64,000 nucleotides of DNA, taken from assembly GCF_003063415.1 (NCBI RefSeq), contig NZ_NESK01000015.1, positions 1-64,000 on the forward strand, read 5' to 3'. This stretch comes from Limnohabitans sp. 2KL-17. Lineage in GTDB: Bacteria > Pseudomonadota > Gammaproteobacteria > Burkholderiales > Burkholderiaceae_C. A program made the position numbers and the translations under genes. Each line of letters begins with the position of its first letter. The first letter of the stretch is position 1. This document shows, one piece after another, positions 1 through 64,000 of the stretch. The notes under the pieces were generated by a model, which saw only the letters and a list, made by a program, of their open reading frames with translations, had not been told where the DNA came from and ran no database searches.

Positions 1-247
1 CCTCGCAAGCCTCGTCGGCCAAGTTGAACCAGTGCTGCACAAAGTACATGCGCAACATACGCTCAAGTCCCACCGGCGGGCGACCATTGCCCGGCTTGGG
101 GTAATGCGGCTCGATCACTTCGCATAGCGCATGCCACGGAACGATCTCATTCATTGTGGAGAGGAACACGTCGCGCCTGGTTGCGCGACGGTATTGTTCG
201 AATCCGGCTCCTGCATCGGCCGCTAGGGCAAGGGTCTGTTGTTTCAT
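1..247 (-). mobile_element. IS5-family transposase, N-terminal part, cut by window edge
   Basis: A minus-strand reading frame opens at ATG 245-247 and stays open to base 1, giving 82 residues. The translation begins MKQQTLALA and contains the IS5 N-terminal block EIVPWHALCEVIEPHYPK followed by GNGRPPVGLERMLRMY and QHWFNLADEAC. This is the conserved start of the DUF772 transposase domain in IS5/IS1480-type elements. No stop or frameshift is seen in the visible part, so the element may be intact outside the window. The element's outer end should lie at about 270-300, where the sequence GACTTATTCAGCGCAGCCCT may be its terminal repeat; this cannot be confirmed because the other end is not visible. 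Confidence 0.9.
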
Positions 248-596
248 CGACCTATAACGAAACAGCACCCAATGCGGTGGACTTATTCAGCGCAGCCCTA
301 ATCAATTACTGTTGCCAAACTTTTGATTGAACTGGAGCACCCTAAAGCCGACTGTCGTGGACTACCAGTTGCAGCCTGAACCCACCTTTGCCTCACCAAG
401 CGCCAAGTAGCCCAGCACTCACAGCGCCATCAACCTATCTCGCACCCACCCACCCGAATCTCTGGCCTGCGCCATCTCACGCGCAGCGACCAACATCATT
501 CAGTTCTTTTTTGGCGAGATAGATCTTGGCGCGTGTTTTTACGCACACTGCCGCGCAAAAGACAGGCGCCAATCCGCGACAATCGGGGCTCTACCG
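248..596. other. Intergenic region between IS5 element and D,D-carboxypeptidase gene
   Basis: This stretch of about 350 bases holds the probable outer end of the IS5 element (about 270-300) and the upstream region of the carboxypeptidase gene. No convincing gene was found in either strand. The bases just before the start codon are AT-poorer than a classic promoter, and no clear -35/-10 pair is claimed. Confidence 0.5.
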
Positions 597-1874
597 ATGA
601 ACACCATGCACACCCAGAAATTTTCTCTCCTGTCCGTCATCCTCGCCATCGCCGTCGGCATCCTGGCGCCCAGCGCCAGCAGTTTCGCCGCCAAACCCCA
701 AAAAACCAAACCCGCCGCCAAATCAAGCGCGGCCAAGCCCAACACCAAAAAGCTGGCGGCGGCTGCCCTCGCTTTGCCCCCGCTGGCGGCGCAGGTGGCC
801 TTGGCCCCCAACGCACCGGCACTGCAGGCCAAAGCCTGGTTGCTGATGGACTTTGACTCGGGCGAAGTGCTGGCCTCGGCCAATGCCGACGAGGCCCTGC
901 CCCCCGCCTCGTTGACCAAGATGATGACCAGCTACATCGTCGAGCAGGCGCTGCGCTCAGGCAAGCTCAAGCCCACCGATCTGGTCACCGTGAGCGAAAA
1001 CGCCTGGTGTCGGGGCACGAGCGCCGAGTCGTGCATGTACCTGCCTCTTAACAGCCAGGCCACGGTGATCGACATCCTGCGCGGCATCATCATCCAGTCG
1101 GGCAACGACGCCTCCAAAGCGATTGCCGAGCACATGGCCAGCTCCGAAGCAGGTTTTGCCAAGCTGATGAACGCCGAGGCCCAGCGCTTGGGCATGACAC
1201 ACACCCACTTTGTGAACCCCACGGGCCTGCCCGATCCGGCGCACAAGTCTTCTGCGCGTGACCTCGCCATCTTGGCGCGTGCCATCATCCGCGACGGTTC
1301 CGAGTACTACCCGCTCTACGCCGAACGTGATTTCAAATACAACGGCATCAAGCAAGGTAACCGCAACGCCCTGCTCTACACCGACCCCAGCGTGGACGGC
1401 CTCAAAACAGGCCACACGGCCGAAGCCGGTTACTGCTTGGTCACATCGTCCAAGCGCAACGACACGCGTCTGATCTCGGTCATCCTCAACACCCACAGCG
1501 CCCAGGCACGCGCTGACCAGACCCGCACGCTGCTCGGCTGGGGTTTTGGCAGCTTCGAGAAAGTCACCCCGTTTGCTGCGAACGCGGTGGTCGGCACGGC
1601 CAAAGTCAGCTTTGGCAAGGCCGACACCGTGGCCGCCGGTCTGGGCACCCCTTGGATGCTGACCGTGCCACGTGGCACGCCAGTGCAAACCGCAGTGGAA
1701 CTCAAACCAGGCCTGGAAGCCCCAGTGCCCAAGGGGACCGTGATCGGCAAGGTGATGGCCACCGTCAATGGCAAGCCGATGGGCGAAGCCCCGCTCGTGG
1801 CGCAGGCCGAAGTGGAGCGATCAGGTTGGCTGCTGCTGGCATGGCAGCATGTGAGCAAGTTGTTCGGCCAGTAA
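597..1874 (+). CDS. dacC: D-alanyl-D-alanine carboxypeptidase (PBP5/6 type)
   Basis: A periplasmic, membrane-anchored enzyme that removes the terminal D-Ala from peptidoglycan pentapeptides. The 425-residue product has a hydrophobic signal segment (about 10-32), an Ala/Lys/Pro-rich linker, then the serine-peptidase S11 domain. The three family motifs are present: SLTK with the nucleophile Ser near residue 105, SGN near 168 (IQSGNDAS), and KTG near 270 (LKTGHT). A PBP5_C beta domain follows, and the C-terminus ends in a short amphipathic segment with GWLLLAWQHVSKLF typical of the membrane anchor. ATG 597 is used; an in-frame ATG at 603 is an alternative. The gene is convergent with slmA. The dacA/dacC symbol is by family only. 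Confidence 0.93.
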   Translation: MNTMHTQKFSLLSVILAIAVGILAPSASSFAAKPQKTKPAAKSSAAKPNTKKLAAAALALPPLAAQVALAPNAPALQAKAWLLMDFDSGEVLASANADEALPPASLTKMMTSYIVEQALRSGKLKPTDLVTVSENAWCRGTSAESCMYLPLNSQATVIDILRGIIIQSGNDASKAIAEHMASSEAGFAKLMNAEAQRLGMTHTHFVNPTGLPDPAHKSSARDLAILARAIIRDGSEYYPLYAERDFKYNGIKQGNRNALLYTDPSVDGLKTGHTAEAGYCLVTSSKRNDTRLISVILNTHSAQARADQTRTLLGWGFGSFEKVTPFAANAVVGTAKVSFGKADTVAAGLGTPWMLTVPRGTPVQTAVELKPGLEAPVPKGTVIGKVMATVNGKPMGEAPLVAQAEVERSGWLLLAWQHVSKLFGQ

Positions 1875-1898
1875 ACCGCCGAAAAAAGGCTGCACAAT

Positions 1899-1918
1899 GG
1901 GCGCCGTCCCAGGCGCCC
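1899..1918. terminator. Hairpin between convergent carboxypeptidase and slmA genes
   Basis: A perfect 7-base stem (GGGCGCC / GGCGCCC) encloses a 6-base loop between two convergent genes. There is no long T run directly after it on the plus strand. On the minus strand, a T-rich stretch (complement of 1880-1888) lies about 10 bases downstream. It probably slows or ends transcription from both sides. Confidence 0.5.
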
Positions 1919-1925
1919 TGCCCAC

Positions 1926-2549
1926 TTACAGCATCCGCGCCAACGCCGCCTGCAAATGTTCTGAGGGCAAGCGCTTAAAGCCCGTACGGGCAAAGCGGTT
2001 CAAGCGGCCTTGCATGAAGGCCACCAGCAAGGAAGCGGTTACCTGCGCATCTCCGGTGGGGGTCGCAGACTCGCTGCCTTTGAGGGATTGGCGCAACTGC
2101 GCCTCAATCTTGTCAAACAGCAAATTGATGCGCTCTTGCAAACGCTCGTGCTCTAAAACCAGCGCATCGCCCATCATGACGCGACTCATGCCCGGGTTTT
2201 TTTCGGCAAACTGCAACAGCAAAGCCACAATGCGCCCGGCCTGGTTCGGGCCGGCCGGCTCGCGGTCGGTGACCTGACGGATCAGGCCGATCACCGATTG
2301 GTCGACAAAATCGATCAGCCCTTCAAACATCTGCGCTTTGCTCGCGAAGTGCCGGTACAAAGCCGCTTCGCTCACGCCAATTTTGGCAGCCAGCCCGGCT
2401 GTGGTGACCCGCTCGGCACCCGGCTGCTCGAGCATGGCGGCCAGGGTTTGCAAAATTTGCAAACGGCGCTCACCCGGACGTGGCCGTTTGCGCGCAGGAA
2501 CGATCTCGTCTTCCGAGAAGTGCTCGCTTTGCTGTGCTGGATCAGACAT
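1926..2549 (-). CDS. slmA: Nucleoid occlusion factor SlmA (TetR family)
   Basis: SlmA is a DNA-binding protein that blocks FtsZ ring assembly over the nucleoid. The 207-residue product has an acidic N-terminal tail, then PGERRLQILQTLAAML and a TetR helix-turn-helix (about 28-75) with VTTAGLAAKIGVSEAALYRH, a block typical of SlmA. The C-terminal half matches the SlmA dimer/FtsZ-binding fold in length and pattern (MMGDALVLEHERLQERI). It lies 43 bases downstream of argB on the same strand, an arrangement frequent in Burkholderiales, so the two are likely co-transcribed. Confidence 0.9.
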   Translation of the reverse strand: MSDPAQQSEHFSEDEIVPARKRPRPGERRLQILQTLAAMLEQPGAERVTTAGLAAKIGVSEAALYRHFASKAQMFEGLIDFVDQSVIGLIRQVTDREPAGPNQAGRIVALLLQFAEKNPGMSRVMMGDALVLEHERLQERINLLFDKIEAQLRQSLKGSESATPTGDAQVTASLLVAFMQGRLNRFARTGFKRLPSEHLQAALARML

Positions 2550-2592
2550 CTTGTTCCCCTGTTGTCGTGCGGCTTGTGTCTGCTGCTTGTTT

Positions 2593-3492
2593 TTATCGGC
2601 TGCGAATCATGGTGCCAAAAGCCTGCTCGGACAACACTTCCAGCAACATGGCATGGGGTACACGGCCATCAATGATGTGCACCGCGTTCACACCGCTCTT
2701 GGCCGCATCGAGGGCGCCCGCGATCTTGGGGATCATGCCGCCACTGATGGTGCCGTCGGCGCACAGCTCATCGATGCGACCTGGGGTCAGCTCGGTCAGC
2801 AACTGGCCTTCTTTGTCCAGCACACCACGGATGTTGGTGAGCATCAGCAGCTTTTCGGCTTGCAGCACGGTGGCCAGTTTGGCGGCCACGACATCGGCAT
2901 TGATGTTGTAGCTTTCGTTGTTTTCACCAAAACCGATGGGGCTGACCACCGGGATGAAGGCGTCGTCTTGCAGGCATTTCAAAATAGACGGGTCGATGCT
3001 TTCGATCTCGCCGACCTGTCCTACGTCGTGCTCTTTGCTCGGGTCCTGGCTGTCCACCATGCGCAGTTTTTTGGCGCGAATCAGCCCGCCGTCACGCCCC
3101 GTCAGGCCCACAGCTTTGCCGCCAGCGCGGTTGATCATGCCGACGATGTCTTGCTGCACTTCACCGCCCAGCACCCACTCGACCACTTCCATGGTCTCGG
3201 CATCGGTCACCCGCATGCCTTGGATGAATTCGCCGGTTTTACCGAGGCGTTTCAAGGCCGCCTCAATTTGCGGCCCCCCCCCATGCACCACCACCGGGTT
3301 CATGCCCACCAGCTTAAGCAGCACCACGTCTTCAGCAAAGGCCTGCTGCAAGACCGGGTCGGTCATGGCGTTGCCGCCGTATTTGATGACCAATGTTTTG
3401 CCGTGAAACTTGCGGATGTAGGGCATGGCCTGCGCCAGGATCTGGGCCTGGTCGTGAGGCGCAACGGGCTTGACAGCGGTGTGATCGGTCAT
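2593..3492 (-). CDS. argB: Acetylglutamate kinase
   Basis: ArgB phosphorylates N-acetyl-L-glutamate in the second step of arginine biosynthesis, in the cytoplasm. The 299-residue product is full length for the amino-acid-kinase family. It shows the phosphate-binding VIKYGGNAM motif near residue 37, the substrate-binding VVHGGGPQI near residue 67, and the C-terminal [13 protein letters not shown] block seen in ArgB. ATG 3490-3492 gives the usual short, poorly conserved N-terminal extension of betaproteobacterial ArgB. The gene precedes slmA on the same strand, and rfbD lies 67 bases upstream. Confidence 0.96.
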
Positions 3493-3559
3493 GGTTTAAA
3501 ACAAAGCATTGAGGAAAGGTTAAACAGTCCAACAGATTGTGCCGCAAGCCCAAGGCGGC

Positions 3560-4456
3560 TCAGAGGATCTCGGCCAACATGCGGTCAACACCTTGCTGCC
3601 ACGGCGGCAACACCAAACCAAAGGCCTGTTGCAGCTTGTGGCTGCTGAGTCGGGAGTTGAGCGGACGCTGCGCTGGTGTTGGGAACGCCGAGGTCGGTAC
3701 AGGCGCCATATCGGTCACTTTCAAGGTCAGCTGCGGCTGAATATGCCGGGCTTGGGCGATGACATGGCTGGCATAACCGTGCCAAGTGGTCTCGCCGCTG
3801 GCCACCAAGTGGTAGATGCCCGCCAGTGACGCAGACTGAGGCTGCATGAGCTGCCGAATGGCATGCGCCGTGACATCGGCGATCAGATCGGCACCCGTGG
3901 GCGCGCCATGCTGGTCGTCGATCACGGTCAGGCGTTCACGCTCCCCCGCCAAGCGCAACATGGTGCGGGCAAAGTTGCCGCCCCGCGCCGCATACACCCA
4001 GCTGGTGCGAAAAATCAGGTGTTTGCAGCCACTGGCGACGATGGCCTGCTCGCCTTCGAGTTTGGTTTGCCCGTACACGCTCAGCGGCCCAGTGGCATCG
4101 GCCTCTTGCCAAGGCCGATCGCCTTGGCCGCTGAACACGTAGTCGGTCGAGTAATGGACCAGCAAGGCACCGACTTCGGCGGCGGCCTGCGCCAACGCAG
4201 CAGGCGCCGTGGCGTTCAGGCAGCGGGCCAGCTCAAGCTCGGACTCGGCCTTGTCCACCGCCGTATGGGCTGCGGCGTTGACGATCACGTCAGGCCGGTA
4301 AGACAACACCGTTTGCGCCAGGCGCTCTGGCTGGCTCAAATCGCCGCAGAAATCGGTGCTGTGTCGGTCTAGCGCCAGCACCTCGCCCAGCGGGGCCAAG
4401 CTGCGCTGCAGCTCCCAGCCGACTTGGCCGTTCTTACCGAGCAGCAGGATTTTCAT
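3560..4456 (-). CDS. rfbD: dTDP-4-dehydrorhamnose reductase
   Basis: RfbD catalyses the last step of dTDP-L-rhamnose synthesis, the NAD(P)H-dependent reduction of dTDP-4-dehydro-L-rhamnose. The 298-residue product starts [16 protein letters not shown], the Rossmann GxxGxxG motif of the family. It contains the YSTDYVFSG block and the SDR catalytic pattern YGQTKLEGE with Tyr and Lys. ATG 4454-4456 is chosen because it overlaps the rfbB stop (ATGA), implying translational coupling; a longer in-frame extension to 4519 would run through rfbB. The rfbA and rfbC genes are not adjacent in this window. Confidence 0.95.
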
Positions 4457-5517
4457 GAGGCGCTGTATTGTTTGTTCACCCATTCGCGGTAAGCACCGCT
4501 TTGCACATGGGCCACCCACTCAGGGTTGTTCAGGTACCACTCAACCGTCTTGCGGATACCGGATTCAAAAGTCTCGGCAGGCTTCCAGCGCAGCTCGGCT
4601 TCGAGTTTGTGGGCATCGATCGCGTAGCGACGGTCATGACCGGGTCGGTCGGTCACATAGGTGATCTGCTGGGTGTAGCTGCTGCCGTCGGCTTTGGGAC
4701 GCATGTGGTCGAGCAGTTGGCAGATGGTTTGCACGATCTCGATGTTGGGCTTTTCGTTCCAGCCGCCCACGTTGTAGACCTCGCCCAAGCGCCCGGCTTC
4801 GAGCACGCGGCGGATCGCGCTGCAATGGTCTTTGACGTAAAGCCAATCGCGTATTTGCATGCCGTCGCCGTACACCGGCAGGGCCCTGCCTGCCAGAGCA
4901 TTCACGATCATCAGCGGGATGAGTTTTTCGGGAAAATGGTAGGGGCCGTAGTTGTTGCTGCAGTTGGTGGTGAGCACCGGCAGGCCGTAGGTGTGGTGCC
5001 AGGCGCGCACCAGATGGTCGGATGCCGCCTTGCTCGCGCTGTAGGGGCTGTTGGGCTCGTAGCGGTGGGTTTCGGCAAAAGCCGGATCGCCCTGACCCAA
5101 TGAGCCATACACCTCGTCGGTCGAGACATGCAAAAAGCGAAAAGCGGATTTTTCGGCCTCGGGCAGGGATGACCAAAAGCCCCGCACCGACTCCAGCAAA
5201 CGGAAGGTGCCGACGATGTTGGTTTCGATGAACTCGCCGGGGCCATGAATGGACCGGTCCACATGGCTTTCAGCGGCAAAGTTGACCACAGCACGCGGCC
5301 GGTGTTCGGCCAACAAGCGGCTGACCAGTGCGGCGTCTCCGATGTCGCCCTGCACCAGTTGGTGGCGCGCATCGCCTTGCAGGCTGGCCAGGGTTTCGGG
5401 GTTGCCCGCGTAGGTGAGCTTGTCGAGATTGATGACAGGCTCGTCATGGGCGGCAAGCCAGTCCAGCACAAAGTTGGCGCCGATGAAGCCGGCGCCGCCG
5501 GTGACAAGTAGGGTCAT
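4453..5517 (-). CDS. rfbB: dTDP-glucose 4,6-dehydratase
   Basis: RfbB converts dTDP-D-glucose to dTDP-4-dehydro-6-deoxy-D-glucose, step two of dTDP-rhamnose synthesis. The 354-residue product begins [20 protein letters not shown], the NAD-binding motif. It contains [11 protein letters not shown] (Thr-Asp-Glu catalytic region) and the YxxxK pair in [15 protein letters not shown]. The C-terminal region has the family pattern [17 protein letters not shown]. It is the first gene of the rfbB-rfbD pair, and its stop codon overlaps the rfbD start. The upstream interval (5518-5626) separates it from the divergent phasin gene and probably holds both promoters. Confidence 0.97.
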
Positions 5518-5626
5518 GAAAGTGAACGATGGTTGGGCACTACGGGATGTTGTACCTTGATTTCAGGATTTTAGAAGCATTGCGCGGCCCTCAGGTTAAA
5601 GTGGCAGCTTGTTCAGGAAGTTAGCC

Positions 5627-6166
5627 ATGGCCAAATCAAACGACTCAACACGCAGCAAAACCCAACCCGTGTCCCAGCCGGACATGCCGACACCGCCAGC
5701 CCAGCATGTTTGGCTGGCTGGTTTAGGGGCTATGGCCAAGGCCCAGGAGCAAGGCAGCAAAGCCATCGAAGCCCTGGTCAACGATGGCCTGGCCTTTCAG
5801 CGCAAAAGCCAGGCCGAAGCGCAACAGCGCCTGCACGAGGCCACCGAGCGCCTGAGCCACATGGCCACAGGCTTTGGCGAGCAGGCCTCCGGGCGTGTCG
5901 ACAAACTGGAGCATTTGTTTGAAGACCGTGTCGCCAAAGCCTTGCACCGCTTGGGCATGCCCTCGCTGCTGGACATTCAGATGCTGACCGACCGGGTAGC
6001 CCAATTGGAGGCCAAACTCGAAGCCCGCCCCAAGGCCACGCCAGTCAAGCCGGCCACTTCGGCCACTTCGGCGCGCGCCAAACCCAAAGCACCGGTCGCG
6101 CGCAAAACGGCCACCCCTCAGACCCCAGCGTCGCGCCCCGCAAAACCCCGCCCCAAAACAGCCTGA
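5627..6166 (+). CDS. Phasin-family protein with Lys/Ala/Pro-rich tail (PhaF/PhaI type)
   Basis: The 179-residue product has a phasin-like helical domain (about 25-130) with WLAGLGAMAKAQEQGSKAIEALVNDG and a coiled-coil-like DRVAQLEAKLEA segment. It ends in a positively charged KPATSAT/RAKPKAPVARK tail that resembles histone H1-like tails of PhaF. Phasins coat polyhydroxyalkanoate granules, and PhaF-type tails bind DNA to spread granules at division. ATG 5627 is chosen because AGGAAG lies 7 bases upstream; a TTG at 5609 in the same frame lacks this. A TetR gene follows after 22 bases, probably in the same transcript. Confidence 0.82.
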   Translation: MAKSNDSTRSKTQPVSQPDMPTPPAQHVWLAGLGAMAKAQEQGSKAIEALVNDGLAFQRKSQAEAQQRLHEATERLSHMATGFGEQASGRVDKLEHLFEDRVAKALHRLGMPSLLDIQMLTDRVAQLEAKLEARPKATPVKPATSATSARAKPKAPVARKTATPQTPASRPAKPRPKTA

Positions 6167-6188
6167 TGGACAGACTACGCCCCCTGCC

Positions 6189-6854
6189 ATGGCCAAAAAA
6201 GCACCCCGCCGCACAGCCCAGCGTATCGCCGAGGTCTCGCTGGAGTTGTTCAACCGGTTCGGCGAGCCCAACGTCTCGACCACGCTGATCTCGGCAGAGC
6301 TCAACATCAGCCCTGGCAATCTGTATTACCACTTTGCATCGAAAGACACCCTGGTCAACCAGTTGTTTGACCAATACGAAGTGGCCATGTTGGGGCTGCT
6401 GGAGGCAGCGCCCGATGTGAAAGACGTCGAAGACGCCTGGTTTTTTCTGCACTCGCTGTTTGAGCAGGTGTGGAACCACCGTTTTTTATACCGCGACCTG
6501 AACAACCTGCTGTCAGGCAACCGGCATTTGGAGACGCATTTTCACGATATTTTGGAGCGCAAAACCCACGCGTTTAAATTGATGCTGGAGGGCTTGGCCG
6601 CTGCAGGCCTGATGAAAATTGACCCCGACAACATCGAGACCCTCTCGGCGAGCATGTGCGTGATGGTGACTTACTGGCTCAGCTATGAATATGTGCGCAA
6701 CCCTCGGCAAGCCCTGGAGCCGGCCAGTGCAGGCTTGGCACTGACCCGGGGTGCGCAACATGTGCTGGCGTTGTTGACCCCCTACATGGCGAACACCGAT
6801 TTGCAAACCCATCTGCAAGGTTTAACCGCTGCTTACAGCGCCCCAGAACGCTGA
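6189..6854 (+). CDS. TetR/AcrR-family regulator downstream of phasin
   Basis: A 221-residue transcription regulator. The N-terminal 60 residues form a TetR HTH (RTAQRIAEVSLELFNRFGE, then AELNISPGNLYYHFASKDTL). The C-terminal region is of the TetR_C_33-like type with WFFLHSLFEQVWNHRFLYRDL and YWLSYEYVR. Similar regulators sit beside phasin genes in Comamonadaceae, so a role in granule or lipid control is inferred from context only. It is convergent with coaX, and the 48-base gap contains a weak GCCTG/CAGGC stem. Confidence 0.85.
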   Translation: MAKKAPRRTAQRIAEVSLELFNRFGEPNVSTTLISAELNISPGNLYYHFASKDTLVNQLFDQYEVAMLGLLEAAPDVKDVEDAWFFLHSLFEQVWNHRFLYRDLNNLLSGNRHLETHFHDILERKTHAFKLMLEGLAAAGLMKIDPDNIETLSASMCVMVTYWLSYEYVRNPRQALEPASAGLALTRGAQHVLALLTPYMANTDLQTHLQGLTAAYSAPER

Positions 6855-6902
6855 GACCTGGCCTGCCAGCAGGCATAACCAACGAGCCCGAAGCGAACCG
6901 GG

Positions 6903-7667
6903 TCAGTTGAAGCGATGCGCAGCCATCGCCAAAAGCCCATCGAAAATCAGGTTGTCCACCAGTTCGAACTGAACCGACATGCTGGGCGCCATTTTCCAGC
7001 CTGCACCGCCGGTCATGATGCACATGGGCTCTTGCCCGGTGTGCTCACGCAGGTGCTGTACCGTCCGCTCACAGGCACCGGCAATGGCGTACGTCCCGCC
7101 ACTGGTCAGGGCATCGCTGGTGTTGGTCGGGAAGGGCGTGACCTCTCCGGTCGGCACATGCAAACCAGCCGTGCCTGATTCGAGTGCCTTCAACATGATG
7201 CCGTGGCCTGGCAAGATGAGGCCGCCCAGGAATCGACCTTCGGCATCGATTGCCTCGACCGTCACGGCCGTACCCACCATGACCACCACCAGGGGCCGGG
7301 CAGGGCCGCAAGCCAGCATGCGCTGGCGCGCGCCGATCATGGCCACCCAGCGGTCCGAACCCAAACGTGAAGGGTGGTCATAACCATTGATCAGGCCCGC
7401 CTCCTGGACGCCCGGCACCACCCATTGCGGGGCGAAATCCCAAATCTCCATTTGCTCTTGAACGCGCCGCTTGATGGCATCGCCTGCGACGACGCAGCCA
7501 AGCATCTGGTCTGGCTTGGGCAGTTGCGCCCAGGCGCCTTCAGACAGGCGGTCGATGTTTTCCAGGAATTCAGCGCCATGGGACAGCAACTGCCCTTGGG
7601 GGTTGGGTTGGTCGTACAGCGCCCATTTCAGGCGCGTGTTGCCCACATCGATGGCTAAAAATGTCAT
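6903..7667 (-). CDS. coaX: Type III pantothenate kinase
   Basis: CoaX phosphorylates pantothenate, the first step of coenzyme A synthesis. The 254-residue product starts [19 protein letters not shown], the ASKHA phosphate-binding motif of CoaX (DxGNTxxK). It contains the [10 protein letters not shown] and [23 protein letters not shown] blocks that carry the catalytic Asp and the monovalent-cation site. The C-terminal [11 protein letters not shown] is the adenosine-binding segment. ATG 7665-7667 is chosen over an upstream GTG at 7709 because the conserved domain starts at once. The amidase gene upstream is on the same strand. Confidence 0.94.
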
Positions 7668-7718
7668 GGGCCGATGATAATGAATTTCACCCAGAGAATT
7701 CACACCCAAAGGCTGGCT

Positions 7719-9137
7719 TTAAATGACTGGCCGCAGCACCGGCATGACCGACTCATAGGCTCTGGCGGCGCGCAGTACCAAGGCGTCGCCAAACATGGGG
7801 CCAACGATCTGCAAGCCCATTGGCAAACCCGACCGGGTCAGCCCGCAAGGCACCGTGATGGCCGGTTGCTGAGTCAGATTGAAGGGGTAGCTGAAGGGTG
7901 TCCAGCCCAGCATGGCCTCGGGGGTCATGGGCGCCGAGCCGGCTGGTCGGGCTTCAAATGCCGGGATCGAGACGGCTGGAGTGACCAGCAAATCGAAGCG
8001 CTGCATGAACTGGCGCATGTGCGAACCCAAAACGCCGCGGCGCTGGTTCAGTTGCTGCACCTGCAGGGCGCTCAGCTGCGCGCCCAGAGCCGCCTCGGCG
8101 CGAAAGTCAGGGTCGGCCAGGGCTTGCTGCTCGGCGCTCAGGCCCGTCCAGACGGTGTAGGCCCCCAAAAACCACAAGCCGGTGGTGATGTCCAGCGGGT
8201 CGTCAAAACCCGGGTCGGCCTGCTCGACGTGGGCACCCAGGGCTTCCAGCTGTTTGACCGCAGTGGCCACGGCCGCTGCGATTTCAGGGTGCACGTTTTG
8301 CGCAAAGCCCAAGGTGGGGGAATAGGCGATTCGCAGGCCGCGAACACCGTCTTCTAGGCCCACGCTGTAATCGGTGGCATCGGGCGGCAACGCAGTCCAG
8401 TCGCGGGCGTCGGGCTGCTTGAGCACATTGGTCATCAAGGCGGCGTCGCGCACGCTCATGGTGTGGGGCCCAAGGTGCGCCACCGAGCCAAAAGGCGACA
8501 AGGGGTAGGCGGGTATGCGCCCAAAACTGGGCTTGAGGCCGACGTTGCCGCAAAACGCGGCGGGTATGCGCACGCTGCCCGCGCCATCGGTGCCCACACT
8601 CAGCGGCCCCAGGCCTGCGGCCACAGCAGCAGCGGTGCCCCCTGAAGACCCGCCAGGTGTGTGGTTCAGGTTCCAGGGGTTGCGCGTGATGCCGGTGGCA
8701 GGCGAGTTGGTCTCGCCCTTGCAACCAAATTCGGGGGTGGTGGTTTTGCCCAGCAACACGGCGCCCGCCTCGCGCAGTCGCGCCGTGGCAGGGGCATCAA
8801 CCTCCCAGGGTTGGTTCGGGTCGATGGTGCGGCTGCCGCGAAGGGTGGGCCAGCCTCGGGTCAGAATCAAATCCTTGATGGAGGCCGGCACGCCTTCTAG
8901 GGCGCCCACAGGCGTGCCTTGCTGCCGATGCGCCTGCCAGCGCGCCTCACTGGCGCGCGCACTGGCCAAAGCGGCCTGTTCGTCGACCAGACAAAAGGCG
9001 TTGATTTGGGGGTTGACCCGTTCTATGCGCTTTAAAACGGCCTGGGTCACATCGACCGGCGAAGCATGGCCACTGCGGTACAAGGCCAGCAGCTCATGGG
9101 CGGGGGTCTGGGTCAGGTCTTGGTTGGTCTTGCTCAT
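7719..9137 (-). CDS. Amidase (amidase-signature family)
   Basis: A 472-residue hydrolase of the Ser-cisSer-Lys amidase family (GatA/AtzF/fatty-amide-hydrolase superfamily). The catalytic Lys is in SIKDLILTRGWPTLRGS, the cis-Ser region is GGSSGGTAAAVAAGLG, and the nucleophile Ser is in GTDGAGSVRIPAAFCG. The C-terminal PAITVPCGLTRSGLPMGLQI is the usual closing motif. It is not GatA: there is no gatB/gatC, and the context is catabolic. It is the last gene of a run with the M81 peptidase and the Dpp-type importer, so it probably hydrolyses an imported amide or peptide. The true substrate is unknown. Confidence 0.9.
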   Translation of the reverse strand: MSKTNQDLTQTPAHELLALYRSGHASPVDVTQAVLKRIERVNPQINAFCLVDEQAALASARASEARWQAHRQQGTPVGALEGVPASIKDLILTRGWPTLRGSRTIDPNQPWEVDAPATARLREAGAVLLGKTTTPEFGCKGETNSPATGITRNPWNLNHTPGGSSGGTAAAVAAGLGPLSVGTDGAGSVRIPAAFCGNVGLKPSFGRIPAYPLSPFGSVAHLGPHTMSVRDAALMTNVLKQPDARDWTALPPDATDYSVGLEDGVRGLRIAYSPTLGFAQNVHPEIAAAVATAVKQLEALGAHVEQADPGFDDPLDITTGLWFLGAYTVWTGLSAEQQALADPDFRAEAALGAQLSALQVQQLNQRRGVLGSHMRQFMQRFDLLVTPAVSIPAFEARPAGSAPMTPEAMLGWTPFSYPFNLTQQPAITVPCGLTRSGLPMGLQIVGPMFGDALVLRAARAYESVMPVLRPVI

Positions 9138-9185
9138 GCGCTTGTCTTTCCAAAAAAATAATCAGGCCAGGCCCCAAGATGAAGT

Positions 9186-10685
9186 TCAGGGCCGGGTGCG
9201 GGTGTTGGGGCTGAGTTTTTTCCAGGGCAAATCGCCTGGATCTGCGGCCATGGGGCCTGCGGCCTTGGCCACCAGCACACGGCTGGCGATGGGCGTGAAA
9301 TCGGCGCGGAAGTGGTTGGAGCTCTTGACCACCAGCAACTTCATTTGTTCGGGGTGAATGCCCACAGCACGGAACAATTCACGGTCAAGCATCTGCATTT
9401 TTCCGCTGGCCACCGCGATCAAAACGCCATCGATCTCCAGGCAGGCGCAGGGGCCGATGTGGGCCTTCATGCCGGTCATCATCGGGCCTTTCAGCTCGCA
9501 GTAATCGGGCCCCAAGGCTCGCACTGTGAAGCGGCCTTGCAAAGGCGGGTCACTGGGCTCACCTGTGAAAGTGGGCACGGCACGGCCCAAAGCCAGTTGC
9601 AAGACAGCGCCGATACCGGCTGCGTGGGCCTTGCTGGCGGCCTCAGGGTCAAACAACAAACCCAGGGCAACCTGGCCAGGCCAGCGTTGACCGGCCCCTT
9701 GTTGCAGCAAGGCGTGCAGCATGCCGGTGGTGTTGCTGTCGCCACCAGCGCCCGGGTTGTCTTGCGTATCTGCGATGACCACAGGCGCTGCGGACACATC
9801 GGCTGTGGCCAAGGCCTGAGTCACCGCTTCCCGGGCGGGCAAAACATCCGGGCGCCACTGGCCCGGAGCAGCCACCCGTTCAAACAAACTTTGCACGGCG
9901 GCGTCTGCTTGCGGACCGTGGCCCCACACCACGGGGCCGCATTCGGCAAAGTCAGAAGCCGGAAAACCCATGCAAAAACTTAAGGTGCAGCCGGTCTGGG
10001 TTTCCAGCGCGATCATCTCGTCGTAGAGATCTTTGGCCGGAGCCATCCAGGTGCTTTGGGCATTGAGAGGAATCAGAAAAGGCAGCCGGCGCGACCGCAT
10101 CGGACGTTTGCCGCCGGCGCGCAAATGCTCTCGCAGCAGCATGGCTGCCCGTTCGCCAGTTTCGGCCATGTCGATGTGCGGGTAAGTGCGATAGGCCACC
10201 AAAGCATCGGCCAACTCAAGCATGCGTTGGGTCACGTTCGCGTGCAAGTCAAGGCTGGCCACAATGGGCAGCTTGGGCCCCACCACCGCGCGGATGCGGG
10301 CGATCAACTCACCTTCGCTGTCGTCGGCGTTTTCAGCCACAGCGGCGCCATGTAAATCGAGGTACACGCCGTCTAGGCCCTGCAGCATCGCCGAACGCAC
10401 GTCTTCGAGAATGGCGGCACAAATGCGCTCGAAAGCATCCCGGGTCACATACGAAGACGGCGTGGCACCGGCCCACGCCGAAGGCACCAATTGCCAGCCT
10501 TCACGACGGGCCGCGTCGATGAAGCCGCCCGCAGGAATGTTCACGCCCGTCATCTGGTCCAGCATGGCCTGTCCGCGCACATAGGCCGGAAAGGCCTCGC
10601 CACTTTCAAAGGCCGCCCAATGGGCCAGGCTGGGGGCAAAGGTGTTGGTTTCGTGCTGGTAGCCAGCCATCAAAATGCGGGTCAT
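9186..10685 (-). CDS. M81-family metallopeptidase, MlrC-like (microcystinase C family)
   Basis: The 499-residue product begins MTRILMAGYQHETNTFAPS, the hallmark of the MlrC/DUF1485 family. Further conserved blocks are YLDLHGAAVAE (about 108-118) and ASLDLHANVTQRM (about 143-155), whose Asp and His residues are likely zinc ligands, and DTQDNPGAGGDSNTTGML near residue 305. MlrC cleaves linear microcystin products in sphingomonads, but most relatives are of unknown substrate. It sits directly between the fused importer ATPase and the amidase on the same strand, which suggests it processes the imported compound. The exact substrate is not deducible from sequence. Confidence 0.9.
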   Translation of the reverse strand: MTRILMAGYQHETNTFAPSLAHWAAFESGEAFPAYVRGQAMLDQMTGVNIPAGGFIDAARREGWQLVPSAWAGATPSSYVTRDAFERICAAILEDVRSAMLQGLDGVYLDLHGAAVAENADDSEGELIARIRAVVGPKLPIVASLDLHANVTQRMLELADALVAYRTYPHIDMAETGERAAMLLREHLRAGGKRPMRSRRLPFLIPLNAQSTWMAPAKDLYDEMIALETQTGCTLSFCMGFPASDFAECGPVVWGHGPQADAAVQSLFERVAAPGQWRPDVLPAREAVTQALATADVSAAPVVIADTQDNPGAGGDSNTTGMLHALLQQGAGQRWPGQVALGLLFDPEAASKAHAAGIGAVLQLALGRAVPTFTGEPSDPPLQGRFTVRALGPDYCELKGPMMTGMKAHIGPCACLEIDGVLIAVASGKMQMLDRELFRAVGIHPEQMKLLVVKSSNHFRADFTPIASRVLVAKAAGPMAADPGDLPWKKLSPNTRTRP

Positions 10686-10704
10686 GGGACTTGTTTAAAA
10701 AGCT

Positions 10705-12327
10705 TCAGGTTTCAAGTGCAGGCAAGGCTGCAGGCGCAGCATCGAGCAGGCGACGGGTGTAGTCTTGCTGCGGGTTGGCGTAAACCTCGGCTGTGGGGCC
10801 TTCTTCAACAATGAGGCCCTGGTGCATCACGATCACACGGTCACACAATTGAGCGGCCACCCGCAAGTCGTGTGTGATGAAAAGCAAACCCAAACCAAGT
10901 CGCCCCTGGATTTCACGCAGCAGGTTCAGGATCTGCGCCTGCACGCTCACGTCCAGGGCGCTCACGGCTTCATCGGCCACCAAGACCTTGGGGCGACAGG
11001 CCAGCGCGCGCGCAATGGCCAGGCGTTGCCGCTGACCGCCGCTGAACTGGCTGGGGTAACGCTTGAGCGCTTCGACAGGCAAACGCACCTGGCCCATCAA
11101 TTCGGCTGCAAGCGCCTCGGCCTCGGCCCGTGACTGGCCGAAATTCATGGCGCCTTCCACCAGGGACTGCCCCACCGTGCGGCGTGGATTGAGTGAACGG
11201 TTCGGGTCTTGAAACACCACCTGTACCTGGCTGCGCAAAGGGCGCAACCGGTTTTCAGGCAGTTGGGCCACATCGTTCTCAGCCCAAAAAATCCGCCCCT
11301 CAGTCGGGTCGATCAGTCGGATCAGGCAACGCGCAAAAGTCGACTTGCCCGAGCCGGACTCACCCACCACACCCACGGTTTCGCCGGCATGCACCGCCAC
11401 ATGGGCGTTTTGCAAGGCCGCGGTGGCGCGGTTACGGCCCATCCAGTCACGGCTCATGTAGGTTTTGCCCACACCCTGCCCCGACAACAAAACTGGACCG
11501 GTGAACGCGGGTTTGGGTGCAGGCGGTGTCATGGCCGGTACTGCCGCCAACAACTGGCGCGTGTACTCGGCTTTGGGGCGGCGCAAGACCTGCTCGCAAG
11601 CCCCGCCCTCCACCGCCTCACCCTGGTTCATGACCAGCACGTCGTCGGCAATCTCGGCCACCACGCCCATGTCGTGGGTGATGAACAACACCGCGCTGCC
11701 CTGCTCACGTTGCAGATCGGCGATCAGGCGCAATATTTCTTTTTGTGTGGTGACATCGAGCGCCGTGGTGGGCTCGTCACAAATGATCAGCGCAGGTTTG
11801 AGGATCACCGCCATCGCGATCACGATGCGTTGGCGCTGCCCCCCGCTGAGTTGATGCGGGTAGCTGCGCAACATGCGCTCGGGCTCGGGCAATCGCACCC
11901 GGTCAAAAATGCGCAAGATTTCGGCTCGGCGTTTGTCAAAGGGCCAGTCGGTGTGGGTCGACAACAATTCGTCCACCTGGTCCCCGCAAGTCATGACCGG
12001 GTTGAGTGCGGTCATCGGCTCCTGAAACACCATGCCCATGGCCTGCCCGCGCAATTGGCGCATGCGCAAGGCCGACGCTTTGAGCAGCGACTCACCTTGC
12101 AAAAGGATCTCTCCGGCATCGGGTCGCAACTCTTTGGCCAGCAAACCCATCACGGTGGTGGCCATGACCGATTTGCCAGAACCCGACTCACCCACCACGC
12201 ACAAGGTTTTTCCGGCATGAATGTCAAACGACACCCCTTGAACCGCATGGGCCCGGTCTGCGCCAAAAGGCAAGGCCACCGAAAGATGGCGTACCGAGAG
12301 CACCGTCTGTTGTTCAGTGGAGGCCAT
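10705..12327 (-). CDS. Fused two-domain oligopeptide ABC transporter ATPase (DppD-DppF type)
   Basis: A 540-residue protein with two ATPase domains in one chain. The N-terminal half (about 8-265) has Walker A GESGSGKSVMA, LSGGQRQRIVIAMA signature and IICDEPTTALDV. The C-terminal half (about 285-535) has Walker A GESGSGKSTFARC, FSGGQRQRLAIARAL and VADEAVSALDV. Both end with the oligopeptide-type C-terminal region (ADVYANPQQDYTR-like). It energises the importer formed with the two permeases upstream. ATG 12325-12327 is chosen because it overlaps the dppC stop as TGATG; a GTG one codon earlier is possible. Confidence 0.93.
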   Translation of the reverse strand: MASTEQQTVLSVRHLSVALPFGADRAHAVQGVSFDIHAGKTLCVVGESGSGKSVMATTVMGLLAKELRPDAGEILLQGESLLKASALRMRQLRGQAMGMVFQEPMTALNPVMTCGDQVDELLSTHTDWPFDKRRAEILRIFDRVRLPEPERMLRSYPHQLSGGQRQRIVIAMAVILKPALIICDEPTTALDVTTQKEILRLIADLQREQGSAVLFITHDMGVVAEIADDVLVMNQGEAVEGGACEQVLRRPKAEYTRQLLAAVPAMTPPAPKPAFTGPVLLSGQGVGKTYMSRDWMGRNRATAALQNAHVAVHAGETVGVVGESGSGKSTFARCLIRLIDPTEGRIFWAENDVAQLPENRLRPLRSQVQVVFQDPNRSLNPRRTVGQSLVEGAMNFGQSRAEAEALAAELMGQVRLPVEALKRYPSQFSGGQRQRLAIARALACRPKVLVADEAVSALDVSVQAQILNLLREIQGRLGLGLLFITHDLRVAAQLCDRVIVMHQGLIVEEGPTAEVYANPQQDYTRRLLDAAPAALPALET

Positions 12328-13205
12328 CACGCGCTCCTCTTGGCAAACTTGGGATCGAGCACATCGCGCAAGCCGTCGCCCAGCAAATTGATGGCCAGCA
12401 CCGTGGGCACCAAAAACAGGGCCGGATACAGCACATTACCCGGGAACTGCGTGAATTGCACACGCCCCTCGGCCATGATGTTGCCCCAGGTCGGAACGTC
12501 GGCGGGCAAACCCAAGCCCAGGAAACTCAAGATTGCTTCGGTCAGCACCGCACTGGCGGCGATGAACGTGCCCTGCACAATCAATGGCGCCATGGCATTG
12601 GGCAGGATGTGGCGCAACAAGATCACCGGCGTCGGCGTGGCCAGGGCCCTTGCCGCCTCCACAAAAGGTTCTTCGCGCAGGGTCAGCACCAAAGACCGGA
12701 CCAGGCGCGTGACGCGGGGAATTTCTGGCACGGCAATGGCCACCACCACCGTCCACAGTTGCGCGCCCAGAGCGGCCACCAGGGCAATGGCCAGCAAAAT
12801 CGCAGGGATCGCCATCAGGCCATCCATGAAACGCATGAGCACCGTGTCCATCAAGCGAAAGTAGCCCGCCAGCATGCCCAGAAAGCCCCCGATGGACAAG
12901 GCCACCGTGGCCGAGAACAAGCCCACCAGCAAGGACACGCGTGTGCCAAACAGCACACGGCTGTAAATGTCACGGCCAAAGTTGTCGGCGCCCATCCAGA
13001 AGGTGTGCGCCACGCTGGAGCCGTCCAGCAAGGCAAACTGCCCGACCGTGCCAGACAGGGTGTTGATGTTGGCCGAATCCATGGCGGCAGGGTCCACGGT
13101 GCCCAGCCATGGGGCGATGGCTGCGATCAAAATCAAAAGGGCCAACACACTCGACCCAAAGCGGATCGAAGTGTTTGCCATCAGTTTGCGAAAAAGCGTT
13201 GTCAT
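12327..13205 (-). CDS. Oligopeptide/dipeptide ABC transporter permease, DppC type
   Basis: The 292-residue inner-membrane subunit has an N-terminal transmembrane helix (about 18-38), an OppC-type N-terminal domain with GADNFGRDIYSRVLFGTRVSL, and five further hydrophobic segments. The EAA loop that contacts the ATPase is EAARALATPTPVILLRHILPN. The C-terminal end DVLDPKFAKR is typical of DppC. It lies 13 bases after dppB and overlaps the ATPase gene start, so the importer genes are tightly coupled. Confidence 0.94.
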   Translation of the reverse strand: MTTLFRKLMANTSIRFGSSVLALLILIAAIAPWLGTVDPAAMDSANINTLSGTVGQFALLDGSSVAHTFWMGADNFGRDIYSRVLFGTRVSLLVGLFSATVALSIGGFLGMLAGYFRLMDTVLMRFMDGLMAIPAILLAIALVAALGAQLWTVVVAIAVPEIPRVTRLVRSLVLTLREEPFVEAARALATPTPVILLRHILPNAMAPLIVQGTFIAASAVLTEAILSFLGLGLPADVPTWGNIMAEGRVQFTQFPGNVLYPALFLVPTVLAINLLGDGLRDVLDPKFAKRSA

Positions 13206-13218
13206 GCGGTTCTTGGGC

Positions 13219-14172
13219 TCAGTAACGGATGCGGGGGTCGAGCCAGAGGTAGCTCAGATCGACCAGCAGGTTGATCACCACATAGAGCACGCTGAAAAAC
13301 AGCACCACGCCCTGGATGACCGGAAAATCGCGGTTGAGCACGGCATCCACCGTGAGAGAACCCAAGCCCGGAATGGCGTACACGGTCTCGGTCACGACAA
13401 CGCCGCCAATCAGCAGTGCAATGCCAATGCCGATCACGGTGACGATGGGCACCGCCGCATTGGCCAGCGCATGGCGCAGCAACACGGCCTGCTCAGTCAC
13501 GCCCTTGGCACGCGCAGTTCGAATGTAGTCTTCAGTCAATGCCTCAGACACACTGGCACGGGTGACACGGGCGATCAAGGCCACGTAAATGGTGGCCAGG
13601 CTGACCCAGGGCAAGACCAGTTGATAAGCCCAAGGCCCGATGCCCTGCGAAGAAGGACCGAACAAGCGCCGATAGCCTTGCACCGGCAACCACTGCAACT
13701 CGATGGCAAACACATAAATCAGCACATAGCCGATCACAAAGACCGGGACCGAAAAACCAGCCACGGCAAAGCCCGAGAGAATCCGGTCGAGCCAGCCCCC
13801 CATGCGCCACGCGGCCAAGGTGCCCAAGGGCACCGCCACCGCCACCGACAACAGCATGGTCCCAGCGGCCAAGGACAAAGTCGGCTCGATGCGCTGTGCG
13901 ATCAACTCGATCACCGGCTTGTTCAGGTAAAACGAATAGCCCAGGTCGCCCTGCAGCACGCCACTCAGCCAAATCGTGAATTGCGTGAACAAGGGCTTGG
14001 TCAAACCCAGTTGCTCACGAATCCGGTCGATGTCTTCGTTGGTGGCGTTGTTGCCCGCAATGACCGCAGCCGGATCGCCTGGCGTGAGCCTGAGAATCAG
14101 GAACACGATGATGGCCACCGTGAAAAGAACAGGGATCAGCGCCAGCAGGCGCTGCATCAAAAAACGCAACAT
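13219..14172 (-). CDS. Oligopeptide/dipeptide ABC transporter permease, DppB type
   Basis: The 317-residue permease starts MLRFLMQRLLALIPVLFTVA, the characteristic DppB first helix. It carries the ILRLTPGDPAAVIAG block, six hydrophobic segments, and the EAA loop YIRTARAKGVTEQAVLLRHA. The C-terminal end DLSYLWLDPRIRY is the standard DppB ending. It is the second gene of the importer operon, following the binding-protein gene across a 118-base gap with a strong stem-loop. Confidence 0.94.
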   Translation of the reverse strand: MLRFLMQRLLALIPVLFTVAIIVFLILRLTPGDPAAVIAGNNATNEDIDRIREQLGLTKPLFTQFTIWLSGVLQGDLGYSFYLNKPVIELIAQRIEPTLSLAAGTMLLSVAVAVPLGTLAAWRMGGWLDRILSGFAVAGFSVPVFVIGYVLIYVFAIELQWLPVQGYRRLFGPSSQGIGPWAYQLVLPWVSLATIYVALIARVTRASVSEALTEDYIRTARAKGVTEQAVLLRHALANAAVPIVTVIGIGIALLIGGVVVTETVYAIPGLGSLTVDAVLNRDFPVIQGVVLFFSVLYVVINLLVDLSYLWLDPRIRY

Positions 14173-14252
14173 GAATGATTCCGAGGGTCGAGGAAAAAGA
14201 CCTGCAGGCCGGGATCAAAACCCCTGACCAGACACTGCACGAAGGTGCATAA

Positions 14253-14283
14253 GGCTTGCCGAACTCAGCGAGTGCGGCAAGCC
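14253..14283 (-). promoter_or_regulatory. Strong intercistronic stem-loop between dppA and dppB
   Basis: A perfect 9-base stem (GGCTTGCCG / CGGCAAGCC) is extended inside by ACTC/GAGT around a 3-base loop, separated from the outer stem by one mismatch. It lies just after the binding-protein stop in the minus-strand transcript and has no T run after it. Such structures commonly protect the 3' end of the binding-protein message and partly attenuate readthrough, giving excess binding protein over permease. That role is inferred. Confidence 0.65.
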
Positions 14284-14290
14284 CCGGGAA

Positions 14291-15865
14291 TCAGTTCTTC
14301 TTGATGTTCCAGTAGACCTGTGCGCCGCCAGGCACCAGCCCGGAGATGTTTTTGCGCAAGGCTGCGGGGTTGAAGTACTGGCCCAATGGCACATGGGAGG
14401 CTGTTTCCATGGCGCGCAACTGGATCTGCTCGGCAATCTGCTTTTTCTGTGCTTCGGTGGTGGACTGTGCAAACTTGACCTTCAGGTCCTCAATTTGCTT
14501 GTCGTCTTGCCAGCCAAACCAGCCCTTGTCGCCCGCCGCATTCATCATGGACATGGTCAAGGGGTTGAGGATGTCGCCAGCGGTCCATGCGGTCATGAAG
14601 GCATTCCAGCCACCTTGTGCAGGCGCATCCTTCTTGGCGCGGCGCGCCACCAGGGTGGCCCAGTCCATTTGCTGCATGTCGACTTTGAAGCCAGCGGCTT
14701 CGAGTTGCTGCTTGGCCACCAAAGGCAGTTTGGCAATCGCGGCCAGATCGGTCGGACGCATCAGCAGCACAGGCGTGCCGTCATAGCCCGCATCCTTGAG
14801 CATTTGAGCGGCCTTTTTCGGGTCGGCCATGCCGGTGTAAATGCCTGTTTTTTCGCTGGCGAACGGTGTACCGCAGGGGTACATGCTCTTGCAGAAAGTG
14901 AACATGCCGGGCGCACCCACCTGGGTCTTGAGGTGAGCCTCCTGGCCCAGTGCCACCATGGCAGCCTGGCGGATTTTCACGTCATTGAACGGGGCATGCA
15001 GGTGGTTAAAACGGAAGATGTATTGCAAACCGGCCGGCTGAGCGTCCACCAACTGGATGTCTTTTTGGGCTTTGAGCGAAGCGTATTGCTCGAACGTAGG
15101 CTGCTCGACGATGTCGACCTCGCCCGCCACCAAGGCATTGAACTGGGTTTGCGGATCACGGATGATGACCCACTCGACGCGGTCAAGATAGACCTGCTTG
15201 CCACCGGTGGTGCCATCGGGCGCTTCGGCACGGGGTTTGTATTTTTCGTTTTTCGCGTACACCAAGCGCTCGCCGGGCTTGTATTCAGCGGACACGAACT
15301 TGTAGGGGCCCGAACCGATGTTTTCCTTGATCTGCTCGCTGCCGGGGGTGGCCGCGATACGGGCCGGCATGATGAACAGCACGTTGGAAGACGGCTTGCC
15401 CAGCGCCTCGAGCATCACGCCAAAGGGCTGCTTGAGCTTGATCACAAAGGTCTTGGCATCGGGTGTGGCGTACGAATCGACGCTTCTGGCAAGTACACCG
15501 CCAAAACTGTCACGGCTGGCCCAACGTTTGATGGAGGCCACCACGTCTTCGCTGGTAACGCTCTTGCCGTCGTGAAACTCCAGGCCGTCACGCAGTGTGA
15601 AAGTCCATGTCAGGTTGTCTTTGCTGACATTCCACTTGTCCACCATCTGGGGCTTGACCTTGCCAGCCAAGTCGGTGCCGAACAAGGTGTCATAAATCAT
15701 GTACCCGTGGTTACGCGTGACAAAGGCTGTGGTCCAGATCGGATCGAGGATCGTGACATTGGAATGCGGTACCACCTTGAGGGTTTTGCCCTGCGCCTGG
15801 ACGGCCAGCGGTGCGCACAAGGCTGCGGCCAAAGCCGCGACAGCCAAAATTGAACGACGTTTCAT
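14291..15865 (-). CDS. Periplasmic solute-binding protein of peptide ABC transporter (DppA/SBP_bac_5)
   Basis: The 524-residue product starts MKRRSILAVAALAAALCAP and has a Sec signal peptide ending near AVQAQG (about 25). The mature part is a family 5 extracellular solute-binding protein with the conserved VTSEDVVASIKRWASRD and YKFVSAEYKPGERLVYAKNEKY blocks. It captures the ligand in the periplasm for the DppB/C/fused-ATPase importer. ATG 15863-15865 has a GGAG ribosome site upstream; a longer in-frame extension to 15898 lacks a signal-peptide start. It is divergent from the second amidase gene, with only 61 bases between them. Confidence 0.94.
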   Translation of the reverse strand: MKRRSILAVAALAAALCAPLAVQAQGKTLKVVPHSNVTILDPIWTTAFVTRNHGYMIYDTLFGTDLAGKVKPQMVDKWNVSKDNLTWTFTLRDGLEFHDGKSVTSEDVVASIKRWASRDSFGGVLARSVDSYATPDAKTFVIKLKQPFGVMLEALGKPSSNVLFIMPARIAATPGSEQIKENIGSGPYKFVSAEYKPGERLVYAKNEKYKPRAEAPDGTTGGKQVYLDRVEWVIIRDPQTQFNALVAGEVDIVEQPTFEQYASLKAQKDIQLVDAQPAGLQYIFRFNHLHAPFNDVKIRQAAMVALGQEAHLKTQVGAPGMFTFCKSMYPCGTPFASEKTGIYTGMADPKKAAQMLKDAGYDGTPVLLMRPTDLAAIAKLPLVAKQQLEAAGFKVDMQQMDWATLVARRAKKDAPAQGGWNAFMTAWTAGDILNPLTMSMMNAAGDKGWFGWQDDKQIEDLKVKFAQSTTEAQKKQIAEQIQLRAMETASHVPLGQYFNPAALRKNISGLVPGGAQVYWNIKKN

Positions 15866-15926
15866 GAATTCACTCCAGTCAATAGGGGGACAATGCAATC
15901 TTTCTCGTCACACTATAAGTCCATTT

Positions 15927-17372
15927 ATGCAAAGAAGTCATCAGGGCCTTACCCAATACGGTGCATGCGAGTTGTCGCATGCGATACACACCAAGCAAGT
16001 GTCGTGCCGGGAGGTCATGCTTGGCACGCTCGCGCAAATCGACCAACACAACACGCACAGCAACGCCATCGTCAGCCGCGTTGAAACGCCACTTCTGCTG
16101 GCGCAAGCCGACGAACGTGACGCCCAACTGGCCCGCGGTCAATCCATGGGATGGATGCACGGCATGCCCCAGGCCATCAAGGATCTGGCCAACGTGCAGG
16201 GCCTGCGCACCACTTTGGGCAGTCCCTTGATGAAAGACTTTGTGGCCAGCGAAGACGGCCTCATGGCCCAGCGCATGAAGGCCTCGGGCGCCATCTTGAT
16301 CGGCAAAACCAACACACCGGAGTTCGGCCTGGGATCGCACACTTTCAACGAAGTGTTTGGCCCTACCCGCAATGCTTGGGACGCCAGCAAGTCAGCGGGT
16401 GGCAGCAGTGGCGGCGCCGCTGTCGCCCTGGCCAAACGCATGCTCCCCGTGGCAGATGGTTCGGACTTCATGGGCAGCCTGCGCAACCCTGCAGGTTGGA
16501 ACCATGTGTTTGGCATGCGCCCCTCACAAGGCCGTGTGCCCATGTTGCCCGCGCAAGACGTTTTCATTGCCCAACTGGCCACCGAGGGCCCGATGGCCCG
16601 CCATGTGCGCGATCTGGCCATGCTGCTGTCGGTGCAAGCAGGCGCCCACCCATCAAGCCCCTTGAGCCTGACCGACGACCACGCCGTGTTTGCCGGTTCG
16701 CTGGACCACAACCCCCAGGGCACGCGCATCGGCTGGCTGGGCAACCTGCGGGGCTATTTGCCCATGGAGGACGGCATTTTGGCCGTCTGCCAATCGGCTC
16801 TGGCCAGCCTGTCGGGCATGGGCTGCCAGGTCGATGAAGCCACGCTGGGCATGCCCCCTGAACAAATCTGGCAAGCCTGGCTGGTCTGGCGGCAAGCCCT
16901 GGTCGGGCCTCGCGTGGCACCCTTCCTGATTAACCCCGACAACCGCCAGCACATCAAACCCGAAGCGCTGTGGGAGTACGACCAGCATCTGGCCTTGACC
17001 GGCGCCCAACTCATGTCGGCCAGTGCCACCCGCACACGCTTTTACCAAAGCATGCTGCCGCTGTTTAAAAAGTTCGATGTGCTGGCCATCCCGGTGGCAC
17101 AGTCCTGGCCTTTTGACATCACTATGCGCTGGCCGCAAAGCCTGGCGGGGCGACCCATGGACACCTACCACCGCTGGATGGAAGTGGTGATTTACGCCAC
17201 CTTCGCCGGTCTTCCCTCGATCAGCGTGCCTGCGGGTTTTGGGGCCAACGGCTTGCCCATGGGGCTGGCCTTGATCGGCAAGCCCCAAGGCGACTGGGAC
17301 TTGCTGAAACTGGCCCACGCTTACGAAATGGCCAACCAAGAACTGGTGGCCCAGCGCCCACCGGGCATCTGA
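15927..17372 (+). CDS. Amidase (amidase-signature family), divergent from importer
   Basis: A 481-residue member of the Ser-cisSer-Lys amidase family. The Lys is in MPQAIKDLANVQGLRTTLG, the cis-Ser motif is SAGGSSGGAAVALAKR, and the nucleophile region is GSDFMGSLRNPAGWN. The last differs from the more common GTDGGGSIRxPA and marks a distinct subgroup. The C-terminal PSISVPAGFGANGLPMGLAL is present. The start at ATG 15927 is chosen because the frame further upstream overlaps the binding-protein gene. Its divergent position from dppA suggests shared regulation and a role in breaking down the imported compound. Confidence 0.88.
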   Translation: MQRSHQGLTQYGACELSHAIHTKQVSCREVMLGTLAQIDQHNTHSNAIVSRVETPLLLAQADERDAQLARGQSMGWMHGMPQAIKDLANVQGLRTTLGSPLMKDFVASEDGLMAQRMKASGAILIGKTNTPEFGLGSHTFNEVFGPTRNAWDASKSAGGSSGGAAVALAKRMLPVADGSDFMGSLRNPAGWNHVFGMRPSQGRVPMLPAQDVFIAQLATEGPMARHVRDLAMLLSVQAGAHPSSPLSLTDDHAVFAGSLDHNPQGTRIGWLGNLRGYLPMEDGILAVCQSALASLSGMGCQVDEATLGMPPEQIWQAWLVWRQALVGPRVAPFLINPDNRQHIKPEALWEYDQHLALTGAQLMSASATRTRFYQSMLPLFKKFDVLAIPVAQSWPFDITMRWPQSLAGRPMDTYHRWMEVVIYATFAGLPSISVPAGFGANGLPMGLALIGKPQGDWDLLKLAHAYEMANQELVAQRPPGI

Positions 17373-17421
17373 CGCTCAGGCCTGGCAGGACCGCCGGCCT
17401 GTTGAGCTTGGAAGAGTCGCG

Positions 17422-18744
17422 TCAGGCAGACACCATGCGCGACCAGCCCGTCAGGTCCAGCGATGCCAGAGCCATGATCTTGGCCGAATCCACCAACTCC
17501 TGGATGCCGACGTATTCATCGGGTTGGTGCGCCAGATCAAGGATGCCCGGACCATAGGCAATGCAGTCTTGCAACTTGCCCGTGCGCACGATGTGTTTTT
17601 GATCGTAGGTACCGGGGCTTGAAATGTAGCTGGGCTCGCGTCCCAGCACCCGGGCAATGGCCCGCGCTGTGGCATCCACCACCGGGGCGTCTTTGGGAGT
17701 AGCGGTGGGCACAAAACTCATGATCTCGCGAACGCCGTAATCAAACCCTGGCCGAGTGCGCTTGAGCTCGTCGAGCATGTCGATGATTTCCTGCTTGACG
17801 GCTTCGAGGTTTTCTTCAGCGATGAAACGCCGGTCCAGCACAGTGCGGCAACTGTGCGCCACCACGGGCGCAGGCGTTTGCGCTGTAGGCCAGCCCCGTT
17901 CGTCATTCGCGTAATGCTGCTCCACCTGACCGCCGTGGATGCTGTTGATGTTGAGCGTGCTGACCCGTGCGCCTGGTGGCTCAACCGGCTCGGCCGTGTG
18001 CCGGCCTTGCAAGCGCGGCTGCAATTGCGTCTCCAGCAAGTGGATGAAGGCACTCATATGGTTGATGGCGCTGTCGCCCAGAAAGGGCATGGAGCCGTGC
18101 GCAATGCGCCCTCGGGTTTCCACCTCACCCCACCACACGCCCCGGTGCCCCAGACAGATGCGGTCAACACCCAAGGGCTCAGGAATGATCACATGGTGCA
18201 CACGCGGTTTGCTGAAATACCCGCGCTCAGACAGGTAGCCCACCCCGGCAAAACCACCCGACTCTTCGTCGACCGTGCCGCTGATTTCCAGTGCGCCGGG
18301 AATTGGCAAACCCGATTCGATTAGGGCCTCGCAGGCGATGATGCTGGACGCCAGCCCGCCCTTCATGTCACAGCTGCCGCGGCCATAGACCCGTCCGTTG
18401 GCCACCTGCCCGCCAAACGGCTCATAGGTCCAGCCCGACCCCGCCTCGACCACGTCAATGTGGCTGTTGAAATGCACGCACTCGCCGGGCGCCTGGCCTT
18501 GCCAGCGCGCCACCACATTGGTGCGAGGATGGCTGTCGCTGTCGCCCGGTGCACCAATGGCGCGCACATATTCAATCGCAAAACCCTTTTTGGCCAGCCG
18601 CTCGCCGATGAAATGGGCGCAGGCTTCGTAAGCGTCTCCCGGTGGGTTGATGGTGGGAATGCGAACCAGCGCTTGCGTGAGGGCGGTGACTTCGTCGCGT
18701 TTAGCTTCGATGCGGTCGAGCAGCTTTTGAACAGATGTATTCAT
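17422..18744 (-). CDS. M20-family metallopeptidase (ArgE/DapE/ACY1-like deacylase)
   Basis: The 440-residue product is a zinc-dependent amidohydrolase of the M20 family. Metal-binding motifs are visible: HFNSHIDVV (His-x-Asp, near residue 93-97), GRGSCDMKGG (bridging Asp), a DEESGG-type catalytic Glu pair (SGTVDEESGGFAG) and IIPEPLG. The C-terminal YDQKHIVRTGKL contains the final His. Members remove acyl groups from amino acids or split short peptides. It converges with the second amidase, consistent with a peptide or amide utilisation region, but acetylornithine deacetylase or succinyl-diaminopimelate desuccinylase activity cannot be excluded. Confidence 0.88.
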   Translation of the reverse strand: MNTSVQKLLDRIEAKRDEVTALTQALVRIPTINPPGDAYEACAHFIGERLAKKGFAIEYVRAIGAPGDSDSHPRTNVVARWQGQAPGECVHFNSHIDVVEAGSGWTYEPFGGQVANGRVYGRGSCDMKGGLASSIIACEALIESGLPIPGALEISGTVDEESGGFAGVGYLSERGYFSKPRVHHVIIPEPLGVDRICLGHRGVWWGEVETRGRIAHGSMPFLGDSAINHMSAFIHLLETQLQPRLQGRHTAEPVEPPGARVSTLNINSIHGGQVEQHYANDERGWPTAQTPAPVVAHSCRTVLDRRFIAEENLEAVKQEIIDMLDELKRTRPGFDYGVREIMSFVPTATPKDAPVVDATARAIARVLGREPSYISSPGTYDQKHIVRTGKLQDCIAYGPGILDLAHQPDEYVGIQELVDSAKIMALASLDLTGWSRMVSA

Positions 18745-18823
18745 GACTTCAGTTTATCGCCCGGCGCTGCCTGCCCAAAGTCGCAAAGGGCACAGGTGCA
18801 GCACAGTTGCCAAGGAAGGCCCG

Positions 18824-19258
18824 TCAGCTTTGCTGCCAGGGCAGACCCCGAAAACGCCAGCCCCCCTTCAATCCCCGGTGGGCATGGCCATCCGGATCGC
18901 CCTCAAAGCCTTCCAATATGTTGTACGCCTGCAGGCCCAACTCGTTGGCGCGCTGCGCTGCGGCGATGGACCGCACCCCGCTGCGGCAAAGCATCAACAG
19001 CTTCTTGCCACCGGCAGCCAGACTTTGAATGCCTGCGTCAAACTCAGGGTTCATGGCCATGCCGGGCCACTGCTTCCAGGCCAGCGCATGGGCGCCGGGC
19101 ACAAAGCCCACCCAGGCCCGTTCGGCATCGGTGCGCACATCGACCAGCAAAGCCTCGCCCGACTGCACCCAGGCCCAGGCCAGTTGGGGGCTGATGTCAC
19201 CGGCATAGCCCGAAGCGGGCTGAACATCGAATCCTGAGGAGGTTGGGGGTGTCGTCAT
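18824..19258 (-). CDS. Rhodanese-like domain protein
   Basis: A 144-residue single-domain rhodanese. It contains ALLVDVRTDAERAWVGFVPGA, typical of the fold's N-terminal half, and the active loop LMLCRSGVRSIAAA with the persulfide-carrying Cys. The C-terminal end EGFEGDPDGHAHRGLKGGWRF matches small bacterial rhodaneses. There is no signal peptide, so it acts in the cytoplasm as a sulfur carrier or transferase. It is divergent from icmF, separated by about 150 bases. Confidence 0.9.
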   Translation of the reverse strand: MTTPPTSSGFDVQPASGYAGDISPQLAWAWVQSGEALLVDVRTDAERAWVGFVPGAHALAWKQWPGMAMNPEFDAGIQSLAAGGKKLLMLCRSGVRSIAAAQRANELGLQAYNILEGFEGDPDGHAHRGLKGGWRFRGLPWQQS

Positions 19259-19360
19259 GGTGTGGCCATCGGGCTAAATTGGTCAAGAATGATAACTTTT
19301 TGCCAGCGCGTCAGCCTGTCAGTGACAGGAAAGGCGGCAGCGGCTAAGATGCTGTATGTG

Positions 19361-19384
19361 ATTGACGTTTACGTCAACGTCAAT
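19361..19384. promoter_or_regulatory. Palindromic operator upstream of icmF (MerR/LiuR-like)
   Basis: A 24-base inverted repeat with perfect 9-base arms (ATTGACGTT / AACGTCAAT) around a 6-base centre lies 28 bases before the icmF start. The repeated ACGT-rich pattern resembles operators of MerR-family LiuR-type regulators of branched-chain amino acid and acyl-CoA catabolism in betaproteobacteria. This fits the function of IcmF. No such regulator gene is present in the window, so the regulator is inferred. Confidence 0.6.
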
Positions 19385-19412
19385 GCAAACAGACCGCTAA
19401 CGGAGACACCGA

Positions 19413-22400
19413 ATGACCGACTTGTCCGCAGAGTTCAAGGCCCTGGCCGAATACCGCCCCACCAACAAGGTGCGTTTTGTAACCGCCGCCTCCCTGTTTG
19501 ACGGCCACGACGCCGCCATCAACATCATGCGCCGCATCCTTCAAGGCATGGGCTCAGAGGTCATCCACCTGGGCCACAACCGGTCGGTCGACGAGGTGGT
19601 CACCGCCGCCCTGCAGGAAGATGCCCAAGGCATTGCGATCAGCTCCTACCAGGGTGGGCACAACGAATACTTCACCTACATGATGGAACTGCTCAAAGCC
19701 CGGGGTGGTGAGCACATTCAGGTGTTTGGCGGTGGTGGCGGCGTGATCGTGCCCTCCGAAATCCGCATGCTGGCCGAGCACGGCGTGCGCATTTTCAGCC
19801 CCGAAGACGGCCAGAAAATGGGCCTAGCCGGGATGATTGGCGAAATGGTCATGCGCTGCGACCAGGACGTCAGCCCACTGGCCCCCAAAACCGTAGACGA
19901 CATTCAGGGACACGGCGAGATGAACTGGCGCGCGCTGGCACAACTGATCACCGCTTTGGAGAATGACAAGGCCGATGCCGGCGTGGTCAAAGCTGTGCGC
20001 GAACAAGCCGCCCAAAAGAAAGTACCCGTGCTGGGCATCACCGGCACCGGCGGCGCAGGCAAATCTTCACTCACCGACGAACTGATCCGCCGTTTGCGGC
20101 TGGACCAAAACGACAGCTTGCGTGTGGCCGTGATTTCGATTGACCCCTCACGCCGCAAGAGCGGAGGGGCCTTGCTGGGCGACCGCATCCGCATGAACGC
20201 GATTTCGCCTTGGTCGCAAGGCCCTCGTGTCTTCATGCGCTCGCTGGCCACACGTGACTTTGGCTCTGAAATTTCGGCCGCTCTGCCCGATGTGATCGCG
20301 GCCTGCAAGGTGGCTGGTTTTGACCTGATCGTGGTGGAAACGTCCGGCATCGGCCAAGGCGATGCGGCCATCGTGCCGCATGTGGATGTGCCCATGTATG
20401 TGATGACGCCCGAATTTGGCGCGGCCAGCCAGCTCGAAAAGATCGACATGCTGGACTTTGCCGAGTTCGTGGCCATCAACAAATTCGACCGCAAGGGCTC
20501 AAGCGACGCGCTGCGCGATGTGGCCAAGCAGGTGCAGCGCAACAAGGAAGCCTGGACGGTACCGACCGAGCAGATGCCGGTGTTTGGCACCATGGCCGCA
20601 CGCTTCAACGACGACGGCGTGACCGCGCTGTACCAGGCCCTCAAAAAACGTTTGGCAGAGCTGGGCATGCCCACCACCGAGGGCCGTCTGCCGGTGGTGG
20701 ATGTGCGCTACAGCACCCACCAGAACCCTGTCGTGCCTTCAGCGCGCACCCGGTATTTGGCCGAGATCAGCGACACCGTTCGCGGCTACAAAAAGCGCGC
20801 CATTGACCAGTCGCGCCTGGCCCGTGAAATCCAGCAGCTTCGCGCTGTGGCCCGCATGCTCGAAACGGGCAAGGCCGGTCGCGCCAAAGCCGCCGAGGCC
20901 GCCATCGACCTGGCAGTGCAGCGCGAACAAACCCAAGACCCCACTGCCCGCAAGCTCTTGGGCCAGTGGCCTGACATGCAAAAGGCCTACGCGGGCGACG
21001 AGTACGTGGTCAAAATCCGTGACAAGGAAATCCGCACGGCCCTCACCACCAAGTCACTCAGCGGCACCACCATCCGTAAAGTGGCCTTACCCAAATACGA
21101 AGACGATGGCGAAGTGCTCAAGTGGTTGATGCTGGACAACGTACCTGGCAGCTACCCCTACACCTCAGGCACTTTTGCATTCAAGCGCGAGGGCGAAGAC
21201 CCTACCCGCATGTTTGCCGGTGAAGGCGACCCGTTTCGCACCAACCGCCGCTTCAAACTGGTGAGCGAAGGCCTGCCCGCCAAGCGCCTGTCCACCGCAT
21301 TCGACTCGGTCACGCTGTATGGCAACGACCCCGATCTGCGCCCTGACATTTACGGCAAAGTGGGCAACTCGGGCGTGAACGTGGCCACGCTGGACGACAT
21401 GAAGGTGCTGTATTCGGGGTTTGACCTGTGCAACCCCACCACATCCGTGTCGATGACCATCAACGGACCTGCGCCATCGATTCTGGCCATGTTCATGAAC
21501 ACGGCCATCGACCAGAACATCGACAAATTCAAGGCTGACAATGGCCGCGAACCCACCGAAACCGAAGCCGCCAAGATCAAGGAATGGGTGCTGGCCAACG
21601 TGCGCGGCACCGTGCAGGCCGACATCCTGAAAGAAGATCAGGGCCAAAACACCTGCATCTTCTCGACCGAATTCAGCCTGAAAGTGATGGGCGACATTGC
21701 GCAGTATTTTGTGCACCACGATGTGAGCAACTTTTACTCGGTGTCCATCTCTGGCTACCACATTGCTGAAGCCGGGGCCAACCCGATCAGCCAGCTGGCC
21801 TTTACGCTCTCCAACGGCTTCACGTTTGTCGAAGCCTATCTGGCGCGTGGCATGCACATCGACGATTTCGCGCCCAACCTGAGCTTCTTCTTTTCCAATG
21901 GCATGGACCCGGAATACACCGTGCTCGGCCGCGTGGCGCGCCGCATCTGGGCCGTGGCCATGAAAGAGAAATATGGCGCGAATGAGCGCTCGCAAAAGCT
22001 CAAGTACCACATCCAGACCAGTGGCCGCAGCTTGCACGCGCAAGAAATTCAGTTCAACGACATCCGCACCACATTGCAGGCGCTGATCGCGATCTACGAC
22101 AACTGCAACAGCCTGCACACCAACGCGTTTGACGAAGCCATCACCACCCCCACCGAAGAGTCGGTGCGCCGGGCCATGGCGATTCAGCTCATCATCAACC
22201 GCGAGTGGGGCCTGGCCAAGAACGAAAACCCCAACCAAGGCGCTTTCATCATTGACGAACTGACCGAGTTGGTTGAAGAATCCGTGCTGGCCGAGTTTGA
22301 AAAAATCGCCGAACGTGGCGGGGTTTTGGGCGCGATGGAAACCGGCTACCAGCGCGGCAAGATTCAGGACGAGTCCATGCACTACGAGATGCTCAAGCAC

Positions 22401-22703
22401 ACGGGCGAGCTGCCCATTATTGGCGTCAACACCTTCCGCAATCCACATGGCGACCCAGTCAATTACAAGCTGGAGCTGGCCCGTTCGACCGAAGAAGAAA
22501 AGCAATCGCAACTCAAACGCCTGCACGATTTCCAGGCCCTGCACGCCAGCGAATCGCCTGAGATGCTCAAGCGACTGCAGCAAGCGGTGATTGACAATGG
22601 CAACGTGTTCGAGGTGCTGATAGATGCGGTGCGTGTTTGCTCACTGGGTCAGATCACGAATGCGCTGTTTGAGGTGGGCGGGCAATACCGACGCAATATG
22701 TGA
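19413..22703 (+). CDS. icmF: Fused isobutyryl-CoA mutase (IcmF)
   Basis: A 1096-residue adenosylcobalamin enzyme that interconverts isobutyryl-CoA and n-butyryl-CoA, with some members acting on pivalyl-CoA. The domain order is visible. A B12-binding domain comes first (about 15-150, with [11 protein letters not shown] in place of the classical DxHxxG). Next is a MeaI-type G-protein chaperone domain (about 200-420, Walker [13 protein letters not shown] near 208 and NKFDRKGS). Then come the mutase barrel (about 560-1070, with [21 protein letters not shown]-type substrate region, [12 protein letters not shown] and [11 protein letters not shown]). It is full length for IcmF. A palindromic operator precedes it. 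Confidence 0.97.
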
Positions 22704-22787
22704 GTTTTTATGATCGGCAGATGGTCCTGAATCAACATCCCGATGGCGTTGCCCTCTACACTGGAGAGCACTGATCGAGATTTTCAC

Positions 22788-24296
22788 ATGCAGCACCTAC
22801 CGCCCTTCATCGCCCCATCTGAACACCAGGATGCCGACAGCGCCTTGGCCCAGGTCCAGCACATTTACCAGCAAGGCGTCAACCACCTGCGCCAAGCCAT
22901 GCGCGACTTTGTGGCAGGGGCGGACATGGCAGGTACCAGGGTACGGGCTTTCTATCCTTTTGTTCGCGTCCAGGTCAGCAGCGCCAGCCGTAAGCCCGCC
23001 GGGCTGGACAGCCCTTTAAGCTATGGTTTTGTGGCCGAACCGGGCCGCTTTGAAACCACCCTGACCCGGCCAGATCTGTTCGCTTATTACATTCAAAAGC
23101 AGTTGTCGCTTCTGCTAAAAAATCACGGCGTCAGCTTGCAGGTGGGCACCAGCAGCCAACCCATCCCAATCCATTTTTCATTTGCCGAAGACGAGTACAT
23201 GGAAGGCAGCCTGAGCCCTGATCGACAGGCTCTGATGCGTGAGGTATTTGACCTGCCCGACCTCACCGCCATGGACGATGGAATTGCCAATGGCACCCAT
23301 GAGCCAGCCGCTTCAGAAGCCCGTCCTTTGTCGCTGTTCACGGCGCCCCGGGTGGACTATTCCCTGCAGCGCCTGCGCCACTACACAGGCACTTCACCAC
23401 ACTGGTTTCAAAACTATGTGCTGTTCACCAATTACCAGTTCTACATCGACGAATTCATCGCCCTGGGTCATGCCGAGATGCAAAACCCTGACAGCGCATA
23501 CATCGCCTTCATTGAACCCGGCAATGTGGTGACTCGCCGGATTGGCCTGTCACCTGAAGACGCCGATGCACAAGGCCAGCCGCCGCCTCGGCTGCCGCAA
23601 ATGCCGGGCTACCACTTGGTGCGCAAAGGCCACAGCGGCATCACCATGGTCAACATTGGCGTGGGGCCTGCCAATGCCAAAACCATCACCGACCACATTG
23701 CGGTGCTGCGACCGCATGCCTGGCTGATGCTGGGACATTGCGCGGGGCTGCGCACCACACAACAGCTGGGCGACTATGTGCTGGCCCACGCCTATGTGCG
23801 TGAAGACCATGTGTTGGACGAAGAGCTGCCGCTGTGGGTGCCGATTCCTGCATTGGCCGAGATTCAGATGGCCCTCGAGCAAGCCGTGGCCGAGATCACC
23901 GGGTGTCATGGCGCAGAGCTGAAACGCCTCATGCGCACCGGCACCGTGGCCAGCACCGACAACCGCAACTGGGAACTGCTGCCCACCAGCAATGTGGCCA
24001 GCACCCCGCAGCGGCGTTTCAGCCAAAGCCGCGCCGTGGCGCTGGACATGGAAAGCGCCACCATTGCGGCCAACGGTTTTCGCTTCAGAGTGCCCTACGG
24101 CACCTTGCTGTGTGTCAGCGACAAGCCGTTGCACGGCGAGATCAAGCTGCCCGGCATGGCCAACCAGTTTTACCGTGAAAGGGTCAAGCAGCATCTGCAA
24201 ATCGGCATCCGTGCCGTGACCTTGTTGCGCGATGCGGGGCCCGAACAATTGCACAGCCGCAAGCTGCGCAGCTTTGCCGAAGTCGCGTTTCAGTGA
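22788..24296 (+). CDS. amn: AMP nucleosidase
   Basis: Amn splits AMP into adenine and ribose 5-phosphate, helping balance cellular adenylate. The product is about 502 residues from ATG 22788; an in-frame ATG at 22743 would add 15 residues, and neither has a strong ribosome site. The N-terminal Amn-specific domain covers about 20-180. The phosphorylase-like domain carries VNIGVGPANAKTITDH, WLMLGHCAGLR and VALDMESATIAANGFRF, the nucleoside-phosphorylase fold signature, followed by VPYGTLLCVSDKPLHG. The diacylglycerol-kinase-like gene follows after 4 bases. Confidence 0.93.
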   Translation: MQHLPPFIAPSEHQDADSALAQVQHIYQQGVNHLRQAMRDFVAGADMAGTRVRAFYPFVRVQVSSASRKPAGLDSPLSYGFVAEPGRFETTLTRPDLFAYYIQKQLSLLLKNHGVSLQVGTSSQPIPIHFSFAEDEYMEGSLSPDRQALMREVFDLPDLTAMDDGIANGTHEPAASEARPLSLFTAPRVDYSLQRLRHYTGTSPHWFQNYVLFTNYQFYIDEFIALGHAEMQNPDSAYIAFIEPGNVVTRRIGLSPEDADAQGQPPPRLPQMPGYHLVRKGHSGITMVNIGVGPANAKTITDHIAVLRPHAWLMLGHCAGLRTTQQLGDYVLAHAYVREDHVLDEELPLWVPIPALAEIQMALEQAVAEITGCHGAELKRLMRTGTVASTDNRNWELLPTSNVASTPQRRFSQSRAVALDMESATIAANGFRFRVPYGTLLCVSDKPLHGEIKLPGMANQFYRERVKQHLQIGIRAVTLLRDAGPEQLHSRKLRSFAEVAFQ

Positions 24297-24300
24297 CCCC

Positions 24301-25236
24301 ATGACACTCATCCTGCTTAACCCGCATGCGCAAGGTGGGCGTGCTGCACGAGCCATTCCTCCTTTTAAAAATTGGCTTCAAACGCACGCACCAGACAGCA
24401 GCTTTGCGGCCCCGGATAAGCTGCAAGAAAGCCTTGCATTGCTGCAAAACTTGCCCGAAGGCAGTCGGGTGGTGGCTGTGGGTGGAGATGGCACCCTGAA
24501 CCGTTGGCTGCCCGCCTTGCTGTCGCGCAAGCTGACACTGGCCCTGGTGCCCATGGGCAGCGGTAACGACTGCGCCAGGGCGTTGGGCCTGTATGGCTTG
24601 TCATGGACCGCCGCTTTGCAGCATGCCCTGAACGGCCCGGCCCGATCCGTTGATACCGGCTTGGCGTGCTGGACAGACTTGCAAGGGCAAAGCCATGACA
24701 CCCACTTTTTTTCGAGCCTGACGGCAGGCTTTGATTCTTCAGTGGGTCTGCGCGCCCTGAACGGACCGCGCTGGTTGAGAGGCTTGCCGCGCTACCTTTG
24801 GGCCACACTGAAAGAATTGGCTTATTTGCAAACCTGGCAACTCTCGGTGAGCGCAGACGGTGAGCCGATGTCCTCGGGGCCCGCGCTGTTTGCATCCAGC
24901 CTGAACACTCCCAGCTTTGGTTCGGGCATGCCTGCAGTGCCCCACGCCCGGATAGACGACGGGCAACTGGATGCGCTGCTGGCCGGGCCAATGGGGCGGT
25001 CAGGCGTTCTGAATTTGCTGCCGCGCTTGCTGGTCGGCAAGCATTTGACCGATCCACGCCTGCAGTGCCGACCCTTCAAGACACTGACCATTGATTGCGT
25101 GGATGGCGTTCCGCTGGCGGCTGATGGTGAATGCCTGGGCTTGGCAACGCAGCTTCGCGTTCACTGCCAGAGGGCCCGATTGCAGGCCGTCACTCGCCAG
25201 ACAAGTTCCAACCGCCCACCTACAATGAACGCATGA
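24301..25236 (+). CDS. Diacylglycerol/lipid kinase family protein
   Basis: The 311-residue product belongs to the DAGK catalytic-domain family (YegS/BmrU-like). The signature GGDGTLNRW is at 61-69 and LVPMGSGNDCARALG at about 83-97. The later YSPD-like region is replaced by IDDGQLDALLAGPMG, and the C-terminal ends with LAADGECLG, which fits the second beta domain. It probably phosphorylates a lipid using ATP at the membrane. ATG 24301 lies 4 bases after amn, and the 3' end overlaps the glutathione synthetase start (ATGA at 25233-25236), so the three genes form an operon. Confidence 0.88.
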   Translation: MTLILLNPHAQGGRAARAIPPFKNWLQTHAPDSSFAAPDKLQESLALLQNLPEGSRVVAVGGDGTLNRWLPALLSRKLTLALVPMGSGNDCARALGLYGLSWTAALQHALNGPARSVDTGLACWTDLQGQSHDTHFFSSLTAGFDSSVGLRALNGPRWLRGLPRYLWATLKELAYLQTWQLSVSADGEPMSSGPALFASSLNTPSFGSGMPAVPHARIDDGQLDALLAGPMGRSGVLNLLPRLLVGKHLTDPRLQCRPFKTLTIDCVDGVPLAADGECLGLATQLRVHCQRARLQAVTRQTSSNRPPTMNA

Positions 25237-26174
25237 ATATTCTCTTTATTGCCGACCCCCTCGAGTCCTTCAAGATTTACAAGGACACCACCTTTTCGAT
25301 GATGCGCGAGACGCAAAAGCGCGGCCATCAGGTGGTCGCCTGCAAGATGACCGATGTGCGGTGGCAGCAAGGTGAAGTCGTATCGGCGCAGGTGCGCGAC
25401 ATCACCCTGACGGGGCAAGCCGATGCCTGGTTCAAGCAGACCGCTACACGTCGCGCAAACCTGAAGGACTTTGACGCCGTCATCATGCGCACCGACCCGC
25501 CTTTTGACAGCGAGTACTTTTACGCCACCCACCTGCTGAGCCAGGCCGAGCGCGAAGGCGCCAAGGTCTTCAACAGCCCTGCCGCGCTGCGCAACCACCC
25601 CGAAAAACTGGCCATCCTGGAGTTTGCGCAGTTCATCGCGCCCACCCTGGTGACGCGAAGCGATGCCGACATCCGGGCGTTTCATGCCACGCATGGCGAC
25701 ATCATCCTCAAGCCCCTGGACGGCATGGGCGGCATGGGCATTTTCAAGGTGGGGGCTGACGGACTGAATCTGGGTGCGATCATTGAAACACTCAACCGGG
25801 ACGGCGCGCAAACCGTCATGGTGCAAAAGTTCTTGCCCGGCATTGCCCAAGGTGACAAGCGTGTGCTGTTGATTGGCGGCAAGCCCGTGCCCTTTTGCCT
25901 GGCCCGCATCCCGCAAGGCGGGGAAGTGCGCGGCAACCTGGCGGCTGGCGGCAAAGGTGTGGCGCAACCGATTTCAGCGCGTGACCGTGAGATCGCCGAA
26001 ACCCTGGGACCAATTTTGGCAGCGCGCGGGCTGATGCTGGTGGGCCTGGACATCATTGGCGACAGCCTGACAGAAATCAACGTGACCAGCCCAACTTGTT
26101 TTCAGGAAATCACCGACCAGACAGGGTGTGATGTGGCGGCGCTGTTTATGGATGCCATAGAAGCAGCGCTTTAA
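25233..26174 (+). CDS. gshB: Glutathione synthetase
   Basis: GshB joins gamma-glutamylcysteine and glycine with ATP to form glutathione. The 313-residue product begins MNILFIADPLESFKIYKDTTF, the typical N-terminal substrate domain, then shows the ATP-grasp region with DIILKPLDGMGGMGIF and VMVQKFLPGIAQGDKRVLLI. The C-terminal metal-binding EINVTSPTCFQEI is standard for proteobacterial GshB. The start overlaps the preceding gene's stop. The usual gshA partner is not in the window. Confidence 0.96.
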   Translation: MNILFIADPLESFKIYKDTTFSMMRETQKRGHQVVACKMTDVRWQQGEVVSAQVRDITLTGQADAWFKQTATRRANLKDFDAVIMRTDPPFDSEYFYATHLLSQAEREGAKVFNSPAALRNHPEKLAILEFAQFIAPTLVTRSDADIRAFHATHGDIILKPLDGMGGMGIFKVGADGLNLGAIIETLNRDGAQTVMVQKFLPGIAQGDKRVLLIGGKPVPFCLARIPQGGEVRGNLAAGGKGVAQPISARDREIAETLGPILAARGLMLVGLDIIGDSLTEINVTSPTCFQEITDQTGCDVAALFMDAIEAAL

Positions 26175-26212
26175 ACATCAGATGGGTTTTGCTGGCGCTG
26201 AGGCGGCGTGGG

Positions 26213-26977
26213 CTAGGGCCTCAAGTCACCGTCTTCAAAGGTGTACAAGCGCCCAGGCTCAAAAGCGATCCAGGCCTCATTGGTGGTCAGCGGGGCAGTC
26301 ACCACCACCGCCACCCTGTCGTTCTCGCTGGCATGGTCAGCAAAATTCACACTCAGGTCTTCATCGCTCAAAGTCGCCTTCGTGAACGGGTGACTGCGCA
26401 ACACGTAATGCAGGTTTGTGCTGGCATGCGCCCACAATGCCTGGCCGTTGGAGAGCAAGAAATTGAACGTGCCAAAGCGGGCGATCTGCGGCACCAACTC
26501 ACGCAATGTCATGGTCAGCTCTTGCACGCTGGGCAGGCTGGCATGTGACTTGGCCAACTCCTGCATCAGCCAGCAAAAGGCGCGCTCGCTATCGGTCTGC
26601 CCCACAGGCTTGAAGCTGCCATGCAATCGGGGTGCGTAACTCACCAGGTTGCCGTTGTGTGCAAACACCCAATACCGGCCCCACAGCTCACGCACAAACG
26701 GGTGGCAATTTTCCAGGCTCACTTCGCCTTGCGTGGCCTTGCGAATGTGCGCGATCACGTTGCGGCTTTTGATCGGGTAGCGGCGAATCAGCTCGGCCAC
26801 CGGCGAACTGCTGGCGCTTTGGTGGTCCACAAAATGGCGCACGCCCAGACCTTCAAAAAAGGCAATGCCCCAGCCATCCCCATGGTGGTCGGTGATGCCG
26901 CCTCGCTGCGCAAAGCCGCTGAAGCTGAAGGTCACATCAGTGGGGGTGTTGCAATTCATGCCGAGCAATTGACACAT
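26213..26977 (-). CDS. Class II glutamine amidotransferase (YafJ type)
   Basis: The 254-residue product starts MCQLLGMN, exposing the N-terminal nucleophile Cys2 after Met removal. It has the family blocks HHGDGWGIAFFEG, NVIAHIRKAT, ENCHPFVRELWGRYWVFAHNGNL and SERAFCWLMQEL, all matching the Gn-AT-II/YafJ family. It probably hydrolyses glutamine or a gamma-glutamyl compound, but no synthase domain is attached. It lies 3 bases downstream of the MFS transporter gene and is probably co-transcribed. Confidence 0.92.
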   Translation of the reverse strand: MCQLLGMNCNTPTDVTFSFSGFAQRGGITDHHGDGWGIAFFEGLGVRHFVDHQSASSSPVAELIRRYPIKSRNVIAHIRKATQGEVSLENCHPFVRELWGRYWVFAHNGNLVSYAPRLHGSFKPVGQTDSERAFCWLMQELAKSHASLPSVQELTMTLRELVPQIARFGTFNFLLSNGQALWAHASTNLHYVLRSHPFTKATLSDEDLSVNFADHASENDRVAVVVTAPLTTNEAWIAFEPGRLYTFEDGDLRP

Positions 26978-26980
26978 GGT

Positions 26981-28507
26981 TCAGTCCTTGGCGGGGGTGG
27001 CTGTGGGCTCGGCCATTTTCCAGGCGGCCAGCAAGGCCAGCGCGGTCGTGGTGGCCAGAAAAACAAAGGTTTCGTTGAAAGCCCGTAAGTCGGCTCTGCT
27101 CGGGCTGTTTGCGGCCAAGGCGTAGACCGCCAGACGCCACTCCAGCACGATGGCGCAAATGCTCACACCCGCCGCGCCGCCCAGCATGCGTACAAAACCG
27201 ATCACGCTGGAAGCCTGCGGGATCAGGTCCTTGGGCAAGCCGCGCAAAGCACCCAGGTTGAGTGAAGGCAAGATGAAGCCCAAGCCAATGCGGCCGAGGA
27301 TCACCAAAATCCAGAGCAAGGCCAGTCCCGCTGCAGGGTGCACCAAAGGCATGAGCGCAAAGGACAGCGCCAGCAAGGCCAGGCCCCAGCTCACCCAATG
27401 CGCTGGCGGCATGCGGTTTGACAAACGCCCCACCGCGGCGATGGTTACGGCCAGCAAAATACCTGCTGGCAGCAAGGCCGCACCAATATAGGACGGCGAC
27501 AGGCCCAAGCCCATCTGCATATAGACCGGCAGCAAATAAGTGGAGCCAAACAGCGCAATGCCATAGGTGAAAGACACCAACGCCCCCATGGCGAAATGGC
27601 GGTGCCCAAATACTCGCAGGTTCATGAGTGGGCCACGCAGTGCCTGCCGTACCGGCTTGCCTTGGCGGCCCGAAGCCGCACGACGCACGCGTCGGCCTGG
27701 CTGCAGCAAATGACGCTGCCATGCCACAAACACCGCCATGCCCACGCCCGCCAGCGCCAGCAAGACCATGGCCACCGTATCGTCGTCGCCGCGCAGCTGA
27801 ACCAGGCCGTTGAGCAGCATCAAGGTGGAGGCACTGGCCAGCGCCAGTCCGATCCAGTCGAGGCCGGGGCTGTCGGCATCGGCCTGAACGCCGCCCGGGG
27901 CCGATGTGGGCACGTAGCGTCGTGACAGCCACAGCGCCACCATGGCCAGCGGCACCACCATGAAAAAGATCGAGCGCCAGCCGAACATGTCGACCAGCAC
28001 ACCACCAATGCTTGGGCCGATGGCCGGAGCCAGCACCACGCCCATGCCGAACAGTCCGCTGGCGCGGCCCTGCTCTTCAGAAGCAAACGCCCGCAAGATG
28101 ATGATGGCAGGAATGGGCTGCACCACGCCTGCAGCCAGGCCTTCGGCGACGCGTGCGGCCATGACCAGTGGGAAATCATTGGCAAAGCCCCCCGCCACAC
28201 CGCCACCCAAAAGCAACCACATGCACACCTCATAAACCCGGCGATAGCCATAACGGGCCAGCAGCCAGGGAGTAGTGAGCATGGACACGGTCATGGCCAC
28301 CATAAAGCCCGAGGTGACCCATTGCACCCGGCTTTGACCCAGCGCAAAGTGCTGGCTCATGTCCGGGATGGCCACGTTCATGATGGTGGACGACATCACC
28401 GCCGCCATCGAGCCCAGCATCACCGACAGCAGCAACAACCAGCGGTGCCGCTCACCATAACGCGCTTGCAGCGCCTGCAAACTGTGGGGGCCTTGGGCTA
28501 GGCTCAT
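26981..28507 (-). CDS. DHA2-type MFS multidrug efflux transporter (EmrB/QacA family)
   Basis: A 508-residue inner-membrane transporter with roughly fourteen hydrophobic segments. The motifs TIMNVAIPDMSQHF, WVTSGFMVAMTVSMLTTPWLLARYGYRRVY and GLFGMGVVLAPAIGPSIGGVLVD (motif C of drug:proton antiporters) place it in the DHA2 family. A charged cytoplasmic loop lies at about residues 265-285. No EmrA-like membrane fusion gene is adjacent. Its start overlaps the CWC-protein stop (ATGA), and the amidotransferase follows, forming a three-gene operon. Confidence 0.9.
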   Translation of the reverse strand: MSLAQGPHSLQALQARYGERHRWLLLLSVMLGSMAAVMSSTIMNVAIPDMSQHFALGQSRVQWVTSGFMVAMTVSMLTTPWLLARYGYRRVYEVCMWLLLGGGVAGGFANDFPLVMAARVAEGLAAGVVQPIPAIIILRAFASEEQGRASGLFGMGVVLAPAIGPSIGGVLVDMFGWRSIFFMVVPLAMVALWLSRRYVPTSAPGGVQADADSPGLDWIGLALASASTLMLLNGLVQLRGDDDTVAMVLLALAGVGMAVFVAWQRHLLQPGRRVRRAASGRQGKPVRQALRGPLMNLRVFGHRHFAMGALVSFTYGIALFGSTYLLPVYMQMGLGLSPSYIGAALLPAGILLAVTIAAVGRLSNRMPPAHWVSWGLALLALSFALMPLVHPAAGLALLWILVILGRIGLGFILPSLNLGALRGLPKDLIPQASSVIGFVRMLGGAAGVSICAIVLEWRLAVYALAANSPSRADLRAFNETFVFLATTTALALLAAWKMAEPTATPAKD

Positions 28508-28752
28508 GCGCCCTCGCCTTTGGATGGGTCTTCAACTTGGGCTTTGTTGTCTTCAGATGCAGCCACACACGCCGCGCAAATGCAGGCCTTGTTGCGAGCC
28601 GCTTCGGGCACCTGTGCCAGCAAGTCGGCACTGAAGTGCACGCGCGTACACCAGCACGGCCCAGGCGCCAAGGCACCCGCCATGGCGCAGGCATTGGGCT
28701 GCCCGCACAAGGGGCAGCGGCATGGGTCCATCGCAGGCAGTAAAAGGCTCAT
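28504..28752 (-). CDS. Cysteine-rich CWC-family small protein
   Basis: The 82-residue product contains CRCPLCGQPNACAMA, CWCTRV and CICAAC, nine cysteines in the spacing of the Cysteine-rich_CWC family. These presumably bind zinc. The function of the family is not established. ATG 28750-28752 is preferred over an upstream TTG at 28779. The stop overlaps the MFS transporter start by four bases, so translation is likely coupled. Confidence 0.85.
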   Translation of the reverse strand: MSLLLPAMDPCRCPLCGQPNACAMAGALAPGPCWCTRVHFSADLLAQVPEAARNKACICAACVAASEDNKAQVEDPSKGEGA

Positions 28753-28788
28753 GTGGTTTGGCTCACCCTGTTGACTCAATGGGGGGGG

Positions 28789-29022
28789 TCAGTCCTTGCT
28801 CTGACGGCGGCGGTGCGCGTCACGCCACAGGCGAATGACCAGCACCACCAGGGGGAGGGAGTGCAAGAAAAAGTCAAAGATGTCAATGGGCTTGCTCAAG
28901 GTGCCTTCGAAGAGCATGCGCCACTTCTCCAACAGGTGCGGCTCCGGCACAAAAGGGGCCCCAGCCAGGTAAATGGCAATACCCAACAGCAGCAACATCG
29001 GAATCCGGTCTATCCAGCGCAT
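28789..29022 (-). CDS. Small membrane protein, hypothetical
   Basis: A 77-residue protein with two hydrophobic segments (IPMLLLLGIAIYLAG and FFLHSLPLVVLVIRLW), Arg-rich at both ends. It matches no family that I recognise. ATG 29020-29022 is chosen because GGAGG lies 5 bases upstream; an in-frame ATG at 29043 gives 84 residues. It is just downstream of the glcB terminator and upstream of the CWC gene on the same strand, so it may head that operon. Confidence 0.6.
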   Translation of the reverse strand: MRWIDRIPMLLLLGIAIYLAGAPFVPEPHLLEKWRMLFEGTLSKPIDIFDFFLHSLPLVVLVIRLWRDAHRRRQSKD

Positions 29023-29086
29023 CACGCCCTCCAAAAAGCCCATTTTCAGGCATTGCCGATGTGCCAAACCTGACACGCAACAAAAA

Positions 29087-29104
29087 CGGCTCCCGAAGGA
29101 GCCG
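29087..29104 (-). terminator. Rho-independent terminator of glcB
   Basis: A perfect 7-base GC-rich stem (CGGCTCC / GGAGCCG) with a 4-base loop is followed in the minus-strand transcript by a run of five T. It lies 37 bases after the glcB stop and separates glcB from the small membrane protein gene. Confidence 0.85.
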
Positions 29105-29140
29105 CTTTCAAATGTCGGACTTATTTCAGTCCACCCGCCT

Positions 29141-31375
29141 TCAGGCTGCAGCCTTGACTTTCAGGCGCCAAGCATGCAACAGCGGCTCGGTATAGCCGCT
29201 GGGCTGTTCTTTGCCCTTGAAGACCAGGTCACAGGCCGCCTTGTAGGCTGCCGATTTGGCGAAGTTGCCTGCCATGGGCTTATAAGCCGCATCGCCTGCG
29301 TTTTGAGCATCCACCACGGCCGCCATGCGCTCCATGGTTTTCTTGACCTGCTTTTCGGTCACCACCCCGTGGTGCAGCCAGTTGGCCATGTGCTGGCTGG
29401 AGATGCGCAGCGTGGCGCGGTCTTCCATCAGGCCAACGCCATGGATGTCAGGCACTTTGGAGCAGCCCACGCCTTGGTCAATCCAGCGCACCACGTAGCC
29501 CAAAATGCCCTGGGCGTTGTTGTCGAGTTCCTTTTGCTTGTCTTCTTCAGACCAGTTGGCAGCGTCTTTGGCCACGACTGGGAACTGCAGCAACTTGCTC
29601 AGGGTTTCTTCGCGCAGTTCTTTGGCATCTTGCTTGGCTATGGCTTTTTCCATTTGCTTTTGCAGGGCCGGCACGTCCACCTGGTGGTAGTGCATGGCGT
29701 GCAGTGTGGCGGCCGTCGGACTGGGCACCCATGCGGTGTTGGCACCGGCCAGGGGGTGACCTATTTTTTGCTTGAGCATGTCGGCCATCAAGTCGGGCAT
29801 GGCCCACATGCCTTTGCCGATCTGGGCGCGGCCACGCAGGCCACATTGCAGACCCACGGTGACGTTGTTCTTTTCGTAAGCACTCAGCCAAACGCTGCTC
29901 TTGATATCGCCCTTGCGCATAACCGGGCCAGCCAGCATGCAGGTGTGCATTTCGTCACCCGTGCGGTCCAGAAAGCCGGTATTGATGAAGGCCACGCGGC
30001 TCTTGGCCGCAGCGATACAGGCTTTCAGGTTGACGCTGGTGCGCCGCTCTTCGTCCATGATGCCCAGCTTGACAGTAGACGGCTTCATGCCGATCACTTT
30101 TTCAACCCGGCTAAACAACTCGTCGGCAAAAGCGACTTCGGCCGGGCCATGCATTTTGGGTTTAACGATGTAGACGCTGCCCGTGCGGCTGTTGCGCAAG
30201 GTGCTGGACTTTTTCTTTTGCAGATCGGCCAGGGCGCAGGTCACGGTGACCATGGCGTCCAGGATGCCTTCAGGAATCTCTTTGGTGCTGCCATCGGCGG
30301 CCTTGTAGAGGATGGCGGGATTGGTCATCAAATGACCGACGTTGCGCACGAACATCAGCGAGCGGCCGTGCAAACGCACCGAACCCTTGCCATTGGGTTG
30401 GGTGTATTCGCGGTCCGGGTTCATGGTGCGGGTGAAAGTCTTGCCGCCCTTTTGCACCTCTTCGCTCAGGGTGCCTTGCAGGATGCCCAGCCAGTTGGCA
30501 TAGGCCAGAACTTTGTCGTCCGCATCGACAGCGGCCACCGAGTCCTCAAGGTCGAGAATGGTGGACAGTGCGCTTTCAGCGATCAAGTCCGAGACACCGG
30601 CGGCATCGGTCTTGCCAATGGCTGTGCTCTTGTTGATTTGCAGGTCGAGGTGAATGCCGTTGTGCACGAACAGCACCGAAGCAGGCGCCTTGGCGTCGCC
30701 GGTGTAACCGACCCACTGCTTGGCATCGGCCAGAGTGGTGCTCTTGCCGTTGGCGAGGGTCACCAGCAGCTTGCCCGCCTTGACGGCATAGCCCTTGCTG
30801 CCCACGTGCGAACCAGATTTGAGGGGCGCACAGCGGTCGAGCACATTGCGGCAGTAATCAATGACTTTGGCGCCGCGCTTGGGGTTGTAGCCCGAGCCTT
30901 TTTCGCAACCATCGGCTTCGCTGATGGCATCGGTGCCATACAAGGCGTCGTACAAGCTGCCCCAACGGGCGTTGGCAGCGTTGAGGGCATAGCGGGCATT
31001 CAAAATCGGCACCACCAACTGCGGGCCGGCCAGCTTGGCCAGCTCGGCGTCGACATTGGCGGTGGTGGCCTGGGCGCTTTTGGGCTCGGTCACCAGGTAG
31101 CCGATTTGTGACAGGTATTTGCGGTAGGCCTTCATGGCCTTGCCTTCAGCGACCGGGCCGGGGTTGGCGGTGTGCCACTGGTCCATGGCGGTCTGGATGC
31201 GGTCCCGCTCGGCCAGCAAGGCGATGTTTTTCGGGGCCAGATCGGCCACGATGTCGTTGAAGCCTTTCCAGAACACGTCTTGGTGCACGCCGGTGGCGGG
31301 CAGCATCTGGTCGTTGATAAAACTCAGCAAGGAGTTGGCCACTTGCAGGTTGTGGATCGCGGTGCGTGCAGTCAT
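29141..31375 (-). CDS. glcB: Malate synthase G
   Basis: GlcB condenses glyoxylate with acetyl-CoA to form malate, serving glycolate and C2 assimilation. The 744-residue product is standard for isoform G. It shows [17 protein letters not shown] (catalytic region), [37 protein letters not shown] and [20 protein letters not shown] with the C-terminal catalytic Asp. ATG 31373-31375 has AGAGG upstream. It is monocistronic with its own terminator and is divergent from an HMG-CoA-lyase gene across a region with a 12-base palindrome. Confidence 0.97.
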
Positions 31376-31465
31376 GAAAACCTCTGGGGTCAAGTCAAAA
31401 AATCGGGGATGGACAACATTCAAAGCGACAGATCGCCAGCGGTCCAAAGGGAATATCCACTCTAT

Positions 31466-31477
31466 TCTAAATTTAGA
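31466..31477. promoter_or_regulatory. 12-base perfect palindrome between glcB and HMG-CoA lyase gene
   Basis: TCTAAATTTAGA is a perfect 12-base palindrome in the 257-base region between the two divergent starts. It is AT-rich in otherwise GC-rich DNA, suggesting a regulator-binding site or promoter element. No assigned regulator. Confidence 0.4.
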
Positions 31478-31632
31478 CGGTGATAAACCCGCAAAAACTT
31501 CTGAGACTCCTGACTTTTAAACACAAATGCGGCGGCAGAAAACCGGCATTTGCCCCCAAAACCTCAAGAGGGGCGTCTTGAAAAAATGCAGCGCTTTTGG
31601 CCCACAGCAACGCGCTGCGGTTTAATTCAGCC

Positions 31633-32559
31633 ATGACACGCCCCCACACACCGGACGTCCTGATCAGCGAAGTCGGCCCTCGCGATGGCCTGCAATCGGT
31701 CAAGGCCACCATGCACACCACCCACAAGCTGCTCTGGATCGATGCGCTGGCCGCTGCAGGCCTGCGCGAGATCGAGGTGGCCTCGTTCGTTCCCGCGAAA
31801 CTGCTGCCGCAAATGGCCGATGCCGCGCTGGTGGTGCAGCATGCGTTACGGCATACAGGTCTTCGGGTAATGGCCTTGGTACCCAACTTGCGCGGTGCAC
31901 AGGCCGCGCTGCAGTCCGGGGCACAAAAGCTCACATTGCCCGTGTCGGCCAGCCCGGCGCATTCGATGGCCAACGTGCGCAAAACACCCGAGGCCATGGT
32001 GCAAGAAGTCCAGGCGGTGCTGCATTGGCGCGATCAGCATGCGCCCGGCGTGCCGGTCGAAGTGGGCATGTCCACTGCTTTTGGCTGCACCTTGCAAGGC
32101 CATGTCCCCGAAGCCGATGTGTTGCGCCTGGCGGTGCAACTGGCACAAGTGGGCGTGGACGAAATCGGCCTGTCGGACACCACGGGCATGGGCAACCCGG
32201 CGCAGGTAAGCCGGCTGTTCCAGCAGCTTTTTCGAGAAATTGGCGAGCGCACGGGATCAGCCCACATGCACAACACCCGCGGTCTGGGCCTGGCCAATTG
32301 TCTGGCCGCCTATGAGGCGGGTGTGCGCACGTTTGACAGCTCTTTGGGCGGCCTGGGCGGCTGCCCCTACGCACCCGGCGCGTCGGGCAATGTGGTCACC
32401 GAAGACTTGGTCTTCATGCTGGAGGCCATGGGCGTGTCGACGGGCATTGATCTCGAAAAGCTGATGGCAGCCCGTTTGCCACTGCAAGACGGCCTGCCTG
32501 GCGAACCTCTTTATGGCATGACGCCCGAAGCCGGCTTGCCCAAAGGCTGGCGAACTTGA
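31633..32559 (+). CDS. Hydroxymethylglutaryl-CoA lyase
   Basis: The 308-residue TIM-barrel enzyme splits HMG-CoA (or a related 3-hydroxy-3-methyl acyl-CoA) to acetyl-CoA and acetoacetate, the last step of leucine catabolism. It has the metal/substrate motif SEVGPRDGLQ at the N-terminus, FGCTLQGHVPEADV, and the active-site cysteine loop GLGGCPYAPGASGNVVTED, the HMGL signature. ATG 31633 follows the family start; an earlier in-frame TTG at 31597 is less likely. The LysR gene follows on the same strand 18 bases on. Confidence 0.92.
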   Translation: MTRPHTPDVLISEVGPRDGLQSVKATMHTTHKLLWIDALAAAGLREIEVASFVPAKLLPQMADAALVVQHALRHTGLRVMALVPNLRGAQAALQSGAQKLTLPVSASPAHSMANVRKTPEAMVQEVQAVLHWRDQHAPGVPVEVGMSTAFGCTLQGHVPEADVLRLAVQLAQVGVDEIGLSDTTGMGNPAQVSRLFQQLFREIGERTGSAHMHNTRGLGLANCLAAYEAGVRTFDSSLGGLGGCPYAPGASGNVVTEDLVFMLEAMGVSTGIDLEKLMAARLPLQDGLPGEPLYGMTPEAGLPKGWRT

Positions 32560-32577
32560 TGCCGCACAATCAAGGCC

Positions 32578-33504
32578 ATGGACAAGCTCAAAGCCTTTGA
32601 AACCTTTGTGTCGGTTGCCACCAAGGGCAGCCTGACCGCTGCGGCCCGCGCCGAGGGCGTGGCCCCGGCCATCATCGGTCGGCGACTCGATGCCCTCGAA
32701 GAAAATTTGGGCGTGAAACTGATGGTGCGCACCACGCGCCGCATCACCTTGACCCACGAAGGCAGCGCTTTTCTGGAAGATTGTCAGCGCTTGCTATCTG
32801 ACGTGGCCAACGCCGAAGCCAGTGTGTCGGCGGGTGGCGTCAAGGCCAGTGGGCATTTGCGCATCACGGCGCCCGCCGGTTTCGGTCGTCGCCATGTGGC
32901 GCCTTTGGTGCCGCGCTTCAGAGAGTTGCACCCCGATGTCTCGATATCCCTGAACCTGAGCGACCGCGTGGTGGATCTGGCTGCCGAAGGCTTTGACTGC
33001 GCGGTGCGTGTCGGCGACCTGCCCGACTCGTCACTGGTGAGTGTGCGCATGGCCGACAACCGGCGCCTGTGCGTTGCCACCCCGGCTTATTTGGCCCGGA
33101 GAGGCACACCCCTGCAACCGTCCGACTTGCTGCAGCACGACTGTCTGACTTTGTCGAGCGATGCCTCGCAAACCCGAGGCTGGGCCTTTAGAAGCCCCAC
33201 CGACAGCGGCCACGAGGTGGTTCACCTGCGACCCGGCGGCCCCCTCGATTGTTCAGATGGGCAGGTGCTGCACAGTTGGTGCCTGGCCGGTTACGGCATC
33301 GCTTGGCGAAGCACCTGGGAGGTGGAAAGCGAAATCCAGTCGGGCCAGTTGGTGGCGGTGCTGGAAGACTTTGCCGCACCACCCAACGGGATTTATGTGG
33401 TGTTTCCGCAGCGCAAGCACTTGCCGCTGAGGGTCAGGCTCTGGATTGACTACCTGAAACACCACTACGCACAACCCGGCTACTGGCACAAACCGGGGCA
33501 TTGA
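32578..33504 (+). CDS. LysR-family transcriptional regulator
   Basis: A 308-residue LysR regulator with the N-terminal winged HTH (residues 1-60: MDKLKAFETFVSVATKGSL and ARAEGVAPAIIGRRLDALE) and a PBP2-type effector domain (about 90-300). The ordering TLSSDASQTRGWAFRS fits the CrgA-like subgroup. It may regulate the adjacent HMG-CoA lyase gene, inferred from position only. Confidence 0.9.
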   Translation: MDKLKAFETFVSVATKGSLTAAARAEGVAPAIIGRRLDALEENLGVKLMVRTTRRITLTHEGSAFLEDCQRLLSDVANAEASVSAGGVKASGHLRITAPAGFGRRHVAPLVPRFRELHPDVSISLNLSDRVVDLAAEGFDCAVRVGDLPDSSLVSVRMADNRRLCVATPAYLARRGTPLQPSDLLQHDCLTLSSDASQTRGWAFRSPTDSGHEVVHLRPGGPLDCSDGQVLHSWCLAGYGIAWRSTWEVESEIQSGQLVAVLEDFAAPPNGIYVVFPQRKHLPLRVRLWIDYLKHHYAQPGYWHKPGH

Positions 33505-33573
33505 CCCTGACAGATCCGGCGAGTGGAACGCTGCAATCGGGCATTTCAGGCCCAGACCGTAAAATCAGACCTT

Positions 33574-35271
33574 ATGCTTTTTGCCAAACAACATTTGCTC
33601 ACCGCCCTGGCCGCCGAGCTTGAGAAACTTCACACCGGCGCCGGTGCGCGCGCGGCCTTCGAATCCCCCAAAGTGGCCGCCCATGGCGACCTGGCTTGCA
33701 CGGCGGCCATGCAACTGGCCAAAGCCCTCAAGCAAAACCCCCGGCAACTGGCCGAGACTCTGCGCACCGCCCTGTTGCTGACCCCCGCCTTCGAGCGCTG
33801 GGTCGATGCCATCGAGATCGCTGGGCCGGGCTTCATCAACATCCGCCTCAAGGACGCGGCCAAACAGGCTGTGGTGCACGAGGTGCTGCAAGCGGCCGAT
33901 TGTTTTGGACACCAGCCAGCTCAAGCCGAAAAGGTTCTGGTGGAGTTCGTCTCTGCGAACCCGACCGGTCCGCTGCATGTGGGCCATGGCCGCCAAGCGG
34001 CTTTGGGCGACGCCATCTGCAATTTGCTGGCCACACAAGGGCAGCAGGTCTACCGCGAGTTTTATTACAACGATGCGGGGGTGCAGATCGGCACCCTGGC
34101 CAGCTCGACCCAGTTGCGCGCCAAGGGCTTCAAGCCCGGCGACGCCGAATGGCCCAGTGGCGAAAATGCCCCGGCCTACAACGGCGACTACATCCAGGAC
34201 ATTGCCAACGACTTTTTGGCCAAAAAGACCGTCCGATCCGACGACCGCGAATTCACTGGCAGCGGGGATGTGAATGACCTGGACGGCATGCGCCTGTTTG
34301 CGGTGGCCTATCTGCGCCACGAACAAGACCTTGATTTGAAGGCCTTTGATGTCCAGTTTGACAATTACTACCTGGAATCAAGCCTCTACACCAGCGGCAA
34401 GGTCGATGCGGTTGTGCAAAAACTGCGCGATGTGGGCAAAACCTACGAGCACGATGGCGCCCTTTGGCTCAAGTCCACCGACTACGGCGACGACAAAGAC
34501 CGTGTCATGCGCAAAGGCGATGGCAGCTACACCTACTTTGTGCCCGATGTGGCGTACCACATCACCAAATGGGAGCGCGGCTTTACCCGGGTGGTGAACA
34601 TTCAGGGCACGGACCACCACGGCACCATCGCCCGCGTGCGTGCGGGCCTGCAGGCGGCCCATGTCGGCATTCCCGAAGGCTACCCCGACTATGTTCTGCA
34701 CACTATGGTGCGCGTGATGCGCGGTGGCGAAGAGGTCAAGATCTCCAAACGTGCAGGCAGCTACGTCACACTTCGCGACCTGATCGAGTGGACCAGCAAG
34801 GATGCCGTGCGTTTCTTTTTGCTGTCGCGCAAGCCCGACACCGAATACATCTTTGACATCGACCTGGCACTGGCACAAAACAACGACAACCCGGTCTATT
34901 ACGTGCAATACGCGCATGCCCGTATCTGCTCCGTGCTGGCTGCCTGGAAAGACAAAGACGGTGGTGACCAGAGCACGTTGGCCAAAGTAAATCTGTCACC
35001 GCTGCAAAGCCCTCAGGCCCATGCACTGATGCTGGCCCTGGCCAAATACCCCGAGATGCTGACATCGGCGGCCACCGACTTTGCCCCACACGATGTCACT
35101 TTCTATTTGCGCGACCTGGCATCGCTGTACCACAGCTACTACGATGCCGAGCGTATTCTGGTGGACGACATCCCTGTTAAAAACGCCCGCTTGGCCTTGG
35201 TCGCTGCCACAGCGCAGGTTTTGCGCAACGGACTGAAGGTGCTGGGCGTGTCTGCACCTCAAAAAATGTGA
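33574..35271 (+). CDS. argS: Arginyl-tRNA synthetase
   Basis: The 565-residue class I synthetase charges tRNA-Arg. It has the N-terminal Add-1 domain (about 1-100), HIGH-type motif [20 protein letters not shown] (HVGH at 135-138), the KMSKS-equivalent [15 protein letters not shown] near residue 389, and a DALR anticodon-binding domain at the C-terminus ([17 protein letters not shown]). ATG 33574 is chosen because the upstream extension is not conserved. The SPOR protein gene follows within 12 bases. Confidence 0.97.
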
Positions 35272-35282
35272 ATGGAACTGGC

Positions 35283-35933
35283 ATGAGACTCCACCCCCAA
35301 CGCGGCGGTACTTTTTTGGGCCTTTTCATTGGGCTGGTGCTGGGCCTGGGCGTGGCTTTGGGCGTGGCCATCTATGTCACCAAGGTGCCCACGCCTTTTT
35401 CCAACAAGAACCAGCCCCGCACCAACGACCAGGACGCGCAGGAGATCGAGAAAAACAAGGACTGGAATCCGAATGGCGTGTTCCAGCCCAAAGCGCCAGC
35501 AGAAACGCCGGCTGCACCCGCTGCTCCGGCCCCGGAAGCTGCCAGCGACAAAACATTGCCCGGCTCAGCCAGCAAGAGCGCCGCCGAGGCGCCCAAAACA
35601 GAGCCGCGTCCTGCCGTCACTGCCGATCCCCTGGGCGATTTGGCCAAATCCAAATCCGGGCTTTCCACCCCCGCCCCTTCCAGCCCTTCCGCCGATCCGT
35701 TTGATTACGTCATCCAGGTGGGCGCCTACCGGACCAGCGGCGATGCCGATGCCCAAAAAGCCAAACTCACCCTGATGGGTCTGGACGCCAAAATCTCTGA
35801 ACGAGATCAAGCCGGGCGCACGGTTTACCGCGTACGCTTGGGGCCCTTTGCCGACAAAGCCGCTGCTGAACGCATCCGCACTCGCTTGGAAAGCAGCAGC
35901 ATTGAAAACACTTTGGTGCGTGTTCAACGATGA
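35283..35933 (+). CDS. SPOR-domain cell-division/envelope protein
   Basis: A 216-residue protein anchored by an N-terminal transmembrane helix (GTFLGLFIGLVLGLGVALGVA, about 8-29). A long Ala/Pro/Lys-rich periplasmic linker leads to a C-terminal SPOR domain (about 140-216: YVIQVGAYRTSGDADAQKAKL). SPOR domains bind denuded septal peptidoglycan. The gene sits between argS and dsbA, a common Burkholderiales arrangement. ATG 35283 is preferred over a GTG at 35268 because the latter is inside argS. Confidence 0.9.
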   Translation: MRLHPQRGGTFLGLFIGLVLGLGVALGVAIYVTKVPTPFSNKNQPRTNDQDAQEIEKNKDWNPNGVFQPKAPAETPAAPAAPAPEAASDKTLPGSASKSAAEAPKTEPRPAVTADPLGDLAKSKSGLSTPAPSSPSADPFDYVIQVGAYRTSGDADAQKAKLTLMGLDAKISERDQAGRTVYRVRLGPFADKAAAERIRTRLESSSIENTLVRVQR

Positions 35934-35961
35934 ACCCGCCCTGTCCATTTGGAGCATGCCC

Positions 35962-36606
35962 ATGAAACGCCGTTTCTTCTCTTCTGCCCTGGTGACCGCA
36001 AGCGCTTGGCTGAGCGCCCCTGCGGCTTGGTCCCAAGCGGCCTTGTTCAAGTCGGGCAAAGACTTTCTGACACTGGATCGCCCGGTCGCCACCGAAACGA
36101 GTGGGGGCAAGGTCGAGGTCATCGAGTTCTTCTGGTACAGCTGCCCACACTGTTACGCTTTTGAATCGAATTTTGCCCAATGGGTCAGAAATGCCCCAAA
36201 AGACGTCTTGGTGCGGCGCATCCCGGTGTCGTTTCGCGATGACTTTGCACCCCAGCAGCGCCTGTTTTTCACAATTGAAGCCATGAATTTGATGGACAGC
36301 TTGCACCCCAAGGTGTTCAGTGCGATACATGTGGAAAAACTGCTTCTGAACACCGATGCCAGCGTACTGGCCTGGGCCGAAAAGCAAGGCGTGGACAAAG
36401 CCAAATTCAACGAAACCTACAAATCATTTGGTGTGGCCACCAAACTCAAGCGAGCGGTTCAGCTGCAAAATGATTTCAAGGTGGAGGGCGTGCCCTCGCT
36501 GGGCGTTGCCGGACGCTACTACATCGATGGAACGCTGGCGGGCAGCATGGACCGTGCCCTGAAAGTGGCTGAATCCTTGATTGCGCAGGTTCGCCAAGGC
36601 CGTTGA
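35962..36606 (+). CDS. dsbA: Thiol:disulfide interchange protein DsbA
   Basis: The 214-residue periplasmic oxidoreductase introduces disulfides into secreted proteins. It has a signal peptide ending in AAWSQA (about 26) and the active site EFFWYSCPHCYAFE (CPHC at 61-64). The cis-Pro loop is VEGVPSLGVAGRYYID. ATG 35962 is chosen because GGAG lies 7 bases upstream; an ATG at 35956 is too close to the ribosome site. A strong terminator follows. Confidence 0.95.
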   Translation: MKRRFFSSALVTASAWLSAPAAWSQAALFKSGKDFLTLDRPVATETSGGKVEVIEFFWYSCPHCYAFESNFAQWVRNAPKDVLVRRIPVSFRDDFAPQQRLFFTIEAMNLMDSLHPKVFSAIHVEKLLLNTDASVLAWAEKQGVDKAKFNETYKSFGVATKLKRAVQLQNDFKVEGVPSLGVAGRYYIDGTLAGSMDRALKVAESLIAQVRQGR

Positions 36607-36641
36607 GCGCATTCCACCCCAGGCGAGATGCCTCTCCACAA

Positions 36642-36672
36642 GCCCGCCGCATCAAAACGGTGGGCTTTTTTA
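36642..36672 (+). terminator. Rho-independent terminator after dsbA
   Basis: An 8-base stem (GCCCGCCG / CGGTGGGC with one G-T pair) and an 8-base loop are followed by six T. It ends the argS-SPOR-dsbA transcript. Confidence 0.85.
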
Positions 36673-36746
36673 TGCCCGAATCAATGCATTCGTAAGGTTT
36701 CGGGTGCGCTTGAGCCTACAATCAAAAGCCATTACCAGCAAGATTC

Positions 36747-37397
36747 ATGCCCTCAATGAAACTCCTCCGTGCCATCGGCCTCCTTGCTTCGGGGCTGTGC
36801 TGCCTCAGCCTACCGGCTTGGGCCGAGAAAGCCGACCGCGACAAGCCCATGCTGATTGAGGCGGATGCCATGCGGCACGACGAGAACAAAATGCTCACCC
36901 AGTTCACGGGCCAGGTGGTTGCACTCAAAGGAACCATGGTGCTGCGTGGCGCGCGCATGGAAGTGCAGCAAAACAAACAAGGCCAACAAATTGCGCAAAT
37001 TTGGGCTGCCCCCAACGAGCGCGTGTTTTTCCGCCAAAAACGGGAAGGCCTGGACGAATTCACCGAAGGTGAAGGCGAAATGGCGATTTATGACAGCCAA
37101 GCTGACGTCGTGACGTTGATACATCGGGCTGAGGTCCGGGTTTTGCGGGGCACCGAGGTGGCCGATCAACTCAATGGCCAAAAAATCGTCTTCAACAACA
37201 CAACCGAAGTGATGACGGTGGACGGCATGCCCAAAGGCGCCCAAGCCACCAACGGCCGCGATCAGCGTGTTCGCGCCGTGCTGACCCCCCGAAAAACAAC
37301 TGCCGCACCCAACGCAGTTCCGGCGACGGCACCAGCCACACCGGCAGCACCGATATTGCGGCTCAGCCCCAATGCCCTTGAAAGCAAAAAGCCATGA
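36747..37397 (+). CDS. lptA: LPS export protein LptA
   Basis: LptA forms the periplasmic bridge carrying lipopolysaccharide from LptBFGC to LptDE. The 216-residue product has a signal peptide (1-26, ending PAWAEKA) and the OstA-type beta-jellyroll with [15 protein letters not shown] and [13 protein letters not shown] repeats. A Pro/Ala-rich C-terminal extension (about 180-210) is seen in betaproteobacterial LptA. It is followed by lptB with a 4-base ATGA overlap. lptC and kdsC are not immediately upstream in this window. Confidence 0.92.
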
Positions 37398-38152
37398 GTG
37401 AGCCGCTTGTCACCAGTCGGCTGGAAGCGCGCCACCTGAAAAAGGCCTATGGCAGCCGCAAGGTGGTTCATGACGTGTCTGTTCAAGTCGACAAAGGCGA
37501 AGTGGTGGGCCTGCTGGGCCCCAACGGCGCTGGCAAGACCACTTCTTTTTACATGATCGTGGGCTTGGTACGCGGGGATGGCGGACAGATCCTGATCGAT
37601 GGACAGGACGTGACACGTCTGCCGATCCACAAACGTTCGCGCATGGGCTTGTCTTATCTGCCCCAGGAAGCCTCGATTTTTCGCAAGTTGTCCGTCGCCG
37701 AGAACGTGCGGGCCATTCTGGAGTTGCAGACCGATGCACAAGGTGCACCCCTGGAAAGTGTCGACCTGGAAAAACGCCTGGACGAATTGTTGAACGATTT
37801 GCGAGTCGCCCATTTGCGCGATTCTCCGGCCATGTCATTGTCCGGGGGGGAACGCCGCCGGGTGGAAATTGCCCGCGCACTCGCCACCAACCCGCGCTTC
37901 ATCTTGCTCGACGAGCCCTTCGCGGGCATTGATCCGATTGCCGTCATCGAAATCCAGCGAATCATCGCCTTTCTCAAGCAACGCGGCATTGGCGTGCTGA
38001 TCACAGACCACAACGTGCGCGAGACCCTGGGCATTTGCGACCACGCCTACATCATCAGCGAAGGCCGTGTGCTGGCCGAAGGAACGCCTGACGAAATTGT
38101 GGCCAACGCCGATGTACGCCGGGTGTACCTGGGCGAACACTTCAGGATGTGA
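37394..38152 (+). CDS. lptB: LPS export ABC transporter ATPase LptB
   Basis: The 252-residue ATPase powers LPS extraction from the inner membrane. Walker [13 protein letters not shown] is at 42-53, the signature is [15 protein letters not shown] and Walker B is [16 protein letters not shown], with H-loop [11 protein letters not shown]. The length and the C-terminal [12 protein letters not shown] are typical of LptB. It overlaps lptA and precedes rpoN, the standard lptA-lptB-rpoN order. Confidence 0.97.
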
Positions 38153-38189
38153 TGAACAAATCAAATGCCATCAACATGAAAGCGCAGGC

Positions 38190-39731
38190 ATGAAGCCCGG
38201 TCTGTCGCTGCGCATGTCCCAGCACCTGGCGCTCACGCCCCAGTTGCAACAATCGATCCGCCTGTTACAGCTGTCCACGCTGGAGTTGTCGCAAGAAGTC
38301 GACCAGATGCTGGACGACAACCCTTTTCTGGAGCGCGCTGAAGAAGAAGCCCCTGCCGAAGCCTTTGGCCTGGACCAGGCAGACACCCATGTCAGCCTGG
38401 GCGACCGCGTGAGTGAAAGCGCCAGCTCGTCCAGCAGCAGCGATGACAGCCCCAGCGAAACACGCGAAGAAGCCGTGACCGATGTGGCCGAAAGCTGGGA
38501 TGGCGATGGCAGCGTGGACATGCGCCCCGACGACAGCGAATGGGGTGGTGACGCCGTGCCACGCCAGAACAACGGCGAAGAAACAGCCGATGCCATTGAC
38601 CTGGCCCGCAGCAGTGGCTCACTCACCGATTTTTTGCACCGCCAAGCCCTGTCGCTGCGCCTGTCTGAAATCGACCGCGCAGCCCTGCGCTTTCTGATCG
38701 AGTCACTCAACGACGATGGCTACCTGACCGACACCTTGCCAGAACTGGCTTCGAGCCTGGCAGGCGCCGACGACTTTGAGCAACTGGACGAACTGGTGCA
38801 CCGCTTCACCGTGGCGCTGGGCTTGCTGCAGTCGCTTGAACCTGTGGGCGTGGGCGCACGCGATCTGGCCGAATGCATGCGCATCCAAATCAAGGCCTTG
38901 CTGCAAGAAGACCCCGACGACGAGGTCGCACAAGCTGCGCTGGCCGTTTGCGCTCATCCACTGGAGATGCTGGCCAAGCGTGACTACAAACGCCTGGCCG
39001 TGGCATGCGGCCTGGACGAGTCCGTGGTCAAAGCAGCGATCCCGTTCATCGCCAGACTGGAGCCCAAGCCAGGTCGCCCATTTGCTTTGGCCGAGCAGAA
39101 CATCATCATTCCCGATGTGCTGGTGGTCAACATCAGCAAAACGGCCACACCCAAGTTCCGCATCCAGCTCAACCCTGACGTGATGCCCAAACTGCGCGTA
39201 CACGACATCTATGCCAACGCGCTGCGCGGTGGCAAGGGCGACAACCACGCCGGATTGCAGCAACGCCTACAAGAAGCCCGCTGGTTCATCAAAAACATTC
39301 AGCAGCGCTTTGACACCATCTTGCGCGTCTCGACAGCCATCGTCGAGCGGCAAAAAAACTTTTTGACCCACGGCGAGCTGGCCATGCGGCCCCTGGTGTT
39401 GCGTGAGATCGCCGATGAGCTGGGCATGCATGAGTCCACCATCAGCCGCGTGACCACCGCCAAATACATGTCTACACCGCAAGGCACGTTTGAGCTGAAG
39501 TATTTCTTTGGCTCAGGCCTGGGCACTGACAGCGGCAGCGCTGCTTCGAGCACCGCCGTGCGCGCCCTGATCAAGCAATTCGTGGCCGCCGAAAAACCGG
39601 CCAAGCCACTGTCCGACAACCAAATATCCGAAATGCTGAAAGAGCAAGGCATCGACTGCGCACGGCGCACGGTAGCCAAATACCGCGAAGCGCTGAAGAT
39701 TGCCCCCGCGAACCTGCGCAAAACCCTTTGA
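38190..39731 (+). CDS. rpoN: RNA polymerase sigma-54 factor
   Basis: Sigma-54 directs RNA polymerase to -24/-12 promoters activated by enhancer-binding proteins. The 513-residue product has the Q-rich region I (MKPGLSLRMSQHLALTPQLQQ, 1-50), an acidic low-complexity region II (about 60-130), the core-binding region, an HTH (LREIADELGMHESTISRVT) and the C-terminal RpoN box ARRTVAKYREAL. ATG 38190 is used because the upstream frame overlaps lptB. It lies 37 bases after lptB. Confidence 0.96.
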   Translation: MKPGLSLRMSQHLALTPQLQQSIRLLQLSTLELSQEVDQMLDDNPFLERAEEEAPAEAFGLDQADTHVSLGDRVSESASSSSSSDDSPSETREEAVTDVAESWDGDGSVDMRPDDSEWGGDAVPRQNNGEETADAIDLARSSGSLTDFLHRQALSLRLSEIDRAALRFLIESLNDDGYLTDTLPELASSLAGADDFEQLDELVHRFTVALGLLQSLEPVGVGARDLAECMRIQIKALLQEDPDDEVAQAALAVCAHPLEMLAKRDYKRLAVACGLDESVVKAAIPFIARLEPKPGRPFALAEQNIIIPDVLVVNISKTATPKFRIQLNPDVMPKLRVHDIYANALRGGKGDNHAGLQQRLQEARWFIKNIQQRFDTILRVSTAIVERQKNFLTHGELAMRPLVLREIADELGMHESTISRVTTAKYMSTPQGTFELKYFFGSGLGTDSGSAASSTAVRALIKQFVAAEKPAKPLSDNQISEMLKEQGIDCARRTVAKYREALKIAPANLRKTL

Positions 39732-39744
39732 GAAGAATGCTCCC

Positions 39745-41070
39745 GTGAATTCATTGAACTTGTTCATGCCTTGTGCCGCTGGCGTGGAGGGCTTTTTGGC
39801 CGACGAAGTGCACGCCATCACCGGCCTCACGGGCCAAGACCTGATGACCGGGCGTGGCGGTGTGATGGCCCGCGCCTCATGGCGCGATGCGATGCGCATC
39901 AACCTGCACAGCCGCCTGACACAGCGCGTGCTGGTGCAACTCTCGGTCACCGATTACCGCAACGAAAACGACCTGTACAACGCCGCCAGCGAAGTGGCCT
40001 GGGAGATTTGGTTCACGCCCAAGCAGACCTTCAAGATCGACATCACAGCGCAGCACAGCCCGCTCAACAGCCTGAACTTTGCTGCCCTGAAAATCAAAGA
40101 CGCCGTGGCCGACCGCTTTCGCGCCAAGCGCGGCGAACGCCCCAGCGTGGACACCACCTGGCCCGATGTGCGCATCTATGCGCACGTCACACCCGAAACC
40201 CTCACGCTGTACATCGACACCTCGGGCGAGCCCTTGTTCAAGCGCGGCTGGCGCACAGAAAAGGGCGATGCGCCTTTGAAGGAAACGCTGGCTGCCGCCA
40301 TGATCGCCGCCAGCGGCTGGGACGGCACCGTGCCTTTGTACGACCCCTGCTGCGGCAGCGGCACCATCCCGATCGAAGCGGCGCAAATCGCCTGCGGTAT
40401 TGCCCCCGGTTTGCAACGCCGCTTTGGCTTCGAAAAACTGCTGCCCTTTCAAAACCATGTCTGGCAAGGCCTGGTCGAGGAAGCCCGCGACAACGAACAT
40501 GAACCTACCGCGCCCGTTTTTGGCAGCGATGTGGCCTTCAGGATGGTCGACTTTGCCGAACGCAACGCCGAGCGTGCAGGCGTATCCGGGGTGGTGGCTT
40601 TTCGGGGTGGCGACGCACTGCAACGCATGCCGCCTTGCGAAACACCGGGCGTGATGCTGCTCAACCCGCCCTACGGCGAGCGCATTGCAGCCGCCGGTGT
40701 CGCAGGTCGTGGACGCGAAGGGTTTGAGCCAGGGGCCATGTCTGACGCGCGCTCCAGCACACGGGCGGCTGAACCTGGCCACCACCGAGAAACCTCACAA
40801 ACCGCACCTACCGACGATGGCAGCGAATTTTTTGCACAACTGGCCAGCCACTGGAAGAAAAACTACACCGGCTGGAGCGCCTGGATGCTGACGCCCGATC
40901 TGAAACTGCCCGGCAAGATGCGCCTGAAGGAATCGCGCCGCGTGCCCATGTGGAACGGCCCCATCGAATGCCGCTTGTTTCGCTTTGACATGGTCAAGGG
41001 CAGCCATAAACGCACGCCAACCGACGCTTCTGTAGACAACCCAGGGGCACCCGAAGCGCCTGCGCCATGA
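39745..41070 (+). CDS. THUMP-domain RNA methyltransferase (RlmL-N/COG0116)
   Basis: The 441-residue product (GTG start at 39745, GAGAAG 9 bases upstream; ATG 39766 possible) is a class I SAM-dependent RNA methyltransferase. It has an N-terminal THUMP domain (about 40-150) and a Rossmann methyltransferase domain with motif I LYDPCCGSGTIPIEAA and motif IV LLNPPYGERI, as in RlmL. It lacks the RlmK half. An Arg/Ser/Gly-rich insertion of about 45 residues lies after NPPYGER. It probably methylates 23S rRNA guanine. Its stop overlaps the PIN gene start (ATGA). Confidence 0.85.
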   Translation: MNSLNLFMPCAAGVEGFLADEVHAITGLTGQDLMTGRGGVMARASWRDAMRINLHSRLTQRVLVQLSVTDYRNENDLYNAASEVAWEIWFTPKQTFKIDITAQHSPLNSLNFAALKIKDAVADRFRAKRGERPSVDTTWPDVRIYAHVTPETLTLYIDTSGEPLFKRGWRTEKGDAPLKETLAAAMIAASGWDGTVPLYDPCCGSGTIPIEAAQIACGIAPGLQRRFGFEKLLPFQNHVWQGLVEEARDNEHEPTAPVFGSDVAFRMVDFAERNAERAGVSGVVAFRGGDALQRMPPCETPGVMLLNPPYGERIAAAGVAGRGREGFEPGAMSDARSSTRAAEPGHHRETSQTAPTDDGSEFFAQLASHWKKNYTGWSAWMLTPDLKLPGKMRLKESRRVPMWNGPIECRLFRFDMVKGSHKRTPTDASVDNPGAPEAPAP

Positions 41071-41501
41071 CCGTTGATCAGATTGAAAGCGCCCCGGTAC
41101 GTCGTGTGCTGGACACCAACATCGTGCTCGACCTGTGGGTGTTTGACGAGCCCAAGGCCGAAGCGCTGCGCGTGAGCGTTGAGGCGGGTAACACGCATTG
41201 GCTGGCGACTGCCGCCATGCGAGAAGAACTGGCCCGCGTGCTCTGCTACCCGCAAATCGCCAAACGACTGACGCACCGCGAAATACCCGCCGATACCGTG
41301 CTCGGCAACTTTGACCGCTGGGCACAAATGCACCCCGATGCCCCCAAAGCAGAATACGTCTGCAAAGACCCCGACGATCAAAAATTCATTGACCTGGCCG
41401 TGACCCACACCGCCGCCCTGCACAGCAAAGACGCGCAAGTGCTGTGCATGAAAAAACGCCTGGCACGCTGCGGCGTCACACTGAACCCCGTCACAGCCTG
41501 A
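41067..41501 (+). CDS. PIN-domain putative toxin (PIN family ribonuclease)
   Basis: The 144-residue product has the PIN-family acidic active-site residues: Asp in RVLDTNIVLDLWVF (first and second) and DPDDQKFIDLAVTHTAALHSKDAQVL (later ones). It matches the COG1569 putative toxin PIN group. No antitoxin gene is adjacent: the gene before it is the RNA methyltransferase, which overlaps it by four bases, and the DNA after it is decayed. It may therefore be a solitary RNase acting with the methyltransferase gene's expression, or a stranded toxin. Confidence 0.8.
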   Translation: MTVDQIESAPVRRVLDTNIVLDLWVFDEPKAEALRVSVEAGNTHWLATAAMREELARVLCYPQIAKRLTHREIPADTVLGNFDRWAQMHPDAPKAEYVCKDPDDQKFIDLAVTHTAALHSKDAQVLCMKKRLARCGVTLNPVTA

Positions 41502-41900
41502 GCACTCAGTTTACGCAGCTTTTTTAGGGACAGCCTTCATCTGCGCGAAGGTCTTGCAATGCCGTTTACGCATCTTTGATTTAGGCTATAGCGTGAACCT
41601 TAACGGAAGTCTGCGGCCAGACTATCAGGCCCGCAGCCATGTACGCACTGTTGGCCACGAATACCAAAAAATCGAGGCTGAAAATCTCAATTTTGCCCAT
41701 GAGTAGTTGATCCAAGCGTGGTTGGGCCAAGGTCTTGGGCGTGGATGCTTGCGTCTAGATGTTGGCGTTGAAACGCTGCCCCAAAGCGATCATGCTCTGC
41801 GAGCGCCAAAGCAGGTATTGCGACAATTGCGACCCAAGGCCGAGAGCTCACGAGTTTTGAGTGCAGGGGCTGGTATAAGTCCTTGGGTATGCGGCCTCAG
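41502..41900. other. Gene-poor stretch with degenerate sequence
   Basis: No intact gene is seen. The minus strand could encode a 20-residue peptide starting MRKRHCKTFAQ (from 41568), but there is no support for it. The segment grades into decayed transposase remnants to the right. Confidence 0.4.
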
Positions 41901-41909
41901 AACTTAATG

Positions 41910-41985
41910 GCAAACCGTGTCTATTCAGCGCCAGGTAGAACAACTTCAACAGTGCCTCATCGCCTGAGAACGAGCCCCGGCTCTT
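41910..41985 (-). pseudogene. IS256-type transposase C-terminal remnant
   Basis: In the minus strand, KSRGSFSGDEALLKLFYLALNR matches the C-terminal SRGxFPxDEAxxKLLYLAL block of IS256-family transposases. Only about 25 residues remain and the rest is unrecognisable. It sits next to an IS3-type remnant. (Both are short, so the family call is moderate.). Confidence 0.5.
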
Positions 41986-42263
41986 TACTTTCGAAATACG
42001 TCGTCGTTTTATTAGGCTTTCGGGCCTCATCTTGACTCTGGCAAGTTACAACCACAGCCGGGTCATTTCCATTTGCTTGGCACTCACGCGCTTGTCGCGA
42101 GCATCTTGACCTTGCCGTCGAGCCTGACCCCGTTCTCCAGCTTCTGCCTGGGGGTACCAGGCACCTTGTCCGTGACCACCGCCACATGACTCCCTCTGAT
42201 CAGTCCGGCGGCTTACATCTTTAACTCCAGCGTGTACTTGGCCCGTTTTCTCGTCTCACTCAT
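41986..42263 (-). pseudogene. IS3-family orfA remnant
   Basis: Minus-strand translation starts MSETRKRAKYTLELKM and then stops. Shifted frames give VSAKQMEMTRL and ARVKMRPESLIKRR, matching the VSxxxMELxRLRAENARLKMERDIIKKA region of IS3-family OrfA. Several stops and frameshifts are present, so it is non-functional. It lies upstream of the giant RTX gene and in opposite orientation. Confidence 0.7.
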
Positions 42264-42295
42264 TGCGTTCTTCTTGAACTGATTTTTAATCATTA

Positions 42296-42423
42296 GCTAA
42301 GCAGTACGTTTTTCGGGGGCAAGGTTACATCGAACATACCCATTCCGTCCAAACCATCTTCTCTTACTTGATAGTGATGTTGGGCTATCCGCTGAGGAGT
42401 ACGGTTTTCGGGTCACAAGGCTA
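42296..42423. repeat. Imperfect direct repeat pair, about 33 bases each
   Basis: Copy one (42296-42328) and copy two (42391-42423) share the pattern GCT(A/G)AG(C/G)AGTACG, then TTTTCGGG, then CAAGG(T/C)TA. They are about 62 bases apart. They could be remains of transposon ends or tandem regulator sites. Confidence 0.5.
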
Positions 42424-42433
42424 TCAGTTTTTC

Positions 42434-42451
42434 TTGAACTTTCAAGTTCAA
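42434..42451. promoter_or_regulatory. 18-base inverted repeat upstream of giant gene
   Basis: TTGAACTT and AAGTTCAA are perfect 8-base arms around a 2-base centre (TC). The short centre prevents a hairpin, which favours a protein-binding operator. It lies about 100 bases before the giant gene start. Confidence 0.5.
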
Positions 42452-42553
42452 AAAGTTGCTTTTAGATATTTAACAAGCAATTAATGCAATACTGAATATT
42501 AAAATACCTAAAAAAGTAATATTTGTTTATTATAAACAAACTAAGGAATCATC

Positions 42554-45500
42554 ATGGCTATCACACCGGCAGCAGCACTCAAGCAGATCCAAGACTACGC
42601 AACCAACAACTCCGGAGCAGCGCCCACCCTCAGCACCTACACCGACGCAGGCATCAAAGACGCCAGCGGCAAACTGCTGGTCACAAGCCTGAACTTGGCC
42701 GCCATCAACTCAGCTCTGGCCTCTACCAGCGTGACCGCCGCGCAGCTCAACAACACTGCCGCCATCGCTTTACTGGTCGCGTCCTACAACACCATCCTCA
42801 ACTGGGCCAACGGCACTCTGTCCGACAGCGGCACACGCCCTCAGGCAGCTGACTACACCAAGATCGGCGTGTCTCTTGGCAAAGCTGCCAGCGGCAATAC
42901 CCTCAACCTGCTCAACGCCGTCGTCGGCGGCAAAACCCGCAGCGGCGTGGACTCGATTGGCGAGCTGCAAACCCTGGTCAACGCCACCAACACCCTGCAA
43001 GCCGTGGTCGCAGGCACAACACCGGTCAGCGCACTGACCGTGGCCAACCTGCAAAGCCTGGGCTTGAGCGGCATCACCACCAAAAACTTACCCGCCGTGC
43101 TCAGCGCCCTGGCTGCACAGGCAGATGACGGCAGTGCCACAGACTCCCTGACCGAACTGCAAATTCTGGTCACCGCTGCAGGCAAGGCGCAATTGGTCAT
43201 CGAGGCTTATGCCAACAACAACGGCAACTACCTGGCCCTCTACAGGGCCCCCACCGCCAGGGACTACGCCAGTGTGGGCCTGACCAACCTTAGTGAGACC
43301 CAGGTCACCGCCCTCAACAGCGCCCTCAAAACTGCCACCGTGGTGGGCGCCAGCAGCGACAACCCCGCCGAACTGCTCGCCATGAAAGGCATTCTGGACA
43401 ACCTGCAGGCCATGGCCGGCAACGCCATCAGTGCCAACGCCCTGACCAAGACCGCCCTGGCCACTATTGGCGTTGTTGTGGAGGACGTCAAATACAAAGT
43501 TAACAGCACTGAGGTCACCTCCAACATCGCCACCTTGGTCAGCCAGGCCATCAAGGCACAGCCCGGCTCGACACCGCCAACCGTGCAAGAGGTGGACCGG
43601 TTAGTCAGCACCTATGAAGGAGTCATGCAGCTCGTTGCTACCGGCAACAGCAGTAAAAGCAACCTCACTCTGAAAAACCTTATGGACTTTGGCTTGGTAC
43701 CCACACAAGTCACTGACACCCTTCAGACGGTGCTGGCAACCATCACCAATGGTGGCAATGGGGTCCCGGGGATCAAATACCTCGAGTTCACTACTGCCGC
43801 AGAACTCAAAGCCGCCATCCTGGCGACATTCGGCTCAGTCGCGACCGTACAGGGCCGCATCGTGGCTGGCCCGCTGACGGGCAACCCCGGTGGCGATCTG
43901 GTGGTCCACGCCTACGACGCCGCCGGCAAACTGGTCGGCAGCGCCACGGTCACTGACTATGGTTCTTACAGCCTCACGCTGGTTAACCAGACCAGCGTGG
44001 TGCTCAAGGTGCACGATAAAGATGCGTCCGACTCAGACGTGCCACAGTACATGGACGCGGCCACGGGGCGATTGAAAACAATGCCAGTCCTGATGACCGT
44101 TCTCACCCTCGGGCAGGGCGCCACCATGACCGCCCACATCACGCCGCTGACCGACATAGCGGCCCGGAGGGCAGGGGTCACCGACGCCTTACCCAAAGCC
44201 CCCGTCGCCACCGCCATCGCCAAAAGCAACTCAGAGGTGGCCGCACTGTTTCTGAATGGTGCAGACCTTCTAAGCACCACTCCGGTAACGACCATAGACG
44301 CCCATGGCGCAGCCAAAGCAGATGTCAACTTGTATGACGTGGCCCTGCACACCCTCAGCAAGATGGAGGAAACCAGTGGCCAGAAAACAGCACACCTCAC
44401 GCAAGCGCTGGCCGAGGGTATCACCGTCATCAACGGTACGCCAAGACTGAGTGCGGAATTGGCAGCTTCAGCGCAAGACAGCCTCAGCACCCTGAAAAGC
44501 AGCAACAAGGTGCCCAGTAACCTGGCCAACATATTGTCTCAACTGGTTGACGGCAACGACGCGCCCACCGCTGTGACCCTAACCAATACGATCACCAGTT
44601 TGGCAGAAAACACAAACACAGCCAGCAGCACAAAGGTGGCTGACATTAGGGTCACAGACGATCCGATGGGTACCAACGACATCACGCTCACGGGCTTTGA
44701 TGAAGGCCACTTCGAAGTGGTGGGGACCGTCCTGTACCTCAAGGCTGGCGTGAAGCTGGACTATGAAAACAAGGCCAGCTACGCCGTCACCGTTAATGTG
44801 GTCGACCGCACCGTATCGGGCAGCACAGCCGTGGGCATCATTTATACACTGAGACTTACCGATGAGAACGAAGCGCCTGTCATCTCCTCATTCGACACAG
44901 CCACGGTTGCAGAAAACGCCGATATCAGCACGACGGTCTACACCGCGTCGGCCAAAGACGTGGACGCCGACCAGACCCTGACCTACAGCCTCTCGGGCAC
45001 CGATGCGGACAAATTGGTCATCAACGCCAACAACGGCACGGTAACCCTGAAGAATTCAGCCAACTTTGAAGTCACGCCAAGCTACAGTTTCACCGTCATC
45101 GCTACCGACAGCGGCACGGGAAACCTGACCGCCAAACAGACCTTGATCCTGAGCGTCACCGACCTGAACGACAACGCGCCGGTGTTTAAAAGCGGCGCCA
45201 GCGGCACCGTTGCAGAAAACGCGACCACGACGCAGGCCATCTACACCGCCAGCACGACAGATGCCGACGGCACTGCGGCTAACAAATCGGTGGTGTACAG
45301 CCTCAAAGCGCTCACGGGCGATGTAGCCTTGCTTAACATTGACAGCACCACAGGCGCAGTCACCTTAAAGGCCAGCGCGAACTACGAGGCCAAGGCCAGC
45401 TACAGCTTTACTGTGGTGGCCACGAATACGGGTGTCAGCGGAACACTGACGGCAGAGAGCGCCGTCAACGTCGCCGTGATCGACGTTGCCGAATTACCTT

Positions 45501-48500
45501 CTTCGATCGAGCTTTCTGACAGTCACCTGTCTGAGAACATCGCTGTCGGCGATGGGGTATTGATCGGGCAGATCGTTCTTGTTGAAGATCCAGACCTGAC
45601 TCGCGACAACGTTTTGACATTGTCAGGCGCTGATGCGCAGAACTTTGAAATCCGAAACGGTGCGCTCTACTACATAGGCGCCAACCCAGACTATGAAGCC
45701 CTGAGCAGTTACAACCTCACCGTCACAAGCAGCGAGGGCTCTTTGGCGAAGAGTCAAACATTCACCGTTACTGTGACCAACGTCAGCGAAGGGGTTAAAT
45801 CAATTTCACTTTCGGCAAACAAAATGCGGGAAAACACAGCAGCAGTAGGAGATGGCATACGAATTGGACAGATATCCATTTTGGAAGAGAACCTCTCCAG
45901 CACAACTTTATCCCTATCGGGCCAGGATAGTAAGAGCTTTGAAATCCGTGAAGCGGTCTTGTACTACGTGGGCGCCGCCCTAGACTACGAAACCAAAAGC
46001 AGTTACAGCATCACCGTCAACTGCACCAATGGGATATTGAATACAAGCAAAATTTTTTCAATCGGCGTCACGAATACAAGCGAGGGAATCAATCAGGTCA
46101 GTCTGGAGATGAACACGCCCCTGAACTTGACGTTGTACGACTTTACTCAGGGCTCGCAAGCAGACAGCACGAACCAGAAAATAGTGATCAAAAAATTGCC
46201 GTCCAATGGCCTCTTGAAATTGGATGGGGTAAACGTCAGAGTGAATCAACCCATTGAATCCGCTGATCTGTCCAAACTTGTCTATACTCCGCTCGCCACA
46301 GGAATTGGGCGAGACATTGAACGCATAGGTTTCACGTTATCAGGCAGTGAGCGCAAAGCGCTTGATCTTGATGGCCTCAACGACTATGCGAACCTAGGTA
46401 GCTTGACCTTAGGATCTAGCTTTACGTTAGAAGCCTGGTACCAAGCCGATACCATCAAAACGAATGCACGAATATTTGACCTGGGAAACGACGCTGGAGC
46501 TGACAACATCATCCTTGCCCAAAACTATTTATACGTTAGTTCAGCATACCGCGAAGTATTGCGGATTCCAATTGCCTCCAATCATCTAAAAACAGCCGCA
46601 TGGACCCACGTGGCGGCAACCGTTGACTCCAACGGGTTGGCAACTGTTTACATAGATGGTCAAATAATTGCTGCTTCTGTACTGACAGGGTCGTTGCAAT
46701 CGTTAGAGCGAACAAAGAATTACATCGGTAAAAGCAACTGGTCGCAGGACCCCTATTTTGATGGACAAGTCGCTGGCATCCGGATATACAAAGATGCTCG
46801 AACTATGGCCGAGATCCAGGAGGACATGCGGGGAACTTTGGATGTAACGGATCCCAACTTGCTTGTTACCGAAGAATTTAACGGCGCCAGCAGCACAGTG
46901 ACTCTGGTCAATGGCCCCACCTACGTCGACCGCATCGAGCAACTGCGCTTAGAAATAACAGGAGGGAAAATCCTGTGGGGCGATGGCTCCGGAAATGGCA
47001 ATACCGGTTTGGAGGGGATCAAATTCGATGGCGGGGGTGACGGCGACCAACTTCATGGCACCTCGCTTAACGACATTATTTTCGGCGATGGATCTGGCGG
47101 TGGACAGATGTCTAATGGAAGTACTGCGGGCAAGGCAGGCGGAGGCGACGATCAGTTAGCGGGTGGTGCTGGCAATGATTTGCTTTTCGGTGACGGCTTC
47201 GCTGCCAGCGGCATGCACGGTGGGTACGGCGGCGGCGGTGGAGGCGAGACCGTCTGGTACGGAAGTGGTGGAAAAGGAGGGATAGGTGCCGGAAATGGCT
47301 ATTCCGGGGGTAAAGAGGGTGGCTCCTCGTGGCTCGGGGCGCTCAACCTGGGCACAGGGCTTCAGGCCCGGCGATTAGGATTGACAGAGGACAACTGGCG
47401 CGGAGGTGCAGGCGTTCGAAGCTCGAACCTGCACTCTGGCTCAGACACCGATGCAGTCACCGCAGACTTGAGCTATGGTGCGGCAGCAAATGTGGCAGCC
47501 TACGGGAACCGTAGCGTCTATGACAAGGTTCTTTGGGATCTGAGCCTGGGCACGAATGGCATGGGCTCCGGCAACAGCTCCTCAGACGCGGTCGGCACGG
47601 GCAACGGTGGACTCAACATTGATTTGCGTTTGTACAACCAAGCCACAGGCTCCGGTGCCGATGTCCTGCAAGGCGGACGGGGTAACGATTGGCTAATGGG
47701 TGGCGGTGGTGCGGATTCGTTTGTCTGGATCGGTGACGATATGGATGGCGGCAGCGACTACATCGTCGACTTCAATGCTCGGCAAGGTGATTTGCTCCGA
47801 TTCGATGCCTCTAAGTTTCGGGGGTATCGGGCAGGGGCCGACCTCCGTCAGTGGTTCAAATCAGAAACGGGCCTGACACAGGCATCTCCTTTTGATGCTG
47901 GCAAGGGTACCTATAGCCGCCTGACGGTGGATCTTTCGGGGCAGGCTGATTTTTCCCAGCCAGATCAAGTCATCTATCTGCGCGGGAATCCATTGGCACT
48001 GACTACACTGGCCGCATCTATTGACATCACAACGCAAGCACTGACTCAAAGACCTGTGGCGATGAACGCTCGCCTAAGCGAAGCGAGGTGGGCCTTCGAT
48101 CGCGGCGTCGTGGGCTCATTGGATGAACGGGATGTGATTGAGTTGGAATTTTCAGCGCCGGTGACTTTGAGCCAATCGAGTTTGCCCGTATCGATTTGGG
48201 GGATTGATGCTGTAGCAAAGTCTTTATACGTTGCCAAAGGTGCAAGTTCTACTTGGTCGATCACCCTTGGCAAAAACCATACGGTGACTGCCGGCTGCAT
48301 CCTGACCTTGATCTCTGTACAGGATGCAGTAGGGATCGAGGGCAATACGCAAATAGTATGGCCTGGCGCTGCGTCAACCGCATCCATCAAGCCTTTTGGT
48401 TCCAGCGCCCTGTATGAAGGCATTGAATTTTATGGAAAGGTCAACGCCAATACGAAATTGCTTCTGCAGTGGGGCACGGTCAGCGCCAACATCAGCTCTG

Positions 48501-51500
48501 ATGCCTCAGGTAATTGGCGCTACAGTTACTACGAAAACAACTCTCTCTTTGGACAAAAAGCGCCAGATGCCACTACCGATCAATCGGTATCCTTGTTCCA
48601 AGTTAACGGCGACGGAACGACCAACAAGCTGTGGGAACAAAATGCACGCATCGATTTGCGATCACCCGAGCTTTTAAAGCTGCAGCAGAGCCAAAGTTCT
48701 CACCTGGAATATCTGAGTCCCTCACAAAGCATTTTTCTGAACGCTCAATTCTCGGAGGATTTAGGCACAAGCCTGACCGCACAAGACCTCAGTACGTTTG
48801 GTGGCTTTCTCAGTCAGATCACGGGCACGGGGGTTAACCGAACACTGCTTTTTACCGCCGAGTCATCGCAAGTCTCTTATTTGGCGAGGCTTGGAACCTC
48901 GCTCGGGGGATTACGGGACAGTGCCACAAATGCTAACAAGAACGAAAGCTGGCTTTACATGCCGGTTATTGGCGAATCGGGACCAGTCATTTATCCCAGC
49001 AGCCGAGAAATCAATGTGCGTGCCGGGCGCACCGTCATGTTGGATCTGCGCGATCCGGCGCTCAATGTGGCGAATGGCCAGTGGCGGGTGATGGTGCAAG
49101 GCTTGGCACCTGAGCAATCGCTCAGCCACGGGCTGCGAGACGCCTTGACGGGTTTTTGGTCGGTCAATGCTGAGGACTGGGGTTTGCTGGCTGTTGCGAC
49201 ACCTCGGTCAACAGCAGGTGGTCATCGCGAGGTTCATCTGACCTATCAAAAACAATCCAATACAGGTTGGCTAGATGTGTCGAAAACCGCTGTATCCGTT
49301 AACGTCAGAACTTGGTATCAAGTCAAAGCAGATCAAAGCGTCGAGGATTTCAACAACTTCACCCACATTCAGGAAGCCTGGAACATGGGTTTAAACCGCG
49401 TTACGGGCCGGGGTGTCAAAGTTGAAGCTGAAGGTAGCCATGTGGTCCCCCAAAATGACGACTTCCAGAAAGGCAACGTCCTGTATGGCAGCGCCAGTGG
49501 GTCTGAACCCAATCACGGCACGGGGGTTGGTCAACGAATTGCTGGTGATTGGGACAGCAGTTTTGTCGGTACAGCTTATGGCGCCAGCGTGATATGGGGA
49601 CCCACCGACCAAGTCGATATTGACAACAACAGTTGGACTTTTAGTTATGGCAGCTTTGGCAGCTTTGGCGAACCCGAAAACATGAGTTCAATCACCAAAG
49701 GTCGTGGTGGCTTGGGACAGATTGTCGTTTTTTCAGGCGGCAATGGGGGCCCAACGACCAACGATAGTTTGCTCACAGGTAAAAAAGAGCCGGCCTACAT
49801 GGCGATTGCATCCTTAGATAACGCCAATGGTCAGATCACGGGTTTTAGCAACAGCGGGGATGCCTTGCATGGAGCTGTGCCCGGCTGGGGTGGCACCAGC
49901 CATGCCGCACCCCACTTGGCCGGAATTGTGGCATTGATGCTGGAAATCAACCCCGGCTTGGGGTTTAGGGATGTGCAGGCCATCTTGGCTTACGGGGCTA
50001 CTTACTTGAAAGATGGACAAACCCCAGACAAGTCCGGTTTTTACCTCAACCAGGGCCGTACCCTCAATGGCGTGGGCATGCACTTTTCGCGCTCAGCAGG
50101 GTTCGGCGTCATGGACGCCTACAACGCCACCCGCCTTGCCAAAGATTGGTTACGCGGCTATCAAGCCGAGACGGTGGTCGACTGGACGCTCAAAGGCTCG
50201 CAAGACAAAAATACCTACACCGTTTCGTCTGATGGTAAAACTGTTACCCAGATTTCATTGACGAGTGATCAAATCGTACGCCTGCAATCAGTAGTGGTTA
50301 AAGCCACCTACACGGACCCGGCTTTCAACACAATGGTGTTTAAGCTGATTTCCCCATCAGGAACCGTCAGCCATATCATGACAGGCAACACCAACGAAGG
50401 CGGCAGCAGGCAAAATGAAATCATCAGCGCAGTCAGCAAGCGGTTCTGGGGAGAAGAGTCGCAGGGCACTTGGACCATCGAATACTCACATGCTGGGACC
50501 ACCTCGGCAAACGCAACCGTCAAAGATATTCAGTTGATTTTTTACGGCGAAAAGGGCGAGGTCAGCCAGCGACACATTTACACCGATGAACGCCGCCAGA
50601 CTTGGCAGACCTTGGCCACTCAAAATGACAAGCAAAAAATGCTCTGGCTGGACGACCGAGATGGCGGTCATGATGTCATCATGGGCTCGGCGCTCACGCA
50701 TGCGCTGAAGGTTTGCTTGGGCTACAGCGGCTGGCTCAGTTATGACGGCATGCGCTCATTGTTTACGGCAGGAACACGGGTTGAAAACGCATTTGGGGGC
50801 GACGGCAACGACTGGCTCAGCGGATTACCCGACGGCACCAGTCTGCTACTTGGCAACCAGGGCAGCGATGTGTTGATCGGCTTCGGGCAGGACTCGCAGC
50901 TTGAAGGTGGCGATGACGCAGACTGGCTTTGGGTGGGCGGCAATACCCAAGCGAAGGGCGCTGACGGCTCGGACTATTTCATGGTGTACGGTGGCAAAAC
51001 AATTTTCAAAACCAGCGCCAGCATTGCAGCGCAGTTGCCTGACTTCGATCCGAACAAAGACATGCTGCTCACTTACGACAAGACTGGCGTCTTTGAAGTC
51101 GCTAGATTTGATTTGCAGGGTCAGGTCAGTGCGTGGGAAGTTGTCAAGGACGCATCGTTCATTGAGCAACTGAATACCCAATGGCAAAGCTCTGTGCGCC
51201 CCAATCCACTTGGTATTACCGTCTCATTAAGCAGCATTGCCCTGGACTTTGGAATGAAAATCGTTCACGAAGCGTCAAATTACACCGACTGGACACTCGG
51301 CGGACGCAGCCCAGAGACGGCCATATTAGCCGGGTCCGTCTTAACTCTGGGCTACAACACCGCTTTTTCAGGCCTGCAGGTCATGGACTTGTCTAAAGCT
51401 GAGATCTACAGCCCCTTGGGTTTGAAGATGACCTATAAATCACTGTATTTTGGCAATGACCAAGCCAATGCTTTGAATGCATCGACCGAGTCCGCCGCCG

Positions 51501-51922
51501 TGATTGTTTACGGCGCTGGAGGTGCCGATGAGCTAACAGGCGGAGGAGGTGCCGACCTGCTCATCGGTTCGACTGACAGCACCCACTCCATGAGGGGAGG
51601 GGCGAGCAGCGATGTGTTCCGGATAGAAGGGCTGTTGAGCAAAGGGGGGGCAAGTCGCATCCTCGACTTCAGCTTGCAGGAAGGCGACGCGTTGGATCTG
51701 AATCAATTACTCAGTTCGACCGACTCGCGTATTTCATACCTGGATATCGTCAAACTCAGTCAAGACGGAAACAATCTGTTGTTGAATTTTGACCTCGATG
51801 GTCAGGGCCCAAACGCTGCATTGGGCTTCACCGTAGAGCTCAATGGTTTCTTCGTCAACAACTCCCTTCCTGACTTCGCCTTATCCAAGCTCTGTTCGCC
51901 AAATATGACCTGGATCATCTGA
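42554..51922 (+). CDS. Giant RTX/cadherin/LamG/S8-peptidase-like secreted protein
   Basis: A 3122-residue protein with no Sec signal peptide, likely exported by a type I system. In order: six helical-looking repeats (1-430); a carboxypeptidase-regulatory-like segment (about 435-540); cadherin-like repeats (about 670-1175); a LamG/concanavalin-like domain (about 1270-1430); RTX GGxGxD repeats (about 1490-1555 and 1700-1740); an Ig-like region (about 1840-1935). Then a subtilisin/kexin-like S8 domain (about 2270-2500) and a P-domain (about 2535-2680). More RTX repeats (about 2740-2815) and a C-terminal RTX secretion region follow. H2321, N2397 and S2449 are present, but the usual Asp region is VKVEAEGSHV with no Asp. 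GC drops in the middle. IS remnants flank the gene. No T1SS genes are in the window. Confidence 0.85.
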   Translation: MAITPAAALKQIQDYATNNSGAAPTLSTYTDAGIKDASGKLLVTSLNLAAINSALASTSVTAAQLNNTAAIALLVASYNTILNWANGTLSDSGTRPQAADYTKIGVSLGKAASGNTLNLLNAVVGGKTRSGVDSIGELQTLVNATNTLQAVVAGTTPVSALTVANLQSLGLSGITTKNLPAVLSALAAQADDGSATDSLTELQILVTAAGKAQLVIEAYANNNGNYLALYRAPTARDYASVGLTNLSETQVTALNSALKTATVVGASSDNPAELLAMKGILDNLQAMAGNAISANALTKTALATIGVVVEDVKYKVNSTEVTSNIATLVSQAIKAQPGSTPPTVQEVDRLVSTYEGVMQLVATGNSSKSNLTLKNLMDFGLVPTQVTDTLQTVLATITNGGNGVPGIKYLEFTTAAELKAAILATFGSVATVQGRIVAGPLTGNPGGDLVVHAYDAAGKLVGSATVTDYGSYSLTLVNQTSVVLKVHDKDASDSDVPQYMDAATGRLKTMPVLMTVLTLGQGATMTAHITPLTDIAARRAGVTDALPKAPVATAIAKSNSEVAALFLNGADLLSTTPVTTIDAHGAAKADVNLYDVALHTLSKMEETSGQKTAHLTQALAEGITVINGTPRLSAELAASAQDSLSTLKSSNKVPSNLANILSQLVDGNDAPTAVTLTNTITSLAENTNTASSTKVADIRVTDDPMGTNDITLTGFDEGHFEVVGTVLYLKAGVKLDYENKASYAVTVNVVDRTVSGSTAVGIIYTLRLTDENEAPVISSFDTATVAENADISTTVYTASAKDVDADQTLTYSLSGTDADKLVINANNGTVTLKNSANFEVTPSYSFTVIATDSGTGNLTAKQTLILSVTDLNDNAPVFKSGASGTVAENATTTQAIYTASTTDADGTAANKSVVYSLKALTGDVALLNIDSTTGAVTLKASANYEAKASYSFTVVATNTGVSGTLTAESAVNVAVIDVAELPSSIELSDSHLSENIAVGDGVLIGQIVLVEDPDLTRDNVLTLSGADAQNFEIRNGALYYIGANPDYEALSSYNLTVTSSEGSLAKSQTFTVTVTNVSEGVKSISLSANKMRENTAAVGDGIRIGQISILEENLSSTTLSLSGQDSKSFEIREAVLYYVGAALDYETKSSYSITVNCTNGILNTSKIFSIGVTNTSEGINQVSLEMNTPLNLTLYDFTQGSQADSTNQKIVIKKLPSNGLLKLDGVNVRVNQPIESADLSKLVYTPLATGIGRDIERIGFTLSGSERKALDLDGLNDYANLGSLTLGSSFTLEAWYQADTIKTNARIFDLGNDAGADNIILAQNYLYVSSAYREVLRIPIASNHLKTAAWTHVAATVDSNGLATVYIDGQIIAASVLTGSLQSLERTKNYIGKSNWSQDPYFDGQVAGIRIYKDARTMAEIQEDMRGTLDVTDPNLLVTEEFNGASSTVTLVNGPTYVDRIEQLRLEITGGKILWGDGSGNGNTGLEGIKFDGGGDGDQLHGTSLNDIIFGDGSGGGQMSNGSTAGKAGGGDDQLAGGAGNDLLFGDGFAASGMHGGYGGGGGGETVWYGSGGKGGIGAGNGYSGGKEGGSSWLGALNLGTGLQARRLGLTEDNWRGGAGVRSSNLHSGSDTDAVTADLSYGAAANVAAYGNRSVYDKVLWDLSLGTNGMGSGNSSSDAVGTGNGGLNIDLRLYNQATGSGADVLQGGRGNDWLMGGGGADSFVWIGDDMDGGSDYIVDFNARQGDLLRFDASKFRGYRAGADLRQWFKSETGLTQASPFDAGKGTYSRLTVDLSGQADFSQPDQVIYLRGNPLALTTLAASIDITTQALTQRPVAMNARLSEARWAFDRGVVGSLDERDVIELEFSAPVTLSQSSLPVSIWGIDAVAKSLYVAKGASSTWSITLGKNHTVTAGCILTLISVQDAVGIEGNTQIVWPGAASTASIKPFGSSALYEGIEFYGKVNANTKLLLQWGTVSANISSDASGNWRYSYYENNSLFGQKAPDATTDQSVSLFQVNGDGTTNKLWEQNARIDLRSPELLKLQQSQSSHLEYLSPSQSIFLNAQFSEDLGTSLTAQDLSTFGGFLSQITGTGVNRTLLFTAESSQVSYLARLGTSLGGLRDSATNANKNESWLYMPVIGESGPVIYPSSREINVRAGRTVMLDLRDPALNVANGQWRVMVQGLAPEQSLSHGLRDALTGFWSVNAEDWGLLAVATPRSTAGGHREVHLTYQKQSNTGWLDVSKTAVSVNVRTWYQVKADQSVEDFNNFTHIQEAWNMGLNRVTGRGVKVEAEGSHVVPQNDDFQKGNVLYGSASGSEPNHGTGVGQRIAGDWDSSFVGTAYGASVIWGPTDQVDIDNNSWTFSYGSFGSFGEPENMSSITKGRGGLGQIVVFSGGNGGPTTNDSLLTGKKEPAYMAIASLDNANGQITGFSNSGDALHGAVPGWGGTSHAAPHLAGIVALMLEINPGLGFRDVQAILAYGATYLKDGQTPDKSGFYLNQGRTLNGVGMHFSRSAGFGVMDAYNATRLAKDWLRGYQAETVVDWTLKGSQDKNTYTVSSDGKTVTQISLTSDQIVRLQSVVVKATYTDPAFNTMVFKLISPSGTVSHIMTGNTNEGGSRQNEIISAVSKRFWGEESQGTWTIEYSHAGTTSANATVKDIQLIFYGEKGEVSQRHIYTDERRQTWQTLATQNDKQKMLWLDDRDGGHDVIMGSALTHALKVCLGYSGWLSYDGMRSLFTAGTRVENAFGGDGNDWLSGLPDGTSLLLGNQGSDVLIGFGQDSQLEGGDDADWLWVGGNTQAKGADGSDYFMVYGGKTIFKTSASIAAQLPDFDPNKDMLLTYDKTGVFEVARFDLQGQVSAWEVVKDASFIEQLNTQWQSSVRPNPLGITVSLSSIALDFGMKIVHEASNYTDWTLGGRSPETAILAGSVLTLGYNTAFSGLQVMDLSKAEIYSPLGLKMTYKSLYFGNDQANALNASTESAAVIVYGAGGADELTGGGGADLLIGSTDSTHSMRGGASSDVFRIEGLLSKGGASRILDFSLQEGDALDLNQLLSSTDSRISYLDIVKLSQDGNNLLLNFDLDGQGPNAALGFTVELNGFFVNNSLPDFALSKLCSPNMTWII
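42600..43840 (+). repeat. Six-unit protein repeat array at N-terminus of giant gene
   Basis: Units of about 60-75 residues share a pattern: a YxxxG(V/L) or LxxLG(L/V) opener, then NLxAVLSAL or LNSAL, then (E/D)LQxLV followed by a helical A/N-rich segment. Examples start at DYTKIGVSLGK, NLQSLGLSGITTKNL and DYASVGLTNLSETQV. Units are diverged at the DNA level, so this is an old duplication. Similar repeats occur in large Burkholderiales adhesins. Confidence 0.65.
44560..46085 (+). repeat. Cadherin-like repeats in giant protein
   Basis: About five repeats of 85-105 residues carry the VAEN(A/T) opener, a Y(T/S) or DVDADQTLTYSLSGTDA block and the DYE(N/A/T)xxSYxxTV core typical of bacterial cadherin and cadherin-like domains. 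The last two have (G)DGVLIGQI and GDGIRIGQI openers and lower GC. Confidence 0.75.
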
Positions 51923-51944
51923 AAGGCAAGATCTGCCCGCCTAG

Positions 51945-52150
51945 GTGCATGGGTGATTTTTCGATATCACCTCTGCCCAAGGCTGGCTGGTTCTGGCCAT
52001 AGTGATTGACCTGTTCAGTCTTTAGATGATGGGCTGGTCATTGCGCGAGGAAATGACTCGCGATACCGTTATCAATACACTTCACATGACATGGTTCAAT
52101 CTGTATCCGGGCAAGCAGTCTGGCCGGAATTTGGGGTCCACTTCAGCCCT
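51945..52150 (+). pseudogene. IS3-family orfB transposase remnant
   Basis: The plus strand gives GWLVLAIVIDLFS, then (after stop) MMGWSLREEMTRDTVINTLHM and PGKQSG, matching the DDE-type OrfB segment QGWLYLAVVIDLFSRxxVGWSxREDMTRDxVIDALRMA. In-frame stops and loss of the Ser-Asp-Arg-Gly region show it is dead. It is the counterpart of the orfA remnant on the other side of the giant gene. Confidence 0.8.
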
Positions 52151-52246
52151 CTGCAAAAGCGGAATGTTAAGTTTCAACTGCTCCAGCCAGAATCGTCGCC
52201 CTCGTTACGCACTCCTACAATCTAATTCTAAAAATAGGAATACCCG
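52151..52246. other. Short tail between orfB remnant and UPF0149 gene
   Basis: No gene is seen. The end of this stretch is AT-rich (AATCTAATTCTAAAAATAGG) and probably includes the promoter of the downstream UPF0149 gene. Confidence 0.4.
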
Positions 52247-53023
52247 ATGAACACCAACCCTGGCCTGGAAGCCGAAGACTTTGACACCCTGGACAACATC
52301 CTGGACGACCTGCGTGAGCGCTTTGAAGAAACACCTCAATGGGAATTCTGCGAAGGCTTTATGGCCGCGATGGTCTGTAGCCGCCGCGCCATCCCTGAGC
52401 ATGAATGGGTGCCGATGCTGCTGGGCATTGACCCGGACGATGCCGATGGCGGCAGCTTTGCCGATGACGACCAGCGCCAGAAGTTCATGGCCTTGTGGCA
52501 GCGCCGTTTTGACGAAATCAAATTATCTCTGGACACGCCAGTGGAAGCGCTCGACGACGACAAGGCCTATGCCCCCGAAGTGATGGATGTGCGCGGCGCC
52601 ATCGCCTCATTGCCCCCCGAAGAACGTGAAGAAATCGACGACAGCGAGATCCCCTCTTTTGCCCAAGTCTGGGCACTGGGCTTCATGTTTGCGGTAGAAA
52701 ATTGGCCCGACGAATGGGCCCACCCCAAAGACAAGGAAGCCGCCAAATGGTACGACTTGTCGCTGGAAGCCGTGGTGGCCCTGACCGAAGACGACACCCA
52801 TGCGCCCACCATGTCGGCCCTGTCGGAGGACGGCCCGCCCAGCGTGAGCGAAGAACGCCTGAACGCCTATGGCGAAGCCCTGTGGGCGGTGTATGACCTG
52901 CGCGAGATCTGGCGCAACATCGGCCCCCGCGTGGCACAAGTGATCAAAGCGGCCACGCCAGGGCGCAACGATGCATGTTCGTGTGGCAGCGGCAAGAAAT
53001 ACAAGAAGTGTTGCGGGGCCTAA
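52247..53023 (+). CDS. UPF0149-family protein with SEC-C zinc motif
   Basis: The 258-residue acidic protein has a YgfB/YecA-like UPF0149 domain (about 10-230, with FCEGFMAAMVCSRRAIPEHEWVP). A C-terminal SEC-C zinc-binding motif is also present (GRNDACSCGSGKKYKKCCG). Proteins with this combination are widespread in betaproteobacteria and of unknown function; SEC-C domains often bind ribosome or protein partners. The stop is 10 bases from the end of the convergent haloacetate-dehalogenase-like gene. Confidence 0.88.
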   Translation: MNTNPGLEAEDFDTLDNILDDLRERFEETPQWEFCEGFMAAMVCSRRAIPEHEWVPMLLGIDPDDADGGSFADDDQRQKFMALWQRRFDEIKLSLDTPVEALDDDKAYAPEVMDVRGAIASLPPEEREEIDDSEIPSFAQVWALGFMFAVENWPDEWAHPKDKEAAKWYDLSLEAVVALTEDDTHAPTMSALSEDGPPSVSEERLNAYGEALWAVYDLREIWRNIGPRVAQVIKAATPGRNDACSCGSGKKYKKCCGA

Positions 53024-53033
53024 GCCCAAGTCG

Positions 53034-54005
53034 TCAAGCCATCCACTGCGCCAATGCTTCGCTGGTGGCTTCGGGCAGTTCTTCGGGAATGAAGTGCCCT
53101 GATGGCATGACCTGCCCGCTGACACGCCCTGCACATTGAGCTTGCCATAGTTCGACCGGCTTTAACATGCGATTGACCACGCCCCGATCCCCCCACAAGA
53201 CCAAGGTGTCGCAAGCGATTTTGTCGCCACGCTCACGCCCTTCAAGGTCGTGCTGCAGGTCAATGCCTGCGCTGGCGCGATAGTCTTCAGCCGCGCTGTG
53301 GATGGCGGCTGACCAGCCTTTGTCGTTCAAGGTCGGGTTGCAAAACGCACGCTCATATTCGGCCAGCGCTTCGGTCTCGATGTAGTCCAGGCCTTGGCTG
53401 CCCCAGCCGCCGAGCTTGGCGTGCAAGTAGGCTTTGGGGTTGCCTCCGATCATGAACTCGGGCAGCGGTGCGGGCTGCGTGAGGTGGAACCAGTGGTAAT
53501 AAGCCTGCGCAAAAGCGAAGTACGGATCGGCCACTGGGCCAGAGGCCTCGGGTGTTTTGCCCCAATGGCCGCTGTACATGTCGAAGGTGGGCGCGATGTC
53601 GATCACGCACAGTTTTTTGACACGCGAAGCATGGTCCAACGCCAGCCGATGCGCCACCCGGCCGCCTCGGTCGTGACCACACAAAAAGAAGTTGCTCACA
53701 CCCAAGGCGTCCAGCAGGCTTGCGACTTCCTGGGCCATGGCGCGCTTGCTGTAATGCAGATGCTGGGCATCCCCCACGGCATGCGATGAGTCACCGTAGC
53801 CGCGCAGGTCGGGCAGGACCAACCTGTAGCGGCCGCGCAGACTTTGCGCCACGCGATGCCACATGACATGGGTTTGCGGAAAGCCGTGCAACAAGACCAG
53901 CACCGGCAAATGCGCTTGTTCGTCCCAATCGGCCGAACGCCGAAAGCTAACGGGCAGGCCCGCCACCGTGAGCACTTGCCTCTCAAAACCTTCAAACCAT
54001 GCCAT
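53034..54005 (-). CDS. Alpha/beta hydrolase, haloacetate (fluoroacetate) dehalogenase-like
   Basis: The 323-residue product matches fluoroacetate/haloacetate dehalogenases (DehH1). The nucleophile elbow GHDRGGRVAHR carries Asp112 rather than Ser, with the halide/carboxylate-binding Arg113 and Arg116. Asp136 (DIAPT) and His304 (SGHFIPEE) complete the triad. His171 and Trp172 (YYHWF) fill the halide pocket. All known signature residues are present, so C-F or C-Cl cleavage of haloacetates is plausible. It overlaps the TctC gene stop (TGATG) and ends the six-gene minus-strand operon. Confidence 0.88.
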   Translation of the reverse strand: MAWFEGFERQVLTVAGLPVSFRRSADWDEQAHLPVLVLLHGFPQTHVMWHRVAQSLRGRYRLVLPDLRGYGDSSHAVGDAQHLHYSKRAMAQEVASLLDALGVSNFFLCGHDRGGRVAHRLALDHASRVKKLCVIDIAPTFDMYSGHWGKTPEASGPVADPYFAFAQAYYHWFHLTQPAPLPEFMIGGNPKAYLHAKLGGWGSQGLDYIETEALAEYERAFCNPTLNDKGWSAAIHSAAEDYRASAGIDLQHDLEGRERGDKIACDTLVLWGDRGVVNRMLKPVELWQAQCAGRVSGQVMPSGHFIPEELPEATSEALAQWMA

Positions 54006-55015
54006 CAATCCACCTTGGCGCCGGATGCCTTGACCACTTCGGCCCACTTTTTGTGCTCGCTGTCGATCAGGGCAGCAAATTGTGCTGGCGTGTTGCCACT
54101 GGGGATCGCACCCAATGTGGCCAGACGCTCCTTCATGGCAGGACTGGCCAGCGACTTGGCGACTTCTTGCTGGATGCGGCTGACCACATCGACAGGCGTG
54201 CCCGCAGGGGCCAGCAAACCGAACCAGCTGCTGGCTTCAAAGCCTTTGAGTCCGGCGGCCTCTTCTACCGTAGGCAGATCAGGCAAGGCGGCAGAGCGCT
54301 GGTTGCTGGTCACCGCCAAGGCTTTGAGCTTGCCCGACTTGATGAGCTGCATGGCCGATGGAAGGTTGTCGAACATGACGTCCATGCTGCCTCCTGCCAG
54401 GTCCAGCAAGGCCGGGCCGGAACCCCGGTAAGGAATGTGGGCCATGAAAATGCCCGTCTGCGACTTGAACAACTCCCCTGCCAGGTGGATGGACGTGCCG
54501 TTGCCACTGGACGCCATGTTCAATTTACCCGGGTTGGCCTTGGCGTACTGGATGAAATCCTTGACGTTGTTGATCTTGTTGGCTGCGGCCTTTTCGGCAT
54601 TGACCACCATCACGTTGGGCACACCCGCTACCAAAGTGACGGGTGCAAAGTCCTTGAAGGGGTCGTAAGGCAGTTTGGCGTAGAGCGCGCGGTTGATGCC
54701 GTGCGTGCCTACCGTGCCCATGAGCAGGGTGTAGCCATCACCAGGCGCCTTGGCCACTTGTTCGGCCCCCAAATTGCCACCGGCGCCCCCTTTGTTTTCA
54801 ACCACGAAGGACTGCCCGAAGGCTTTGCTCAGATCGGGTGCGATGGCGCGGGCCAGGATGTCGGTGGTGCCACCGGGCGCAAAGGGCACGACGATCTTGA
54901 CCGGCTTGTTGGGCCAGGCTGTTTGGGCCCAGGCCGCAGGCGCTGCAGACAACAAGAGGGCAGCGGCCATGCCGAGAATCGGGCGGCGAGTGAAAGAACA
55001 AGAAACATGAACCAT
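54005..55015 (-). CDS. Tripartite tricarboxylate transporter receptor (Bug/TctC family)
   Basis: The 336-residue periplasmic binding protein has a signal peptide ending near [10 protein letters not shown]. It shows the Bug signature [23 protein letters not shown] and [23 protein letters not shown]. It captures a carboxylate or aromatic/heterocyclic acid. No TctA/TctB membrane subunits are adjacent; Bug receptors are often orphan. ATG 55013-55015 starts a normal signal sequence. It sits between the CoA ligase and dehalogenase genes. Confidence 0.92.
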
Positions 55016-55096
55016 GTGGGTCTCCAGGCTGGTATGCAAATGATGTTGCCACGGCCATGGCCAAACTCTGTCACGCAAGCGAAGATTCGGCTTGAT

Positions 55097-56638
55097 TTAA
55101 GGGTTTGTCCTGATCAACATGGCCTGCAAGACCGGTTTTTGCACTTTGCCCAATGCGCTTTTGGGCAAGCCGTCCAGCCACACGAGCTTGCGGGGTAATT
55201 TGAAGCGGGCAATTCGGCTTTGCAGGGAGTGCATCAATGCTTCGGGCGTCAAGGCTCGCCCGGCCTCATCGGCACTGCGCACCAGCACCGCCACGGGCAC
55301 TTCGCCCCAACGCGCATCGGGCACGCCGACCACCGCGCATTCGGATACGCCAGGAAAGGTCAACAGCAAGTTTTCGATTTCTGCCGGGTAAATGTTTTCC
55401 CCGCCCGAGATGATCATGTCCTTGCTGCGGCCCACGATGGTGATGCACCCGTTCTGGGCTTGTTGGCCGAGGTCGCCGGTGCAAAACCAGCCGTCCTGCA
55501 AGCCCACGCCCGCAGCGCCATCGCTTTGCCAATAACCGCGCATCACATTGGACGCACGGATGCACACCTCGCCCGTTTTCCCAACGGGTACGGCGCCGCC
55601 TTGTTCGTCACGCAAGGCCACTTCTGCCTGGACATGGGGCCACCCGGTACTGCCCAGATGTTCTGTGGCCTGGTCCAGCCGCAACACGATGGAGACCGGA
55701 CCGGTTTCGGTTGTGCCGTAAATCTGTCCCACGGGGATGCCCCGATCGTGGAAAGCCTGTAGATACGCCACCGGGATGGTGGACGAGCCCGCCATGACAC
55801 CACGCAGCGAAGACAATTGCGCCAGCGCCCAACGGGGGTGGTCGAGCACAGCACGCAAGGTGGCAGGCACGAGCAGCGACAAGCTGGGCCGACTTGTTTC
55901 CACCTCATCCAGCCATGCCCCGGCGTCAAAGCGCGCGTGCAAGATCACCGACACTCCCGCCAGCAAAGCGGGCAGGGTCTGGATGCACAAGCCGCCCACA
56001 TGGAACATCGGCAAAGTCGACAGCACTTTGTCACCGGCCACAAAACCATGCGCCGCATGGCTGGCACGCGCATTGGCCAGCAAGTTGTCTTGTGTATGCA
56101 CCGCGCCCTTGGCTTGGCCCGTGGTGCCCGAGGTGTAGACCAGCAGCACGGGCGCATCACCCGTCACCCAAGGCAAGTGCAAACCCCGAGGCGATGGCGA
56201 TTCAATCAGGGCATCCGAATGCGTGTGTTGCAGCCCCGACAAATTCAAAGCGGCAGCCACCTCGGCATGCAAACTGTCATTCACCAGCAAGCTCGGCTGG
56301 CCGTCATCCAGCACCTGCTGCAACTCGGCCAAGGCCAAACGATAGTTGAGGGGCATGAACACCGCACCCATCCGCGCACAAGCCAGCAGGGTGACCAATT
56401 GAAGCTCGTGATTCAGGCCCAGCCAGGCCACGCGGTCACCGGGTCGAATGTGCCAAGTGTTTTGCAGGTGAGCGGTGACACGCTTTACACGGCGCCAGAA
56501 CTTGGCAAAGTCGCAAGACCACACGCCGTGGTCCTGAGGGCAGTACAAGGCCATCTGGTCGCCCTGCTGCATGGCCAGCGCGTGCATACGCCGGGCCAGA
56601 GGACTGTGTTCAACCCCTTGTCCTGCGTTGGGGCTCAT
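55097..56638 (-). CDS. Acyl-CoA synthetase (AMP-dependent ligase)
   Basis: The 513-residue ANL-family enzyme activates a carboxylate with ATP and CoA. The P-loop VYTSGTTGQAKGAVHT, GQIYGTTETGPV, the hinge WFCTGDLG and GRSKDMIISGGENIYPAEIE motifs are intact, and the C-terminal catalytic Lys lies in LPKSALGKVQKPVL. The substrate is not deducible; medium-chain, aromatic or pyridine carboxylates are all possible. It overlaps the ACAD-like gene stop by four bases (ATGA), so both products are likely made together. Confidence 0.9.
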   Translation of the reverse strand: MSPNAGQGVEHSPLARRMHALAMQQGDQMALYCPQDHGVWSCDFAKFWRRVKRVTAHLQNTWHIRPGDRVAWLGLNHELQLVTLLACARMGAVFMPLNYRLALAELQQVLDDGQPSLLVNDSLHAEVAAALNLSGLQHTHSDALIESPSPRGLHLPWVTGDAPVLLVYTSGTTGQAKGAVHTQDNLLANARASHAAHGFVAGDKVLSTLPMFHVGGLCIQTLPALLAGVSVILHARFDAGAWLDEVETSRPSLSLLVPATLRAVLDHPRWALAQLSSLRGVMAGSSTIPVAYLQAFHDRGIPVGQIYGTTETGPVSIVLRLDQATEHLGSTGWPHVQAEVALRDEQGGAVPVGKTGEVCIRASNVMRGYWQSDGAAGVGLQDGWFCTGDLGQQAQNGCITIVGRSKDMIISGGENIYPAEIENLLLTFPGVSECAVVGVPDARWGEVPVAVLVRSADEAGRALTPEALMHSLQSRIARFKLPRKLVWLDGLPKSALGKVQKPVLQAMLIRTNP

Positions 56639-57906
56639 TCGTCTTTTTCACCCGGTTCGTACAAGGCTTCTCGGCCGATGCGGTCCATGCAGAGCTCGGC
56701 TGTCCAGGGCAGCATGAGCGAGCCGCAACGTGCATCGCGGTACAGGCGCTCCAGCGGCAGGCTTTTGAGCATGGACTGACCGCCGCAAGTGCGGATGGCC
56801 AAACGGGCGATGTCTTGCGCGTTTTCCATGATGGTGTACTGCGCGGCGTAGGCCCGCAGGCGGGTGGACTTGCTCGGGTCGACCTTCGCGTCTTCAATGG
56901 CGCGCAAGAACAAGTTGCGGGTTTGTTCGAGCTTGATGAACATCTCGGCCACGGCGATCTGTTTGGTCGCGAACTGGCGGCGCTTGACGGGGCCAGTGCC
57001 CGCAATCTCGCCACGCAGATAAGCCACGGTGAAGTCGTACGCCGCTTGCGCGATGCCCATGTACGTGGGCGAGAGCGTCATGAACATGTGGGGCCAGCGG
57101 CTGGCGGCCTGAAAGTACAGGCCCTGCGGCATGAGCGCCGCGTCATCGGGCACAAACACGTCTTTGAAAATCAAATTGCGCGACACGGTGGCGCGCATGC
57201 CCAGCGGGTCCCAATCGCCTTCGATCGTCAGACCCGGCGCGGTGCGGGGTATGGCCAGGTACAAGGTGTCGCGGCGCGAAAGGTCAGCGCCCTCTTTCTT
57301 CTCGGTGCAGAGCACACCAAAATAATCGGCGGCATCTGACAGGGATGCGAAGATTTTTTTACCGTTGATCTTCCAGCCGCCATCGACCTTGACGGCGATA
57401 GTGCCGAAGGGCTGAGCGCCTGAGGCCGCAGCGCCACCTTCTGAAAAAGGCTGCGCGTAAATCGCGCCGTCATTCACCACACGGGCAAAGTGCGTGGCCT
57501 GGTGCGTGCGGTGGATGGCGCGTTGCTCGGGCGTCATCTCCAGGTCTTCAGACAACAAGCCGCTCCAAAGCATGGTGCAGACGTGCATGTTGAAGGTGAG
57601 CGCGGTGGCGCCGCAGTAGCGGCCGATCTCGGCCGAGACCATGGCGTAGGTGGCGTAATCGGCACCCTGGCCGCCATGCGCTTCGGGCACGCACAGCGCC
57701 AGCAGGCCCGAGTCGCGCATGTCGTCGTAGTTGGCGAACGGGAACTGCGCGTCGCGGTCGAGTTGCGCGGCACGCGGGGCGAACTTCTCGCGGCCGAGTT
57801 GCCGCGCCAAAGCCATCAGCTTTTGCTGCTTCTCGGTCAGGGGGTAGTCGTCACCACAGATGGGCATGACATCTGGTTGAGAGGGGGCTTGCAAATCGGT
57901 TGTCAT
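56635..57906 (-). CDS. Acyl-CoA-dehydrogenase-like flavoprotein with atypical active site
   Basis: The 423-residue product has the ACAD fold: N-terminal helical domain (about 25-140), beta domain with AQPFSEGGAAASG and WKINGKKIFASLSDAAD (about 150-260), and C-terminal helices ending in RTCGGQSMLKSLPLERLYRD. Where medium-chain ACADs have RDAxxxxIYEGT, this protein has RDARCGSLMLPWTAE, so the usual catalytic Glu is Leu. It may be a flavin-dependent monooxygenase of the DszC/HsaA type or a dehydrogenase with another base. A flavin reductase gene is divergent in the cluster, supporting the former. Confidence 0.8.
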   Translation of the reverse strand: MTTDLQAPSQPDVMPICGDDYPLTEKQQKLMALARQLGREKFAPRAAQLDRDAQFPFANYDDMRDSGLLALCVPEAHGGQGADYATYAMVSAEIGRYCGATALTFNMHVCTMLWSGLLSEDLEMTPEQRAIHRTHQATHFARVVNDGAIYAQPFSEGGAAASGAQPFGTIAVKVDGGWKINGKKIFASLSDAADYFGVLCTEKKEGADLSRRDTLYLAIPRTAPGLTIEGDWDPLGMRATVSRNLIFKDVFVPDDAALMPQGLYFQAASRWPHMFMTLSPTYMGIAQAAYDFTVAYLRGEIAGTGPVKRRQFATKQIAVAEMFIKLEQTRNLFLRAIEDAKVDPSKSTRLRAYAAQYTIMENAQDIARLAIRTCGGQSMLKSLPLERLYRDARCGSLMLPWTAELCMDRIGREALYEPGEKDE

Positions 57907-58685
57907 GGTTTCACATCCTTCAGAAATTTTTCCAGTTCGACGTTGAACGCCTCGGGCTGTTCGTAATGCAGCAAATGGCCAGCGCCAGCCAGGCAGGCGT
58001 AGCGCGCACCGGATATCTTTTGCGTCATGCGCTCCATCACTGCAGGAGGCGCTGTGCGGTCATGCTCTGCGGCCAAGCACAGCACAGGGATGGTGATGGT
58101 GGGCAGCGCCGCACGTTGCTCAAACTGCACCAGCGCATGCAAAGCTGCGCGGTAGGTGTCCTGTGGCACCGCCGACATACTTTGGTGCGCCTGATGCAGT
58201 TTGGCCGCATCGCCACCGGGTATGGCCATGCTGGGGATCAGCTTGTCGGCGATGTCGCCCATGGTTTTTCCTGCTTCCAACGGTGCCAGCCGCTGCGCCA
58301 GAAACTGCTTTTGAAAATCGCCGTCGCTGTTGCCAAAGGCCGGGCTGCTGGCTGCCAGCACCATGGCCGTGATGCGCTCGGGCATCTGCGTCCAGGCTTG
58401 CAGGGCCACCATGGCGCCCATGCTGTGGCCGACCAGCACCGCTTGGCGAATGTGCGCGGCATCCATCATCTGCCACATGGCCATGGCGAGGTGCTCAAAG
58501 TCATAAGGCGTGAGCATGGCGCTTGCGCCATAGCCCGGCATGTCCCAGGCCAGACTGCGCCAGCCCAGCACGGACAGATGCGCTTGTTGCGGGGCCCATC
58601 CATGGCGACCACCGCCCACGCCGTGCAGGAACACCACGACCGGCTGACCTGGCGAACCCACGTCTGTGAAAAAAGGCGTGCTCAC
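57903..58685 (-). CDS. Alpha/beta hydrolase of the NicX-type cluster
   Basis: The 260-residue hydrolase starts at GTG 58683-58685, preceded by AAGGGG at proper spacing; a longer frame to 58931 overlaps NicX. Motifs are VVFLHGVGGGRHGW, the nucleophile elbow LVGHSMGAMVAL (Ser88) and a C-terminal GAGHLLHYEQPE (His). Position after the NicX-like gene suggests it may hydrolyse the ring-cleavage product (N-formylmaleamate deformylase role, NicD-like), but sequence similarity to NicD is only of the general fold. Confidence 0.82.
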   Translation of the reverse strand: MSTPFFTDVGSPGQPVVVFLHGVGGGRHGWAPQQAHLSVLGWRSLAWDMPGYGASAMLTPYDFEHLAMAMWQMMDAAHIRQAVLVGHSMGAMVALQAWTQMPERITAMVLAASSPAFGNSDGDFQKQFLAQRLAPLEAGKTMGDIADKLIPSMAIPGGDAAKLHQAHQSMSAVPQDTYRAALHALVQFEQRAALPTITIPVLCLAAEHDRTAPPAVMERMTQKISGARYACLAGAGHLLHYEQPEAFNVELEKFLKDVKP

Positions 58686-58722
58686 ATGAAGCCCCTTGTC
58701 ACAGAGCCAAAATTTGAAGCCC

Positions 58723-59808
58723 TCATACCAGCGCAGCCTTTTGCACCACACCCGCATCCACCACCACGGTGTCGTCCAGCTGGATGGTGCAGCCTCGCAT
58801 GGGCAAATCGAAATGCCCCAACGTGTGGCGACCTGCCACCTCGTTCGCCCCGGTCGAGTACAAAAAGTTGCCCGCAAAGGCCCGCAGCTCGGTGCCGTTG
58901 CAGTCGCGCTTGTCATAGAACGCCATGGCATCCCAACGCGCTGCCGGGTTCAGGCCAAAGCCCACATGCGAGACGGCATAAGCGGCGCGGTGGCCCTCAA
59001 AGTCTTCCCAGGCTTTCCAGTAGCCGCGCATCATGTCCACATCGACGCCCTGCCCCTCGATGGCCACGACGCTGTCGCTCTCGATGGTCAGGCGGATCGT
59101 GTCGCGCAAATAGCTTTTGAAGGTCAGGTTCACATCACCCGGGGCCATGACCAAGGTGCCGTTGACACTGCCCGCAGCGGGGAAAGCCAGCGCCAGCCCA
59201 GCAGGCCAGTGCGACACCATGCCCGGCTTGGGGCAAAAGCCCCACACACCGCCGACCACCGCTTGTTTGTCGCCATGTTTCAGGTTCACTCGCAGGTCGG
59301 TGCCTGCGGCAGACGCGACGTGCATTTGTTGTGCGCCACGCAGCTTCTTCATGGCGGCACGCACCACGCCCTCGAGCGCCGGATCGGGCACGGTGCGCTC
59401 CAAAATTTCAGGGTGCTCGTTGGACACCATGAGCAGGCGCGGCATGTGGCCGTCGACGCCTTTCATGATGGTGGGCAACTCGGGGGCGTGCAGCAGGCCT
59501 TCGACGGTGCAGTCCACCACCATGTCGGCGCGGGCCAATGCAGCCACCACGGGGCCGAGTTGGCCAATCGCGTCGCTGGCGCCTGTGGAGCGCACGGGCG
59601 CGGGGGCGGTGAGTGCGGGCGTGGTCAACGTCACTTCGAACACACGAGCGCCCATGCCCTCCAGCGCGAGGCGGGCCAAGTCCACGTTGACCCGGCGTGA
59701 TTGGGTTTCGGCCAGAATAGCGACCACTTCGCCAGGCTGCACCTTGCACAGCGTGAAGGTGCGGGTAAACGCCGCGAGCCACCTGTTTTCGATTCGTTCC
59801 ACCAGCAT
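58723..59808 (-). CDS. 2,5-dihydroxypyridine 5,6-dioxygenase-like (NicX family)
   Basis: The 361-residue product matches NicX, a non-heme Fe(II) extradiol dioxygenase that opens 2,5-dihydroxypyridine to N-formylmaleamate in nicotinate and picolinate degradation. The iron ligands line up: His281 in SHVGFGLNPAARWDA, His332 and Asp334 in GHFDLPMRGC, with spacing near that of characterised NicX. Other blocks shared are GDVNLTFKSYLRDTI and FAGNFLYSTGAN. ATG 59806-59808 has AAGGAG upstream. The first gene of the minus-strand operon; divergent from a flavin reductase. Confidence 0.85.
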   Translation of the reverse strand: MLVERIENRWLAAFTRTFTLCKVQPGEVVAILAETQSRRVNVDLARLALEGMGARVFEVTLTTPALTAPAPVRSTGASDAIGQLGPVVAALARADMVVDCTVEGLLHAPELPTIMKGVDGHMPRLLMVSNEHPEILERTVPDPALEGVVRAAMKKLRGAQQMHVASAAGTDLRVNLKHGDKQAVVGGVWGFCPKPGMVSHWPAGLALAFPAAGSVNGTLVMAPGDVNLTFKSYLRDTIRLTIESDSVVAIEGQGVDVDMMRGYWKAWEDFEGHRAAYAVSHVGFGLNPAARWDAMAFYDKRDCNGTELRAFAGNFLYSTGANEVAGRHTLGHFDLPMRGCTIQLDDTVVVDAGVVQKAALV

Positions 59809-59869
59809 GCTTGTCTCCTTGGCCTGCAGCTCTGAACGGTTCTCCTGCAGACATGACTGGTCAGTTTAT

Positions 59870-59881
59870 ATGAAAATTCAT
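59870..59881. promoter_or_regulatory. Putative operator overlapping flavin reductase start
   Basis: ATGAAAATTCAT has perfect 5-base arms around a 2-base centre. It lies in the only AT-rich part of the 71-base region between the divergent NicX-like and flavin reductase genes, where a MarR site would be expected. If the flavin reductase starts at 59880, the site overlaps the start codon. Confidence 0.4.
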
Positions 59882-60464
59882 GCAATTCAACTATCATCCA
59901 CCCATGCACCAAGCCCCCCCATCTCACATCAAAGCGCTGAGTCCAGACTTTGAAACACCGCATTTCAAGCAAGCACTCTCGCGCTTTGCCACGGGGGTGA
60001 CCGTCATCACCACGTTCGCACCAGGCGCACACAAGGGCGATTCGGCCAGCAGCAGCTTTGTGGGCATCACGGCCAGCTCATTCAATTCGGTGTCGCTCAC
60101 GCCGCCGCTGGTGCTGTGGAGCCTGGGGCAAGGCGCCAGCAGCGCACCGCTGTTCCATGCGGGCACGCATTACGTGGTGAACGTGCTGGCCGCCGATCAG
60201 CTGGATGTCTGCAACCGCTTTGCCTACGGCAAAGGCGACCGCTTTGCCGACACCACTTACACGCTGGGCGAGTCGGGTTTGCCCATTTTGGATGGCGCTC
60301 TGGCCTGGTTTGAATGCCACAACCGCAGCCGCCACGAAGAAGGCGACCATGTGATTTTTGTGGGCGAGGTGGAGCGCTGCGGCTTCAGCGATGGCTCAGC
60401 ACCTCTCGTTTACCAGGGCGGTCAGTTCAGCACCACCACGCCTCTGACCCATCCTCTGCCATGA
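59880..60464 (+). CDS. Flavin reductase (HpaC-like, two-component monooxygenase partner)
   Basis: The 194-residue product (ATG 59880; ATG 59904 possible, neither with a good ribosome site) is a flavin_reductase-like domain. It contains RFATGVTVIT, the FMN-binding SSFVGITASSFNSVSLTPPLVLWSLG, FECHNRSRHEEGDHVIFVGEV with the NADH-side motif, and a C-terminal YQGGQF. Such enzymes supply reduced flavin to oxygenases. The best partner in the window is the ACAD-like flavoprotein. Its stop overlaps the MarR start (ATGA). Confidence 0.87.
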   Translation: MQFNYHPPMHQAPPSHIKALSPDFETPHFKQALSRFATGVTVITTFAPGAHKGDSASSSFVGITASSFNSVSLTPPLVLWSLGQGASSAPLFHAGTHYVVNVLAADQLDVCNRFAYGKGDRFADTTYTLGESGLPILDGALAWFECHNRSRHEEGDHVIFVGEVERCGFSDGSAPLVYQGGQFSTTTPLTHPLP

Positions 60465-60901
60465 CCAACTCGGCAGGCTTTGTCGACGACTACCTGGCCT
60501 ATTTGCTGGCACGCGCCAGCCATTTGATTTCGAGCGAGTTCCACGCCGTGGTCGAGGCCAGTGGCCTGAGCCTCATGGAGTGGCGCGTCATGGCCAGCCT
60601 GTCGGGCAAAGACAGTTTGAGCATCAACGAACTCGCCAGCATCGTGCTGGCCAAACAGCCCACCGTGACCAAGCTGGTGGGCCGCATGCAAGACGCTGGG
60701 TGGGTCAAGCGTTGCGATGCCGCACACGACAAACGGCAAAGCCTGGTCAGCCTCACGGCCGCAGGTCGGCGCAAAGTGCAGCCCCTGCTGAAGCAAGCCA
60801 AAGCGCACGAAGCGCAGGTGGTGTCGGCTTTGGGTGTGGACCCGGCTCATCAACTCAAGCTGATGTTAGAGAGCTTGATTGCGGCGCATGGCAGTACCTG
60901 A
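60461..60901 (+). CDS. MarR-family transcriptional regulator
   Basis: The 146-residue regulator has a winged-helix MarR domain: SLMEWRVMASLSGKDSLSINELA, ASIVLAKQPTVTKLVGRMQDAGWVKR and the wing residues DKRQSLVSLTAAGRRKV. It is coupled to the flavin reductase gene by ATGA overlap and probably represses the divergent catabolic genes through the intergenic operator. Related MarR proteins (NicR, PicR, BpsR) control pyridine catabolism clusters. Confidence 0.88.
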   Translation: MTNSAGFVDDYLAYLLARASHLISSEFHAVVEASGLSLMEWRVMASLSGKDSLSINELASIVLAKQPTVTKLVGRMQDAGWVKRCDAAHDKRQSLVSLTAAGRRKVQPLLKQAKAHEAQVVSALGVDPAHQLKLMLESLIAAHGST

Positions 60902-61290
60902 GCGCGCAAGGGCACAGCCAAAATTTTGGGCTTTAGGTATGGGCGAACCATTTATTGCAATCTCTGCGGCAAGTGGATATGGCTAAGACTCAATGGCTGC
61001 GTTGCAGCGATAGCGGCCGGTGGTCGCCGCAAGGCGGATTCACCTTACCTACCACCAAGCGATCGTTAGGCCCAATGACAATCGAAAACTGTATGAGGGC
61101 CAGCAATCCAACGCTATGTTGCCCGGTCCAGGCGAATAATCGCGCAATCGAATGCCAATCCCGAACTACGCTTTGCAGCGACGTCCCTCGACTCCAGCAC
61201 GCAGACAGCCCAGCACTTTCGATAAGATGCACATAGCTCTCGGCACAGGGAGCGCATCACTATGCAGATGAACAACATTCAGGAGGTTCT
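60902..61290. other. Gene-poor stretch before the ATPase gene
   Basis: About 390 bases without a convincing gene in either strand. Its middle (60970-61060) is GC-rich and degenerate, like decayed coding DNA. The last part holds the ATPase ribosome site AGGAGG (61281-61286). This marks a junction between the catabolic cluster and the methyltransferase pair. Confidence 0.45.
60916..60936 (+). terminator. Weak hairpin after MarR gene
   Basis: AGCCAAAATTTTGGGCT can fold with a bulge into a short stem followed by TTT. It lies shortly after the MarR stop. Weak candidate. Confidence 0.3.
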
Positions 61291-62952
61291 GTGGCAGCCA
61301 AGGTTCAGGTCAAATCGCTGACGTTTGGGAAACCCCCATTCCGTAAGCTGGGCAATATCAACATTGAGTTCGCGGATCGGCTTACCCTAATCGCAGGGCA
61401 CAACGGGATCGGTAAATCGACCATCTTGGGGTTGGTTGCCAATACCTTCGGTATAACTGAGCGCGGCGGCCCTAAAAGCTATTTTGGTGAACCTTTCTCG
61501 GCAAACATAGAACGCATCGTGTACTTGGCCTTGGCTGAAGTGGACGAAACCCAGAAAGACTTGGCTTCAGCTCCCGTTGTGACTGCCTACGTCAATGGCA
61601 CTGAGGTCAAGAAGCGTTGTTCAATGACCCGCAGGTCGGTCTGGAAACGCGCTCGTGTTGTTCCACGGACCATAGATAAAGCCGAAGATGACACGGTAGG
61701 CCAGGATGCCAAGATACCGCTACCAACCATATACCTTGGAATGCGACGGCTAGCTTCGGCCGGTGAAGCCGACGAAAAAGAAGTGACCAGCAGCCAGCTG
61801 GATATGCACCCTGCCGACAGCAACCTGATGGTGGCCTTTGTCAGCTCAGTGATTCATGGCACCGAACTGAACACAGACGTGACCCACCAGACCATAAAAG
61901 GCTCCAAGAAAAAAACCGCTCAACCCGGCTACACCCAGCATGACGCGCTCGCCGTCTCCATGGGACAGGACAGCCTAGGTAGCATGGCGACAGCGCTGGC
62001 GTCATTCAATCAGTTGAAACGCGAAATGGGGGATGCGTATCCAGGAGGACTACTGGTTATCGACGAAATGGATGTGGGCTTCCACCCGCATGCCATTGAA
62101 CGGCTTGCCAAGTCACTGAAAACCTACGCCAAACAACTTGACCTGCAAATCATTGCCACCACGCACTCTCCTCGGCTCATAGAAGCAGTCCACCCAGACG
62201 GCGACGGGAACGCCAATGCGCCAGATAAGGTGATTTATCTACTCGACACCAAGTTCCCCAGGCTAGCTGAGGACCAATCGCTTCGAGCCATGCTCGACGA
62301 CATGGCCTTGAAGCCTGAAGAAGAAAAGCCAAAGAGAAAAGCAAAGCCAACCTTGGCTGTTTACTTTGAAGACGATGAAGCAGCCCAGTTTTGTGACCGA
62401 TTGATTCCAACCGCCAAGAAAAGCGCCTTATCCAAGAAATATGGCGTTCGCATCAACTGGATTCCACTGGGCATAGGTGGATCGCATCTGGTCAAGCTCC
62501 CAGAAAAAGACCCGCTGTTCTTGGACAGAGTGCTGATCGTCGATGCAGACACGACCGTGCCACAAGCTGCCGCAGCAAGAGGCAATATCGTCAAGTTGCC
62601 CAATGTGCCTGGTACAACCGGCGTTGCACGGTCATTGGAAAACACCACCAAACAATTCCTGCGCGACATCTCCAATACCGCAGACGGTCCACTGCACCAA
62701 GCGCTGCTAAACCTCAATACGCAAAACCCTACCAGTGACAAAGTTCATAGAAACTTCTTCCAAGACGGTGATGGCGAAAGCACCGAGCGGAACAAAACCA
62801 AAGCCTGGTGGAAAAGGCATTGGTCCAAGCTGAAAAACTGGGGAGTAATTGAGCAATGGGCCGAGGTTTACAAGGCCGAGGCGGAAAAATTTGAAACTGC
62901 CTTTGAGGCTGCAGTCGCCCGCACTGCTGGTCGACTGAAAGACAAGGCATGA
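61291..62952 (+). CDS. OLD-like ATPase with TOPRIM-like C-terminal domain
   Basis: The 553-residue product starts at GTG 61291 with a perfect AGGAGG 4 bases upstream. The N-terminal ATPase has Walker A GHNGIGKSTI (36-45), an ABC-signature-like VSMGQDSLG (near 223), Walker B GGLLVIDEMDVGFHP (near 253) and ATTHSPRLIEAV (near 290). The C-terminal part has VYFEDDEAAQFCDRLIP (near 355) and RVLIVDADTT (near 415), the Glu and Asp-x-Asp pattern of a TOPRIM nuclease. It resembles OLD-family or PARIS-like ATPase-nucleases. The methyltransferase follows after 28 bases. Confidence 0.78.
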   Translation: MAAKVQVKSLTFGKPPFRKLGNINIEFADRLTLIAGHNGIGKSTILGLVANTFGITERGGPKSYFGEPFSANIERIVYLALAEVDETQKDLASAPVVTAYVNGTEVKKRCSMTRRSVWKRARVVPRTIDKAEDDTVGQDAKIPLPTIYLGMRRLASAGEADEKEVTSSQLDMHPADSNLMVAFVSSVIHGTELNTDVTHQTIKGSKKKTAQPGYTQHDALAVSMGQDSLGSMATALASFNQLKREMGDAYPGGLLVIDEMDVGFHPHAIERLAKSLKTYAKQLDLQIIATTHSPRLIEAVHPDGDGNANAPDKVIYLLDTKFPRLAEDQSLRAMLDDMALKPEEEKPKRKAKPTLAVYFEDDEAAQFCDRLIPTAKKSALSKKYGVRINWIPLGIGGSHLVKLPEKDPLFLDRVLIVDADTTVPQAAAARGNIVKLPNVPGTTGVARSLENTTKQFLRDISNTADGPLHQALLNLNTQNPTSDKVHRNFFQDGDGESTERNKTKAWWKRHWSKLKNWGVIEQWAEVYKAEAEKFETAFEAAVARTAGRLKDKA

Positions 62953-62980
62953 GGTAAGCTACCAGCTTAGCTGTTTATCC

Positions 62981-63850
62981 ATGTACTCCAACAAGTTGTA
63001 TACCCCTCTGCGCTACCCAGGTGGTAAAGCTCGCTTTGCCCCGTTGATAGCTGAGGTCATCACCAACAACAACCTTGCCGGCGGTCACTACCTTGAGCCG
63101 TATGCAGGGGGAGCTGGCGTTGCCCTGTCTTTGCTTATCGACAACGTAGTTGAACACATCCACATCAACGATGCCGACCCCGCTATTGCAGGTTTCTGGC
63201 GAGTGGCCAGCCAAAAAACTGCTGAATTGGTAACCATGGTCGCCACCGAGCCCATCACCATGGATGCGTGGCACCACTGGCGCGGGGTGATGCTGGGGCA
63301 GGAATCTGGATCGGAGCTGGAACGTGGCTTTGCCACGCTGTTCATGAACCGGACCAACCGTTCAGGCATCCTGAAAGGTGGTGTTATTGGCGGTAAGGCG
63401 CAATCCGGCAGCTACAGAATTGATGCCCGCTTTATGCGTGACGAGCTTTGCAAGCGTCTGGAACGTATTGGGCTACACGCCGAGGGCATCCATGTGTATG
63501 AAGAAGATGCCCACGAACTGCTGAGGCGTTGCCACCAGTTTTTGCCAGCCAAATCACTGATCTACCTGGACCCGCCGTACTACGTCAAAGGCGCGGGCCT
63601 GTACCGCAACTTTTACAAACACGACGACCACGTGAAAATCGCACAGCTTTTGGGGAGACAGCGCTTCAGCCGACCGTGGGTCGTGTCATATGACAACGCT
63701 GAAGAAATCAGAGAGATGTACGCATATGCCACACCCTATGCGTATGGACTCCACTACACAGCACAGCGCCGCTACACGGGCTCAGAAGTCATGTTTTTCA
63801 GCAAGCGCCTTAAAGCACCGCTGGATACGATGGAAAAGATTGCGGCCTGA
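62981..63850 (+). CDS. D12-class N6-adenine DNA methyltransferase (Dam family)
   Basis: The 289-residue enzyme methylates adenine in DNA. Motif I-like regions are TPLRYPGGKARFAP at the N-terminus and LEPYAGGAGVALSL; catalytic motif IV is YLDPPYYVKG. The C-terminal part has PWVVSYDN and RYTGSEVMFFSK, standard for the Dam/D12 group. It is the second gene after the OLD-like ATPase, suggesting a restriction-modification-like or phage-defence pair. The target site cannot be read from the sequence. Confidence 0.9.
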   Translation: MYSNKLYTPLRYPGGKARFAPLIAEVITNNNLAGGHYLEPYAGGAGVALSLLIDNVVEHIHINDADPAIAGFWRVASQKTAELVTMVATEPITMDAWHHWRGVMLGQESGSELERGFATLFMNRTNRSGILKGGVIGGKAQSGSYRIDARFMRDELCKRLERIGLHAEGIHVYEEDAHELLRRCHQFLPAKSLIYLDPPYYVKGAGLYRNFYKHDDHVKIAQLLGRQRFSRPWVVSYDNAEEIREMYAYATPYAYGLHYTAQRRYTGSEVMFFSKRLKAPLDTMEKIAA

Positions 63851-63949
63851 CGCATGAGACACCTGTCGTCTAAGGGCCGGTAACGATCACTGCAGACCTT
63901 CGAGCCCTGCCTTTGTGTGACCGGGATCAGCCTAAACCTGCCCATCGAT

Positions 63950-64000
63950 CTAGGCTTTCTCCAGTTTCTCACCAAGGCCTTTTTCGTTCAATCCGGCACC
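63950..64000 (-). other. Possible C-terminal tail of a truncated reading frame at window edge
   Basis: A minus-strand frame entering from the right edge ends at TAG 63950-63952 and gives GLNEKGLGEKLEKA. This is weakly reminiscent of a mid-transposase segment but too short to classify. Confidence 0.2.

Follow-up and report, generated by a model that had tools for sequence, protein, structure and literature searches.

Anthranilate (2-aminobenzoate) is a junction in the breakdown of tryptophan, indole, quinaldine, and auxin (the last through iad-type systems). The 2-aminobenzoyl-CoA monooxygenase/reductase is reported to yield 5-hydroxyanthraniloyl-CoA at low NADH (available part of PMC3534580), and a 5-hydroxyanthranilate/gentisate route in Nocardia opaca is attributed to Cain 1968 (as cited in the accessible portion of PMC4539516). 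The genes of this gentisate-type branch were not known according to the available section of a 2018 review (PMC6221969). The iad auxin locus, judged on the accessible portions of its published descriptions (PMC12633357, PMC9613470), ends at anthranilate with iadC-K2, and those portions name no NicX-like step; it was rejected as the home of the gene cluster described here. In the 2,5-dihydroxypyridine dioxygenase NicX, dihydroxypyridine is bound at its N1 and O1 by Glu177 (PMC7910607, from the part available), and TdaE, an ACAD-fold flavoprotein oxygenase, oxygenates a CoA ester (PMC8283759, likewise in part).

Gene content and distribution of the unit

The window analyzed here (the first 64,000 nucleotides of contig NZ_NESK01000015.1 of Limnohabitans sp. 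2KL-17) carries a divergent unit of eight genes, all of which lie at the positions and belong to the families given to them by a previous sequence-only reading. On the minus strand, the gene for a NicX-like non-heme Fe(II) dioxygenase of 361 residues, putatively ring-cleaving and referred to here as NicX' (58723..59808), is followed by genes for ABH1, an alpha/beta hydrolase with a conserved Ser-Asp-His triad proposed to be a deformylase or C-C hydrolase (57903..58685; its start is uncertain, with the reading frame staying open to 58931), an ACAD-fold flavoprotein without the catalytic Glu, proposed as the oxygenase component of a two-component hydroxylase (56635..57906), an AMP-forming CoA ligase, the proposed anthranilate-CoA ligase (55097..56638), a TctC-type periplasmic receptor with a proposed uptake function (54005..55078), and a second, dehalogenase-like alpha/beta hydrolase, ABH2 (53034..54005). 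The plus strand carries the genes for an HpaC/HsaB-like flavin reductase (59880..60464) and an HpaR-like MarR-family regulator (60461..60901). Four-base overlaps connect ABH1 with the ACAD-like gene, the latter with the CoA ligase gene, and the reductase gene with marR. In Pfam, the proteins of the unit other than NicX' match Abhydrolase, Acyl-CoA_dh N/M/1/2, AMP-binding, TctC, Flavin_Reduct, and MarR.

The promoter region contains a single copy in the window of the palindrome ATGAANNTTCAT (59870..59881, no strand assigned), and the true start of the flavin reductase is perhaps at 59904, downstream of it. The palindrome is found at the promoter in 68 of the 80 named loci, is mostly gone where MarR is gone, and was found in none of the loci L169-L183. 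The divergent promoter would be controlled by MarR through this predicted operator.

The ACAD-like protein (E ≤ 1e-90) is encoded in 16 of 399 Burkholderiales genomes, all of which also encode NicX', and its gene adjoins that of NicX' in all 15 loci examined, so the gene set is not a product of chance. The set comprising NicX', the alpha/beta hydrolase, the ACAD-fold flavoprotein, the CoA ligase, the flavin reductase, and MarR is real, correctly placed, and conserved, which excludes its being unique to this genome. It ranges over freshwater Limnohabitans, Cupriavidus, and Pandoraea and extends in part to Rhizobiales. Gene counts at the loci come from tblastn. A divergent flavin reductase gene is present in the window and was detected at 61 of the 80 named loci, with none detected at the other 19. 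The TctC receptor and ABH2, each present in 23 of the 80, are lineage accessories of the unit.

Active sites of NicX' and the flavoprotein

No Pfam or NCBIfam family matched NicX' at E 0.001; it matches the 2,5-dihydroxypyridine dioxygenase 7cn3 at 2e-51, shares 34% identity with Pseudomonas putida NicX across the fold, and has the overall NicX fold. The three iron ligands that the sequence-only reading had proposed, His281, His332, and Asp334, are aligned to the Fe-binding residues His265, His318, and Asp320 of 7cn3, and the fourth ligand, Ser302 of NicX, corresponds to Ser318. The first His and the Ser are conserved in 116 of 116 NicX' rows, the second His and the Asp in 115, with a gap in the remaining one. 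In contrast, the Glu177 site is occupied by Val188 in the NicX' of the window and by Glu in none of the 116 rows (Val in 96, Gly in 10, Thr in 7, and Asn in 3), whereas ten other NicX-type rows have Glu (8) or Gln (2). Relative to NicX of P. putida KT2440 (7cn3), NicX' has a two-residue insertion carrying the invariant Glu103-Gly104, as well as Glu307, which, like Glu103, is invariant in the 116-row alignment, and it belongs to another operon. The site of His105 of NicX is Phe, not His, in the ten other NicX-type rows. In the tree, NicX' forms a clade apart from canonical NicX (support, 100/99). The two are separate paralogues, because in genome G314 a nicotinate-type locus of the canonical kind, which has a NicX of its own (L061), coexists with a NicX' cluster that adjoins kyn genes (L040).

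Five canonical loci (L061-L063, L065, and L066) have, near NicX, genes that we take to be of the NicD type together with the NicE or NicF type. The absence of nicotinate-pathway partners claimed earlier holds within the unit; a query against the whole genome with a presumably NicE-type protein gave no match, an empty answer that by itself shows nothing. No support was found for ABH1 as an orthologue of NicD (N-formylmaleamate deformylase), to which it has only weak local matches (20 to 29%, E 5e-4 to 4e-3); ABH2 is closer to the same NicD-type proteins (E 2e-12 to 2e-7). Among solved structures, the nearest relatives of the CoA ligase have the deposition names fatty-acyl-CoA synthase and feruloyl-CoA synthetase, and, judging by its sequence, it may be a general fatty-acid enzyme, the case that the sequence-only reading had named as counting against itself. 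It matches the abm-type ligase at only 26 to 30% in unbroken genes.

The ACAD-like protein has LPWT where dehydrogenases have YEGT, and LPW (399-401) is invariant in 20 of 20 rows. At both the YEGT-type and the alternative helix position, which we take to be the two positions of the catalytic Glu in acyl-CoA dehydrogenases, Glu is missing in all rows, whereas GcdH and the abm-type ACAD retain YEG in the same comparison. This loss disfavors a true acyl-CoA dehydrogenase and suggests a two-component hydroxylase. In the fold comparison, which is the basis of its likeness to DszC/TdsC, ACADs and monooxygenases tie; the top PDB sequence matches are 5gj7 and 5z8t, the latter titled a flavin-containing monooxygenase. 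Two traits of group D two-component flavin monooxygenases, the ACAD fold and a separate flavin reductase partner, are present. NicX'-ABH1 pairs of another type, which lack the ACAD-like gene, are accompanied by a gene for a group A FAD hydroxylase (by Pfam in L054 and L057; those of L055-L059 form one family), and a flavin hydroxylase is therefore the usual partner.

Genomic linkage, proposed route, and alternatives

Of the 80 named loci, 26 (14 Cupriavidus-like, 11 Pandoraea, and 1 bog MAG) have a full kynA-U-B set no more than about 8 kb from NicX', and 35 have near NicX' at least one abm-type (2-aminobenzoyl-CoA) gene, defined by >70% identity to L091, as is also the case on the window's own contig; 19 loci, some on short contigs, have neither. 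The kyn genes of Cupriavidus and Pandoraea lie beside the unit, and no abm-type gene was found in these stretches. In the window's genome, kynB-U-A are on another contig, and the abm-type operon begins 3.1 kb past marR, separated from it by only a defence-like insert. The first bases of this operon (63988..64000, minus strand) fall within the window, and it extends to contig position 72025, encoding RidA-type, CoA ligase, ACAD, enoyl-CoA hydratase-type, MarR-type, SDR, and AbmG-type proteins. The last of these, a monooxygenase/reductase that we take to be AbmG, is thus encoded outside the unit (contig 69692-72025); its L091 relative scores above the cut-off of NF006101, salicylyl-CoA 5-hydroxylase/oxidoreductase. 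AbmG-type proteins were detected in 16 of 16 sampled cluster genomes and, in a 367-genome sample (background, 53/367), in 15/15 cluster genomes versus 38/352 others (Fisher p 4e-14, kinship ignored). Tryptophan dioxygenase was found in 12 of 16 cluster genomes versus 62 of 383 others, and no anthranilate 1,2-dioxygenase above the cut-off was found in the 16 cluster genomes.

Anthranilate, or tryptophan catabolism, is well supported as the substrate class; the exact substrate and each chemical step are what we infer. There is close to an even chance that the unit is a CoA-dependent aerobic route for anthranilate, the product of KynA-KynB-KynU tryptophan breakdown. The CoA ligase would form anthraniloyl-CoA, and the ACAD-fold flavoprotein, with reduced flavin supplied by the divergent flavin reductase, would hydroxylate its ring at the position para to the amino group to yield 5-hydroxyanthraniloyl-CoA. 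NicX' would then cut the ring between C5(OH) and C6, in the same bond geometry as that of 2,5-dihydroxypyridine, C1(CO-SCoA) taking the place of ring N1 and the 2-NH2 that of the 2-OH. A hydrolase, ABH1 by conservation, would take off the C-formyl group as formate, much as NicD removes an N-formyl group in the nicotinate pathway, and imine hydrolysis, with a RidA-type gene nearby, would leave a maleylacetyl-CoA-like acid. More tentatively, the NicX' family may have moved from a pyridine to the benzene ring of a CoA thioester, opening 5-hydroxyanthraniloyl-CoA at C5-C6 before formate removal and so bringing tryptophan carbon into central metabolism via a maleylacetyl-CoA-type acid.

The unit could instead serve salvage in the abm pathway: AbmG would free 5-hydroxyanthraniloyl-CoA at limiting NADH, NicX' and a hydrolase would drain this otherwise dead-end product, and the ligase and the ACAD-like protein would re-activate or process it. 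The occurrence of AbmG-type proteins throughout the cluster genomes, the adjoining operon in Limnohabitans, AbmG-type homologues (49 to 51%) at a distance of up to about 10 kb in L041-L045 and L145, and the reported by-product (PMC3534580, in the part available) fit such a role, which is nonetheless rather unlikely for a unit that owns its ligase, flavoprotein, and flavin reductase and that in Cupriavidus and Pandoraea lies next to kyn genes, in stretches where no abm-type gene was found. A pathway for a compound related to anthranilate (e.g., salicylate, an N-substituted anthranilate, or 5- or 3-hydroxyanthranilate), located here so that regulation is shared, is unlikely, given that direct kyn adjacency supplies anthranilate itself; it would accord with the glutamine-synthetase-like ligase of the Rhizobiales versions, the cupin, FAA-hydrolase, and carbon-nitrogen hydrolase genes adjoining some versions, and the salicylyl-CoA name of the AbmG-type family. 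Residue 188 of NicX' also varies (Val, Thr, Gly, or Asn), and substrates may therefore vary.

The N-heterocycle favored by the sequence-only reading, a CoA-activated pyridine carboxylate hydroxylated and then cleaved by NicX', is probably wrong. NicX ancestry (the 34% identity) speaks for it, and TctC receptors often bind carboxylates, but the neighboring genes belong to the conversion of tryptophan to anthranilate and to an abm-type operon, the pyridine-N-binding Glu is replaced in all NicX' rows, the unit is devoid of nic partners, and the canonical nic-type locus of G314 is a separate one. The Glu177 replacement and the neighboring genes rule out a pyridine as the first choice, and this version is quite improbable. 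Although database entries carry the name 'peptidase M29', the fold and the Fe-ligand match lead us to reject an M29-type aminopeptidase, and a cluster built around one, with no ring-cleavage role, is very improbable indeed.

Comparison with described pathways

No description of the unit was found in the open-licence literature, and it looks like an undescribed NicX'-type anthranilate unit; the broader earlier proposal of a new-looking, NicX-type, CoA-linked ring pathway holds, and the unit recurs in many genomes. In the available text of a fusaric-acid-degrader genome paper (PMC10293998), NicX and anthranil- each occur a single time. If the anthranilate reading is true, the unit would add a further aerobic anthranilate pathway to the four in the available part of the review, with variants that use a glutamine-synthetase-like ligase for the CoA ligase or a group A enzyme for the hydroxylase, and would be a candidate for the missing gene of the gentisate-type branch. 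It could also correct the database names 'peptidase M29' and 'acyl-CoA dehydrogenase' and provide a test case of a pyridine dioxygenase converted to a carbocyclic substrate by a few visible active-site changes.

The abm pathway of Azoarcus evansii (accessible part of PMC4539516), whose operon adjoins the NicX' unit in Limnohabitans, shares with the proposed route the CoA activation of anthranilate; there, a single hydroxylating and reducing enzyme produces a non-aromatic CoA ester, whereas ring opening in the NicX' unit would fall to a dioxygenase. The Nocardia opaca route, as far as the available text describes it, likewise begins with para-hydroxylation of anthranilate but, unlike the route proposed here, makes gentisate before cleavage. 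The ACAD-fold oxygenases TdaE, group D p-hydroxyphenylacetate hydroxylase, and DszC/TdsC share the fold of the flavoprotein and belong to different subfamilies. The NicX-NicD-NicF-NicE lower pathway of nicotinate and picolinate resembles the unit in ring cleavage followed by an alpha/beta hydrolase step, proposed here to be a deformylation; however, ABH1 is not a NicD orthologue, the unit has no amidase or isomerase, and nicC, nicD, nicF, and nicE, the genes expected with NicX, are absent from it.

Gene content and conservation of the unit

All eight genes of the divergent NicX-type set proposed in the sequence-only reading are present at window positions 53034-60901, in a 3.5-Mb genome whose closest named relatives are Limnohabitans (NicX' identity up to 98%). 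The minus strand encodes the NicX-like dioxygenase NicX' (58723-59808), the alpha/beta hydrolase ABH1 (57903-58685, start uncertain), an ACAD-fold flavoprotein (56635-57906), an AMP-forming CoA ligase (55097-56638), a TctC receptor (54005-55078), and a second alpha/beta hydrolase, ABH2 (53034-54005); the plus strand encodes a flavin reductase (59880-60464) and a MarR regulator (60461-60901). A single open frame of 3122 aa spans positions 42554-51922; by reading of its sequence, it seems to encode a secreted protein rich in repeats, part of which resembles subtilisin.

The search for the same set in other genomes, suggested in that reading, shows that it recurs. NicX homologues (E <= 1e-10) were found in 27 of 399 Burkholderiales genomes; the best match is NicX' in 21 of them (48-100% identity) and canonical NicX in the other 6 (39-41%). 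The ACAD-like protein (E <= 1e-90) was detected in 16 of the 399 genomes, all 16 of which carry NicX', and its gene neighbours NicX' in each of the 15 re-fetched Burkholderiales loci. ABH1 is found in 14 and the CoA ligase in 12 of these 15 (the ligase was not found in loci L046 and L048, and the L050 contig ends). The 80 named genome loci, being the best 80 of 563 confirmed NicX' profile matches, are dominated by close relatives; they contain ABH1 in 76 cases, ACAD in 74, MarR in 69, CoA ligase in 64, flavin reductase in 61, and TctC and ABH2 in 23 each, the cluster being cut by a contig end in some.

Of the 80 named loci, 68 have the palindrome ATGAANNTTCAT in the 220 bases upstream of NicX'; the window copy (59870-59881) is the sole one in 64 kb. 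Elsewhere in the 1.40 Mb of named loci there is one copy, in the MarR-reductase gap of cluster L148; random sequence with equal base frequencies would be expected to give ∼1.3. Among the 96 loci having sufficient upstream sequence, the palindrome is present within 1.5 kb in 74 of 77 with MarR versus 1 of 19 without it. Beside NicX' in L178, a 333-aa frame (8679-9680) combines a flavin-reductase-like start with a match to MarR (41%), as would a fusion of the two divergent genes.

Association with tryptophan and anthranilate genes

Genes for tryptophan dioxygenase, kynureninase, and arylformamidase adjoin the cluster in 26 named loci (14 Cupriavidus-like, 11 Pandoraea, and one bog MAG), scoring above the NCBIfam cut-offs in L121. 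At least one gene of the 2-aminobenzoyl-CoA (abm) type is found in 35 of the 80 (Limnohabitans and relatives), and 19 have neither kind. The abm-type operon of the window's genome starts at contig position 63988 and comprises RidA, ligase, ACAD, hydratase-type, MarR-type, SDR, and AbmG-type genes; we apply the abm name provisionally, on the basis of this make-up and the known Azoarcus cluster. The large flavoprotein called AbmG belongs to NCBIfam NF006101 (salicylyl-CoA 5-hydroxylase/oxidoreductase). The kynB-U-A genes are on a different contig from the cluster (L154, C33:48318-52307), where, by reading of the sequences, they are followed by an apparent 2Fe-2S and molybdopterin-type pair and an apparent FAD monooxygenase.

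Between MarR and the abm-type operon lies an ATPase-DNA methyltransferase pair (61291-63850), consisting of an AAA ATPase with weak PtuA/OLD-like matches and a D12 adenine methyltransferase (PADLOC PD-Lambda-5_B match, 369 bits). Because MarR directly adjoins the RidA-type gene in several other Limnohabitans loci, this pair looks like a defence-type insert.

An AbmG-type protein (E <= 1e-150) is encoded in all 16 cluster genomes, with identities of 88-92% (2 genomes), 64-73% (3 genomes), and 48-53% (11 genomes); a single internal stop occurs in each of two matches. It was found in 53 genomes of a 367-genome Burkholderiales sample, 15 of 15 with the cluster versus 38 of 352 others (Fisher p 4e-14, kinship ignored). 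Since 7 cluster-free genomes of the window's own family also have it, families other than this one contribute most of the signal. Among the 16 cluster genomes, 12 have tryptophan dioxygenase, versus 62 of 383 others, and none has anthranilate 1,2-dioxygenase above the cut-off. Together with the kyn and abm linkage, these distributions indicate anthranilate, either free or as the CoA ester, as the substrate. The separation between nic and anthranilate genes breaks down at L063 (genome G237), a canonical NicX locus with AbmG- and abm-like genes (58-72% identity) at most 20 kb away.

Proposed pathway and its alternatives

In the proposed route, the CoA ligase would convert anthranilate, CoA, and ATP to anthraniloyl-CoA, the ACAD-like protein with the flavin reductase would hydroxylate it in the para position, and NicX' would cleave the C5-C6 bond to give a C-formyl, 3-amino-dienoyl-CoA acid. 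This product would be deformylated by ABH1 (or, in Limnohabitans, by ABH2, the better match to NicD-type proteins), with imine hydrolysis as the last step. 2,5-Dihydroxypyridine would map onto the NicX' substrate with N1 as C1 and 2-OH as 2-NH2. NicX' could possibly cleave the free acid instead of the CoA ester, and ABH1 could be a thioesterase. The main rival is a salvage role for 5-hydroxyanthraniloyl-CoA, because this compound is reported, in the portion of PMC3534580 available, as a product of the 2-aminobenzoyl-CoA monooxygenase/reductase at low NADH.

The hydroxylation step of the proposed route depends on the ACAD-like protein, whose nearest solved structures by sequence are 5gj7 and 5z8t, the latter titled a flavin-containing monooxygenase. 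The dehydrogenase Glu is substituted in every aligned row of its subfamily, and ACADs and monooxygenases tie in the fold comparison. The best argument for the proposed hydroxylase function is a gene swap: the NicX'-ABH1 pairs of L054-L059 lack the ACAD-like gene and have an FAD_binding_3 hydroxylase in its place (assigned by Pfam for L054 and L057 and by family grouping for L055-L059). As counter-evidence, neither hydroxylase type is among the nameable genes of three NicX' loci, L146, L178, and L181. A lone ACAD-like homologue (64%) is encoded at L171:9998-11245, in a Dolichospermum plasmid MAG with no NicX' annotated nearby.

Variants and comparison with known pathways

NicX' (E <= 1e-70) was found in 19 of 398 Pseudomonadota genomes, 5 of them already known from the order search, and 11 new loci (L173-L183) were fetched. 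Five (L173-L177) combine NicX', ABH1, ACAD, and CoA ligase; four (L179, L180, L182, and L183), like the named Ensifer and Aminobacter plasmids, carry NicX', ACAD, a hydrolase, and a glutamine-synthetase-like gene (assigned by Pfam for L179, by annotation for the plasmids, and by eye for the other three), with no CoA ligase found; L178 and L181 have neither set. NicX' is thus fixed, while the activation and hydroxylation modules change. The glutamine-synthetase-like gene, which takes the CoA ligase's place in the NicX'-ACAD clusters L169, L170, L172, L179, L180, L182, and L183, perhaps serves glutamylation of the amino group. L183 has an AbmG-type gene (56%) nearby. A third NicX-like group (L067:9328-10404 and L041:16050-17129), with Gln at the site of Glu177, the pyridine-N-binding residue of canonical NicX, perhaps represents another N-heterocycle route; its L067 member adjoins genes for a molybdopterin hydroxylase and an amidase.

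No description of the NicX' cluster was found in open-licence papers. The anthranilate review PMC4539516 gives, in the portion available, four aerobic anthranilate pathways, none of them with a NicX-type enzyme. The available text of the 2018 indole review PMC6221969 states that no gene is known for the gentisate-type branch and that a 2-aminobenzoyl-CoA cluster is essential for Cupriavidus sp. SHE to use anthranilate.
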